From positions 100,338,266-100,402,265 of the forward strand of contig NC_134102.1 in the NCBI RefSeq assembly GCF_000715075.1: a DNA stretch of 64,000 bases. The letters run 5' to 3'. Each line of letters opens with the position of its first letter. The stretch's first letter is position 1. Shown piece by piece: positions 1 to 64,000 of the stretch. Source of the stretch: Nicotiana tabacum (lineage: Eukaryota > Streptophyta > Magnoliopsida > Solanales > Solanaceae). The position numbers were made by a program, and so were the translations under genes. Below the pieces are notes generated by a model, which was not told the DNA's origin, did not search any database, and saw only the letters and a program-made list of their open reading frames with translations.

Positions 1-843
1 GACGAGGTACAGTCAATACACTCACTAGTCTAATAGCATGTGCAATATAATATACAAGATAGTAGGCAGCAGATAACAATAAGGACATCATGAAACAACC
101 AGTGATATGAACATCAAGACAACAAAACACCATTTAATATCGCTCAACAAATAATAAATACAAGTACACCCAATTAAATCAAATTCTTCAAATAAATGTC
201 CTTCATATATAATTCTATCAAATAACTCTCCTTCAAATATAATTTTCCTCAAATAAAATATCTTTCAAATATAATTCTTTCATATAATACTTTCTAAATA
301 AAAATCCTTCCAAATAAATATTTTGAATATAATTCTTCAATTAAAAAGTCACCATGTGACACCTCATTTCAAAATCATAAAAATACGGGTCTCAACCCAT
401 TTTCATATCTCCACGGTACTTCGTGCCCATAATTTCATATCACAACTGCATGGATAATTCACATGCCCATATCCTCAATGTATATAAGATCCACATGATC
501 AATTTATTTCCACTAAAGTGAGTTTAGAATTTTTAAATCAAGTAAGAAATCATCAAAGAAATGAGTTTATTTTTTTAACTCGTTTGGGTGAAGAAAATGA
601 CATTTCAATTAAAATGAAGCATCCAACGAATACTAATTTGGATGTAAAATTTATTAAATTAAAACATAATAGTAATTTCTTTTATTCGAAATAACTCAAT
701 TCTCGAAAACCAGTAAAAATCATAAATACAAATCTGCAGAGTCTTGTACAAAGAGACAAAGCTAACACAATACAACAAGGAATACCAAAACACATAATAA
801 AATCAAATAATACATCACGGAAGAACACAAGAATTTACATATC
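1..843 (-). mobile_element. Truncated family A gypsy LTR
   Basis: This stretch is colinear with 16900-17772, which lies inside the complete minus-strand family A LTR. It holds the 3' part of that LTR in reverse orientation: an AT-rich tract and the region next to the conserved palindrome. No coding potential is visible. It stops at the start of the family B LTR at 844. The fragment runs off the left edge, so its full extent is unknown. Orientation and identity rest on direct sequence matching within the window. Confidence 0.8.
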
Positions 844-2730
844 TGTGATGACCCAAAATATCATATTTAAATTTAATGATTAATTATGTGATCTAAGCAC
901 TATTTATCATTTCTCGACTTGCGTGTGCAGTCCGTAAAAAATTTTCGGAAAGTTTTCAGGTGAAAAATGAATTAAAATGTGAATTAGAGCTTTAAAACTC
1001 AACTGAGTTGACTTTGGTCAACATTTTGAGCAAACAGACTCGGATCAGTGTTTTGACAATTTTGATAGGTCTGTATCGTGATTTGGGACTTAGGCGTATG
1101 CCCGGAATCAAATTCCGAGGTCCCTAGTCCGAGATATGGAATTTTGATAAAAAATTAAAAGTTTAAGTTCAAATAGTGACCGAGTGTCAAATTATGCGCA
1201 AACGACCACGGAATAGAATTTTGATGATTTCAACAGCTCCGTATGGTGATTTTGGACTTAGGAGCGTGATCAGAATTTTATTTGGAAGTCCGTAGTGGAA
1301 TTAGGCTTGAAATGCCGAAAGTTAAATTTTTGGGAAGTTTGACCGAGGGGTTGACTTTTTGATATCGGGGTCAAAATTCGATTCTGAAATTTTTTATAGC
1401 TCTGTTATATCATTTATGACTTGTGTGCAAAATTTGAAGTCATTCCGAATTGATTTGATGTGTTTCGACACAAGATATAGAATTTGAAAGTTCAAAGTTC
1501 ATTGATTTTGATTTGAGGTGCGATTCATCATTTTGATGTTGTTTGATATAGTTTGAAGCCTCGACTAAGTTCGTATGGTATTTTGGGACATGTTGAAATA
1601 ATTGGTTAAGGTCTCGAGGGTCTCGGGTGGATTTCGGAAGGTAAACGGAATGGATTTCGGACAAAGAGTGCTGAAAATTTCTGTTGCAGAAATTTCGTGC
1701 GTGGAGCCAATTTTGGAAGCTTATATCTCGCAATTCTTACGGAATCAGAACATTTTCAAAACATAAAAGTTGTAGTCATTTGATTATAGTTTCTAGAAAG
1801 TTAAACCATTCATTATTTGGACATTTGTACAGAAAGTTATGGCGGATTGAATGAAGGCTGGTAGAGCAGTTTCGCCAGAAATTTCTGATGCGTGGAGCCG
1901 ATTTTGAAAGCTTATATCTCTCAATTCATAAGGAATAAGAATATTTGCAAAACATAAAAGTTGTAGTCGTTGGATTATAGTTTCCAGAAAGCTAAACCAT
2001 TTATCATATGGACATTTGTACATGAAGTTATGATCAATTAAAGGAAGGCTAGTAGAGCAGTTTCTGGTGGACCTTTAGTGACGAAAAATGGACTTTTAGT
2101 GACGGAAAATGGACTTTTAGTGACGGATTGGCAGAAACTTAAGGACCAAAAATGGTCATTTCATTCATTTCGTTTTGGATTTTTGGAGCACGGTTCTTGG
2201 GCGATTTTTGGGCGATTTTCACGGAAAAACATTGGGGTAAGTGTTCCTTATCCTATATTGATTATATTTTTTATGATTCCACACTCATTTACATCATGAA
2301 TCCGTGAATTTATGGAAGAAAAATCAAGATTTTTGCAAAATCTTCCAAAAACAAAAATTTAAGATTTGGAGGTTGAGTTATTATCGGATTTTGGTAAAAT
2401 TGGTATGGGTGGACTCGTAATTGAATGGGTTGTCGGATCTTATATGTTTCGCCGGATTCCAAGATGTGGGCCCCACGGGCAAATTTTGAGCTAATTTCGG
2501 ATTTTAATGAAAATGTAATATTTTCTTATGAAATTGATTACTATAATTTTTGTTGACTGTATCGAATTAATTATGACTAGATACGAGTCGATCGGAGTCG
2601 GAAAATCGAGGAAAAAGCATAATACTTGATTAAATTGGAGCAAGTCGAGGTAAGTGACTTGTCTAACCTTGTGTGGGAGAAATTTCCCCTAGAATTGATA
2701 TTAATGTGATTATTAAAATATGTTGAAAGT

Positions 2731-2760
2731 CGTGTACACGAGGTGACGAGTGTGTACACG
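2731..2760 (+). promoter_or_regulatory. LTR hairpin with constant loop (family B)
   Basis: A perfect 9-bp stem (CGTGTACAC with GTGTACACG) encloses the 12-nt loop GAGGTGACGAGT. The 3' LTR copy (10848-10877) has one A-to-G change in the stem that keeps a G-U pair. It lies about 80 nt after an AGGTAAGT motif. The same loop with other stems occurs in families A, alpha, F and G. Function unknown; an RNA element in the transcribed leader is inferred. Confidence 0.7.
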
Positions 2761-3950
2761 GGCTAAATTGCGAAAGATTATATTTTTAAATTGTGTAGAT
2801 CACTGTTGCGCATTTATTAAATTATTTTATCTTGTTATATTCTTCATCATTGATCTGAGATATATACTTCAAATTTGTTTGATCTTTTCTTACTAATTGT
2901 TTTACCTGTTTAGTTGAAACTTGGTTTCTTTTATTCTGTGCATTATTTGAAGGTTGATTTTCTTTAAATTAAATATTATTAATATGAAGTATTTGACATT
3001 TTTAAACTTGATATTGAAGCAACGTAGTAAAGATTTTGAAATATTATTTTCCTAAATTATTTATTCCTGAATATTTTTATACTCATTGTGAGGGAGACGT
3101 GAGCTCTTTATTGTGGAAGAATATTATTGTTGAATTATTTTGACATGAGCCGTGAGCTCTTTATTGTGGAAAAATATTATTGTTGAATTATTTTGACATG
3201 AGCCGTGAGCTCTTTATTGTGAAAAAATATTATTGATGAATTATTTTGACATGAGCCGTGAGCTCGTTATTGTGGCAAACTATTATTGATGATTTATTTT
3301 GGCATGAGCCGTGAGCTCTTTATTGTGGAAAAATATTGTTGTTGAATTATTTTGGCAAGTTAAATTATTTGAGCACTTGAGGTGATATATTGTTATATTG
3401 ATACGCATGTGGTGGTATAAGGTCTGGGTGTTGAAATGCATGCGGTGAGATAAGGGTGGCTTGATACGTGTGGCTAGTAAGGGTGACTACTAGAAGTCAT
3501 GCGGTATGATAAGGGTGGCTAAAACGCGGGATGCTATTTCGGGAAAAAATATTTTCTTTAAATAAATTGTGAAGGCTCCCGCGGTGATATAAGGAAATGA
3601 GATATTGTGAAATTATTTATAATTTGGGACTACGAGGCGGTACCTCGGTAGTGCCCTTGTTGATATTGATTTATGGCTATAGTTGTTTTTCGATTAATTG
3701 TTGTGATTTTCATAAAGTTGAAGAAAATTTTGTTTTGATTCCATGAGATATTATTTGCAATTATTTGGTATCATTAAATGTGACATACCATTTGATTCAT
3801 TTCCAATATCATTGTATTTTACTACATTGATAAATATTTTACCATGTCATTATTATATTCCAGTAGGGCCTCACCTGACCTCGTCACTACTTTACCGAGG
3901 TTAGGCTTGGCACTTACTGGGTACCGCTGTGGTGTACTCATACTATGCTT

Positions 3951-3970
3951 CTGCACATCTTTTTGTGCAG
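3951..3970 (+). promoter_or_regulatory. CTGCACA...TGTGCAG hairpin, acceptor-like
   Basis: A 7-bp stem around a TCTTTT loop. It sits in a block of about 80 bp (ACTTACTGGGTAC ... GTACTCATACTA ...) found in every LTR family in the window. The right arm TTTTGTGCAG also looks like a plant 3' splice site. The equivalent in the 3' LTR is 11928-11947. Confidence 0.6.
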
Positions 3971-4303
3971 ATCCAGATACATCTTACCAGCCTAGACGTC
4001 AGTGAGTTACCTGTGTACGGAGATTTCGAGGTATATCTGCCAGCGTTCGCAGACTCCGGAGTCCCCTTCTATCATTTCATGTTGCTTCCTTATATTTTAT
4101 TTAGACTTTGATATATAGAGACATTGAGAATAAATTCTTAGAAGCTTGTGATTTATTTCTACCGGGTTTTGGGAGTTGAAATTGTTTGAATTGTAGTTTA
4201 TTTATTTCAGATATTTATTATTATTTTGCATTGTTAGGCTTACCTAGTTTTAGAGACTAGGTGCCATCACGACATCCTACGGAGGGAATTTGGGGTCGTG
4301 ACA

Positions 4304-6864
4304 AGTTGGTATCAGAGCACTAGGTTCATAGGTGTCATGAGTCACAAGCAGGTTTAGTAGAGTCTTGCAGATCGGTACGGAGATGTCTGTACTTATCTTC
4401 GAGAGGCTATGGAACTGTTAGGAAATATTCACTTCTTTGATTCCTTATCATGCGGCATTGATTTTTCTTGAAACATATATCTTATATTCTTTTGTATCTA
4501 CTCGTGTATAACATTGCGCACTCGGTATCAGTTGTGCGTCGACGGTTCGTGATGCCGCATATGGACTACGAGGGAGCCAGAGATGCTCAAACATTGCCTC
4601 AACGTGTGGTTCCGACTGAAGATGCAGGCGTATTGAGAGATCACATAGTGAATTATGTGGGGGTTGCAACGGACGTTGGCGTCTGGTTGATTTATACGAG
4701 CTGTGAAGGTTATTATTGTGGATCATCGAACGTTGTGACCTATGACTTTGTGCCGAGTGGGGGGAGTCCACTATCAATGGGTGGATTGCGAGGTCATGAG
4801 TTATATCAGTTTTGGCCTGAAATGTATATATGTGGTACTGTAAGGTTCCCTAAAATTTATACATATTTAAGGACTGAGATTTTATGGAGGATAAAGTTGG
4901 TATTTGCGTTATAGAAACAACTCTAAATTACATAAGGTCTACTCAGCGTGGACATTACGGTTGCAGATTTTGGGGTGCTTCTGATGAAGTACAGTTGTTG
5001 ACGAGATTCTGGACTATGTGGTTCGTACCAAGATTTGTCTGTATGGAGCTCTACTTTTGTGATCGTTGTGTATAAATAGGGGTAAGGGTTACCCCAAAGA
5101 AGAATCGAATAGTATGTTAAGAAATGAGTTAGCTAAACAGTGTTGAGTCAGCATAACAAAAAAAGAAATTTGCCTTGGGAGAGATAATTCTCCACCGGTG
5201 TTCGTGGCAAGCCTATGAAGAGGGCAGACCAGCCAATGCAATACCGCCCACTTGGCTCAGTTCTCAGAAACGCTTTTGAAAGAGTTTATTTCCTGGACTC
5301 TCCATAATGCGTGGAGCATAGGGTTTGAACGGTTGCATCAGGTCACCATTGACGGTGTTAGGATATGCCATCAAGTTCAATAAGTTAGCCCGTCATACTC
5401 CTACTTTGCTTCCTTCAGCCAGAGGGCGAGTCCACAGACTCATTAAAGGACTCAATTATGATCGTAAAATTTGGTACGACTCGGGAGCTACAAGCTGATA
5501 CTTCATTTCTACTAGTTATTCAAATTACCAAGATATTAGAATGTGTTCGGGGTGAGGAAAAATGAAACTAAGGAGACCAAGACGTCTCGAGGTTCTGGGG
5601 GATTCAGTGGATTCTACTCTGAAAGTATAAATCATTATGGCGGGGGCTCGGGTAGTCAGCCATCCCAGTCCGCACATCGTATTACTCGGGGTGCTCCAGT
5701 AAGTTCTTTTAATGCACCACCGACATGAGTTCCTACAATTGTTATTCCAGTTATCTGGCACAGACTCAATATGAGCAGCCTAACCCGCAAAAGGGTTGTT
5801 ATGAATAAGGTGATACTAGGCACATCATGAGAAAAATTGTCAAAAACTTGGGAGAGACTTATTTCATCAAAGCACTCAGGCTACGTGCCCCATTGTAGTT
5901 ACTACACCACCCACATGACCAGTTAGGGGTGGAGGACAGACGGGTAGAAGGCGTCCTAGAGGTGGAGACCCAACCGTTGTTATATTTATTTTATGGTGTG
6001 GCAGAGGTTGCTAAATCAGTTGGTGTCGTTACAGGTACGACCTTGATATAATATAAAGGAATAATTTCCTTAACTTGATTCGGTTCTGAGTATCGAGATG
6101 AGTCCTCCTATTGTGCTCCACTTATGAGTGAGTTTCGTAATTCTATAATCTACTTATGTGTTTACTCCTGTTGGGAGATTCCATGGAGATAACTACGCCT
6201 ATCATTCCATGTTGGTTACTAATAAGACCTGTGAGGCTAAATGTGATTTTCTCTTACTCATTTCGTTAAGTTTAGATGTAATTTACGGATAATTAATTAC
6301 AAATTGTGAATTATATGCCCTACAAGTGTGGGGTTCATTATGTGTTCTGATTTTCTTTTTTAACGGAAATTATTTAGAATGAGCAAATGAAAAGTTTCAA
6401 TTGGAACGATGTGCATATTACTTGTGATTCAGAACTGAGGACGAGATCCTCACATTTTTATATAAATTGATATGTTTAAATCGGGTTACGAGCTGCGGTG
6501 GAAGTTATATAAGGACGAGATCCTTGTGAGAAAAATTCTTGTGTTTAAGTTCTCCCTTGTGAAATTAAATTTGTACTATAGTACTAATAGGGAGTCATGC
6601 CTGTTAGGCTTATTTGAAAATTCTTATATGAAATTCTCTATGCATAGTTGTCAAATTCGTGTTGTAATTATTAATTTTTAACCTACGAGGTAGGTGCCCG
6701 CCTAGGTGGCGTTAAATGTGACTCGTTAATTCGGGTAAATAATTATGAAGTCTTCATGCCTCGCATCTAGTTATCAGTATTGTGAAGGTTTGCAACGAGA
6801 TTTTTGTTAACATGACGTTAAATGACGATTCTGTAATTGATTATGAACAACTATTAAGACCAAA
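4304..6864 (+). pseudogene. Decayed gag-like 5' internal region (family A/B)
   Basis: This region matches, piece by piece, the reverse complement of 14466-16457, so it is a shared internal domain of the A/B families. An open frame at 4468-4914 (148 codons) starts about 150 nt after the primer site. A homologous reading frame occurs in the minus-strand copy at 16071-16310. Around 5680-5960 there is a decayed gag C-terminus: a basic glycine-rich tract and a broken zinc knuckle with a stop in place of a Cys codon. No protease or reverse transcriptase is present. From about 6470 to 6860 it is AT-rich and noncoding. I do not recognise the product of the 148-codon frame. Confidence 0.6.
4307..4318 (+). 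promoter_or_regulatory. Primer-binding site, initiator Met tRNA
   Basis: TGGTATCAGAGC, complementary to the 3' end of plant initiator methionine tRNA, begins 4 nt after the LTR ends at 4303. This is the usual minus-strand primer site of plant gypsy and copia elements and fixes the 5' LTR/internal boundary. Confidence 0.9.
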
Positions 6865-8970
6865 TTGATCCAAGAGGGTACCCCATTTACAGGGTCAGAC
6901 GAGTGTGAGTTAAGCTTTCAGAAGCTCAAGATCACTTTGACTCTGACACAAGCGTTGGTATTAATTACATATTCAAGGTCTTATACTGTGTATTGTGACG
7001 TGTCGCGTATTGGTCTCGACGCGATGTTGATGCAAGACGGTAGGGTGATTGCCTACGCGTCCAGACAGTTAAAGGTACATGAGGAAAAAAAAAATTTGGT
7101 CCACAGCCTTGAGTTAGCAGCTATTGTTCGTGCCTTGAAGAATTTGGCGGCATTATTTGTACGGTGTCCACTGTGAGGTCTACCTCGATCACCGAAGTCT
7201 ACAACATCTGTTTAAACAGAAGGATCTTAATTTGCGGCAGCGAAGATGGTTGGAGTTGCTTAAGGATTATGATATCACCATTCTCTATCATCTTGGGAAG
7301 GCCAATGTAGTGGCCGATGCATTGAGTCGTAAGGCAGAGAGTTTGGCCATCTTAGCATATTTACCGGTAGCAGAGAGGCCTTTGGCCTTGGATATTCAGG
7401 CCTTGGCCAACCAATTTGTCAGATTGGATATTTCCGAACCGAGTCGAGTTTTGGCTTGTGTGGTTTCTCAGTCTTCTCTTTATGATCGTATCAGGAAGCG
7501 TAAGTATGATGACCCTCATTTGCTTGTTCTTAAGGATACAGTTCAGCACGGTGATGCCAAAGAAGTCGCAATTGGAGATGACGATGTATTACGGATGCAG
7601 GGCAGGCTATGTGTGCCTAATGTAGATGGTTTTCGTGAATTGATTCTCCATGAGGCTCACAGTTCGCGGTACTCCATATATCCGGGTGCTGCGAAGATGT
7701 AGCAGGACTTGAGGCAACATTATTGGTGGAAGAAGATGAAGAAATACATAGTGGAGTATGTAGCTCGGTGTCTAAATTGTCAACACGTGAAATATGAGCA
7801 TCAACGACCGAGTGGATTGCTTCAGAAGTTAGAGATACCAGAATGGAAATGGGAGAGGATCACTATGGATTTCATTGTTGGGCTCCCACGGACTCAGAGG
7901 AAGTTCAATGCAGCTTGGGTGATTGTGGATAGATTGACCAAGTCAGCTCATTGCAATCCTATGATGACTACCTACTCTTCCGAGCAGTTGGCTCGAATCT
8001 ATATTCGCGAGATTTTCAGATTTCATGGCGTACCGGTATCTATCATCTCTGACCGGGGTACGCAGTTTACATCACAGTTCTGGAGGGCAGTACAATGTGA
8101 GTTGAGTACTCGGGTAGAGTTGAGTGCAACATTTCACCCTCAGACGGACGGGCAGTTCGAAGGCACTATTTAGATACTGGAGGACATGCTCTGTGCGTGT
8201 GTGATAGATTTTGGGGGTGCTTGGGATCAGTTCTTACCACTTGCGTAGTTTTGCTTACAACAACAGTTACCAGTCAAGCATTCAGATGGCTCCGTATGAG
8301 GCCTTGTATGGTAGGTGGTGCCAGTCCCTAGTGGGTTGGTTCGAACCGGGCGAGGCTAGGCTATTGGGTACAGACTTAGTTCAGGATGCCTTGGAAAAGG
8401 TTAAGTTGATTCAGGATTGACTTCGTGCAGCCCAATCTAGACAGAAGAATTATGCGAATCGGAAGGTTCGTGATGTTGCATTCATGGTTGGTGAGCGGGT
8501 ATTGCGCCGGGTTTCGCCTATGAAGGGTGTGATGAGGTTCGGGAAGAAGGGCAATTTGAGCCCTAGGTATATTGGGCCTTTTGAGATTCTTGAGAGAGTT
8601 GGAGAGGTGGCTTACAGACTTGCACTACCACCTAGTCTTTCTGCGGTTCATCTGGTATTCCATGTTTCTATGCTTCGGAAATATCACGGCTATCCGTTTC
8701 ATGTGTTAGACTTCAGTTCGGTTCAGTTGGACAAGGATCTATCTTATGTTGAGGAACCAGTGGCTATTTTAGATAGGCAGGTTCGAAAGCTGAGGTCAAA
8801 TAACATTGCCTCCGTAAAAGTTCAGTGGAGGGGTCATCCGGTCGAGGAGGCGACTTGGGAGGTCGAGAATGATTTACGCAGCTGTTATACACACTTATTC
8901 ACCAGCTCAGGTACTTTTTCTAACTCCGTTCGAGGACGAACGTTTATTTTAGAGGTGGAGAATGTGATGA
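6865..8970 (+). pseudogene. Partial gypsy pol: RNase H, integrase, chromodomain
   Basis: Pol starts abruptly at the RNase H connection (6865); protease and reverse transcriptase are missing. RNase H (YTVYCD near 6976, DHRSLQHLF near 7190) is broken by a one-base frameshift near 7145. Integrase follows: a zinc domain in which one His is Tyr (SIYPG), then a stop at 7700 inside it, then the catalytic core from about 7860 (TMDFI, SDRG). More stops and frameshifts lie near 8172, 8200 and 8418. The tail from 8484 has the GPF motif and a C-terminal chromodomain (VQWRGHPVEEATWE), which marks a chromovirus of the Tekay/Del type. The reading runs to the 3' LTR. It cannot encode an active enzyme. Confidence 0.88.
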
Positions 8971-11900
8971 CCCAAAATGTCATCTTTAAATTTAATGATT
9001 AATTATGTGATCTAAGCACTATTTACCATTACTCGACTTGCGTGCGCAGTCCGTAAAAAACTTTTCGAAAAAGTTTTCAGGTGAAAAATGAATTAAAATG
9101 TGAATTAGAGCTTTAAAACTCAACTGAGTTAACTTTGGTCAATATTTTGAGCAAACAGACTCGGATCAGTGTTTTGACAGTTTTGGTAGGTCTGTATCGT
9201 GATTTGGGACTTAGGCGTATGCCCGGAATCAAATTCCGAGGTCCCTAGTCCGAGATATGGAATTTTGATGAAAAATTAAAAGTTTAAGTTCAAATAATGA
9301 CCGGATATCAAATTATGTGCAAACGACCCCGGAATAGAATTTTGATGATTCCAACAGCTCCGTATGGTGATTTTGGACTTAGGAGCGTGATCAGAATTTT
9401 ATTTGGAAGTCCGTAGTGGAATTAGGCTTGAAATGTCGAAAGTTGAATTTTTGGGAAGTTTGACCGAGGTGTTGACTTTTTGATATCGGGGTCAAAATCT
9501 GATTCTGAAATTTTTTATAGCTCCGTTATGTCATTTATGACTTGTGTGCAAAATTTAAAGTCATTCCGAATTGATTTGATGTGTTTCGACACAAGATATA
9601 GAATTTGAAAGTTCAAAGTTCATTGATTTTGATTTGAGGTGCGATTCGTCGTTTTGATGTTGTTTGATGTAGTTTGAAGCCTCGACTATGTTCGTATGGT
9701 ATTTTGGGATATGTTGGAATAATTGGTTAAGGTCCCGAGGGTCTCGGGTGGAGTTCGGAAGGTAAACGGAATGTTTTTCGGACAAAGAGTGCTGGAAATT
9801 TCTGTTGCAGAAATTTCGTACGTGAAGCCAAATTTGGAAGCTTATATCTCGCAATTCATAAGGAATCAGAACATTTTCAAAACATGAAAGTTGTAGTCGT
9901 TTGATTATAGTTTCCAGAAAGTTAAACCATTCATTATTTGGACATTTGTACAGAAAGTTATGACGGATTGAATGAAGGCTGGTAGAGAAATTTCGCCAGA
10001 AATTTCTGATGCGTGGAGCCGACTTTGGAAGCTTATATCTCGCAATTCATAAGGAATCAGAACATTTTCAAAACATGAACGTTGTAGTCGTTGGATTATA
10101 GTTTCCATAAAGCTAAACCATTTATCATTTTGATATTTGTACATGAAGTTATGATCAATTGAAGGAAGGCTGGTAGAGCAGTTTCTGGTGGACCTTTAGT
10201 GACGAAAAATGGACTTTTAGTGACGGAAAATGGACTTTTAGTGACGGATTGACAGAAACTTAAGGACCAAAAATGGTCATTTCATTCATTTCGTTTTGGA
10301 TTTTTGGAGCACGGTTCTTGGGCGATTTTTGGGCGATTTTCACGAGAAAACATTGGGGTAAGTGTTCCTTATCCTATATTGATTATATTTCATGATTCAT
10401 ACTCATTTACATCATGAATTTCGGATTTAAATGGAAGAAATCAAGATTTTTGCAAAATCTTTCAAAAACGAAAATTTAAGATTTGGAGGTCGAGTTGTTA
10501 TCGGATTTTGGTAAAATTGGTATGGGTGGACTCGTAATTGAATGGGTTGTCGGATTTTGTAAGTTTCGCCGGATTCCGAGATGTGGGCCCCACGGGCAAA
10601 TTTTGAGCTAATTTTGGATTTTAATGAAAATGTAATATTTTCTTATGAAATTGATTACTATAATTTTTGTTGACTGTATCAAATTAATTATGACTAGATA
10701 CGAGTCGATCGGAGTCGAAAAATCGAGGAAAAAGCATAATACTTGATTAAATTGGAGCAAGTCGAGGTAAGTAACTTGTCTAACCTTGTGTGGAGGAAAT
10801 TTCCCCTAGGATTGGTATTGATGTGATTATTGAAATGTGTTGAAAGTCGTGTGCACGAGGTGACGAGTGTGTACACGGGCTAAATTGCGAAAGATTATAT
10901 TTTTAAATTGTGTAGATCACTGTTGCGCATTTATTAAATTATTTTATCTTGTTATATTCTTCATCATTGATCTGAGATATATACTTCAAATTTGTTTGAT
11001 CTTTTCTTACTAATTGTTTTACCTGTTTAGTTGAAACTTGGTTTCTTTTATTCTGTGCATCATTTGAAGGTTGATTTTTTTAAATTAAATATTATTAATA
11101 CGAAGTATTTGACATTTATAAATTTGATATTGAAGCAACGTATTAAAAATTTTAAATATTATTTTCCTGAATTATTTATCTTGAATATTTTCGTAAGAAT
11201 TTTTTTGTACTCATTGTGATGGAGCCGTGAGATCTTTATTGTGGAAAAAATATTATTGTTGGATTATTCTGGCATGAGCCGTGAGCTCTTTATTATTAAA
11301 AAATATTGTTGTTGATTTATTGTGGAAAATTGAAATATTGGGCACTTGAGGTGCAAATTGTGATATATTGTGATATTAAAATGCATGCGGTGGTATAAGG
11401 TCTGGGTATTGAAATGCATGCGGTGAGATAAGGGTGGCTTGATACGCGTGGCTAGTAGAGGTGACTACTAGAAGTCATGCGGTGCGATAAGGGTGGCTAA
11501 AACGCGGGATGCTATTTTGGGAAAAAAAATTCTTTAAATAAATCGTGAAGGCTCCCGCGGTGATATAAGGAAATGAGATATTGTGAAATTATTTATAATT
11601 TGGGACTATGAGGCGGTACCTCGGTAGTGCCCTTGTTGATATTGATTTATGGCCATAGTTGCCTTCGATTTATTGTTGTGATTTTCATAAAGTTGAAAGA
11701 AATTCTATTTTGATTCCACGAGATATTATTTGCAATTATTTGGTGTCATTAAATGTGATATACTATTTGATTCATTTCCATAGTCATTTTATCTTATTAA
11801 ATTGTTTAAACATTTTTCCATGTCATTATCTATTCTCCAGTAGGGCCTGACCTGATCTAGTCACTACTCTATCGAGATTAGGCTTGGCACTTGCTGGGTA

Positions 11901-12281
11901 CCGCTGTGGTGTACTCATACTAAGCTTCTGCACATCTTTTTGTGCAGATCCAGGTACATCTTATCAGCCTAGACGTCAGTGAGTTACCTGCGCACGGAGA
12001 CTTCGAGGTATATCTGCCAGCGTCTGCAGACTCCAGAGTCCCCTTCTATCATTTTATGTTGCTTCCTTATATTTTATTTAGACCTTGATATATAGAGACA
12101 TTGAGAATAAATTATTAGAAGCTTATGACTTATTTTTATCGGGTTTTGGAAGTTATAATCATTTGAATTGTAGTTTATTTATTTTCAGATATTTATGATT
12201 ATTCTGCATTGATAGGCTTACCTAGTCTTAGAGATTAGGTGCCATCACGACCTCATACGGAGGGAATTTGGGGCCGTGACA
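8963..12281 (+). mobile_element. 3' LTR of chimeric family B element
   Basis: A 3.32-kb LTR beginning TGTGATGACCC just after a purine tract (AGAGGTGGAGAA, 8951-8962) that serves as polypurine tract. It ends at GTGACA (12281). It is collinear with the 5' LTR but has only two copies of the 53-bp array (11225-11330) against five. Flanks are ATATC on the left of the element and CACAT on the right, so there is no matching 5-bp target duplication. That suggests rearrangement after insertion. Confidence 0.9.
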
Positions 12282-12611
12282 CACATTTTGCTGTCATTGT
12301 TGTGAAAATTCGAAACAAGGTTTTTGGTTAATATGAGGTTAATTGGCGATGTTGTAATTGATTATGAACAGCTATTAAGATCAGAGAATCAGACTTTTTG
12401 AAAATGTTTGGAGTGTAAGAATTGGTCTTAAAGTTTACAAATATGGATAAAAGAAATAATCTCAAATGAGATGGTGTTGTCGGGCTTATCTCAAATGCGG
12501 TAACATGGGATCAACCGTGAGTATATGTGTAAAAGTAAAATCATCAATTTGGTAACCTCAGAATAATTCTTAGGACGTTTGAGGACGAACGTTTGTTTAA
12601 GATGTGGAGAA
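12282..12611 (+). mobile_element. 3' end of family A internal region
   Basis: Noncoding. Its first 100 bases match 6776-6868 inside the chimeric element. It ends with a segment (GAGGACGAACGTTTGTTTAA, then a purine tract) that also precedes the alpha LTRs (48470-48498). It therefore reads as the last 330 bases of an internal domain and its polypurine tract, directly before the LTR start at 12612. Confidence 0.65.
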
Positions 12612-12999
12612 TATAACGACCCGACTTACCGTTTTAAGAATTTACGCCTAGTTCAGTGACTAAAGCTCTCGAGCAGCTTCGCAATATGTATTATGACCCG
12701 CGGGTGTGGTAGAGTTTGAATTACTGAAGATTCAAAATTTAATTAAAAGAACATTCCTTATTTAGAAGTTTAAATGGAAAGAGTTGACTTTTAAGAAAAC
12801 GACTCCGGAATGGAATTTTGATGATATCAATAGCTCCGTATGGTGATTATGGACTTAGGAGCGTGTCCGAAAAATTATTTGGAGGTCTGTAGTGGTATTC
12901 CGGAAGATCCCCCTGCCTTGCATATTTATTTTGGGACTAGGGAACGGTATTTCGAGAGATCTCCCTGCCCTGCATATTTACTTTGGGACTACGGAACGG
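12612..12999 (+). mobile_element. Family A LTR, 5' part with internal deletion
   Basis: Starts TATAACGACCC (TGTAACGACCC with one change) and is the inverse of the LTR start at 20336. After about 285 bases it jumps to two copies of the 52-bp slot-2 repeat (12896-12999), so about 2 kb of LTR between them is deleted. It then abuts a reverse-strand B LTR. The missing 3' part of a forward A LTR lies at 20337-21317, so these two were probably one LTR split by later insertions. Confidence 0.7.
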
Positions 13000-14465
13000 T
13001 TCGCCGGATCGACTTGTATCTAGTCATAATTAATTCGATACAGTCAACAAAAATTATTGAAATCAATTTCATAAGAAAATATTACATTTTTCAATGAAAT
13101 CCGAAATTAGCTCAAAAATTGCCCGTGGGGCCCACATCTCGGAATCCGGGGAAACTTACAAAATCCGACAACCCATTCAATTACAAGTCCAACTATACCA
13201 GTTTCACTCAAATCCGACTCCGGATCGACACCGAAATCTCAAAAATTCGTTTCTATGAGATTTCTAAAATTTCCCAAATTTCAATCTCAAAACACTAATT
13301 AAATGGTGAAAACAATGATATATTCGTGTATATTGACCAAATCCAAGTTAGAATCACTTACCCAAATATTTTTTCCATGAAAATATATTAAAATTGCCTC
13401 TCCTCAAGTCCAATTCGTCAAAAAGGCAAATGGGACGAAGTCCCTAGTTTTTATAACTTACAGATTTGTGAGGGAGCTCGATTTTGACAGGGAGCTCGAT
13501 TTTGACAGGGAGCTCGATTTTGTCAGGGAGATCGATTTTGTCAGGGAGCTCGATTTTGTCAGGGAGCTCGATTTTGACAAGCAGCCCGATTTTGGCAGGC
13601 AGCCCGATTTTTGACAGGCAGTCCGATTTTGACAGCATTTCCAGCAGAAAAATTGCAGCAGCTTTTGGAGCAGCTAAGTCCCACTTTTGATCCGTTAACA
13701 ATCTGAAACTCACCCGAGGCCCTCGGGACCTCAACCCAATACACCAACAAGTCCTAAAACATTATACGAACTTATTTGAAACCTCAAATCACATCAAACA
13801 ACGCTAAAATCATGAATCACACATAGATTCAAGCCTAATGAACTTTGAAACTTTCAATTTCTACAAACAATACCGGAACCTATCAAATCAAGTCCGATTG
13901 ACCTAAAATTTTGTACGCAAGTCATAAATGACATAACGGAGCTATAAAAATTTTCAGAATCGGATTTCGACCCCGATATAAAAAAGCCAACCCCTCGGTC
14001 AAACTTTCCAAAAATTTAACTTTCGGCATTTCAAGCCTAATTCCACTACGGATGTCCAAAATCACCATATGGAGCTGTTGGAATCATCAGTATTCTATTC
14101 CGGGGTCATTTGCACATAATTCGACATCTGGTCACTATTTGAACTTAAACTTTAAAGTTTTCATCAAAATTCCATATCTCGGGCTAAGGACCTCACAATT
14201 TGATTCCGGGCATACGCCCAAGTCCTAATTCACGATACGGACCTACCGGAACTGTCAAAACACTGATCCGAGTCCGTTTACTCAAAATGTTGACCAAAGT
14301 CAACTCAGTTGTGTTTTAAAGCTCAAATTAATATTTTAATCCATTTTCACATAAAAACTTTTCGAAAAATTTTACGGACTGCGCACGCAAGTCGAGTAAT
14401 GATAAATAGTGCTTAGATCACAGAATTGATCATTAAATTTAAAGATGACATTTTAGGTCATCACA
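13000..14465 (-). mobile_element. Truncated family B-type LTR, reverse strand
   Basis: On the minus strand it starts at 14465 with TGTGATGACC and is colinear with the first 1.7 kb of the B LTRs. It is cut off at 13000, before the hairpin region. Its promoter-proximal slot holds nine copies of an 18-bp unit. A TATAAAAA box is visible on the minus strand at 13455-13448. It is a diverged subfamily of the LTRs at 844 and 8963. Confidence 0.8.
13471..13636 (-). repeat. 18-bp minisatellite in LTR promoter slot
   Basis: Nine head-to-tail copies of an 18-bp unit, on the plus strand AGGGAGCTCGATTTTGAC with small changes; the last three drift (GCAGCCCGATTTTGGC and similar). The array is just upstream of a minus-strand TATA box. 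Open frames seen across it on both strands are low-complexity by-products of the 18-bp period, not genes. Confidence 0.9.
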
Positions 14466-16457
14466 ATGTGAGGCATGAAGACCTCATAACTATTTACCCG
14501 ACTTAACGAGTCATATTTAACGCCACCTGGGCACTCACCTCGTGGGATAAAACTCAATTTTTTCCTCACAATTATGGATAAATATGCACAGAAACACATA
14601 AAAGAATTATCAAATAAGCCTAACAGGCATGACTCCTTATTAATACTATAGTACAAATTTTAATTTCACAAAAGGAGAATTTAAACTCATAAGTTTTTCA
14701 CCACAAGGACCTCGTCCTTATATAATTTCCACCGCGGATTATAGCCTAGTTTAATTATTTCACACCATATAAAAAAAATGCGAGGATCTCGTCCTCAACT
14801 CCGAATCACAAGTATTTTGTACATTGTGCCAACTGAAATTTCAATTTCCTTTCTTTCTTCTTTTCAATATATTTTATAAACAGTTTTCACAACACATAAT
14901 GAACCCTCATACCGGTAGGGAATATAATTCATAAAAATTGGAATAAATTATTCCGAAACACATTAAACCCACTGTAATGAATAATAAAAATTTCTTTTGG
15001 ACTTATAGCCCTCAATGGTGTACAAAAATAAAATGACAGACACGGGCTCACATCTTCAAATCTCCCAACAAGGATAAACATATAAGTGGGTCACAAAAAT
15101 TACGAAGCTCACCCATAAGCAGAGCATAATAGGAGAACTCACCTCAATATTTAGAACCGAATCAAATTAAAGGAAAATATCCTTTTATAACAAAATCAGG
15201 ATCGTACATGTAATGACACCATCTGGTGTATTGGCCTCGGTCAAATCATAGTGATTATATTAACGGGTCGGGTCTCCACCTCTTAGGCGCCCACTACCCG
15301 CCTGTCCTCCACCTCTAGCTGACTATGCACGTGGAGTATTAACTGGAATAAAGCTTGTAGCCTAAATATTCTGATGTACTGCACCCCTCCCAAGTCTGAA
15401 ACAGTTTCTCTTGATGTGTCTAGTATCACCACTCTCATAACAACTCCTCTGCGGGCGTGGCTGCTCATACTGAATCTCTGCCGGATAACTGGAATAACCA
15501 CCGTAAGAATCCCGTGCCGGTGGTGCATTAAAAGAACTTACTGTAGCACCCCGAATATTCTAAAATTGTTTCTGTGACCCTGCGGGTACTGAAATTTAGA
15601 ATTATTAAGGATGCAGGAGTACCGCAAGCCCCAACATCATCCCATACAAATCTCACCTCTTAATCATATACAAGTTTCGGAGAACCTTTCATTACCACAT
15701 AAATACATCTCAGGCCAAAACTAATATAACACATGACCCCGCAATCTGATCGTTGATAGTGGACTCCCCTCACTTGGCGCGAAGTCATAGGACACATTCT
15801 GATGATCCACAATACTAACCTTATCGCTCGTAGGACACCGGTCATAAGATACCTCAAGTAATTTATTTGGCGCATGTCATCCTCGTGACAGTTAAGCTCT
15901 CTTTCTCCAGTGCCTTGGCTACTAGTATGTACTCTTCGCTAAATAGAAATCCCATATGAACTACATAGTCTCTAACACCACCAACTATCTTCATATCTAC
16001 ATCCACCTCATGACCCTACCACGATTGTGACGATTAGGCAATTAATTAAACCTTCTTAAGACCATACTTATTAACCAGATGTCAGAACCTGCTGCACCCC
16101 CATGTGCACAACTGAATGATCTCTAAATACTTCCACATCCTCGATCTGGATGACACGTTGTAACAATGGTTGAACAACCCTGGCACCCTTATAACCCCTC
16201 TGTAGTATCACAAACCGTTGGCGCATAGTTGATAACGAGTGCACAATTTCATACACGAGTGGATGCAAAATAACATAAGATATATGCTTCAAGCTGAATA
16301 AATACCGCACGATAAGGAATAAAAGAAGTGAATGTTTTCCTACTAGCTCTTTAGCCTCTCGAAGATAAGTACTGACGTCTCCGTACCGATACGCAAGACT
16401 CTACTAAACTCGTTCGTGACTCGTAGAACCTATGAACCTAGAGCTCTGATACCAACT
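14466..16457 (-). pseudogene. Family A internal region with gag remnant
   Basis: Read on the minus strand it starts with a primer site (16454-16443) and continues with the same domain order as 4304-6780. A reading frame at 16310-16071 is homologous to the 148-codon frame of the other copy. A gag C-terminus with a degenerate zinc knuckle is visible around 15530-15280 (SCYESGDTRHIKRNC-like, second Cys lost). No pol is present. The total is only 2.0 kb, so this was a non-autonomous element or a large deletion derivative. It ends at the truncated B LTR at 14465. Confidence 0.65.
16443..16454 (-). promoter_or_regulatory. Primer-binding site, initiator Met tRNA (minus)
   Basis: TGGTATCAGAGC on the minus strand, 4 nt inside the end of the LTR at 16458. 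It sets the orientation and the 5' boundary of the internal region. Confidence 0.88.
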
Positions 16458-17821
16458 TGTCACGACCCAAAATCCCGCCACAGGTATCGTGATGGCACCT
16501 AGTCTCTAATACTAGGTAAGCCAATTTCAATTACATATTTGAAGCCATTTTGTTTTTGAATTAAATAAGTAATCAAAACTAACAGCGGAACAAATAAGAA
16601 TATACAACCTCCCAAGACTGGTAGTACTGAGTCACGAACTCTAACTGAATATATGGAATGATCACGAGGACCGAATATACAATACTGTTTGATTAAAAAT
16701 TAATAGTACAATGAAATAAAAAGACTCCAAGGGACTGCGACGACCAAGCAGCTCTACCTTGAATCTTTACGGTTCCGCTTTAACTCTGCTCAAGTCTGAT
16801 ATTTTCAATACCTGGGACTGCACAAAAATGTGCAGAAGTGTAGTATGAGCACACCACGGTCGGTACCCAGTAAGTATCAAGACTAACCTCAGTGGAGTAG
16901 AGACGAGGAACAGTCAGGACACTCACTAGTCTAATAGCCTGTGCAATATAATATACAAGATAGTAGGCAGAAGATAACAATAAAGAAATCATAAAACAAC
17001 CAGTGATATGCACATCAAGACAACAAAATACCATTTAATATCGCTCAATAAATAATAAATACAAGTACACCCAATTAAATCAAATTCTTGAAATAAATGT
17101 CCTTCACATATAAATCTACCAAATAACTCTCCTTCAAATATAATTTTTCTCAAATAAAATATCTTTCAAATATAATTCTTTCATATAATACTTTCTAAAT
17201 AAAAATCCTTCCAAATAAATATTTTGAATATAATTCTTCAATTAAAAAGTCACCAGGTGACACCTCATTTCAAAATCATAAAAATACGGGTCTTAGCCAA
17301 TTTTCATATCTCCACGGCACTTCATGCCCATAATTAAATCATCATATTTTTATGGCACCTCGTGCCCTCATTTTATATCACAACTGCACAGATAATTCAC
17401 ATGCTAATATCCTCAATGTATATAAGATCCACATGATCAATTTATTTCCACTAAAGTGAGTTTAGAATTTTTAAATCAAGTAAGAAATCATTAAAGAAAT
17501 AAGTTTATTTTTTTAACTCGTTTGGGTGAAGAAAATGACATTTCAATTAAAATGAAGCATCCGACAACTACTAATTTGGATGTAAAATTTATTAAATTAA
17601 AACATAATAGTAATTTCTTTTATTCAAAACAACTCAATTCTCTAAAATTAGTAAAAACCATAACACAAATCTGCAGAGTCTTGTACAAAGAGCCAAAGCT
17701 AACACAATACAACAAGGAATACCAAAACACATAATAAAATCAAATAATACATCACGGAAGAACACAAGAATTTAAATATCACGAAAAAATAAAATAACCA
17801 GCGGCAAGTGCCTCCATAGAA

Positions 17822-18075
17822 AAATATGCAAGATATGGGGATCTCCCGAGGTACCACCTCGTAGTCCCAAAAGTAAATATGTAAGACAGGGGGATCTCCC
17901 GTAATACCGTTCCGTAGTCCTAAAGTAAATATGCAGGGCAGGGGGATCTCCCGGAATACCGTTTCGTAGTCCCAAAGTAAATATGCAGGGCAGGGGGATC
18001 TCCCGGAATACCGTTCCTCAAAGTAAATATGCAGGGCAGGGGGATCTCCCGGAATATCATTCTGTAGTCCCAAAA
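17822..18075 (-). repeat. 52-bp tandem array in family A LTR
   Basis: About four to five copies of a 52-bp unit carrying GCAGGGCAGGGGGATCTCCC and CGTAGTCCCAAAGTAAATAT on the plus strand. Two more copies are in the forward A fragment at 12896-12999. Overlapping minus-strand open frames here repeat the same peptide and are by-products of the array. Confidence 0.88.
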
Positions 18076-18422
18076 TAAATATGATTTCAACAACTGCACA
18101 TCAAGTACTCACATATCACAAATGGCTCATCAAGTTCTCAAATATTTCAACTTGTCAAAGAAATCAACAATACATCATTTTTCACAATAAGAAACCATAA
18201 TGTACACAAAATCTTAACAAAATATCGGGGAGTGAACAACTCAACAAAATAATATTTCACATAAATTTAAGGTGGCAATCATACCAAATCACCATTTAAA
18301 AATAATTTCAACAAACAAGGATCTAGCATGACAAATAGAGGATTTAATAAGTGCCAATACTTTTCAACTTAATACATAATGGCATCTAAGGATTTTAATC
18401 AACGAAATTTACACATATAAAC

Positions 18423-18452
18423 CAAGTACATACTCGTCACCTCGCGTACATG
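18423..18452 (-). promoter_or_regulatory. Constant-loop hairpin (family A)
   Basis: On the minus strand CATGTAC, loop GCGAGGTGACGAGTAT, then GTACTTG: a 7-bp stem with one mismatch around the same AGGTGACGAG core seen in the other families. A GGTAAGTG motif lies about 80 nt upstream near 18530. Confidence 0.55.
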
Positions 18453-19055
18453 ATTTTCGATCACATAATTTGCACATAATACTCAATGCCTACGGGGTAT
18501 TTTCCCCACTCGAGATTAAGTAAGGCACTTACCTTTTTGAAGTTATGCCGATATTTCAAAATCGCCTTCTTGCTTGAATTGACCTGCGGACTGCTCAAAT
18601 CTATCCAAATTAATTGTATAACTTCATTAAAATTCATCGGAAATATTTTCGGATAATAATACGTCGACTTAAAAATTTATTCTAAAAAGTCAACAAAAGT
18701 AAACGCGGGGCCTGCCCCTTGGAACCCGGCATAATTTTCATGAAATCCAAACACCCATTCCGATACGAGTTCAACCATACCAATTTTATCGAATTCCAAT
18801 AACAACTCGACCTCCAAATCTTAAATTTTCGTTTTTGGAGGATTTTTACAAAAATCTTGATTTCTTCCATTAAAATCCGAATTAAACGATGAATATAATC
18901 ATATATTCATGAAATATAAATACTTTAGGATATAGAACACTTACTCCAATCCGTATGATGAAAATCGCCTCAAATATTGCTTCAATCTGAGCTTCATAGC
19001 TCCAAATATGTTAAAAATGGCTAAAACCTCGAAATATAGCTACTACCCAGGTATT

Positions 19056-19645
19056 TACTCTTCGCGATCGTGGAAAATGTTTCGCAATCGCGAAGCACAA
19101 AAGTTTTCAGCCCCAAAATTGCTCTTCGCGATCGCGGAAAACCAATCGCGATAGCGAAGAATAAACTCCCCAACACTTCCAGACAGCCTCTAGTATAATG
19201 GTTATAACCTTTTTACATAAAATGATGAATGGTTTAACTTTCTGAAAATTAGACTCCAAGGACTATAACTTTCATTTGGTTTTCATCTCCCAATTCATTA
19301 TAGATTTCTATATATAAGCTTCCAAAATTAGCCCTATGCAACAGAGATTTCCAAACTCTTCCCGGATAATCTGTAGTTTATCCACCATAACTTCTTGTAC
19401 ATACCTCTAAATGATAAATGGTTTATATTTATGAAAACTAGACACAAAGGGCTACAACTTTTATTTTTTGACCATCTCCAAATTCCTTATAGATTGCGAG
19501 ATATGAACTTCCAAAGTCGGGTCAGTGTGGCAGGAGTTTCCTCTACGCGATCGCGAAAAGGCTTCTGCGATCGCGATTCACAGTCTCCAAATAGCAAAAT
19601 TGCTCTTTGAGATCGCGAACGTTTGTCCGCGATCGCGATGCATAC
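19056..19645 (-). repeat. Palindromic CGCGATCGCG word clusters in LTR
   Basis: Two clusters (19056-19172 and 19541-19645) of variants of TTCGCGATCGCGAA, about eight in all, set in pairs 10-15 nt apart. Between them are two copies of the conserved block of about 190 bp. CpG-rich palindromes of this density are far outside the AT-rich background. They occupy the same LTR position as unrelated arrays in the other families. Confidence 0.8.
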
Positions 19646-20336
19646 CTCTGTGGCTAAAGACCAGCAACTAAAAATGGCCTAAAAATGGTCCGAAACTACC
19701 CCAAAACTCACCCGAACCACTCGGTACCCCATCCGAGCATACCAACAATTCTCAAAACCTATTATGGGCTTAGTCGAAACCTCAAATCACATCAAACAAT
19801 GCTAAAACCACGAATCATACCCCAATTCAAGCTTAATGAAACTAAAAAATTTCAACTTCTACATTCGACGCCGAAACCTATCAAATCAAGTCCGATTGAC
19901 CTCAAAATTTGCACACAAGTCATAAATAATATAACGGACCTATAAAAATTTTCAAAACCGGATTCCGGCCCCGATATCAAAAAGTCAACCCCCCGGTCAA
20001 ACTTCCCAAAAATTCATCTTTCGCCATTTCAAGCCTAATTCTACTACAGACCTCCAAATAAATTTTCGGACACGCTTCTAAGTCCATAATAACCATACGG
20101 AGCTATTGACATCATCAAAATACTATTCTGGAGTCGTTTGCTCAAAAGTCAACTCTCCGGTCAACTCTTTCCATTTAAGCTTCTAAATAGGGATTGTTCT
20201 TTTAATTAAATTCCGAATTTTCAGTAATTCAAACTCTACCACACCCGCGGGTCATAATACATATTGCGAAGCTGCTCGAGAGCTTAAGTGACTGAACGGG
20301 ACATAAATTTTTAAAACGACAAGTCGGGTCGTTACA

Positions 20337-21317
20337 TTATTGTGTTTTAATTTAATAAGTTTTATATCCAACTCAATAGCATATCTGATACTTTATTTTA
20401 ACTGAAATGTCATTTTCTTCACTCAAACTATTTTAAAAATAAACTCATTTCTTTGTTGAATTCTTTGTAACTTAGTTTATTGAAAATAAATTGATCGTGC
20501 AAATTTTATGTATTGATATATTAGGCACGCGAGTTGTCCGTGCGGTTGTGATAGAGATATGGGTACGAAGTGCCGTGAGAATATGAAAGGGGACTGAGAC
20601 TCGTATTTTTATGATTTTTATATAAGGATTATTTATTTGATGAAATTTATTCGGAGGGTATTTATTCGAAAGAATTATATGTGAAAGATTTATATTTGAA
20701 GGACTTGTTTAATTGGTTTTACTTGTGTTTCTTATTCGTCTGAGTAATAATTATGGTGTTCTTGCTACCTTGCTGTTTATATCACTAGTTGGTTATTGTT
20801 GTTATCATTGCTATTTGTTCCCTATTATTTTTGTATGCTATATTGCACAGATTATTTGATTAGTGAGTGTCTTGACTGTACCTCGTCACTACTCCACCGA
20901 GATTAGTCTTGATACTTACTGGGTACCGACTGTGGTGTACTCGTACTACACTTCTGCACATTTTTGTGCAGAGCCAGGTATTGGAGGTATCGGACCTGGA
21001 TGTACGGATCTTGCTGTGGAGACTCAAGGTAAACCTGTTGTTGCGTTCGCAGGCTTTAGAGTCACCTTCTAATATTGTTCTCGCACTATTTTATCTTTAC
21101 TTCAAAACAATTGTATTTATAGGCTTTCTAGTAACTCAGTAGAGCTTATGACTTGTACTATCGGTTTTTAGATTGTAAGTATTGTATAGAGATTCCTATT
21201 TCATGTTTGTCAGTCGTTAATTAATATTGTTATTATTTCAGTAAATTTAGGCTTACCTAGTCCCTAAGACTAGGTGTCATCACGACATCCTACAGAGGGA
21301 GATTTGGGTCGTGACAT
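20337..21317 (+). mobile_element. 3' part of a forward family A LTR
   Basis: Forward-strand continuation of the family A LTR from the AT-rich tract to the end GGGTCGTGACA at 21317, including the CTGCACATTTTTGTGCAG hairpin at 20954-20971. It abuts the start of the minus-strand A LTR at 20336, so the minus element is inserted inside this forward LTR. Sequence after 21317 is unrelated flank. Confidence 0.85.
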
Positions 21318-21605
21318 CAACTTCCATAATCAACTTTGATTGCTCTTAACTTTCTATTATATATATTTGTTAATATGAAATTTGTTATTGTTTCACAATT
21401 TTTCTTTCAAAAGTAAATATTATCATAAGTTGTATATTAGAATTCAAATAAGTTAACCAGAAAATATCAATGAGATTAACTCAAAACTCGAAAAGAAAAA
21501 AGAAGAAGAGAGTTGAAACTTTTATATATTCTTAAGAGGTGCTCTTGATAAAATTTTAACTAACAACAAATAATTAATCAGACAATATGGGAGAGTGTTC
21601 TACAT
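21318..21605. other. AT-rich spacer downstream of decarboxylase gene
   Basis: About 290 bases of AT-rich single-copy-looking sequence between the LTR end and the 89-bp duplication. I see no gene, repeat or motif in it that I can support. Confidence 0.5.
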
Positions 21606-21783
21606 ATGAACAAGTCCCGTTTTAGTTGAATAAGATGATAATGAAACTCAAGAGGAAGATCAACTTTATTTCTCAAAAGATTATAATTAAATTTATGAAC
21701 AAGTCCCGTTTTAGTTGAATAAGATGATAATGAAACTCAAGAGGAAGATCAACTTTATTTCTCAAAAGATTATAAATAAATAA
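21606..21783. repeat. 89-bp tandem duplication
   Basis: Two nearly identical 89-bp units, 21606-21694 and 21695-21783, starting ATGAACAAGTCCCG and ending in an A/T-rich run. It lies 110 bases beyond the stop codon of the minus-strand gene. Each unit carries TTTATT, which reads AATAAA on the gene strand. The duplication could therefore lie in the 3' UTR and duplicate a poly(A) signal. Confidence 0.92.
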
Positions 21784-21798
21784 ATTTAAGGTCTTCTA

Positions 21799-21804
21799 TT
21801 TATT
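21799..21804 (-). terminator. Candidate polyadenylation signal
   Basis: AATAAA on the minus strand about 90 bases past the stop codon at 21893-21895. Two further copies are in the 89-bp duplicated units. The position fits a plant near-upstream element. The actual cleavage site cannot be read from sequence. Confidence 0.45.
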
Positions 21805-21892
21805 AAATGTTTGGCGTTTGATCACCAATTTTATTGAGCCACCTCTGCATAAAAGCATACTCGACCGTTCCAAGTCTTTTCTTCTACGGAAT

Positions 21893-24800
21893 TCAATGAC
21901 ACATCTTGTGACAGCAGCAAAGACAGTTTTGAGAAGCAATATCATCTGCTAGGCAAGGAGGTACAATTGTTCCAACCCGGTACCATTTTCCCCTTTCATG
22001 CATTAAATCCTTGAAGAAATTGTCTATCGTTTCTCTTGTGATGCCTGGCATAACCACGGCATGTGCCATATCTCTTGTGCAAGATAGTTGCCATTGGCGA
22101 ATAAACTTATGGTCATTAGGTCGTTCAAAGACAACGATAATGCTAAACTCATTAAGCATAGCGCTAATTCCTGCTTTATGAAGTCGGCCTTTCAAATATC
22201 GGGCATTTTCGATGCACATTTTGGCATCTTGTTGCAATCCGGTACGACCTTTCATGCATAAACTGTACCATAAGAGTATTGGTGCCAAGCCATTTCGACT
22301 ACCAGAAATTGTAGCATCAGTGGAAGCAATATACTCGATTTTTGTTGAGAGACTACTAATGTAACTTTTCCTTGTCATCTGAATGCCACAAGGCATTGGA
22401 CATCCCAAGAATTTGTGGCCTGAAATTGAAACACTGCCTACTGACTTCTTGAAGGTAATTGTTTTCGCCTGTTGTCAAATACAATAGAGAACTAGCTAGG
22501 TCATTTTTTGTTTGTTCCCTAGATATATGGAAAGTTTCTTATTTAAAGAACATAATGGATTAAATTAATCTTACATGTTGGATAAATGGGATAATTAGCC
22601 CATATAGTGCAGCGTCACAATGGATGTAATACTTATCATTGGAATAACCACATTTTTTAAGTATTTGTAGGATCAGATCAAGATCATCAATAGCTCCTTT
22701 GAAGGTAGTTCCTACAAATATGTTAAAAGTATTAGTAGTACTCCGATCCACATATGAGAATCAGAGTAGAGCTACAATATTAGGTATGAGTTTGAATGAA
22801 GTCAATGCCTTTAGCTTAGACCTTATATTTATATTTAAAAATCTATTAAATATGTATAAATTATTAAATGCGATCCAACCCAGCTAAAACAAGCTATGAA
22901 TTGATCAGTAGCAAGTTAAAACTCATAAACTTTAAAAGAATATTATTACCAATATTGACATTGATGATGGCTGGTTTGTTCTTGTTGAGAAGTAACTTTG
23001 ATCTCAGATCTGCATAATCAATCTCTCCATTAAATAAAGTGTTGATTGTTTCTAGCTCCATTCTGTACATTCTTGCTGCTTTAAAAACTGAGTAATGTGA
23101 ATCCTTAGATGCATATATTATCCCAGTGGGATGTAGCTCTCTTCTGCACAAATATTTATTCAAATGGGTAAACGTGAAATACATCATTTGGATATGAGGT
23201 CTCTAAATATATACAATACTCTTTTTTAGATCAAGTATAAATATAATAGAATATCTCCACGCACAAAATAGGCATGTTAGACTATTCTACTAGAACAACA
23301 ATTATATATAAGTTGGAATCGGCAATCAAAAGAATTCCTCGTCTTGCTCCTTCATCTTAATTTCAAATACTCTTGAATTGGAAGTAGAAGAAATTAAACT
23401 TTGTCCATCAATGGAGATGGGGAAAGTAAATTACCTACCCAATTAAAAGGCCATGAAGATTTCCCTCTGTGCCACCATTGGTAATGTATCCCCAATATTC
23501 ATCCTTCTCAATTTCCCAGAGTTGTGCAAACCAATCTAAAACAGCAACTTCAAAATCTTTTGAATGGAAATCGATAGTGTTCTCAGTGAAGGGATCTCCA
23601 CAATTGTTCAAGTAGAATTGCAAAAGTGGAGCTAAAGCAGCATGATGCTCGTAACATACATTAATTGGATAACCTGTAAGGAAACCAATTTAAAGAGGCT
23701 AAGTTTAAATATTTCGAGAACACGTATAACTAAAAAGTTTATTTTTTTTTACATTATTCTTGAAATAGTTTCTCTAGTTCTCGTTGTGAAATTAATTTTG
23801 GAATATGTATGAAATTAACTAATAATTTATATTTTTTAATGGAAAAAAAGGCATAAGTACCCCCTTTATACTATGGCCGAATTTTCAACTACACACCTAT
23901 TCTTTGTGGGGATCATCCTTTTTTTTAAAATGAAATTAGTATCATCCTGAAATGCCACTACCATATATTTTTTTTGTTTTTGTTCCCATCAACTTCTTTT
24001 CCCACCTTCATTTCTACCTCAATCCATCTTTCCAGCACATACACGATACAAAAGTAGCTATATAATATAAGTTGTTCAATTTAACCAAACCCGAGAAATA
24101 ATTTTAATATGATAATGATAACCAAAATAACTCAATGCATATTTCAAAATTTTGCTTCAACAAATAAAATTTTCTCAATAAATGTCGACATCACGATTCT
24201 GTTGTGTGGGTGGTCAAATCACAAAGAAAACTTTCGTGGGTTTCTTCTGGGTTTAATCAGAAGTTGATCTTGGGACTAGATTTTTTCATTCCTTTTTATG
24301 AGAAGCAATTGCAATTGACAGCTTAAAAATGGTACCTGAAGAGATTAAAAGTAGCAGTAATCCTCTATAAAGTGTAGTGAAATGTGGAGATAGGAAAGAA
24401 TAAAATCTGCAACTCGATCTCGTGAAAGAATATGGAGAATGCCAAAACTAATTTCAGGCCAAGTTTATAACTAACGAAACTGGAGGAAAGAAAAACAAGA
24501 GAAAAGAAAAAAAAAGAAAAAGAAAATAGTGTATTTTATAAAAATACTGTACAAAAGAAAATTTCAACATGCTCTCTTTCTTACCCTCCCAATTGGTGAC
24601 ATACACTATCTTCTCCCACATTAGCACAAAGGGTATACAAAAAGAAAACAACATATTAGAAACATGTGCAGAATAAGCTCTTACCCAAATTATGATTTAG
24701 AGTCTCTTTTCTGTGGATATATGTGCTATCCTTTCGGAAGGGATAGAAAAGAACTTTATCGTACTTCATGCAGCTATACTGCTATACTTATTGATCTCGG

Positions 24801-25325
24801 GTTTATCCAAAGATATTTAGCCTTACAATCTATAGACCTTAGCATACTAGTCTTTTTAATTTTATTTTGTTAAAATTGTGTATAAAAGTTAAATTTGATG
24901 ACTATATTTATAGAAAAAGCCACTGAACATATACTTACCTAAATGATATTTTTTTCGATTGGACAATGTCTCTAAATATTGAGTCAAAATTCTGTCCAGT
25001 TCTTGCGAAGATATTTTAATATCTTTTTCATCAGGTTCTACCACACTGAGACTCAAATTCTTTCGCGGTGGAGGGGGCGAGTTGATTTCACCTTTTGTTG
25101 GGACAACCATTAAGTCAAATTCCTATCTCATAACCACAAAAGAAGAAACTTCAATTAAAAATATATTTTATGATTTGACATGAAAGAATGAGTATGCGGG
25201 TAATAAATAAATCTATCATAAAATATATAATACTAGTGAGTTGGGTCGTCATTGAACTTGAGTATACAAGAAAATACTATAGAAAAAATTTGAGCATGAG
25301 TATTACGTACCTTTTCAAATTCCAT
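21893..25325 (-). CDS. HDC-like: Histidine/serine decarboxylase-like PLP enzyme
   Basis: Five exons join into an uninterrupted 437-codon frame: 25110-24939, 23673-23439, 23143-22950, 22711-22575 and 22468-21893. Every intron is GT-AG, and all phases match. A 15-base exon at 25325-25311 spliced to 25122 would add nine in-frame residues (MEFEKEFDL) before Met at 25110. A TATA box 80 bases upstream of 25325 favours that start. The protein is a group II PLP-dependent decarboxylase of the plant SDC/HDC family, which makes ethanolamine from serine or histamine from histidine. Visible motifs by residue of the 437-aa form: GYPIN 58-62, PLP-binding TNGGTEGN 122-129, [14 protein letters not shown] in exon 3, HCDAAL 231-236 with the cofactor Asp at 233, and SGHKF 262-266 with the Schiff-base Lys 265. 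Family members I know have Cys where Gly124 is. No transit or signal peptide is evident, so it is probably cytosolic. Substrate cannot be decided from sequence. Confidence 0.92.
23674..24938 (-). other. First large intron of decarboxylase gene
   Basis: A 1.27-kb intron between GTAAGT (24938) and TTACAG (23674). It holds a purine-rich stretch on the plus strand (24479-24530, pyrimidine-rich on the gene strand) and a possible decayed dispersed repeat around 23850-23990. Open frames inside are short and look like chance. The other introns are small (106-295 bases). Confidence 0.75.
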
Positions 25326-25405
25326 TCTATCTGAAATTATTGGCAATTAGAATGGTCTCAAAGAGATGAAGGTTTTGCGCATCTCACTTCTTTTGGTTCC
25401 TCCAA

Positions 25406-25412
25406 TTTATAA
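25406..25412 (-). promoter_or_regulatory. TATA box of decarboxylase gene
   Basis: TTATAAA on the minus strand, 80 bases before the upstream ATG at 25325 and 296 before the ATG at 25110. A start site about 30 bases downstream would leave a 5' UTR of roughly 50 bases before 25325. No experimental start is available. Confidence 0.5.
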
Positions 25413-25484
25413 CAATTGAAAGTTGCTTTGCATTTTTAAGGGGCAGATTGAGAATATTACGAAGTCACAATGGCAAAGAGGTAA

Positions 25485-25873
25485 TCTATCTATCTATATT
25501 ATATTAAAATCATGATACTGCTTAACAAATTATTATTTTTAATTTAAAATAACTTCCATTGGGATTATTTTTTAGGTTTAATACGAGTGACTTTTGCCTA
25601 AATTTTAAAGGAAATAACCTTAAATCACCTTTTTCCACAATTACGATGCTATTGAAACTTTTTCTTCACACCCAAACTATTTGATTCCTATTGGGATATT
25701 ACCACATAATCTCAACATTTAATTAATTTCTGCCACATTAATAACTTCATAAAAAGGCTCATGTTTTAAACTCCAGTGAGTAAAGGTAATACATATACTG
25801 ATATACACTCCTTCATTGGTAATTTAATTTTAAATTCGGTTCAATATTTCTGAAATTTTTAAATTATACGGTC
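25485..25873. other. AT-rich upstream region, possible decayed repeat
   Basis: Begins with a TCTATCTATCTATATTATATTAAAA run of the kind often seen at ends of plant Helitron-like or MITE repeats, then AT-rich noncoding sequence. No gene is seen. The repeat identity is weak. Confidence 0.3.
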
Positions 25874-26076
25874 ATTAACTACTGGTGAGCATCCTCCACT
25901 TCCAACCAAGAGATTGTGAGTTCGAGTCACCCCAAGAGCAAGGTGGAGAGTTCTTGGAGGGAGGGAGCCGAGGGTCTATCGGAAACAATCTTTCTACCCA
26001 AGCTAGGGGTAAGGTCTGTGTACAAACTACCCTCTCCAGACCCCACTAGTGGGATTATACTGAGTTGTTGTTGTTG
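25874..26076 (+). mobile_element. TS-type SINE (tRNA-derived)
   Basis: A SINE of about 200 bp with a tRNA-like head (GGTGAGCATCCTCC as A-box region; GAGTTCGAGTCAC as B box at 25918-25930), a body including GGGGTAAGGTCTGTGTACA and CCCCACTAGTGGGATTATAC, and a (TTG)n tail at 26065-26076. This matches what is known of the Solanaceae TS family first described from tobacco. Internal boxes would drive RNA polymerase III. No clear target duplication is visible. It lies about 470 bases upstream of the decarboxylase TATA box, pointing away from that gene. Confidence 0.9.
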
Positions 26077-26352
26077 ATGTAACTTTTGTAATATTTTAAC
26101 AGTCTATTTTACACTATGTATTCCACATATTTCATGATTAGTCGCCGGAGAGTTGTCACATTATTAGGAGTACTTGGAGATAGCATTATGGCAAATTTTT
26201 AATTCTCGATTGTTAAATCATGTCATTTCTATATATTCTACTTTTTGTTCTTGATGTATGTATTTTGGATAAAAAAATTTATACTTTATTTCTATGGTAA
26301 GGATGACTTTGTTAATTTGAAGACCATACAGCGGTATTTTTTTTCAACCACT

Positions 26353-27162
26353 TGTTGTAGACACTAATAGGATAAATATAATTAGAGTTTCAATTCGAGA
26401 ATCATAACCCCGGATGTCGAAGAATGAAATCTTTGGTGCTGCAAATCCTTGCACCACACTTCGAGAAAGTCTGATACATGAGATCATCGACTGAATCAAT
26501 GAAGCAAGACGGTAACTGCTTTTGCTTACGATTAGAATGACTTTAGCTCGTGTATGTTTATCGTATACGGGTGAGATCGGGCCCACTAAACACCTCGATT
26601 TTTTGATAAGCAAAACGGAACAGAAACGTGACCGTAATGAATCGGAGTCAGAGTAAAGAATCCTCGTATTGGGTCTCGGGCAAAACATCTGCCCTCGGGG
26701 GTATCGGGGCCATGTCCTCTGGGTCCGGCTCGAGGATTAAGACATTGGAGGGTATTATCAAACCGCTACATACGACTAACAGAGGATCGTGAAGTCCGTG
26801 CCCAACCGGATATCACTATGTGAATCTCGACCCGTATCGGCAAAAAATCAGTGATTAGCGAAACATAAGATCTTTACCTTTATTAGAATTGTACTTAGGG
26901 TAAATACTCTTACTATATAAAGGGGAAAGATTGTTATTCAGGCCACACATTGTAACACCCATATCAAGGCAATTTATTTCAGTTCTCTTTGTTGTTCAAA
27001 ACTCTTATTTCTTGTTCTTAAATTCTTCATAAATATAAGTTTGGAATCGAGGGCAGGTTCTTTATCGAGTCAAGCTCGGAATCACCCTTATCATTGAATT
27101 AATCCACATATCCTTAAAATCACAAATAAATTCAATTGTTATCCGTTTATGTGGGTAAACAT
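26353..27162 (+). mobile_element. Solo-LTR-like stretch, possibly Tat/Ogre type
   Basis: Non-AT-biased block beginning near TGTTGTAGACAC and ending near GTGGGTAAACA, the kind of LTR end that precedes internal domains of Tat/Ogre-like gypsy elements. A TATATAAAGGGG box is at about 26915-26926, followed by a pyrimidine-rich leader. No primer site or internal domain follows, which suggests a solo LTR or truncation. Flanking target duplications are not evident. Call made from memory of such LTRs and therefore tentative. Confidence 0.4.
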
Positions 27163-27940
27163 TTATATTTTTCAGTGAATATAGTCCACTAAAATTATGA
27201 TATTTGTCTCTCATTTGTTTTTTGTTTTGGGATATTTTTTCGAGAATTCCTATCCATATCTATCCGTTGTCTTTAGTTATATTTTTTGTCTTCATAATTA
27301 ATTTACTCTTGTAAGTATCTTCATTTTTTTTATTTTATTCAATCTATTTACACTATTAAAAAAAAATTCCAAACACGATGTTGATAGGCTTTTTTTTAAA
27401 AGAAAAGAAAATTATTCTTCCTTTATTGAATTAGCTAAATTATTAATAAAATAATAAATATTTCAAAAAAAAATATTTAATAAACAATTAAAAACATTTT
27501 AATTTCTACTCAAATAATATGTTTCTCTCCATTTTTTGCACAATATTTAAAATTATACTCAACAGCTAAAAAAAAATAACAAAAAAATTAATTAAGAATA
27601 TAGAGGAGAATAGAAAAAGGGAGAGATAGAGATAGAGATAGAGAGAGAAAGAAATTGCAGCAATTGTAGACAGCACAAAAAATCATAATAAGACACCTTT
27701 CCTAAATAGGGTCCGCATTAATTATTTTCAGAAATTTGCACTATATTTATGTATTTTTTTTTTAACGATGGTAACTTTGACATGGGATACACGTGTGGTA
27801 TTTATTAATGTGGGGTACACGTACAACACGTGTATTCTAAGATTAGTTGGTTCAGTGGTGCTCAATGACATAAAATCTTGGAAAAAATCTTTAAACTTGT
27901 CTTTTTGCCTACTGATAAATAGTTCAATATATAATATTCT
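27163..27940. other. AT-rich intergenic spacer with GATAGA repeat
   Basis: Mostly A/T with homopolymer runs. A short (GATAGA)n/(GAGA)n simple repeat lies at about 27618-27653. One 60-codon open frame at 27768-27950 has no recognisable feature and I do not call it a gene. Confidence 0.6.
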
Positions 27941-28225
27941 ATCCGTCTAAAAAAGAATGACAGAATTTTATTATTAGTCCGTTGATAGTGATACATTTTT
28001 AAATTAAGAAAAAATTTGACTTGAACTTTCTATTTTAACTTTAATGATAAATTTTTATAACCATAAAAATGTTATGTTATATTTAAAATCATAAATTTCA
28101 AAAGTCTTATATTCACATAAATGTCATAATGTATTTAAGATTACAAGTTTAAAAAAATTTTCTTTATATTTTAATTTCAGTATTCAATCAAATTATATCA
28201 TATAAATTGAATCCGTGAAACTACA
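27941..28225. mobile_element. Decayed Stowaway-like MITE
   Basis: Starts ATTCTATCCGTCTAAAAAAG, close to the CTCCCTCCGTC end typical of Stowaway MITEs, and ends in TATCATATAAATTGAATCCG, the usual mirror-image end in decayed form. AT-rich, no coding capacity. Terminal repeats are degenerate so the limits are approximate. Confidence 0.5.
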
Positions 28226-28449
28226 CAACTTTGATAAAAGTGTGACATCAAATATTAATGTTGCATGCATAGTCAAACTAACTGAAACCCCCACTTACGT
28301 ACTAGCAGTGCAGAAATGGCATTGATTTTCTTTGCCAATTGGACTACTCTTTGCTACAATGATTAAATTTCTGGGGGGTTGTGAAAAAGTGGGCGTGCAG
28401 TGTGCTATACTGGCTCCCATTAACCAGCTGACTCCTCAACTTGTTGTAA

Positions 28450-28695
28450 TATGTTGTATTTATTTTATTTTAATTTATGTGATACACATTTTCTGTTTAA
28501 TATGTTCCGAAAAATTTAAGGACTATATGTTTAAATTAGAAAATAATTAACTTTAAATTTGTTATTACCATAAATGAGATTATTAAAAGTAACACAAATT
28601 TTATGACTTGTATTAAATTATAAATTTTTAAAATATTTCTTTCTTTCTTTAATTTAGTATCAATTAAACGTCGTCACCTAAATTGAGACAAAAAA
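28450..28695. mobile_element. Second decayed Stowaway-like MITE
   Basis: AT-rich block starting near TTTTAATTTATGTGATACAC and ending GTCACCTAAATTGAGACAAA, resembling the internal and 3' parts of the previous element type. No CDS. Limits approximate. Confidence 0.4.
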
Positions 28696-29210
28696 AAATG
28701 CGTGCAAAATCACGCTTTGACACTGATCAACAGAGATAGTAACAGTACTATCGACGAAAATCACGCTTTGCATTATTGAGTCGACTGCTGCTTTTCATTG
28801 TAATTAATTTAGCATGTTCAATCGTCACACAAGATTTAAGTATTGGTATTGGTAGGGTTTTCTCATCCCTTACCTTCACGAGTTTCACATTCGGATATTG
28901 ATGTATTTGGTAGGGTTTGTGCCAAAACCCTCCGTCATTGAAAGATAATACAAAAAACGCATGAGAAAGGTGAACTGTGGTCCTTTTACAACTAGCTACA
29001 GGACTTGAATAAGTGGGATGATTTAGTGGAGATTTTAGGTGGTTTGAATTGAAATTTGAGCCAAATTCGAAGTACACAAGATGAACATCGAATAACATAC
29101 GTGTATCGCAATGTATATCATACAAAGTCGAAATTATGTGGAACCCTAGAGGCCATAAAGAAATCAAAAGCTTCTATACATGAAGTCATCCCTATGAAAA
29201 GACTTATAGT

Positions 29211-29545
29211 CGGTTTGGCTTTGTTGTTTTTTTTTGTTAAAAATGTTTTTGGCCAAAAATTGATGTGTTTGGCCAAGTTTTTAGATGGAAAAAAGTGCTT
29301 TCGTGGAGAAGTAGAAATAGTTTTTGAGAAGCAGAAAAAATTAGTTTATCTTCAAAAGTATTTTTCTGATAAACACTTTTGAGAAAAATACACTTAGAAT
29401 CAGTTTTTAAAAACTTGACCAAATACTAATTACTGCTCAAATTTCTTTTCAAATTAATTAATCAAACACAAACCACTTCTCACCAAAATACTTTTAAGAA
29501 AAATACTTTTAAAATAAGCTGATTTTAGAAGGTTGGCAAAACATG
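29211..29545. mobile_element. MITE-like element in duplicated segment
   Basis: AT-rich block with imperfect terminal inverted repeats around TTTGGCCAA/TTGGC motifs and repeated AAGTGCTTTT-type internal words, a pattern common in short nightshade DNA transposons. The homologous copy is 40035-40356, where the alpha array has inserted near its right end. Boundaries are approximate. Confidence 0.4.
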
Positions 29546-30175
29546 CTATTAGTATAATTATATATACATGTTGAGTACAACTGGAAGTAGGTAGGTGTAG
29601 CTTTCCTGGTCCTAAGCAACCTATTTTTTTTGTTTCTTTGACAATTCAAGAACATTAAATTTTATAAAAGTAATAAAGAGAAAAAAAGTATAATAAAGTA
29701 TTGGAACTCAAATATTAACTATAAAAGATTTCATATCTTTGTGAGATAATTCCGGATATGTTGTTGTATACTATCCGTCACATTGTTGTTTTCGTACGTT
29801 TATCAAGGATCGTCTTATCCAACTATGGAATTAAAACAGAAAAACCCTTATTGCTAATTGCTAAGGGGAGGATTTCTTTTCCCATAAAAAAGAGGTGAAT
29901 AAGGGGAGCCGTAGGTGTCTTGGCCGTTTCGAACTGACTTAATAAAGTAGAAATTATTAGTTGACAATTGTTCATAATCAACTATCAAATTTGACCAACA
30001 TAGAGGCAATAATAAGAAACACTTAAAAGATTATTAGCCAAATATTACGTTGTTAGACTTTTGGGAAGTAATGAAAAGTGACACATGTATATTTTCTTGT
30101 CAATATTTACTTTTTCTTAAATTCAAATATGAATACCAAAGTGAAAGTAAGCACTATACGGGGATGATAACTTGG

Positions 30176-30510
30176 CGTGACGACCCGATATGTCGTTTTG
30201 AGTACTAACCCTTATTTCCATGTTCCGACACCTCTATTAGCTTCATTTGATGTTTCTTAATTGGCTTGCATGGTTCGTGTTGTTTTCCGAAAAGTTTTTA
30301 CGTAAAAAATTGAAGAAAATATGATTTTTGGCTTTAAAAATAACTTGAGTTGCTTGCGGTTAACATCTTGAGTAAACGATCCTGGATCGGTGTTTTGATA
30401 ATTTCGGTAGGTTCGTATTGTGATTTTGGACTTGGGCGTATGCCCGAAATTGTATTCGGAGATCCCTAGGTTGATTTGACTTGTTTTGCCGAAAGTTAGG
30501 AATTTGAATG
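30176..30510 (+). mobile_element. Truncated start of family F LTR
   Basis: Matches the first 330 bases of the LTR at 61246 onward (GTGACGACCCGATATGTCG...). It is interrupted at 30510 by the family G element. Since the same LTR start is in both copies of the duplicated segment, the F insertion is older than the duplication. Confidence 0.85.
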
Positions 30511-30811
30511 TGTAACGACCCGGCCAGTCGTTTCGAGTATTACAACCCTGTCTCCTCATTTACAGTTCAAATTGTGATTTACAGTTATTATTTGACTTGT
30601 CGGATCCGGTGAGATTTTGAAATGATTTGGAATATTTAGTTCCAAGGTTTAGAACTTAAGTTGAAAAGGTTGACCGGATGTCGACTTATGTGTAACGACC
30701 CCGAAGAATTTTTGCTAAGAAAATTAAGGTTTTGTGGTGCCGAGGTAGGTCAATTGGCGTTTTGGGTTGAACAATGCAATGGGGAGTAAAGAAAAATTTT
30801 TGCCAGAAAAA

Positions 30812-31077
30812 GGACATTTCTGCGGTCCACTATGCGGTCGAAAAATCACTCTGTGGACTGCATAATGGCCGCAGAGTGAATCAGGAGTGGGGCAAGTGTA
30901 GAGGAAAGTTTGCGGCACATTATGCGATCGCAGATCAGTTCTGCGGTGCATTATGCGACCAAAGAACAGGTTTGCAGATCGCATAACTACCGCAGCATTG
31001 CCCAGTTCTGGAAGCCTTTTTTGCGACCCATTATGCGGGCCGCATAAGCATTATGCAGTCGCATATGCGACCGCAAA
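30812..31077 (+). repeat. ATTATGCGATCGCA-type palindromic word array
   Basis: About ten variants of a word built on TGCGGTC/ATTATGCG/ATCGCA, many in inverted pairs, ending 30 bases before the TATAAAC box. CpG-rich against an AT-rich background. Same LTR position as the arrays of the other families but different sequence. Confidence 0.8.
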
Positions 31078-31842
31078 GTGTGTTTCGGGGCTATATTTTT
31101 GTGGTTTTATAAACCCAACCACATTCTTATAAAACACTATTGGGAGTCATTTTGAAAGGTTTCATTTGATATTTTAGAGAGAGGTGAGAGCATCCTAGAG
31201 AGAGAAAGTGAAGACCAGGCCATTTGTCCATCAATTCTTGTTCAAGGTTTGAAGATTTCACAAGGATCTTGCTAGGGCTTCAAAGAGGTAAGAATTTCTT
31301 TCCCCAATTCTTCAATTTCGAGTTTAGAGAAAAAGATGGGGATTAAGAGTATGATTCTTGGGTATACGAGTATTAATTATACATACACGTACCAATAAGG
31401 TTTGTGGAGAGATTGTTGAGTTCAAATAGGTAAAGATTGGGTTAAAAATGGTAGAAATCTTCAAAAACTTTAATTGAAGATTTGACGGTCGAGTTGATGT
31501 CGGATTTGGTAAAATTTGTATGGTTGGACTCGTGGTTGAATAGGCGTTCATATTTTGTAACTTTTGTCGGGTTCGAGACATAGGCCCCACAGGCGATTTT
31601 GAGTGCAATTTCGGATATTTGTTGGAAAATTTGTATTTTCATATGGAATTAATTTTTTATAATTCGTATTGACTGAATCGAATTAATTACTACTAGATAC
31701 GAGGATTTAGGAGACCAATTCGCAAGGTAAAGGCATAGCGGAGTAAGGAATTACACGGTTTGAGGTAAGTAACATTTCTAAATTTGGTTCTAAGGGTATG
31801 AGTCCCCAAATCTGGTATTATATAAATTGTTTGGAGGTGACA

Positions 31843-31866
31843 CACACGATAGGTGATGAGCGTGTG
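31843..31866 (+). promoter_or_regulatory. Constant-loop hairpin (family G)
   Basis: Stem CACACG/CGTGTG (6 bp, perfect) with loop ATAGGTGATGAG. The stem shares no sequence with those of families B or F yet is fully paired. The loop keeps the AGGTGA-GAG core with one C-to-T change. Confidence 0.65.
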
Positions 31867-33252
31867 GACTTGCACCATAGAAATTATGACTTGAATAAAT
31901 CATGTGAAGTTGTAAAATTAAAGAATCATGTTATTATCTGAACATTTTCCACATGTTAGAGAAATTGAGCCGAGGCTCTTATTAAAGATCATGTTTAGGC
32001 TACGTGCCAATATTTTAGGACACCATGGGACCGTGTTGCTGTTGAATTAATTATTTCAAAAATATACTTTTCATACTTAGTCATATTCGTCTATTATGAG
32101 GATATTTATGGGATCAAGCTACGCGCCGCAGCAGGCCATATTGGCTTTATATATATGATTACTATATGGAATGGGGATGCCCGCCTGCAGCGGGCCTTAT
32201 AGGCTTTAGTATTATATGGATTAGGGCTGCCCGCCTGCAGCATGCCTTATAGGCTTTATTATTATACGGATCGGGACTGCCCGCCTGCAGTAGGCCATAT
32301 CGGCTTTATATCATGCTTGGGCTGAAGGAGCCCCTCCGGAGTCTGTACACACCCCTAGTGAGCATAGATGATTATATATTCGGGATGGATTTCCCAGGGC
32401 ATGGACTTGCCTTACTTGTTTATATTGTGATGAATTTCTCTGGGCATGGACTTGCCTTATTTATATTGTGATGAATTTTCTCTGGACATGGATCTTGTTC
32501 ATATCATTTACATGTAGGGGTAAATTACCCCAGGGCTGGATTAGCCTCATACGGTACTGAGGGACTGACTGTCAGTCGATGTGAATATACATACAGGATG
32601 GAATATCCCTGGGCTGGATTGGCCATAAACAGTACCGAGTGACCGAATCAATTGTGACCAGTAGTACATGAGGTCTTTCCACTGAGATGTCATATTCCTC
32701 AAAGTATGAAGTATTGATCTATTTTTGCATGTACTGAGTTTAACTGTTGAACTTGAAAGCATGCCTATATTTTTATACCATTATTTATGTACTGGATTGT
32801 ACCTGCGGAGCGCATCACTACTTTCAGCCCAGAGGTTAGTCTTGTTACTTATTGACTTGGTTGTACTCATACTACGCTCTGCACCTCGTGTGCAGATCTA
32901 TGTACTTCCGGATACGACAATTGCTAGATTTGAGGATTTATCTGTTAGAGACTACCAAGGTAGCTGCTTGGCGTCCGCAGACCTTGACTCTCTTTCCTTT
33001 CAGTTATTGTACTGTTCTATGTTTTCAGACAGTGTTCTTATCCGTCAGACTTTGTTATTATTTAGATGCTCATGTACTCAGTGACACCGAATTTTGGGAG
33101 TGTTTTGTATATGAAATTGTGAAGTTTTCTATGGAATTCAAATATTATATTTTCAAACTTAAGAGATTATTGTGATTTATTAAGGTTATCGGCTTGCCTA
33201 GTATTAAGATAGGCGCCATCACGACGGGTTAGGATTTTGGGTCGTGACAAGT

Positions 33253-33264
33253 TGGTATCATAGC
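33253..33264 (+). promoter_or_regulatory. Mutated primer-binding site of family G
   Basis: TGGTATCATAGC: the initiator-Met-tRNA complement with one substitution (AGAGC to ATAGC), 4 nt after the LTR end. Confidence 0.8.
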
Positions 33265-33449
33265 CTAGGTTACATAGGTCTCACGAGTCATGAGCAGTTT
33301 TAGTAAGGTCTTGCGGATCGGTACAGAGACGTCTGTATTTATCTTCTAGAGGCTGCCGAACCCTTAGGAAAATTTCACTTTCTTGTATTCGGTCGTGCAA
33401 ACTTGTTGATTCCGGAAAACTAAAAGTTTGTTATTCTATTTTCTCACAG

Positions 33450-35012
33450 ATGGTGAGAACACATACTATCGGATCAGACGGTCAACCACTAGTGCCACCA
33501 GTTAGGGCCGCGAGAGGCCAGGGCCGTAGTAGAGGCCGGGGCTGAGGTAGAGGTCGAGGTGTCGCTCGTACAACAGTTGGAGCAGCACCTGTAGCACCAC
33601 CAGTTGCTCTAACTTTGGAGAAGATTCCATATGTAATTGAGCCGGCGGGACCAGCTCAGGCACTAGCTGTGCCCATTGAGATTCCAGACATATATGAGGC
33701 TTTGGCTCAGATATTGACAGTTTGCACTGGCCTTGCTCAGGTGGTTTCGGCTCAGGCCGGGGAAGGTACTCATACCCCTGTTGCTCGTACTCCAGAGCAG
33801 GTAGTGCAGGAACTTCAGATACTAGGGGCACTACCAGCCCAACCGACTACAGCTGTTCAAGTCTCGGTAGTCCCAGTTATGGCAGATGATGAGAAGAGGA
33901 GACTTGAGATATTTGGGAGGCTTCGACCTCCATCATTTAGCGGTGCTGAGTCAGAGGATGCTCAGGGTTTTCTGGATAAGTGCTAGCGGATGCTTCGGAC
34001 AACAGGTATTCTGGAGACCAGTGAGGTCTCGTTCACTACTTTTCAGTTTTTTGGGGCTGCCTTCAGATGGTGGGAGGCTTATGAGAGGCGTATGTCGGTC
34101 AGTGCAGTACCACTTACATGGCATGAGTTCTTTATTCTCTTTTTGGAGAAGTTTGTGCCGCAGTCTAATAGGGAGGAGCTGTGCAGACAATTTGAGCAGC
34201 TACGTTAGGATGGCATGTCTGTGACGCAGTACGAGATGAGATTTTATGAGTTGGCTCGTCATGCAGTTTGGTTGGTTTTCACTGATAGGGAAAGGATTAT
34301 GAGGTTTATTGATGGTTTCACATACCAATTGCGGTTTCTTATGACTAGAGAGAGGGTATCTGGTGCCACTTTTGATGAGGTAGTTGACATTGCTCGGCAG
34401 ATAGAGGTGGTCATTAGCTAGGAGCGTGGTGAGAGGGAGGCCAAGAGGCCTCGAGGTTCTGGCGGTTCTGGTGGGGTGCCTTCTGGAGGGCAGTCCTACC
34501 ACAGCAGGGGTCGCCCTTACAGGCACGCTCAGACGGGTCGTCCAGTTCACTGTGGTGCATCATCCAGCCATGGTTCATATAGATCTCATCAGGATCAGTC
34601 ATCTCTCATTGCCCTGCCAGCCCAAAGTATGCCCCGTGCACCATCAGTTCAGGGTTCATCTGTACCAGGTTCTTCTGGTAGTTATTCTGGCTCTCGAGGT
34701 CCGCCTCAGAACTTGCCACCATTTTTCGAGAGGGATAGCTATGAGTGTGGGGAGCTAGGTCATATGAAAAAATATTGTCCCCGCCTTACGCAAGGTCCAG
34801 TTCAGCAGAGGAGTCAGACTACGACTTCTGCACCAGTTGTTCCACCACCCGCCCAGCCAGCTCGGGGTGGGGCTCAGTCAGCTAGGGGTCGCCCAAGAGG
34901 GGGAGTCCAATCAGGTAGCGGTCAGGCCCGATTCTATGCTTTTCCTGCCAGACCATATATTGTTGCTTCAGATGCAGTGATCACAGGTATTGTCTCAGTG
35001 TGCCACAAGTAG
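33450..35012 (+). pseudogene. Gag pseudogene of family G element
   Basis: One reading frame from ATG at 33450 to 35012, broken by stops at about 33542, 33984, 34206 and 34419. The product is a Gypsy Gag: Arg/Gly-rich N-terminus, a capsid-like region (FRWWEAYERR, FVPQSNREELCRQFEQL), a Gly/Ser/Arg-rich linker and a single CCHC-type zinc knuckle near 34740 (SYECGELGHMKKYC) in which the first Cys is Ser. Gag normally packages element RNA. Frames after 35012 shift by one at a broken protease site. Confidence 0.85.
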
Positions 35013-37745
35013 GCATCTATATTATTTGACCCTGGTTACTTATTCGTATGTATTATCATACTTTACTCATTATCTAGGTATGCCTCGTGAGTCCTTAGTT
35101 TCACCTGCACGTGTATCTACGCCGGTCGGCGATACTATTATGGTGAACCGTGTGTATCAGTCGTGTGTGGTAACTATTGGGGGACTGGAGACTAAAGTTG
35201 ATCTCTTATTGTTTAGTATGGTTAATTTCGATGTAATTCTGGTTATGTATTGGTTGTAACCATATCATGCAATTCTGGACTGTCACGCAAAAATTGTGAC
35301 ATTGGTAATGCCGGGGTTGCCAAAGGTCGAATGGAGAGGGTCTCTAGATTATGTTCCTAGTAGGGTAATTTCTTATTTGAAAGCCCAACGTATGGTAGGG
35401 AAGGGGTGTTTGTTATATTTGGCCTTTGTGAGAAATGTTGATGTAGATACCCCTACTATTGATTCAGTACCGGCAATGCGAGACTTTTCGGATATATTTC
35501 CTGCAGACCTGCCGGGTATGCCACCCGACAGGGATATGGATTTCGGTATTGACTTGGTGTCGGGCACACAACCCATTTCTATTCCTCCATATTGTATGGC
35601 ACCGACTGAATTGAATGAATTGAAAGAGCAACTTGAGGAACTCCTTGATAAGGGGTTTATTAGGCCTAGTGTGTCACCTTGGGGTGCACCGATTTTGTTT
35701 GTTAAAAAGAAATATGGTACTATGCGAATGTGCATTGATTATAGACAACTGAACAAAGTTACAATCAAGAATAAATATCCTTTGCCACGTATTGATAATT
35801 TATTTGACCAGCTTCAGGAAGCGAGGGTATTTTCTAAAATTGATTTGAGGTCTGGGTATCACCAGTTAAACATTAGGGATTCGGATATTCTAAAAGCGGC
35901 ATTCAGGACTCGTTATGGTCACTATGAATTTCTCGTAATTGTTTTGGGCTGACCAACGCCCCAACAACATTTATGCACTTGATGAATAGTGTATTCCTGC
36001 CATATCTTGACTCATTTGAAGTAGTATTTATTGATGATATCTTGGTGTGCTCACGTAGCCTGGAGAAGCATGCACGACACTTGAGTATTGTACTACAGAG
36101 GCTGAGAGAGGAGAAACTTTATGCAAAATTCTCTAAGTGTGAGTTCTGGCTTAGCTCAGTGGCATTCTTGGGACACATAGTGTCCAGTGAAGGGATTAAG
36201 GTGGACCCAAAGAAAATAGAGGTAGTTCAGAGCTAGCCCAGGCCAACTTCAGTTACCGAGATTCAGAGTTTTCTCGGTTTGGCCGGTTATTATCGTCGCT
36301 TCGTAGAGGGTTTCTCGTCTATTGCGGCGCTTATGACTAAATTGACCCAGAAAGGTGCTTCGTTCAGGTGGCCGGATGAGTGTGAATGGAGCTTTCATAA
36401 GCTCAAGACAACTTTGACTACAACTCCAGTATTGGTGTTGCCTACAAGTTCAAGGTCTTATACTGTGTATTGTGACGCATCGCATATTGGTCTTGGCACA
36501 GTGCTAATGCAAGATGGTAGGGTGATTGCCTATGCGTCCAGACAGTTAAAGGTATATGAGAAGAATTATCTGGTCCACGACCTTGAATTAGCAGCTATTG
36601 TTCATGCCTTGAAGATTTGGCGGCATTATTTGGACGGTGTCTATTGTGAGGTTTATAGCGATCACCGAAGTCTACAACATCCGTTTAAACAGAAGGATCT
36701 TAATTTGCGACAACGGAGGTGGTTGGAGTTGCTTAAGGATTATGACATCACCATTCTCTATCATTCCGAAAAGGCCAATATGGTGTCCGATACCTTGAGT
36801 CGTAAGGCGGAGAGTTTGGGCAGCTTAGCATACTTACCGGTAGTAGAGAGGCCTTTAGCCTTGGATGTTCAGGCCTTGGACAACCAGTTTGTCAGATTGG
36901 ATATTTTCGAGACGAGCCGAGTATTGGCTTGTGTGGTTTCTCAGTCTTCTTTTTATGATTGTATCAGAGAACGTCAGTAGGATAACCCCCATTTTCTTAT
37001 CCTTAAGGACACGGTTCAGCACGGTGATGCCAAGGAGTTTACTATTGGGGATGACGGTGTATTACGGATGCAGGACAGGCTATATGTGCCTAATGTAGAT
37101 GGTTTACGTGAGTTGATACTCTATTCATTCAGGTGTCGCGAAGATGTATCAGGATTTAAGGCAACACTATTGGTGGAGGCGAATAAAGAAAGATATAGTT
37201 GGGTTTGTAGCTCGGTGTTTAAATTATCAATAGGTAAGGTATAAGCATCAGAGACCGGACGGATTGCTTCAGAGACTTAAAATTCGGGCGTGGAAGAGGG
37301 AGCGTATTACCATGGACATCGTAGTTGGGCTCCCACAGACTTTGAGAAAGTTTGATGCTATTTGGGTGATTGTAGATCGGTTTAGCAAGTCTGCGCCTTT
37401 TATTCCAGTTGATACTACTTATTCTTCGGAGCGGTTGGATGAGATTTATAACCGCGAGATTATTCGTCTGCACGGTGTGCAAGTGTCCATCATTTCAGAT
37501 GGGGGTACGCAATTTACATCACTATTTTGGAGGGCAGTACATCGAGAATTAGGTACACAGGTTCAGCTGAGTACAACATTTCACCCTCAGACGGACGAAC
37601 AGTCCGCGCGCACTATTCAGATATTGGAAGATATGCTACGTGCTTGTGTTATAGATTTCGGGGGTTCTTGGGATCAATTTCTTCCACTAGCAGAGTTTGC
37701 TTACAATAACAACTACCAATCGAGCATTCAGATGGCTCCATATGA
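35013..37745 (+). pseudogene. Pol pseudogene of family G, truncated in integrase
   Basis: Domains in order: protease remnant (frameshift at the active-site DPG near 35030; stop near 35257), reverse transcriptase (35500-36230, with FIDD near 36027 as the YxDD box and a frameshift near 35950), RNase H (36430-36800; [15 protein letters not shown]), frameshifted integrase zinc domain, and integrase core (37264-37745; TMDIV, SDGGTQF). At 37745 the element stops inside the integrase core, at a segment that reads MAPYE. GPF motif, chromodomain and 3' LTR are missing. High similarity to the alpha pol places it in the Tekay/Del chromoviruses. Confidence 0.88.
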
Positions 37746-37983
37746 GCATTCAAGATTGAAACCCAGCATTCTCATAGTATTTTTACAGATCAACACCACA
37801 TGTATAATATTTAGTATAATACTAATTGATTATTGTTTATATTTTCAAACTTGTACATGGGAGGAGTTTTACCATCTTGCATTTCGAAAACCCACCGACA
37901 TGTTAGTACAAAAAAAAAAAGACGCCATCTCTCACCTAACGTAGAAAGCATAATAATAATCATAAATAGGAAATGATTTTTTT
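37746..37983. other. AT-rich junction sequence
   Basis: About 240 bases between the break in the family G integrase and the second duplicated copy. AT-rich with an A-run. It matches nothing else I recognise in the window, and the integrase frame that runs into it is accidental. Confidence 0.5.
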
Positions 37984-38308
37984 AATTGTAATTAATTGAG
38001 CATGTTCAATCGTCACACAAGGTTTAAGTATTGGTATTGGTAGGGTTATCTCATCCCTCACCTTCACGAGTTTCACATTCGGATGTTGATGTATTGGTAG
38101 GGTTTGTGCCAAAACCCTCCGTCATTGAAAGATAATACAAAAAACGCATGAGAAAGGTGAACTGTGGTCCTTTTACAACTAGCTACAGGACTTGAATAAG
38201 TGGGATGATTTAGTGGAGATTTTAGGTGGTTTGAATTGAAATTTGAGCCAAATTCGAAGTACACAAGATGAACATCGAATAACATACGTGTATCGCAATG
38301 TATATCAT
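37984..38308. repeat. Duplicated segment, copy 2 (part a)
   Basis: Matches 28797-29121 nearly base for base, with a one-base deletion (GTATTTGG to GTATTGG, near 38095). It is followed by the 1.65-kb stretch missing from copy 1. Confidence 0.9.
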
Positions 38309-39961
38309 TTGTATATCACATATGTATCATATATGTATCAAATATGTATCATATGTATATCCATGTATACATGTGTATGATATGCATGATAAATGTTTGA
38401 TATATGTGTAGTAGAAGAATTTTTTAAACTTGATTTTAACAACGAATTTGATACCAAACCAGTCTAAATTACCTCCAATGTTGCTCCAATTTTGTATATT
38501 GGCTCATTTATATGTTTCAACGTATTCCATCTATACTCATTGAAAAACAATCATATTTTGCCTAATTGTTTTTAATATTATTTATCATTGATAATGAATT
38601 TTAACTCCAAATTAGTCTAAGTCACCTTCAAACTTCGTCAAATATTGTATTGCCTCATCTATGTGTTTTCAACGAACTTCAATAATACCCATTGAAAAAA
38701 TCTTTTTTTTGCCTATGTTTTTTGAATGTTGCATATCATTGATAATTTTGTTGGGCTATTTTTGGTAGCAAGACTAAAATGGCTAGTTATTGGTAAATAA
38801 TGTCTTTTTTTTGTACATTCTCGTAAGATTCCCAATAAGTAAGGGAAACAAACACAAATAGCCAGTTCACTAGTATTCTGAACTCTGTCTAACCCTAAAA
38901 ATTAAAGTACACATAACCCTATAAGAGGTCGTTTGGTGGGGAAATAAGTTATTCCAAAATTAATTATTCCGAGATTTAATTATTCTGGGATTAGTTATCC
39001 CGGAATTGTTATCCCACCCTCCCATAGGGATAAAATAACATACAATCACATGACAACTAATCCAGGATTAGTTATAATGCGATTTTATCCCAACCAAACG
39101 TGAGATAAACTCATCTCAAATTTAATCTCAAAATTAATTATTCTTTATTCCTCGTACCAAACGAGCCCTAATAGCATAACCAAATCAATTAGATCCTCCG
39201 AATGAAATATTTATATCAAAAACTTCTAACCTAACAAATACAAAAGAATAAGAAGCGGAAGAGTCCGCAAAAAGTCAGCCGAGATCACGTTTGTTTCCAA
39301 ACCCCAAAGAGTCCACAAAAAGTCATCTGAAAATCACGTTTGTTTTCAAACCCTACGAATACCTAGCGAGATCTTTGGTCCAAATCTCAGAAGATATACT
39401 CACATTGATCAAAATTATATTATAAAAATATAAATTATATGAACTAAACGAAAAAATCACATACATCAAATATATCAGGGACTTTTAGACACACTAAAAC
39501 TAATAATCATATACAGAAAATAATTCTTTTATATATAATTGTACACTAATTATATAATACATATTCCATTTGTATGACATAAAAGCCTGAATTATACATC
39601 TCATACACAGATTAAATCTATATTAATTATACAACACATATGCAAGGTGTATAATATATATGTCTAAATTATTTAAGGTTTTTTTTTATTGTGTTTAGTT
39701 ATTTTTATTCAATGATTGTAAATAAATATATTCTTATTTTACATCATAATAAAAAGAATACGCAAATTGTCACATAAATTATGCAAGTATTAGTAACGGG
39801 AGTTAAATAAGACCAATCAAATATTGTATTAAGTTATGTGACGATCATTTTTCTTACACAACCAACCAATTGACCAAACATTTTTTAACTTATACGAACT
39901 TTTATGTTGATATTATTTTTGTTATAATATGATAAACCAAATGACCCCTGAGTGTCTAGAA
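38309..39961. other. 1.65-kb segment present only in copy 2
   Basis: Starts with an ATATGTATC-rich microsatellite (38309-38395). Next are two diverged tandem units of about 160 bp (38433-38592 and 38593-38745) sharing CCAAA-TAGTCTAA, GCCTCATCTATGTGTTT and CCCATTGAAAAA-type segments; a MITE-like element lies at 38932-39168; AT-rich sequence follows. No gene is supported. It is either an insertion in copy 2 or a deletion in copy 1; the 14-base filler in copy 1 favours deletion there. Confidence 0.6.
38932..39168. mobile_element. hAT-like MITE candidate
   Basis: Imperfect terminal inverted repeats: AGGTCGTTTGGT on the left, ACCAAACGAGCCCT on the right (reverse complement AGGGCTCGTTTGGT). Body has paired GGATAA/TTATCC words (CTGGGATTAGTTATCCC and its inverse). 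Flanks CCCTATAAG and CCCTAATAG look like an imperfect 8-9 bp target duplication. About 240 bp, noncoding. Confidence 0.6.
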
Positions 39962-40356
39962 ATGTGGAACCCTAGAGGCCATAAGGAAATCAAAAGCTTC
40001 TATACATGAAGTCATCCCTATGAAAAGACTTATAGTCGGTTTGGCTTTTTTTTTTTTTTTTTTTTTGGGCTAAAAGTGCATTTTTAGATGAAAAAAATGC
40101 TTTAGATGAAACAGTTTTTGAGAAGCATAAAAAAGTAACTTCTCTTAAAACGCACTTTTCTGAGAAGCAATTTTGAGAAAAATACACTTAGAAGCAGTTT
40201 TCAAAAGTTTAGCCAAGCACTAATTACTGCTCAAAAGTGCTTTTTAAATTAATTAATCAAACACAAACTACTTCTCACCAAAAGTACTTTTTTGAAAAAT
40301 ACTTTTGAGAAAAATATTTCTCAAAATAAACTGATTTTAGAAGTTTGGCTAGACAT
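39962..40356. repeat. Duplicated segment, copy 2 (part b)
   Basis: Matches 29135-29540 with length differences in a T-run near 40047. Ends with GACAT (40352-40356), the left target-site copy of the alpha array. Homology to copy 1 resumes at 60612. Confidence 0.9.
40352..40356. repeat. Left target-site duplication GACAT
   Basis: GACAT before the first alpha LTR is repeated at 60607-60611 right after the last LTR fragment. Copy 1 of the segment shows the uninterrupted site (AAACATGCTATTAG near 29538). So the whole 20.25 kb between is one insertion locus. Confidence 0.92.
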
Positions 40357-43300
40357 TGTGATGACCCAAAATGTCATCTTTAAATTTAATTATTAATTAT
40401 ATGTTTTAAGACCTCGAAAAGTACTATTTATTATTTCTCGACTTGCGTGCATAATCCGTAAAAATTTTATGGAAAGTTTTTATATGAAAAATGGATTTAA
40501 AATGTGGACTAGAGCTTTAAAACTCAATTGAGTTGACTTTGGTCAATATTTTAAGCAAACGGACTCGGATCAGTATTTTGATAGTTCTGGTAGGTCCGTA
40601 TCGTGATTTGGGACTTGGGCGTATGCCCGGAATTAAATTCTGAGGTCCCTAGCCCGAGATATGAAATTTTGAAGAAAAATTAAAATGTTTAAGTTCGAAT
40701 AATGACCGAATGTCTAATTATGTGAAAATGATCCCAGAATAGAATTTTGATGATTCCAACAGCTCCGTATGGTGATTTTGGACTTAGGAGCGTGTTCGAA
40801 ATTTTATTTGGAAGTCCGTAGTTAAATTAGGCTTGAAATGGCTAAAAACAAGAATTTAAGTTTGGAAGTTTGACCGATGAGTTGACTTTTTGATACCGGA
40901 GTCGGAATCCAGTTCCAAATTTTTTTATAGCTCCGTTATGTCATTTATGACTTGTGTGAAAAATTTAAGGTCAATCGGAGTTGATTTGATAGGTTCTGAC
41001 ATCGAATGTAGAAGTTGAAAACTCTTAGTTTCATTAAGCTTGAATTGGGGTATGATTCATGGTTTTAGCATTGTTTGATGTGATTTAGAGGTTTGACTAA
41101 GTTCGTATGATGTTTTAGGACTTGTTAATATATTTGGTTGCGGTCCCGAGGGCCTCGGGTGAGTTTCGGATGGTTAACAGATCAAAAATTGGACTTAAAA
41201 GTTGCTGCACTGTTTCCTTTTCTGTTGGATATTCTGTGTTGATATCGAGCCCAGGGTTGACGAGGCTCAGGCTCGAGCTTGAGATCGAAGCTACGATCGA
41301 AGGTCCAGCTCGAGGACATGATCGAAGGTAAGGCTCGAGGTCTAGGATTGAGACCCATGCTCGATGCCCTGATCGAAGGCCCATGCTCGAAGCCCTGATC
41401 GAAGGCCCATGCTCGATGCCCTGATCGAAGGCCCAACCTCGATGTCCTGATCGAAGGCCCAACCTCGATGCCCTAATCGAAGGCCTAACCTCGATGCCCT
41501 GATCGAGGCTATGAGCGTGGTCCAGGCTCGAGCCTGTGATCGAAGCCGCGATCGAGGCCCAGTTCGAGGACCAGTTCCGATGGCTGCTGGGCAGTTTTAT
41601 AAAAAGAGGGCATTCGTTCCATTCGCCATTTTTAACAAATTGGAGCTTGAGCAGAGGCGATATTTGATAGATTTTCAAGGAAAAGACATTGGGATAAGTG
41701 ATTCTAACTTGGAATTGGTCTATTAACATAAATATATCATTGTTTTCACAATTTAATTAGTGTTTTGAGATTGAAATTTGGAAAAGTTTAGAAATCTCAT
41801 AGAAATGAAATTTTGAGATTTCGGTATCGATACGGAGTCGGATTTGAGTGAAACTGGTATGGTTGGACTCGTAATTGAATGGGTTGTCAGATTTCATAAC
41901 TTTTGCCGAATTTCGAGTTGTGGGCCCTGCGAACGAATTTTTAATTAATTTCGGGATCTTTTCTTTAAAATGTAGTATTTTCTTATAGAATTGATTCCTA
42001 TAATATTTAGTGATTGTATCGAATTATTTTGACTAGATTCAAGCCAGACGGAGTTGGATAATCGTGGAAAAGGCCTTATAGTAGATTAAATTGGAGCAAG
42101 ACAAGGTAAGTCTCTTGTCTAATATTGTGAAGGAGAAATTACCTCATAGGTGACTAAAATAAAATAATTGTTGCTAATTGTAGGGGGAAACGTACGCACG
42201 AGGTGACGAGAGTCCGTGCGTAGCTACTATTAATGCTAAAGTCCGGGTAGTTTAGGACTCAAAGCATGCCTTACTTGTGTAAATTGTATTCTTTGATTTA
42301 TTTATATTAATTGATATCTATATGAATATATTGTGAATTGTTAGATAAAGATATTAAATGACGGAAATCTCATAGGCTTGATTGTCTGTTTAAATCAATT
42401 AATTATTAAAATAAATTGTTCTCCTCCTGAATTTACCTTATAATAAATATACTCTTCTTCCGGAGGCACATAAGAAAATGTCCTCCTTTCTTGTGGAGCG
42501 GGACGAACGCCTCGGCAGGATAGATGCATCTATGGATCGCGCCGCACATCCCTCGGCAGTGTACACGACACTCTGGATCGGGACGTACGTCCTCGGCAGA
42601 AATCGTGCTTAATAATAATAATTACACGATATTTTAATAATTTATTTCAGCTTGAGAAGCTAATTAATAAATTGGAAAATCCTTGGAATTTAATGAATTA
42701 TTATTCTTGCTTGTTTATGGAATTAATTGTTACTCCTGTAAATGAGATTTAATTGATAAATTGGAATTTATCTGAATTGAAGGAATTTAATTAATATATT
42801 GAGAATTGTTACATTTGAAGGAATTTGATTATTTCTGCTGATTAAACAAATTATTGTAAATTCTGTAAATCATGTTGATTTAATTATTCTAGTTTTATTT
42901 CAGTTATTGTTATTGACCCATAGCGAGTGTCAAAGTCGGCCATCTCGTCTCTATCACTTCGAGATTAGGCTTGATACTTACTGGGTACACGTTGTTTACG
43001 TACTCATACTATACTTGCTGCACTTTTTATGCAGGATCTGAGATAGGTACTAGTGGAGGACCTATCATCACATACCCACGTCATCCCGAGGCATAGTAGT
43101 GAGCTGCCTTTCTGAGCCGTTCTGCAGCTACCAGTGTCTCTTCTTATATTTATATTCTGTCTATTTCATTTCAGATAGTATTTGGAGTTTTGTATAATCT
43201 ACTAGATGCTCATGCACTTGTGACACCGGGTCTTGGCACACACATTGGTAGAAATTGGTATTTTATTATTTTCTTGGAATAAAGTTTAACCAATGTACAT

Positions 43301-43369
43301 TTGAATTATTAGTTGGCTTGCCTAGCTGTAGTGTTGGGCGCCATCTATAGGTGAAATTGGGTCGTGACA
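40357..43369 (+). mobile_element. Alpha chromovirus LTR 1
   Basis: A 3.01-kb LTR starting TGTGATGACCC and ending GTCGTGACA. Its promoter slot carries about six 26-bp TCGA-rich units (41358-41509), then TATAAAA (41598-41604), a GATAAGTG donor-like site near 41693, AAGGTAAGT near 42105, the constant-loop hairpin (42193-42222), slot-2 words ending CCTCGGCAG (42455-42600), and CTGCA/TGCAG hairpin (43018-43034). A 6-bp deletion near 43346 removes the terminal hairpin arm. Confidence 0.93.
41358..41509 (+). repeat. 26-bp TCGA-rich array, LTR 1
   Basis: Six head-to-tail copies of a 26-bp unit (CTCGATGCCCTGATCGAAGG plus six bases), preceded by related but irregular TCGA words from 41240. LTR 2 has seven copies, one cut short; LTR 3 has four. 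Minus-strand open frames over it repeat a nine-residue peptide and are not genes. Confidence 0.9.
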
Positions 43370-43372
43370 ACA

Positions 43373-43384
43373 TGGTATCAGAGC
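43373..43384 (+). promoter_or_regulatory. Primer-binding site, alpha unit 1
   Basis: TGGTATCAGAGC, initiator-Met-tRNA complement, 4 nt (ACA then T of the site) after the LTR end at 43369. The same site recurs at 51548-51559 and 59637-59648 after LTRs 2 and 3. Confidence 0.9.
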
Positions 43385-43560
43385 ACTAGGTTCACGTAGG
43401 TCTCACAAGTTATGAGCAGCCCTAATAGAGTCTTGCGGATCGGTACGGAGACGTCTATACTTATCTTCGAGAGGCTATATGGTGTTAGGAAATTACCTTT
43501 CTTCACATTCCATCGTGCAATTAATGTAGCACTAAAACTCCTTCTCTTATTCTCTCACAG

Positions 43561-46500
43561 ATGGTGAGAACACGCTCTAGTGAGATTCCAGACCAGTGAA
43601 GAGCTACTCCCCCAGTTGCTAGAGGCCGAGTCAGAGGCCGAGGGAGGGCTCCAGCCCGTGATAGAGGGCGTGGACATCCCAGGAATATTCCAGTTATGCC
43701 TCCAGTGGATCCAGCAGAGAATCCCATTATTGAGGAGCAGGGTGAGGTGCCTATGGCAGAGCCAGCTCTGGTGGACTTCACATCTGCACCGGGATTTCAG
43801 GATGTCATGGGTCGTATGCTGCGATTCATGGACAATATGACTCAGGCCGGTTTATTTCCGGCAGACCCAGCCACATCTCAGGCGGGCGGGGAAGCACAGA
43901 CCCCTACCACGCAGGCTCATGGACAAGCAGTTGCTGTATATCAGACCCAGGGTGCACTACCCGTGGGTGGAGTCCAGCCAGTGGCAGTAGCTACACCTGA
44001 GCCCAGGCCAGCTGTAGCCGCCGATCCTCAGAAACTATTGGACAGATGGACTAGACTACATCCTTCTATCTTCGGGGGTGAGCAACATGAGGATCCACAG
44101 GATTTCATTGATCGTTGCAAGGATAGACTGTACAACATGAGGATATTGGAATTCCATGGGGTTGATTTCACAACTATTTTGCTAGAGGGTAAAGCCTGTA
44201 GATGGTGGAAGTCTTATACTCTTGGCAGACCAGCAGATTCTCCTCCCATGACTTAGGATAGGTTCACCCGTATCTTCTTGGACAGGTATATTCCACCCTC
44301 CCAGAGGGAAGAGTTGCGGTTTCAGTTTGAGCAGCTCCAGCAGGGTCAGATGTCAGTAACTGATTATGAGGCGAGGTTTTTTGAATTATCTCGCCATGTA
44401 CTAATGATACTCCCTACTGAGGCGGAGAGAGTGCCAAGGTTTGTAGCCAGTTTACATACTGGTATTTAGGCCACTATGGCTCGAGAGGTTGAGATGGGTA
44501 CTTCTTATGAGCGAGTTGTGGAGATAGCCCAGAGGATTGAGGGTGTACGTCAGCGGAGCCGAGAGCAGATTATGAGAGATAAATGGTTCGTGTACTCTGG
44601 AGAGTTCAGAGGTGCTCCGTCCGGGGGCAGAGGTCAGTTCGTGAGGGGGCAGTCCAACAGACCCCCATATCCAGCACCACCACCTCCTCGAGGTCCTCCA
44701 GTAAGACCTTATTTCAGTGCTATACTAGAGAGTTCTTATCGCCCACCAGCTATTCAAGGTTCTTTCCGTGGGTATTCAGGTCCCCAGGGCCAGACACTTC
44801 CCATCGCACCGAAGAGTTGTTACGAGTGCGGGGATCCCAGTCACATGCGGAGGTTTTGCCCCAGGCTTCGAGGTAGACAAGTACAACAGGGTCAGCAGCC
44901 TATGCTTACCGGACCAGTTGCTCTACCAGTAATCCGACCACCAAGATGTGGAGGACAGGTGGGTAGGGGCCGTCCTAGAGGTGGAGGTCAGCCAGGCGGA
45001 GGCCAGACAGTTGGCGCTCCAGCTCGGTTCTATGCTTTTCCGGCTAGACCAGATGCAGAGGCCTCAGATGCCGTGATTACAGGTATTATTTCTATTTGTG
45101 GCAAAGATGCCTCAGTATTATTTGATCCAGGATCTACGTATTCATATGTATCATCTCTATTTACCCTATTCCTGGGTGTTCCTCGTGAGTCCTTGAGTAC
45201 TCCTGTTTATGTGTCCACTCTTTGGGCGATTTTGTTATTGTGAACCGGATCTACCGGTCCTGCATTATTACATTCTGTGGTTATGAAACTAGAGCAGATC
45301 TCCTATTGCTTGAGATGACCGATTTTGAAATTATTCTGGGTATGGACTGGTTATCTCCATATCATGCTATTCTAGATTGTCATGCCAAGACTGTTACCTT
45401 GGCTATTCCAGCATTGCCTAAGCTGGAGTGGAAGGGTTCGCCTGTTAGTTCATTTAATCGAGTTATTTCTTTTATAAAGGCTCAACACATGGTTGAGAAG
45501 GGTTGTTTGGCTTATCTAGCCTATGTTCGGGATACTACTGCAGAGACTCCGGCTATTGATTCAGTGCCTGTAGTTTGGGAGTTCCCCGATGTATTTCCGT
45601 CAGATCTTCCAGGTATGCCACCTGATCGTGATATTGATTTCTGTATTGACTTGGCTTCAGATACCCAGCCTATATCTATCCCACCGTATCGCATGGCTCC
45701 GAAAGAATTGAAAGAATTGAAAGAACAGCTTGAAGAGTTACTAGCCAAAGGGTTTGTCAGACCGAGTGTATCGCCTTGAGGTGCACCAGTATTATTTGTG
45801 AAAAAGAAGGATGGAACAATGCGGATGTGTATTGATTATCGCCAATTGAACAAAGTCACTATTAAGAACAAGTACCCGTTACCGCGTATTGATGATCTAT
45901 TTGACCAGTTGCAGGGTGCTAGGGTATTCTCTAAGATCGACTTGAGGTCGGGGTACCATCAGTTCAAGATTCGGGATTCGGATGTTCCGAAGACTGCTTT
46001 TCGGACTAGATATGGTCATTATGAGTTTCTGGTGATGTCCTTCAGTTTAACTAATGCCCCGACAGCGTTTATGGATCTGATGAACAGGGTATTCATGCCA
46101 TATATTGATTCGTTTGTCATTGTCTTCATTGATGACATATTAATCTATTCGCGCAGTAAGGAGGAACATGAGCATCATATGAGAGTAGTGCTTCAGACAT
46201 TACGGGAACAAAAGTTATATGCTAAGTTCTCTAAATGTGAGTTCTGGCTTGAGTCTGTAGCATTTTTGGGACATATTGTATCGGGCGAAAGTATTAAAGT
46301 TGATCCCAAAAAGATTGAGGCAGTTCAGAATTGGCATCGTCCCACTTCGGCGACGTAGATTAGGATTTTTCTGGGTTTGGCAGGTTATTATCGTCGGTTC
46401 GTGGAAGGTTTTTCATCTATTGCAGCACCTTTGACCAAATTAACCCAGAAGGGTGTTCCATTCTGATGGTCCGATGATTGTGAGGTGAGCTTTCAGAAGC

Positions 46501-48503
46501 TCAAGACATCATTGTCTACAGCACCAGTGATAGTGTTACCTTCCGGTTCGGGGATGTATACAGTGTATTGTGACGCTTCGCGCGTTGGCTTGGGTTGTGT
46601 ATTGATGCAGGAAGGGCAAGTTATTGCATATGATTCACGTCAGCTAAAGTCCCACGAAAAAAATTATCCGGTACATGATTTGGAGTTAGCTGCGATTGTT
46701 CACGCTCTTAAGATTTGGAGGCATTATCTTTATGGGGTGTCTTGTGAAGTTTACACTGATCATCGCAGTTTGCAGCATTTGTTCAAGCAGAGGGACCTAA
46801 ATTTGAGATAGCGCAGATGGCTGGAGTTACTAAAAGATTATGATATTACTATCCTGTATCATCCGGGCAAAGCAAATGTGGTTGCAGATGCCTTGAGCAG
46901 AAAGGCGGAGAGTATGGGTAGTTTGGCTTTCGTTTCAGCAGAAGAAAGGCTATTAGCCTCAGATATTCAGTCCTTGGCTAACAGACTTGTGAGGCTGGAT
47001 ATTTTAGAGCCCAACCGAGTTCTTGCATGTGTTGTGGCCCAATCTTCACTATTTGAGTAGATCAAGGCTCGCCAGTATGATGACCCACACCTGGTGGTTC
47101 TTCGTGAAACGGAACTACGAGGTGGTGCCAAGGAAGTCACTATTGGTGCAGATGGTGTTCTACGACTCCACGAGGAAAAAGATCCTGGAGGAGGCACACA
47201 GGTCTCGATATTCTATTCATCCAGGTGCTACGAAGATGTATCGTGACTTGAGGCAGCATTATTGGTGGCGACGAATGAAAAAGGACATAGTTGAGTATGT
47301 AGCTCGGTGTCTAAATTGCCAGCAAGCTAAATATGAGCACCAGAGGCCCGGTGGCCTACTCCAACAGATGACCATACCAGAGTGGAAATGGGAACGAATT
47401 ACTATGGATTTTGTAGTTGGGTTGCCGCGGACCTTGAGGAAGTTTGATGCAGTTTGGGTGATTATTGACAGGTTGACCAAGTCGGCACATTTTATTCCTA
47501 TTGTGACTACGTATACTTCAGAGAAGTTGGCCCAGATTTATATTCAGGAGATAGTTCGGTTGCACTGTGTGCCAATTTCCATCATATCAGATAGAGGCCC
47601 TCAGTTTACTTCACATTTCTGGAGAGCAGTACAGAGTGAGTTGGGGACCCGTGTAGAGCTCAGCACAACCTTTCATCCGCAGACCGACGAGCAGTCAGAG
47701 CGGACAATTCAGATTTTGGAGGATATGCTCAGGGCATGTGTGATCGACTTTGGAGGTCAGTGAGATCGTTTCCTGCCTTTGGCCGAGTTTGCTTATGATA
47801 ACAGTTACCAATCCAGCATCGAGATGGCTCCATTTGAGGCTTTATATGGTCGACGATGTCGTTCACCTATCGGATGGTTTGAGCCAGGTGAGGCTAAGTT
47901 ATATGGTACTGATTTGGTAGGGATGCCTTGGAAAAGGTAAAGTTGATTCAGGAACGACTTCGTACAGTACAGTCCAGACAAAAGAGTTACGCGGATCAGA
48001 AAGTGCGTGATATATCATTTATGGTAGGTGAAAAAGTTCTCTTAAAGGTTTCGCCGATGAAGGGAATTATGAGATTCGGGAAGAAGGGCAAGTTGAGCCC
48101 AAGGTTTATAGGCCCATTTGAGGTGTTGAAACGAGTTGGGGAGGTTGCTTATGAGCTTGCATTTCCTCCCAGCCTATCGGGAGTTCATTCGGTTTTCCAC
48201 GTATCTATGCTCCGGAAGTATCATGCCGACCTATCACATGTGTTAGACTTCAGCACAGTTCAACTAGATAATAGCTGGGGTTATGAAGAGGAGCCAATTG
48301 CCATTGTTGATAAACAGGTTCGCCAGTTAAGGTCCAAGAGGAAATCTACAGTAAAAGTCCAGTGGAGGGGCCAACCAGTCGAGGAAGAGACTTGGGAGGC
48401 CGAGGAAAACATGCGGAGCAGATATCCAGACTTATTCAGCACTTCAGGTATAATTCTAAACTCGTTCGAGGACGAACGTTTGTTTAAGAGGTGGAGAATG
48501 TGA
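43561..48503 (+). pseudogene. Gag-pol pseudogene, alpha unit 1
   Basis: One fused gag-pol frame from ATG at 43561. Domains: Gag with zinc knuckle CYECGDPSHMRRFC near 44820 (intact); protease with DPGSTYSYV near 45130; reverse transcriptase with FIDD near 46125; RNase H from 46540; integrase zinc domain and core from 47210 (TMDFV, SDRGPQF); GPF; chromodomain to 48503 ([14 protein letters not shown]). Breaks are stops at 43597, 44254, 44467, 45777, 46356, 46463, 46808, 47058 and 47761, a one-base loss near 45225, a net 32-base loss near 47178, and a one-base loss near 47918. Chromodomains of this type are thought to direct integration to heterochromatin. Not functional. Confidence 0.92.
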
Positions 48504-51500
48504 TGACCCAAAATGTCATCTTTAAATTTAATTATTAATTATGTGTTCTAAGACCTCAAAAAGTACTATTTATCATTCCTCGACTTGCGTGCGCAATCCG
48601 TTAAAATTTTATGGAAAGTTTTTATGTGAAAAATAGATTTAAAATGTGGATTAGAGCTTTAAAACTCAATTGAGTTGACTTTGGTCAATATTTTGAGCAA
48701 ACGGACTCGGATCAGTGTTTTGATAATTTCGGTAGGTCCGTATCGTGATTTGGGACTTGGGCGTATGCCCGGAATCAAATTCCGAGGTCCCTAGCCCGAG
48801 ATATGGAATTTTGAAGAAAAATTAAAATGTTTAAGTTCGAATAGTGACCGGATGTCTAATTATGTGAAAACGACCCCGGAATAGAATTTTGATGATTCCA
48901 ACAGCTCCGTATGGTGATTTTGGACTTAGGAGCGTGTTCGGAATTTTATTTGGAAGTCCGTAGTTAAATTAGGCTTGAAATGGCTAAAAACAAGAATTTA
49001 AGTTTGGAAGTTTGACCGATGATTTGACTTTTTGATACCGGAGTCGGAATCCAGTTCCGAAAATTTTCATAGCTCCGTTATCTCATTTATGACTTGTGTG
49101 TAAAATTTGAGGTCAATCGGAGTTGATTTGATAGGTGCCGACATCGAATGTAGAAGTTGAAAACTCTTAGTTTCATTAAGCTTGAATTGGGGGTATGATT
49201 CATGGTTTTAGCGTTGTTTAATGTGATTTAGAGGTTTGACTAAGTTCGTATGATATTTTAGGACTTGTTGGTATATTTGGTTGAGGTCTCGAGGGCCTCG
49301 GGTGAGTTTCGGATGGTTAACGGATCAAAAATTGGACTTAAAAGCTGTTGCAGTGTTTCCTCTTCTGTTGGATATTCTGTGTTTATATCGAGCCCAGGTA
49401 TCGAGCCCAGGGTTGACGAGGCTTAGGCTCGAGCTTGAGATCGAAGCCACGATCGAAGGTCCAGCTCGAGGACATGATCGAAGGTAAGGCTCGAGGGCTA
49501 GGATTGAGGCCCATGCTCGATGTCCTAATCGAAGGCCCATGCTCGATGCCCTGATCGAAGGCCCAACCTCGATGTCCTGATCGAAGGCCCAACCTCGATG
49601 CCCTGGTCCATGCTCGATGCCCTGATCGAAGGCCCAACCTCGATGCCCTGATCGAAGGCCCAACCTCGATGCCCTGATCGAGGCTATGACCGAGGTCCAG
49701 GCTCGAGCCTGTGATCGAAGCCGCGATCGAGGCCCAGTTCGAGGACCAGTTCCGAAGGCTGCTCGGCAGTTTTATAAAAAGAGGGCATTCGTCCCATTCG
49801 CCATTTTTAACAAATTGGAGCTTGAGCAGAGGCGATTTTTGATAGATTTTCAAGGAAAAGACATTGGGATAAGTGATTCTAACTTGGATTTGGTATATTA
49901 ACATAAACATATCATTGTTTTCACAATTTAATTAGTGTTTTGAGATTGAAATTGGGAAAAGTTTAGAAATCTCATAGAAACGAAATTATGAGATTTCGGT
50001 ATCGATACAGAGTCGGATTCGAGTGAAACTGGTATGGTTGGACTCGTAATTGAATGGGTTGTCAGATTTCATAACTTTCGTCGAATTCCGAGATGTGGGC
50101 CCCGCGGGCGAATTTTTAATTAATTTCGGGATCTTTTCTTAAAAATGTAGTATTTTCTTATAGAATTGATTCCTATAATATTTAGTGATTGTATCGAATT
50201 ATTTTGGCTATATTCAAGCCAGATGGAGTTGGATAATCGGGGAAAAGGCCTTATAGTGGATTAAATTGGAGCAAAACAAGGTAAGTCTCTTGTCTAATCT
50301 TGTGAGGGGGAAATTACCTCATAGGTGATTAAAATTAAATAATTATTGCTAATTGTGGAGGGCTACGTATGCACGAGGTGACGAGAGTCCGTGCGTAGCT
50401 ACTATTAATGCTAAAGTCCAGGTAGTTTAGGATTCAAAGCATGCCTTACTTGTGTAAATTATATTCTTTGATTTATTTATATTAATTGATATCTATATGA
50501 ATATATTATAAATTGTTAGATAAAGATATTAAAGGATGGAAATCTCATAGGCTTGATTGTCTGTTTAAATCAATTAATTGTTAAAAGAAATTGTTCTCCT
50601 CCCGAATTTACCTTATAATAAATATACTCTCCTTCCGGAGGCACATAAGAAAATGTCCTCCTTTCTTGTGGAGCGGGCCGAACGCCTCGGCAGGATAGAT
50701 GCATCTATGGATCGCGCCGCACGTCCCTCGGCAGTGTACACGACACTCTGGATCGGGCCGTACGTCCTCGGCAGAAATCGTGCTTAATAATAATAATTAC
50801 ACGATACTTTAATAAATTATTTCAGCTTGAGAAGCTAATTAATAAATTGAAAAATCCTTGGAATTTAATGAATTATTATTCTTGCTTGTTTATGGAATTA
50901 ATTGTTACTCCTGTAAATGAGATTTAATTGATAAATTGGAATTTATCTGAATTGAAGGAATTTAATTAATATATTGAGAATTGTTACATTTGAAGGAATT
51001 TGATTATTTCTGCTGATTAAACAAATTATTGTAAATTCTGTAAATCATGCTGATTTAAATATTCTAATTTTATTTCAGTTATTGTTATTGACCCATAGTG
51101 AGTGTCAAAGTCGGTCATCTCGTCTCTACCACTTCGAGATTAGGCTTGATACTTACTGGGTACACGTTGTTTACGTACTCATACTACACTTGCTGCACTT
51201 TTTGTGCAGGATCTGAGACAGGTACTAGTGGAGGACCTATCATCACATACCCACGTCATCCCGAGGCATAGTGGTGAGCTGCCTTTCTGAGCCGCTCTGC
51301 AGCTACCAGTGTCTCTTCTTATATTTATATTCTGTCTATTTCATTTCAGACAGTGTTTGGAGTTTTGTATAATCTACTAGATGCTCATGCACTTGTGACA
51401 CCGGGTCTTGGCACACACATTGGTAGAAATTGGTATTTTATTATTTTCTTGGAATAAAGTTTAACCATTGTACGTTTGAATTATTAGTTGGCTTGCCTAG

Positions 51501-51544
51501 CTGTAGTGTTGGGCGCCATCTATAGGTGAAATTGGGTCGTGACA
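48499..51544 (+). mobile_element. Alpha chromovirus LTR 2 (shared)
   Basis: A 3.05-kb LTR between the two gag-pol units, preceded by purine tract AAGAGGTGGAGAA (48486-48498) and followed by a primer site, so it serves as 3' LTR of unit 1 and 5' LTR of unit 2. Array 49514-49683 has seven 26-bp units. TATAAAA is at 49773-49779, constant-loop hairpin at 50368-50397, acceptor-like hairpin at 51193-51209. It shares with LTR 1 the 6-bp loss near its end. Confidence 0.93.
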
Positions 51545-51735
51545 ACATGGTATCAGAGCACTAGGTTCACGTAGGTCTCACAAGTTATGAGCAGCCCTAA
51601 TAGAGTCTTGCGGATCGGTACGGAGACGTCTATACTTATCTTCGAGAGGCTATATGGTGTTAGGAAATTACCTTTCTTCACATTCCATCGTGCAATTAAT
51701 GTAGCACTAAAACTCCTTCTCTTATTCTCTCACAG

Positions 51736-54700
51736 ATGGTGAGAACACGCTCTAATGAGATTCTAGACCAGGGAAGAGCTACTCCCCCAGTTGCTAGAGG
51801 CCGAGTCAGAGGCCAAGGGAGGGCTCCAGCCCGTGGTAGAGGGCGAGGACGTCCCAGGACTATTCCAGTTATGCCGCCAGTGGATCCAGCAGAGAATCCC
51901 ATTATTGAGAAGCAGGGTGAGGTGCCTGTGGCAGAGCCATCTCCGGTGGACTTCACATCTGCACCAGGATTTCAGGATTTCATGGGTCGTATGCTGCGAT
52001 TCATGGACAATATGACTCAGGCCGGTTTATTTCCGGCAGACCCAGCCACATCTCAGGCGGGTGGGGGAGCACAGACCCCTACCACGCAGGCTCATGGACA
52101 GGCATCTGTTGTATATCAGACCCAGGGTGCACTACCCATGGGTGGAGTCCAGCCAGTGGCAGCAGCTACACCTGAGCCCAGGCCAGTTGTAGCCGCCGAT
52201 CCTCAGAAACTATTGGAAAGATGGACTAGACTACATCTTTCTATCTTCGGGGGTGAGCGACATGAGGATCCACAGGATTTAATTGATCGTTGCAAGGATA
52301 GACTGTACAACATGAGGATATTGGAATCCCATGGGATTGATTTCGCTACTTTTCAGCTAGAGGGTAGAGCCCGTAGATAGTGGCAGTCTTATGCTCTTGG
52401 CAGACCAGCAGATTCTCCTCCCATGACTTGGGACAGGTTCACCCGTATCTTCTTGGACATGTACATTCCACCCTCCCAGAGGGAAGAGTTACGGTTTCAG
52501 TTTGAGCAGCTCCAGCAGGGTCAGATGTCAGTGACTGATTATGAGGCGAGGTTTTTTGAATTATCTCGCCATGCCCTAATGATACTCCCTACTGAGGCGG
52601 AGAGAGTGCCAAGGTTTGTAGCCGGTTTACATACTGGTATTCAGGCCACTATGGCTCGAGAGGTTGAGATGGGTACTTCTTATGAGCGAGTTGTGGAGAT
52701 AGCCCAGAGGATTGAGGGTGTACGTCAGTGGAGCCGAGAGCAGATTATGAGAGACAAGCGGTTCAGGTACTCTGGAGAGTTCAGAGGTGCTCCGTCCAGG
52801 GGCAGAGGTCAGTTCGTGAGGGGGCAGTCCAACAGACCCCCATATCCAGCACCACCACCTCCTTGAGGTCCTCCAGTACGACCTTATTTCAGTGCTATAC
52901 CAGAGAGTTCTTATCGCCCACTAGCTATTCAGGGTTCTTTCCGTGGGTATTCAGGTCCCCAGGGCCAGACACTTAGTCAGCAGCCCATCGCACCGAAGAG
53001 TTGTTACGAGTGCGGGGATCCCAGTCATATGTGGAGGTTTTTCCCCAGGCTTCGAGGTAGACTAGTACAGCAGGGTCAACAGCCTATGCTTACCGGACCA
53101 GTTGCTCCACCAGTAGTCCGACCACCAAGAGGTGGAGGACAGGTGGATAGGGGCCGTCCTAGAGGTGGAGGTCAGCCACGTGGAGGCCAGACAGATGGTG
53201 CTCCAGCTCGGTTCTATGCTTTTCCGGCTAGACCAGATGCAGAGGCCTCAGATGCCGTGATTATAGGTATTATTTCTGTTTGTGGAAAAGATGCCTCAGT
53301 ATTATTTGATCCAGGTTCTACGTATTCATATGTATCATCTCTATTTGCCCCATTCCTGGGTGTTCCTCGTGAGTCCTTGAGTACTCCTGTTTATGTGTCC
53401 ACTCTTGTGGGCGATTCTGTTATTGTGAACCGGATCTACCGGTCCTGTATTATTACATTCTGTGGTTATGAAACTAGAGCAGATCTCCTATTGCTTGAGA
53501 TGACCGATTTTGAAATTATTCTGGGTATGGACTAGTTATCTCCATATCATGCTATTCTAGATTGTCATGCCAAGGCTGTTACCTTGGCTATTCCAGCATT
53601 GCCTAAGCTGGAGTGGAAGGGTTCGCCTGTTAGTTCATTTAATTGAGTTATTTCTTTTATAAAGGCTCAACACATGGTTGAGAAGCATTGTTTGGCTTAT
53701 CTAGCCTATGTTCGGGATACTACTACAGAGACTCTTGCTATTGATTCAATGCCTGTAGTTCGGGAGTTCCCCGATGTATTTCCGTCAGATCTTCCAGGTA
53801 TGCCACCTGATCGTGATATTGATTTCTGTATTGACTTGGCTTCAGATACCCAGCCTATATCTATCCCACCGTATCGCATGGCTCCGAAAGAATTGAAAGA
53901 ATTGAAAGAACAGCTTAAAGAGTTACTAGCCAAAGGGTTTGTCATACCGAGTGTATCGCCTTGAGGTGCACCAGTATTATTTGTGAAAAAGAAGGATGGA
54001 ACAATGTGGATGTGTATCGATTATCGCCAATTGAACAAAGTCACTATTAAGAACAAGTACCCGTTACCGCGTATTGATGATCTATTTGACCAGTTGCAGG
54101 GTGCTAGGGTATTCTCTAAGATCGACTTGAGGTCGGGGTACCATCAGTTGAAGATTCGGGATTCGAATGTTCCGAAGACTGCTTTTCAGACTAGATATGG
54201 TCATTATGAGTTTCTGGTGATGTCCTTCGGTTTAACTAATGCCCCGGCAGCGTTTATGGATCTGATGAACAAGGTATTCATGCCATATATTGATTCGTTT
54301 GTCATTGTCTTCATTGATGACATATTAATCTATTCGCGCAGTAAGGAGGAACATGAGCATCATATGAGAGTAGTGCTTGAGTCTGTAGCATTTTTGGGAC
54401 ATATTATATCGAGCGAAGGTATTAAAGTTGATCCCAAAAAGATTGAGGCAGTTCAGAATTGGCATCGTCCCACTTCGGCGACGTAGATTAGGATTTTTCT
54501 GGGTTTGGCAGGTTATTATCGTCGGTTCGTGGAAGGTTTTTCATCTATTGCAGCACCTTTGACCAAATTAACCCAGAAGGGTGTTCCATTCCGATGGTCC
54601 GATGATTGTGAGGTGAGCTTTCAGAAGCTCAAGACATCATTGTCTACAGCACCAGTGATAGTGTTACCTTCCGGTTCGGGGATGTATACAGTGTATTGTG

Positions 54701-56658
54701 ACGCTTCGCGCGTTGGCTTGGGTTGTGTATTGATGCAGGAAGGGCAAGTTATTGCATATGATTCACGTCAGCTAAAGTCCCACGAAAAGAATTATCCGGT
54801 ACATGATTTGGAGTTAGCTGCGATTGTTCACGCTCTTAAGATTTGGAGGCATTATCTTTATGGGGTGTCTTGTGAAGTTTACACTGATCATCGCAGTTTG
54901 CAGCATTTGTTCAAGCAGAGGGACCTAAATTTGAGACAGCGCAGATGGCTGGAGTTACTAAAAGATTATGATATTACTATCCTGTATCATCCGGGCAAAG
55001 CAAATGTGGTTGCAGATGCCTTGAGCAGAAAGGCGGAGAGTATGGGTAGTTTGGCTTTCATTTCAGTAGAGGAAAGGCCATTAGCCTCAGATATTCAGTC
55101 CTTGGCTAACAGACTTGTGAGGCTGGATACTTCAGAGCCCAGCCGAGTTATTGCATGTGTTGTGGCCCAATCTTCACTATTTGAGCAGATCAAAGCTCGC
55201 CAGTATGATGACCCACACCTGATGGTTCTTCGTGAAACGGTACTATGAGGTGGTGCCAAGGAAGTCACTATTGGTGTAGATGGTGTTCTACGACTCCAGG
55301 ATCGTCTGTGTGTTATTAATGTGGATGAACTGAGGAAAAAGATCCTGGAGGAGGCACACAGTTCTCGATATTCTATTCATCCAGGTGCTACGAAGATGTA
55401 TCGTGACTTGAGGCAGCATTATTGGTGGCGATGAATGAAAAAGGACATAGTTGAGTATGTAGCTCGGTGTCTAAATTGCTAGCAAGTTAAATATGAGCAC
55501 CAGAGGCCAGGTGGCCTACTCCAGCAGATGACCACGCCAGAGTGGAAATAGGAACGAATTACTATGGATTTTGTAGTTGGGTTGCCGCGGACCTTGAAGA
55601 AGTTTGATGCAGTTTGGGTGATTGTTGACAGGTTGACCAAGTCGGCACATTTTATTCCTGTTGTGACTACGTATACTTCAGAGAGGTTGGCCCAGATTTA
55701 TATTCAGGAGATAGTTCGGTTGCACGGTGTGCCAATTTCCATCATATCAGATAGAGGCCCTCAGTTTACTTCATATTTCTGGAGAGCAGTACAGAGTGAG
55801 TTGGGGACCCGTGTAGAGCTCAACACAGCCTTTCATCCGCAGACCGACGGGAAGTCAGAGCGGACAATTTAGATTTTGGAGGATATGCTCAGGGCATGTG
55901 TGATCGACTTTGGAGGTCAGTGGGATCGTTTCCTGCCTTTGGCCGAGTTTGCTTATAATAACAGTTACCAATCCAGCATCGAGATGGCTCCATTTGAGGC
56001 TTTATATGGTCTGCGATGTCGTTCACCTATTGGATGGTTTGAGCCAGGTGAGGCTAAGTTATATGGTACTGATTTGGTAAGGGATGCCTTGGAAAAGGTA
56101 AAGTTGATTCAGGAACGATTTCGTACAGCACAGTCCAGACAAAAGAGTTACGCGGATCAGAAAGCGCGTGATATATCATTTATGGTAGGTGAAAAAGTTC
56201 TCTTGAAGGTTTCGCCGATGAAGGGAATTATGAGATTCGGGAAGAAGGGCAAGTTGATCCCAAGGTTTATAGGCCCATTTGAGGTGTTGAAACGAGCTGG
56301 GGAGGTTGCTTATGAGCTTGCATTGCCTCCCAGCCTATCGGGAGTTCATTCGATTTTCAATGTATCTATGCTCCGGAAGTATCATGCTGACCTATCACAT
56401 GTGTTAGACTTCAGCACAGTTCAACTAGATAATAGCTGGGGTTATGAAGAGGAGCCAATTGCCATTGTTGATAAACAGGTTCGCCAGTTAAGGTCCAAGA
56501 GGAAATCTACAGTAAAAGTCCAGTGGAGGGGCCAACCAGTCGAGGAAGAGACTTGGGAGGCCGAGGAAAACATGCGGAGCAGATATCCAGACTTATTCAG
56601 CACTTCAGGTATAATTCTAAACCCGTACGAATGTTTGTTTAAGAGGTGGAGAATGTGA
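51736..56658 (+). pseudogene. Gag-pol pseudogene, alpha unit 2, one frame
   Basis: The whole gag-pol stays in a single frame from ATG 51736 to TGA 56656-56658 (1,641 codons), with only nonsense codons as breaks: near 52378, 52864, 53533, 53644, 53962, 54484, 55246, 55432, 55480, 55549 and 55870. Gag zinc knuckle near 53010 has lost its last Cys (RFF for RFC). Protease DPGSTYSYV near 53310; reverse transcriptase FIDD near 54310, with a 57-base in-frame deletion near 54378; RNase H from 54690; integrase from 55340; GPF near 56275; chromodomain near 56515-56600. All unshared stops look like C-to-T or G-to-A changes. Confidence 0.92.
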
Positions 56659-59633
56659 TGACCCAAAATATCATCTTTAAATTTAATTATTAATTATGTG
56701 TTCTAAGACCTCGAAAAGTACTTTTTAGCATTCCTCGACTTGCGTGCGCAATCCGTAAAAATTTTATGGAAAGTTTTTATGTGAAAAATAGATTTAAAAT
56801 GTGGATTAGAGCTTTAAAACTCAATTGAGTTGACTTTGGTCAACATTTTGAGCAAACGGACTCGGATCAGTGTTTTGATAGTTCTGGTAGGTCCGTATCG
56901 TGATTTGGGACTTGGGCGTATGCCCGGAATCAAATTCCGAGGTCCCTAGCCCGAGATATGGAATTTTGAAGAAAAATTAAAATGTTTAAGTTCGAATAGT
57001 GACCGGATGTCTAATTATGTGAAAACGACCTCGGAATAGAATTTTGATGATTCCAACAGCTCCGTATGGTGATTTTGGACTTAGGAACATGTTTGGAATT
57101 TTATTTGGAAGTCAGTAGTTAAATTAGGCTTGAAATGGCTAAAAACAAGAATTTAAGTTTGGAAGTTTGACCTATGAGTTGATTTTTTGATACCGGAGTC
57201 GGAATCCAGTTCCGAAAATTTTTATAGCTCCGTTATGTCATTTATGACTTGTGTGTAAAATTTGAGGTGAATCGGAGTTGATTTGATAGGTTCCGACATC
57301 GAATGTAGAAGTTGAAAACTCTTAGTTTTATTAAGCTTGAATTGGGGTATGATTCATGGTTTTAGCATTGTTTGATGTGATTTAGAGGTTTGACTAAGTT
57401 CGTATGATGTTTTAGGACTTGTTGATATATTTGGTTGAGGTCCCCAGGGCCTCGGGTGAGTTTCGGATGGTTAACGGATCAAAAATTGGACTTAAAAGCT
57501 GCTGCAGTGTTTCCTCTTCTGTTGGATATTCTGTGTTGATATCGAGCCCAGGTATCGAGTCCAGGGTTGACGAGGCTCAGGCTCGAGCTTGAGATCGAAG
57601 CCACGATCGAAGGTCCAGCTCGAGGACATGATCGAAGGTAAGGCTCGAGGGCTAGGATCGAGACCCATGCTCGATGCCCTGATCGAAGGCCCATGCTCGA
57701 TGCCCTGATCGAAGGCCCAACCTCGATGTCCTGATCGAAGGCCCAACCTCGATGCCCTGATCGAGGCTATGATTGAGGTCCAGGCTCGAGCCTGTGATCG
57801 AAGCCGCGATCAAGGCCCAGTTCGAGGACCAGTTCCGAAGGCTGCTGGGCAGTTTTATAAAAAGAGGGCAATCGTCCCATTCGCCATTTTTAACAAATCG
57901 GAGCTTGATCAGAGGCGATTTTTGATAGATTTTCAAGGAAAAGACATTGGGGTAAGTGATTCTAACTTGGATTTGGTCTATAAACATAAATATATCATTG
58001 TTTTCACAATTTAATTAGTGTTTTGAGATTGAAATTTGGAAAAGTTTAGAAATCTCATAGAAACGAAATTTTGAGATTTCGGTATCGATACAGAGTCGGA
58101 ATTGAGTGAAACTGGTATGGTTGGACTCGTAATTGAATGGGTTGTCAGATTTCATAACTTTCGCCGAATTCCGAGATGTGGGCCCCGCGGGCGAATTTTT
58201 AATTAATTTCGGGATCTTTTCTTAAAAATATAGTATTTTCTTATAGAATTGATTCCTATAATATTTAGTGATTGTATCGAATTATTTTGGCTAGATTCGA
58301 GCCAGACGGAGTTGGATAATCATGGAAAAGGCCTTATAGTGGATTAAATTGGAGCAAAACAAGGTAAGTCTCTTGTCTAATCTTGTGAGGGAGAAATTAC
58401 CTCATAGGTGATTAAAATTAAATAATTGTTGCTAATTGTGGAGAGCTACGTACGCACGAGGTGACGAGAGTCCGAGCGTAGCTATTATTAATTGTAAAGT
58501 CCGGATAGTTTAGGACTCAAAGCATGCCTTACTTGTGTAAATTATATTCTTTGATTTATTTATATTAATTGATATCTATATGAATATATTGTGAATTGTT
58601 AGATAAAGATATTAAAGTATGGAAATCTCATAGGCTTGATTGTCTGTTTAAATCAATTAATTGTTAAAAGAAATTGTTCTCCTCCCGAATTTACCTTATA
58701 ATAAATATACTCTCCTTCCGGAGGCACATAAGAAAATGTCCTCCTTTCTTGTGGAGCGGGCCGAACGCCTCGGCAGGATAGATGCATCTATGGATCGCGC
58801 TGCACGTCCCTCGGCAGTGTACACGACACTCTGGATCGGGACGTACGTCCTCGGCAGAAATCGTGCTTAATAATAATAATTACACGATATTTTAATAATT
58901 TATTTCAGCTTGAGAAGCTAATTAATAAATTAGAAAATCCTTGAAATTTAATGAATTATTATTCTTGCTTGTTTAAGGAATTAATTGTTACTCCTGTAAA
59001 TGAGATTTAATTGATAAATTGGAATTTATCTGAATTGAAGGAATTTAATTAATATATTGAGAATTGTTACATTTGAAGGAATTTGATTATTTCTGCTGAT
59101 TAAACAAATTATTGTAAATTCTGTAAATCATGTTGGTTTAAATATTCTAGTTTTATTTCAGTTATTGTTATTGGCCCATAGCGAGTGGCAAAGTCGGCCA
59201 TCTCGTCTCTATCACTTCGAGATTAGGCTTGATACTTACTGGGTACACGTTGTTTACGTACTCATACTATACTTGCTGCACTTTTTGTGCAGGATCTGAG
59301 ATAGGTACTAGTGGAGGACCTATCATCACATACCCACGTCATCCCGAGGCATAGTAGTGAGCTGCCTTTCTGATCCGCTCTGCAGCTACCAATGTCTCTT
59401 CTTATATTTATATTCTGTCTATTTCATTTCAGACAGTATTTGGAGTTTTGTATAATCTACTAGATGCTCATGCACTTGTGACACCGGGTCTTGGCACACA
59501 CATTGGTAGAAATTGGTATTTTATTATTTTCTTGGAATAAAGTTTAACCAATGTACATTTGAATTATTAGTTGGCTTGCCTAGCTGTAGTGTTGGGCGCC
59601 ATCACGACCTATAGGTGAAATTGGGTCGTGACA
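56654..59633 (+). mobile_element. Alpha chromovirus LTR 3
   Basis: A 2.98-kb LTR with four 26-bp units (57669-57767), TATAAAA at 57856-57862, constant-loop hairpin at 58451-58480 with one mismatch, acceptor-like hairpin near 59276-59292, and an intact terminal hairpin (CACGACC 59603-59609 with GGTCGTG 59624-59630). A primer site follows at 59637-59648, so a third unit began here. Confidence 0.93.
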
Positions 59634-59824
59634 ACATGGTATCAGAGCACTAGGTTCACGTAGGTCTTACAAGTTATGAGCAGGCCTAATAGAGTCTTGC
59701 GGATCGGTACGGGGACGTCTGTACTTATCTTCGAGAGGCTATAGGGTGTTAGGAAATTACCTTTATTCACATTCCATCGTGCAATTAATGTAGCACTAAA
59801 AATCCTTCTCTTATTCTCTCACAG

Positions 59825-60267
59825 ATGGTGAGAACACGCTCTAATGAGATTCCAGACCAGGGAAGAGCTACTCCCCCAGTTGCTAGAGGCCGAGTAAGAG
59901 GCCGAGGGAGGGCTCCAGCCCGTGATAGAGGGCGTGGACATCCCAGGACTATTCCAGTTATGCCTCCAGTGGATCCAGCAGAGAATCCCATTATTGAGGA
60001 GCAGGGTGAGGTGCCTATGGCAGAGCCAGCTCTGGTGGACTTCATATTTGCACCGGGATTTCAGGATGTCATGGGTCGTATGCTGCGATTCATGGACAAT
60101 ATGACTCAGGCCGGTTTATTTCTGGCAGACCCAGCCACATCTCAGGCGGGCGGGGGAGTACAGACCCCTACCGCGCAGGCTCATGGACATGCAACTGCTA
60201 TATATCAGACCCAGGGTGCACTACCCGTGGGTGGAGTCCAGCCAGTGGTAGTAGCTACACCTGAGCT
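59825..60267 (+). pseudogene. Gag fragment of alpha unit 3
   Basis: Opens with the same ATG and N-terminal Arg/Gly-rich region as units 1 and 2 and stays open for about 147 Gag codons. At 60262-60270 it switches, through about five filler bases, to the last 336 bases of the LTR; reading continues into LTR sequence to 60346 by chance. About 6-7 kb (rest of gag, pol and most of an LTR) is deleted. Confidence 0.88.
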
Positions 60268-60270
60268 CCC

Positions 60271-60606
60271 GAGACAGGTACTAGTGGAGGACCTATCATC
60301 ACATACCTACGTCATCCCGAGGTATAGTGGTGAGCTGCCTTTCTGAGCCGCTCTGCAGCTACCAGTGTCTCTTCTTATATTTATATTCTGTCTATTTTAT
60401 TTCAGACAGTATTTGGAGTTTTGTATAATCTACTAGATGCTCATGCACTTGTGATACCGGGTCTTGGCACACACATTGGTAGAAATTGGTATTTTATTAT
60501 TTTCTTGGAATAAAGTTTAACCAATGTACGTTTGAATTATTAGTTGGCTTGCCTAGCTGTAGTGTTGGGCGCCATCACGATCTAAAGGTGAAATTGGGTC
60601 GTGACA
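60271..60606 (+). mobile_element. 3' fragment of alpha LTR 4
   Basis: The final 336 bases of an alpha LTR (starting GAGACAGGTACTAG) ending GTCGTGACA at 60606, directly before GACAT. It has ATCACGATC where LTR 1 and LTR 2 have the 6-bp loss, so it groups with LTR 3 at this site. Confidence 0.9.
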
Positions 60607-60611
60607 GACAT
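60607..60611. repeat. Right target-site duplication GACAT
   Basis: Exact repeat of 40352-40356. It marks the far edge of the tandem insertion; copy 2 of the duplicated segment resumes next. Confidence 0.92.
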
Positions 60612-61575
60612 GCTATTAGTATAACCATATACGTGTTGAGTTCAACTGGAAGTAGGTAGGTGTAGCTTTCCTGGTCCTAAGCAGCCTATTTTTTTTTGTT
60701 TCTTTAACAATTTAAGAAAATTAAATTTTAGAAAAGTAATAAAGAGAAAAAAAGTATAATAAAGTATTGGAACTCAAATATTAACTATCAAAAATTTCAT
60801 ATTTTTGTGGGATTATACTGAATATGTTGTTATTGTATTCTATCCGTCACATTGTTGTTTTCGTACGTTTATCAAGGATTATCTTACCCAACTATGGAAT
60901 TATAACAGAAAAACTCTTATTGCTAATTGCTAAGGGGAGGATTTCTTTTCCCATAAAAAAGAGGTGAATAAGGGGAGCCTTGGGTGTCTCGGTAGTTTTG
61001 AACTGACTTAATAAAGTAGAAATTATTAGTTGACAACTGTTCATAATCAACTACCAAATTTGACCAACGTAGAGGCAATAATAAGAAACACTTAAAAAGA
61101 TTATTAGCCAAATATTACGTTGTTAGACTTTTGGGAAGTAATGAAAAGTGACAAATGTATCTTTTCTTGTCAATATTTACTTTTTCTTAAATTCAAATAT
61201 GAATACCAAAGTGAAAGCAAGCACTATACGGGGATGATAACTTGGTGTGACGACCCGATATGTCGTTTTGAGTACTAACCCTTATTTCCATGTTCCAACA
61301 CCTCTATCAGCTTCATTTGATGTTTCTTCATTGACGTGCGTGGTTCGTGTTGTTTTCCGAAAAGTTTTTACGTAAAATATTGAAGAAAATATGATTTTTT
61401 TGTTTTAAAAATAACTTGAGTTGACTACGGTCAACATTTTTGAGTAAACGATCCTGGATCAGTGTTTTGACAATTTCGATAGGTTCGTATTGTGATTTTG
61501 GAGTTGAGCGTATTCCCTGAATTGTATTCGGAGGTCCCTAGGTTGATTTGACTTGTTTTGCCGAAAGTTAGGAAT
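60612..61575. repeat. Duplicated segment, copy 2 (part c)
   Basis: Matches 29546-30510 (GCTATTAGTATAA... through the first 330 bases of LTR F), with small differences. Up to 61245 it is AT-rich with no gene; the short minus-strand frame near 60923-61111 is disrupted in copy 1. Confidence 0.9.
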
Positions 61576-61796
61576 TTAAATGTTTGGAAATTCCCTAGCT
61601 TTGATGATTGATTCTTGTTGTTTGATGTTATTTTGATGATTTGAGATAGCTAGCAAGTTTATATGATATTATTACACTTGTGTGCATATTTGGTTTGGAG
61701 TACAAGGGGCTCGGGTGAGTTTCATGCGTGTATCAGATGAGTTTTGGAAGATTTGAGATAGTTGGTGTGTTTTCAGCTTTGGTGTTGATATGCAAA

Positions 61797-62232
61797 CCTC
61801 GCATTTGTGAACATGAGTTCGCTTTTGCGAGCAGGGACCTGGGCTGGGTGATCTCTCATTTGCGAGGAAATGGTTCGCATTTGCGAACTTTCTAGAGTCG
61901 CTTTTGCGAACATCCTGGTCGCATTTGCGACCACTAGCAACATGGGACAGCTTCGCATTTGCGAAACCTCGCCTTTGATCTTTCCCTTACCGTGTAGGTA
62001 AAGCTAGAAGAGCCTCATTGGCCTGGCAGCTGATAAGCAAACCTTCTATTCTTATGTTTATATCACTTCTCTCTTTCTCGCATGGCGCATTTGCGATTGG
62101 GGGGGGGGTGGAGGGAGGTACCTTCGCATTTGCGACTTCTAGGATTCTGATGCACTTGTTGCTTTTGCTATCCGTGCTTTGCATTTGCAGTGTTCGCAAT
62201 TGCGAACAAGACTTCGTAATTGCGATACTTGC
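61797..62232 (+). repeat. TTCGCATTTGCGAA palindromic word array
   Basis: At least ten near-palindromes (TCGCATTTGCGAAC, CGCTTTTGCGA, TCGCAATTGCGAA) at irregular 15-60 base spacing, broken by a G-run at 62100-62108. Open frames crossing it on both strands are low-complexity by-products. Confidence 0.82.
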
Positions 62233-62831
62233 AGCTGGGTAAAAGAGGGGAAAAATGGGACTTAGCTTATTTTACACTATTTTTCAACCCTAAACATTCT
62301 AGAGACGATTTTTCAAGAATTTCTTCTTCCCAAAATCATTGATAAGCAACTTTAATCCATTTTCTTTCAATTCCCCATTACTTTTCATATGTTTTTAATA
62401 TCAAATCTAGGATTTTCATGGTAGAAATTAAAGATTTGGGTAAAATTTGGAAATTTTGTGAAATTGAGATTTAGACCTCAAATTGAGGTCGAATTTCGAA
62501 ATAAATCAAATAATGAGGCTCGGTGTAAATGGGTAATTGAATTTTGGTCCAGATCTCGGATTTTGACCAAGCGAGCCTGGGGTTGACTTTTGTTGACTTT
62601 TTCAAATTCATCAAAGATTGAACCTTTTTCATTCGTGGGTAGTGTTTAAAGCTTATTTTGAATTGTTTGAACTATATTTGGCTAGATTTGGTTGGTTTGG
62701 AGGCTTATTCGAAAGGAAAATTTGTGGTTGATTGTTGAGTTGGTTGTGCAAAGAGGTAAGTGTTGGGTCTAACCTTGACTTGAGGGAATTAGAACTTGTT
62801 AGACTATTTGTTATGTGAATTATGTGGGGAA

Positions 62832-62869
62832 ACGGCGTATATGCGAGGTGACGAGTGTATATGCGCCGT
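62832..62869 (+). promoter_or_regulatory. Constant-loop hairpin (family F)
   Basis: ACGGCGTATAT pairs with ATATGCGCCGT: 11 bp with one G-U, loop GCGAGGTGACGAGTGT. This is the longest stem of the set and has no sequence in common with the stems of B, alpha or G. Confidence 0.7.
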
Positions 62870-63717
62870 CATAGGATTAAGCATGAGGGATTGGGCTATT
62901 TACTTCTATGTATTCATTTATTCTATGTTATATCTTGTTACATGCTTTAATTGCTACATATCCTTACTTGTTATCTATGCTTTACTTGTTAATTGTTAAT
63001 TAATTGTTGCTTGTTTTGATTTATTCACTCTCACTCTATATTTTCTCACCCGCTACATGTTCCTACTTTCCTTAATTGTATATTCACATTGTCACACATT
63101 TTTACTTGCTTTTATTGTCCTTATGTTACTTGATGCACTCTATTATGTTATTTCGAATACGTGAGCCATTTAGCTATTTTTGTATTGATGAATCGTCAAG
63201 GTTTTGGATTATGAGGTGTTGAATATTCCTTGTTTGTATTTGTAGTTCTTTAATGTTTTGCACGTTTCATTCTCTTTTGATATTAGGGGGATCAGGTTGC
63301 ACGCCGCAATATTATTGAAAGGAATTGATATTGGGGATCGAGTTGCACGCTGCAACGGAACATGAAATGATATGATATTGATATTAGAAATGAGATATAC
63401 GTTGGATAGTGTGTTGAAACTTGGGATCGTGTTGCACGCCATAACGTATTTGATATGTTGTAGTTGTTTTTGGTTGTAGAGTTTATTCTTGATATTGTGA
63501 TACGAGATTTGAGATTATGTTATTCTGGGGCTCTCTGGTAGTTGACCTTCGGGTCCGTTTATATGAGTTTATTGCTTTATTTCTATTCATGTTTTCTGTC
63601 ATTATTATTTCGTACAGGTTTATTGTGAGAGACTTGCCATAGCCTCATCACTACTTCGTAGAGGTTAGGCTCGGCACTTACAGAGTACATGGGGTCGGTT
63701 GTACTCATGCTACACTT

Positions 63718-63734
63718 CTGCACTTCTTGTGCAG
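63718..63734 (+). promoter_or_regulatory. CTGCAC...GTGCAG hairpin (family F)
   Basis: 6-bp perfect stem, loop TTCTT, preceded by GTACTCATGCTACACTT as in the other families. Equivalent to 3951-3970, 20954-20971, 32879-32895 and 51193-51209. Confidence 0.6.
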
Positions 63735-64000
63735 ATCCCGATATTGGTCCCAACGGCGCGTAGTGAAGACTGATCGGATTCAACTGCTTTTGGAGACTTG
63801 ACGTAGAGCTGCTGGTGTTCATAGTCCCTGAAGTCCCCTTCTATTTCGAACAATTGTAATTCGTTCAGACTTTATCTATAGAATTCTAGTATGCTAATGT
63901 ATTTGTGACTCCCGATTTCTGGGATATGTTTAGACTACGCTACGTTGTATTTATCATATCTATTTCAGATTATTACAGCTTTGTATTATTAATATTATAT

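Follow-up and report, generated by a model that had tools for sequence, protein, structure and literature searches.

The loop of a putative hairpin in a predicted LTR intron of tobacco chromoviruses is complementary to a block near the 3′ end of the same intron

How plant LTR retrotransposons separate the RNA used for translation from the RNA used for replication is an open question. In retroviruses, the packaging signals are found 3′ of the major splice donor. Excerpts on the retroviral leader describe the stem-loops SL1–SL4 (PMC3902901). Among plant elements, passages on the Copia element BARE describe distinct pools of RNA for translation and replication and a spliced form, with an intron of 104 nt in gag (PMC3735527). 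The Ty3/gypsy element Ogre, of the Tat lineage, is partially spliced with its intron between ORFs, according to passages that make no mention of an intron in the Tekay lineage (PMC6317226). Excerpts on Ty3 report a dimerisation palindrome in its RNA (PMC11381356), and for plant Metaviridae, LTR models could not be built owing to length variation, as an excerpted source puts it (PMC3601003). In the zipper introns of yeast (RPS17B/RP51B), splicing is promoted by pairing between segments close to the 5′ splice site and to the branchpoint, as set out in passages of PMC2536676.

We studied a stretch of 64,000 nt of Nicotiana tabacum DNA (NC_134102.1, 100,338,266–100,402,265, forward strand), hereafter the window, in which several LTR families carry a hairpin, HP1, and a complementary block downstream of it, HP2. 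The arrangement of HP1 and HP2 matches that of the yeast zipper stems, in that a single intron has mutually complementary segments close to its two ends; the alpha, A and F copies in the window are exceptions. The differences are that one partner here is the loop of a covarying hairpin, that the intron belongs to a retrotransposon LTR, and that the loop and HP2 show no clear compensatory change. Like the retroviral leader stem-loops, HP1 appears structured, 3′ of a splice donor and absent from spliced RNA; unlike them, it lies within the LTR and upstream of the primer site, and the intron acceptor is also inside the LTR. BARE is likewise a plant LTR element with a spliced form, but the present chromoviruses have two predicted introns, both in the LTR leader. 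Ogre resembles them as a partially spliced plant Ty3/gypsy element, yet its intron lies between ORFs rather than in the leader. HP1 and the Ty3 palindrome are both structured elements that act in cis at the 5′ end of the RNA of a Ty3/gypsy element. Dimerisation had been among the roles suggested by an earlier reading of the window, the sequence-only reading, and finds no backing here, as the loop AGGUGAYGAG contains no palindrome by inspection. Neither HP1 nor LTR-leader introns in chromoviruses were described among the literature matches listed, with most subscription journals outside the scope of the search, and a search with the letters of the core gave unrelated titles among the matches listed.

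A pattern search of the window found the core AGGTGAYGAG exactly eight times, each time within an LTR, and all eight cores had the flanking inverted repeats that the sequence-only reading had located there. In the F LTR, HP1 occupies 62832–62869 (+), with a 14-position stem and the loop core AGGTGACGAG at 62846–62855. The other plus-strand copies lie in the B 5′ LTR (LTR 844–4303; HP1 2727–2764, core start 2741), the B 3′ LTR (10844–10881, core start 10858), the G LTR (31837–31874, core start 31851, loop AGGTGATGAG) and the three alpha LTRs, namely LTR 1 (LTR 40357–43369; HP1 42187–42224, core start 42201), LTR 2 (50362–50399, core start 50376) and LTR 3 (58445–58482, core start 58459). The A copy is on the minus strand (18419–18456, core start 18433). 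Across the assembly that the window comes from (4.0 Gb, 700 contigs), AGGTGAYGAG occurred 97,841 times vs. 11,265 for the reversed pattern, and GGTAAGT followed after 72–102 nt by AGGTGAYGAG occurred 59,272 times, the reversed control only 14 times. HP1 is carried by tens of thousands of related element copies in the tobacco genome. No Rfam family, hammerhead included, matched anywhere in the window at the gathering threshold, and a hammerhead-like reading of the loop GUGACGAG (the hammerhead motif being CUGANGA) was dropped for that reason. Pattern matches in IMG/VR (at least 120 stretches) were taken as chance for a gapped 17-base pattern. In two genomic loci, L241 and L243, an LTR-start-like TGTGATGACCC begins 8 nt past the core, which may reflect an insertion or a truncated family.

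The alpha element is a chromovirus (Ty3/gypsy), with a chromodomain downstream of the integrase: its four internal ORFs carry RVP_2, H2C2 with rve, RNase H, and SH3_Tf2-1 with Chromo. From the look of the LTR, the polypurine tract and gag, these elements may belong to the Tekay/Del lineage. The primer site TGGTATCAGAG follows the B 5′, alpha and A LTRs.

Motif spacing around the core points to a leader with two introns. Among 50 loci with sufficient sequence, TATA[AT]A peaked 580–603 nt upstream of the core (14 loci; next highest bin, 9); the TATA box of alpha LTR 1 (TATAAAAA, 41598–41605, +) lies 603 nt upstream. GGTAAG showed two peaks upstream of the core, at 70–117 nt (31 + 8 loci in two bins) and 478–525 nt (16 + 5 loci), with 0–1 loci in other bins. 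All eight window cores lie 86–95 nt past the exon end of AG/GTAAGT (slash, exon–intron border), and the corresponding distance was 79–95 nt in 43 of 51 loci; this site was sought within 115 nt, a limit partly offset because the GGTAAG bins show no other nearby peak. Past HP2 come a pyrimidine-rich stretch and then GCAG. We predict three exons, from the start to D1, from A1 to D2 (~70 nt), and from A2 onward, with the primer site after it; transcription start and splicing are predicted from motifs and retrocopies, the latter showing the structure in one family group, with homology extending it elsewhere.

In the F LTR (+), the predicted 70-nt exon 2, assigned by homology to the retrocopy-defined exon, follows CTAG/ATTTGG and spans 62686–62755. 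The predicted 5′ splice site of intron 2 (AG/GTAAGT, 62754–62761; exon 2 ends at 62755) is homologous to a site spliced in retrocopies of another family group, and the predicted 3′ splice site (GTGCAG/ATCC, 63729–63734) places the start of exon 3 at 63735. In the B 5′ LTR (+), a 5′ splice site is predicted for intron 1 at 2235–2243 (GG/GTAAGTG) and for intron 2 at 2648–2655 (exon end 2649), with the 3′ splice site GTGCAG/ATCC at 3965–3970. The G LTR (+) has predicted intron 2 sites at 31763–31770 (5′) and 32890–32895 (3′, GTGCAG/ATCT), and alpha LTR 1 (+) at 42104–42111 (5′; exon end 42105) and 43029–43034 (3′, ATGCAG/GATC). For the A LTR, the predicted 5′ splice site of intron 2 is at 18527–18534 (−). 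The predicted 3′ splice site of the F LTR also sits inside a small palindrome, CTGCAC-N5-GTGCAG (63718–63734), and the variants in other families look paired. Two further candidate features were set aside: ATG counts across exons and intron were not decisive for a ribosome shunt, and a second hairpin, GGGG..CCCC, between the donor and HP1 paired inconsistently by eye. Upstream of the TATA box, 450 bp of the alpha LTR (LTR positions 400–850, window 40757–41207) could be aligned in ~25 of 44 distant loci.

Splicing was assessed by looking across the assembly for LTRs whose donor and acceptor exons were already joined. A short junction pattern gave 5 matches vs. 7 for its reversed control; because this count is not above control, the case for splicing rests on reading the loci themselves, with ~500 nt on each side. 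Four of these matches, L289–L292, are LTRs whose 70-nt exon 2 runs straight into exon 3, with the joint exactly at CGAG/GTAAGT...GCAG/ATCC, and in all four the upstream intron 1 is missing as well as intron 2. L289 and L290 lie 6.68 kb apart on contig 6 and are 88% identical over 924 nt, whereas L291 is on contig 18 and L292 on contig 19. The intron 1 border, GGAG/GTAA...TAG/ATTTGGG, was fixed by alignment only for L289 (against L059) and assigned by likeness in L290–L292. The fifth match, L293, is an internal stretch like one well downstream of the LTR core in L054. A longer junction pattern gave 4 matches vs. 0 in the control. Two of the four were L291 and L292; the other two, of which only the intron 2 junction was read, lie 6.95 kb from each other on contig 22. 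Joint loss of two introns with exact GT-AG borders at three loci points to reverse transcription of spliced RNA and is otherwise hard to explain. The searches covered the short and longer patterns and, of the window types, alpha, for which the two junction matches both fell outside an LTR and were discarded.

The HP1 core and CTCGTCAC, the 8-mer at the heart of HP2, are absent from L289–L292, so that HP1 is present in the unspliced form and missing from the spliced one, as judged from DNA copies. Retrocopies lacking intron 2 make HP1 intronic in that family group, and loss of intron 2 is shown there; in the remaining families the assignment follows from homology of the sites. On this evidence, HP1 almost certainly lies inside a genuine intron, intron 2, near its 5′ splice site, a setting that the sequence-only reading had not noticed.

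To compare stems across families, we assembled leaders from the same assembly. The core sample comprised 92 of the first 100 places listed on contig 1 plus the eight window sites. By hairpin-masked flank similarity, 66 of these 100 formed one group (58 of the 92 and all eight window sites), while the remaining 34 fell into small groups or singletons with poor pairing (mean stem score 7.3 vs. 19.4). Another 40 of 100 listed places with donor and core were added, picked by eye for differing flanks. The final set held 106 leaders in 33 flank clusters, of which 20 were single copies and 21 had only one or two copies. A covariation subset of 50 leaders drew 5 from the window, 40 from the diverse additions and 5 more. 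The donor-only sample consisted of 20 of 100 listed places absent from the core lists and was non-random, with at least 7 from one family.

The HP1 families, alpha included, align without gaps in one symmetric register, position −k opposite +k around the core, over 14 positions. The sequence-only reading had regarded the stems of B, F, G and alpha as unrelated; this does not hold, as the arms share that register and differ between families mainly by transitions. In the 106 leaders, Watson-Crick pairing at k=1–14 reached 0.596 in register vs. at most 0.353 when the arms were slid. In the 50-leader subset, each of the 14 pairs had changed in both arms (mean after shuffling 11.0, with 14 reached in 2 of 500 shuffles), paired cells made up 75.8% vs. 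66.5% after shuffling, and the covariation score was 0.462 vs. 0.306 shuffled (sd 0.016) and at most 0.244 slid. Exchanging 3′ arms between copies lowered the mean stem score from 19.4 to 14.6 (deranged-mean sd 0.46). Many copies have GTAC-like arms in common, however, so that only 12 of 66 individually scored above the 95th percentile of arm-swapped stems.

Relatedness inflates covariation, and high scores are seen for many other column pairs of the leader as well. For this reason, each column was simulated independently on a tree built from the flanks only (106 leaders, 1000 simulations). The summed Watson-Crick fraction was 8.35 vs. 5.67 expected (sd 0.56), with a maximum of 7.37 in the 1000 simulations. 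Pair by pair the signal was weak: only k=6 and k=14 had Watson-Crick fractions with p <0.05 (k=3, 0.050), and none did when G.U was counted as paired. G-tests gave p ≤0.002 at k=5, 6, 7, 9, 12 and 14, but did likewise at k=15, which is unpaired, so the G-test alone was not relied on and weight was placed on the helix-level result. Changes from one Watson-Crick pair to another numbered 21 on internal branches and 7 on terminal ones. Starting from Watson-Crick pairs, pairing was kept vs. broken 37:26 on internal and 53:87 on terminal branches (p 0.006), one further internal double change, to G.U, being left out of the 37:26. Such a contrast would be expected of a stem whose pairing counts during replication of the element but no longer once a copy has inserted.

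Folding of single copies was strong only for the F copy (z −3.63), with z of −2.22 and −1.62 for B, −1.08, −1.98 and −1.40 for alpha, −1.03 for G, and −0.44 for A, which preferred a different fold. RNAalifold on all 206 columns placed its sole helix at HP1, weakly (−0.83 kcal/mol) and with only 4 of 8 pairs (k=5–8) in the HP1 register. Because single-copy folding energies are mostly ordinary, the evidence for HP1 is comparative. Since the core was a search term, constancy of the loop was judged on copies anchored by the donor motif, which alone had 46,930 matches vs. 1 in the control. Among 20 such copies without an exact core, 19 kept the stem in register (17 by script, plus L271 and L272, which the script misplaced, by reading the letters), and L283 had lost the HP1 region. 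Their loops were 1–4 letters off AGGTGACGAG; one family (L269, L270, L273 and L274) has the loop TGGTGACGGT on a long stem, and its relative L275 has TGGTGACGAG. The loop is thus almost constant and the stem free to vary. The sequence-only reading had proposed a constant loop on a covarying stem, selected as a structure, and helix-level covariation, the tree-aware null and the branch contrast all bear this out. We regard HP1 as very probably an RNA hairpin under selection.

Within the loop, GUGACGAG exactly complements CUCGUCAC, a conserved block that generally lies ~90 nt upstream of the intron 2 3′ splice site, and HP2, CTCGTCACTAC, holds the exact complement of GUGACGAG plus one G.U. Within HP2, CTCGTCAC was present in 23 of 51 downstream regions vs. 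1 of 50 upstream regions; downstream, it ranked 12th among all 65,536 8-mers, with relatedness ignored, and third among 8-mers with four or more G/C. The other two 8-mer complements of the loop occurred in 0 and 1 of the downstream regions. Of 9 G-type stretches without a local CGAGG, 6 carry HP2 exactly and 2 with a single letter changed, and in the remaining one it was not found; over all 20 stretches from the same fetch, it was not found in 4.

HP2 was recognised in only 30 of 50–51 loci. The first scan for the 3′ splice site covered only 70–135 nt after HP2, so the narrow spacing it gave is partly built in; the scan was repeated without that limit in the 30 of 51 loci with HP2 and 420 nt after it. 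There, counted from the first base of HP2, TGCAG ended after 80–99 nt in 16 of the 30, after 120–139 nt in 4 and after 160–179 nt in 2, and 14 of 30 lacked TGCAG at 80–99 nt. The distance from core to HP2 ranged from 562 to 1548 nt. Each block therefore keeps to its own splice site, more loosely so at the 3′ end, and the middle of the intron varies.

In the window, complementarity differs from copy to copy. The B 5′ LTR has an HP2 block, CTCGTCACTACT (3880–3891, +), that is the exact complement of the loop's GTGACGAG, and the G LTR has an HP2-like block, CGCATCACTACT (32811–32822, +). The block of the F LTR, CCTCATCACTACT (63643–63655, +), has one C.A mismatch to the loop of that copy, and those of alpha LTR 1 (CTCGTCTCTATC, 42944–42955, +) and the A LTR (CTCGTCTCTACT, 16896–16907, −) are also mismatched. 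The window alpha copies and A share the HP2 variant CTCGTCTC, and F and L264 the variant CTCATCAC, in both cases with the loop unchanged. In the family with loop TGGTGACGGT, HP2 is unchanged, and the first-position A-to-U change in the loop would add a pair. No clear double change in HP1 and HP2 was seen among the stretches compared. A co-change of loop C/T with HP2 G/A looked possible from the G LTR of the window, which has T with A, but four T-loop copies lack the A (L219, L221, L236 and L245, in stretches L252, L253, L258 and L257), and the idea was abandoned. Complementarity between loop and HP2 is therefore clear in these sequences, whereas covariation between them is not, and we lean slightly towards the HP1 loop pairing with HP2.

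Our best reading, which we hold tentatively, is that HP1 pairs the ends of an intron and thereby sets splicing of the leader. HP1 would be a stem-loop in the transcribed leader, within the LTR of elements from a very large Ty3/gypsy lineage that bears a chromodomain. Its core would lie in intron 2, 79–95 nt past the 5′ splice site, and HP2 (CUCGUCACUAC) mostly 80–99 nt before the 3′ splice site. The stem could present the loop AGGUGACGAG to HP2 for 8 Watson-Crick pairs and one G.U, and this pairing would loop out the variable 0.6–1.5 kb middle of the intron and join the splice sites in space. Such a clamp might set the share of leader RNA that is spliced, for translation, or left whole, as genome, the effect on splicing being our extrapolation. 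That splicing is the selected function of HP1 seems to us close to an even question, slightly on the doubtful side. HP1 may in this way help to decide between spliced and whole RNAs. With tens of thousands of copies, two LTR introns, fossils of spliced retrocopies and a covarying hairpin near an intron edge, the lineage makes splicing control, genome selection and silencing testable.

The main competing explanation is that HP1 serves as an identity tag, for packaging or Gag binding, that marks unspliced genomic RNA. Both leader donors lie 5′ of HP1 and spliced copies lack it, and a near-constant loop on a freely varying stem would suit a tag. Spliced retrocopies were found at few loci vs. 46,930 donor-motif copies, a ratio that mixes families and whose rarity could just mean little splicing. 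A tag alone would explain neither the exact complement near the 3′ splice site nor the constant spacing from the 5′ one, and we consider it unlikely, if the most serious of the alternatives. Clamping and packaging can both hold. The fullest account would have two LTR introns and a hairpin loop that clamps the ends of intron 2, splits translated from replicated RNA and doubles as a packaging mark of whole genomes; taken together, this is conceivable but doubtful.

HP1 and HP2 could instead be separate splicing regulators, such as protein-binding enhancers or silencers, without pairing to each other. This would fit the distance that each block keeps to its own splice site, as well as the families in which the loop is kept where HP2 has changed and the one family that shows the reverse. 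However, it would make an 8-nt exact complement between two top-conserved GC-containing blocks a coincidence (naively ~3 x 12/65,536, relatedness ignored), and we judge it rather improbable.

The sequence-only reading had left the structure as either RNA or a cruciform. Selection on a structure stood, and the balance of wobble pairs favours its RNA side: G.U vs. A.C stood at 64:18 in cluster consensus vs. 39:34 in single-copy decay (p 0.002), the decay being counted in copies of the 12 clusters with at least three members. Without k=1 and k=8 the counts were 36:17 vs. 37:33 (p 0.10), so the sense-strand RNA is moderately favoured over a DNA cruciform. A DNA-level palindrome, as a cruciform or a dimeric protein site, would agree with arms that alternate purines and pyrimidines and hold palindromes such as GTAC, and with direct-repeat identity as high as inverted pairing. 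Still, an excess of G.U over A.C, weaker as it is without those two positions, is unexpected for DNA, and the arms vary between families, unlike a protein site, which makes this explanation highly unlikely. The palindromic units of B and F do form direct repeats as well (identity 0.637 at one offset vs. 0.596 for inverted Watson-Crick pairing), but we put these down to palindromic GTAC units and prefer the inverted reading in view of the outer pairs k=11–14 and of the alpha- and G-type stems. A TGA/bZIP site, whose motif is TGACG, was rejected as the sole cause because it leaves the complementary arms unexplained. A functionless stem, in which common ancestry and CpG decay imitate covariation, is the least credible explanation of all, for although relatedness inflates covariation, other leader column pairs also score high and k=15 has a low G-test p while unpaired, pairing specific to the register exceeds both the slid controls and the tree-aware helix-level null, and terminal branches show the opposite keep:break balance.

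Purine/pyrimidine alternation in the arms covered 0.93 and 0.78 of steps in cluster consensus and 0.90 and 0.76 in copies, vs. 0.56 and 0.42 in the flanks of copies; evolution through G.U steps would preserve such alternation, not create it. Elsewhere in the window, the three alpha LTRs (40357–59633) are evenly spaced (offsets 8142 and 8155) in the order LTR-internal-LTR-internal-LTR, which makes a tandem element. The B LTR carries a ~189-bp tandem duplication at 1687–2064, with the copy in its partner LTR at 9808–10185, and tandem repeats with GTGAGCTCTTTATTGTGG at 3094–3357, whose number appears to differ between the two LTRs.
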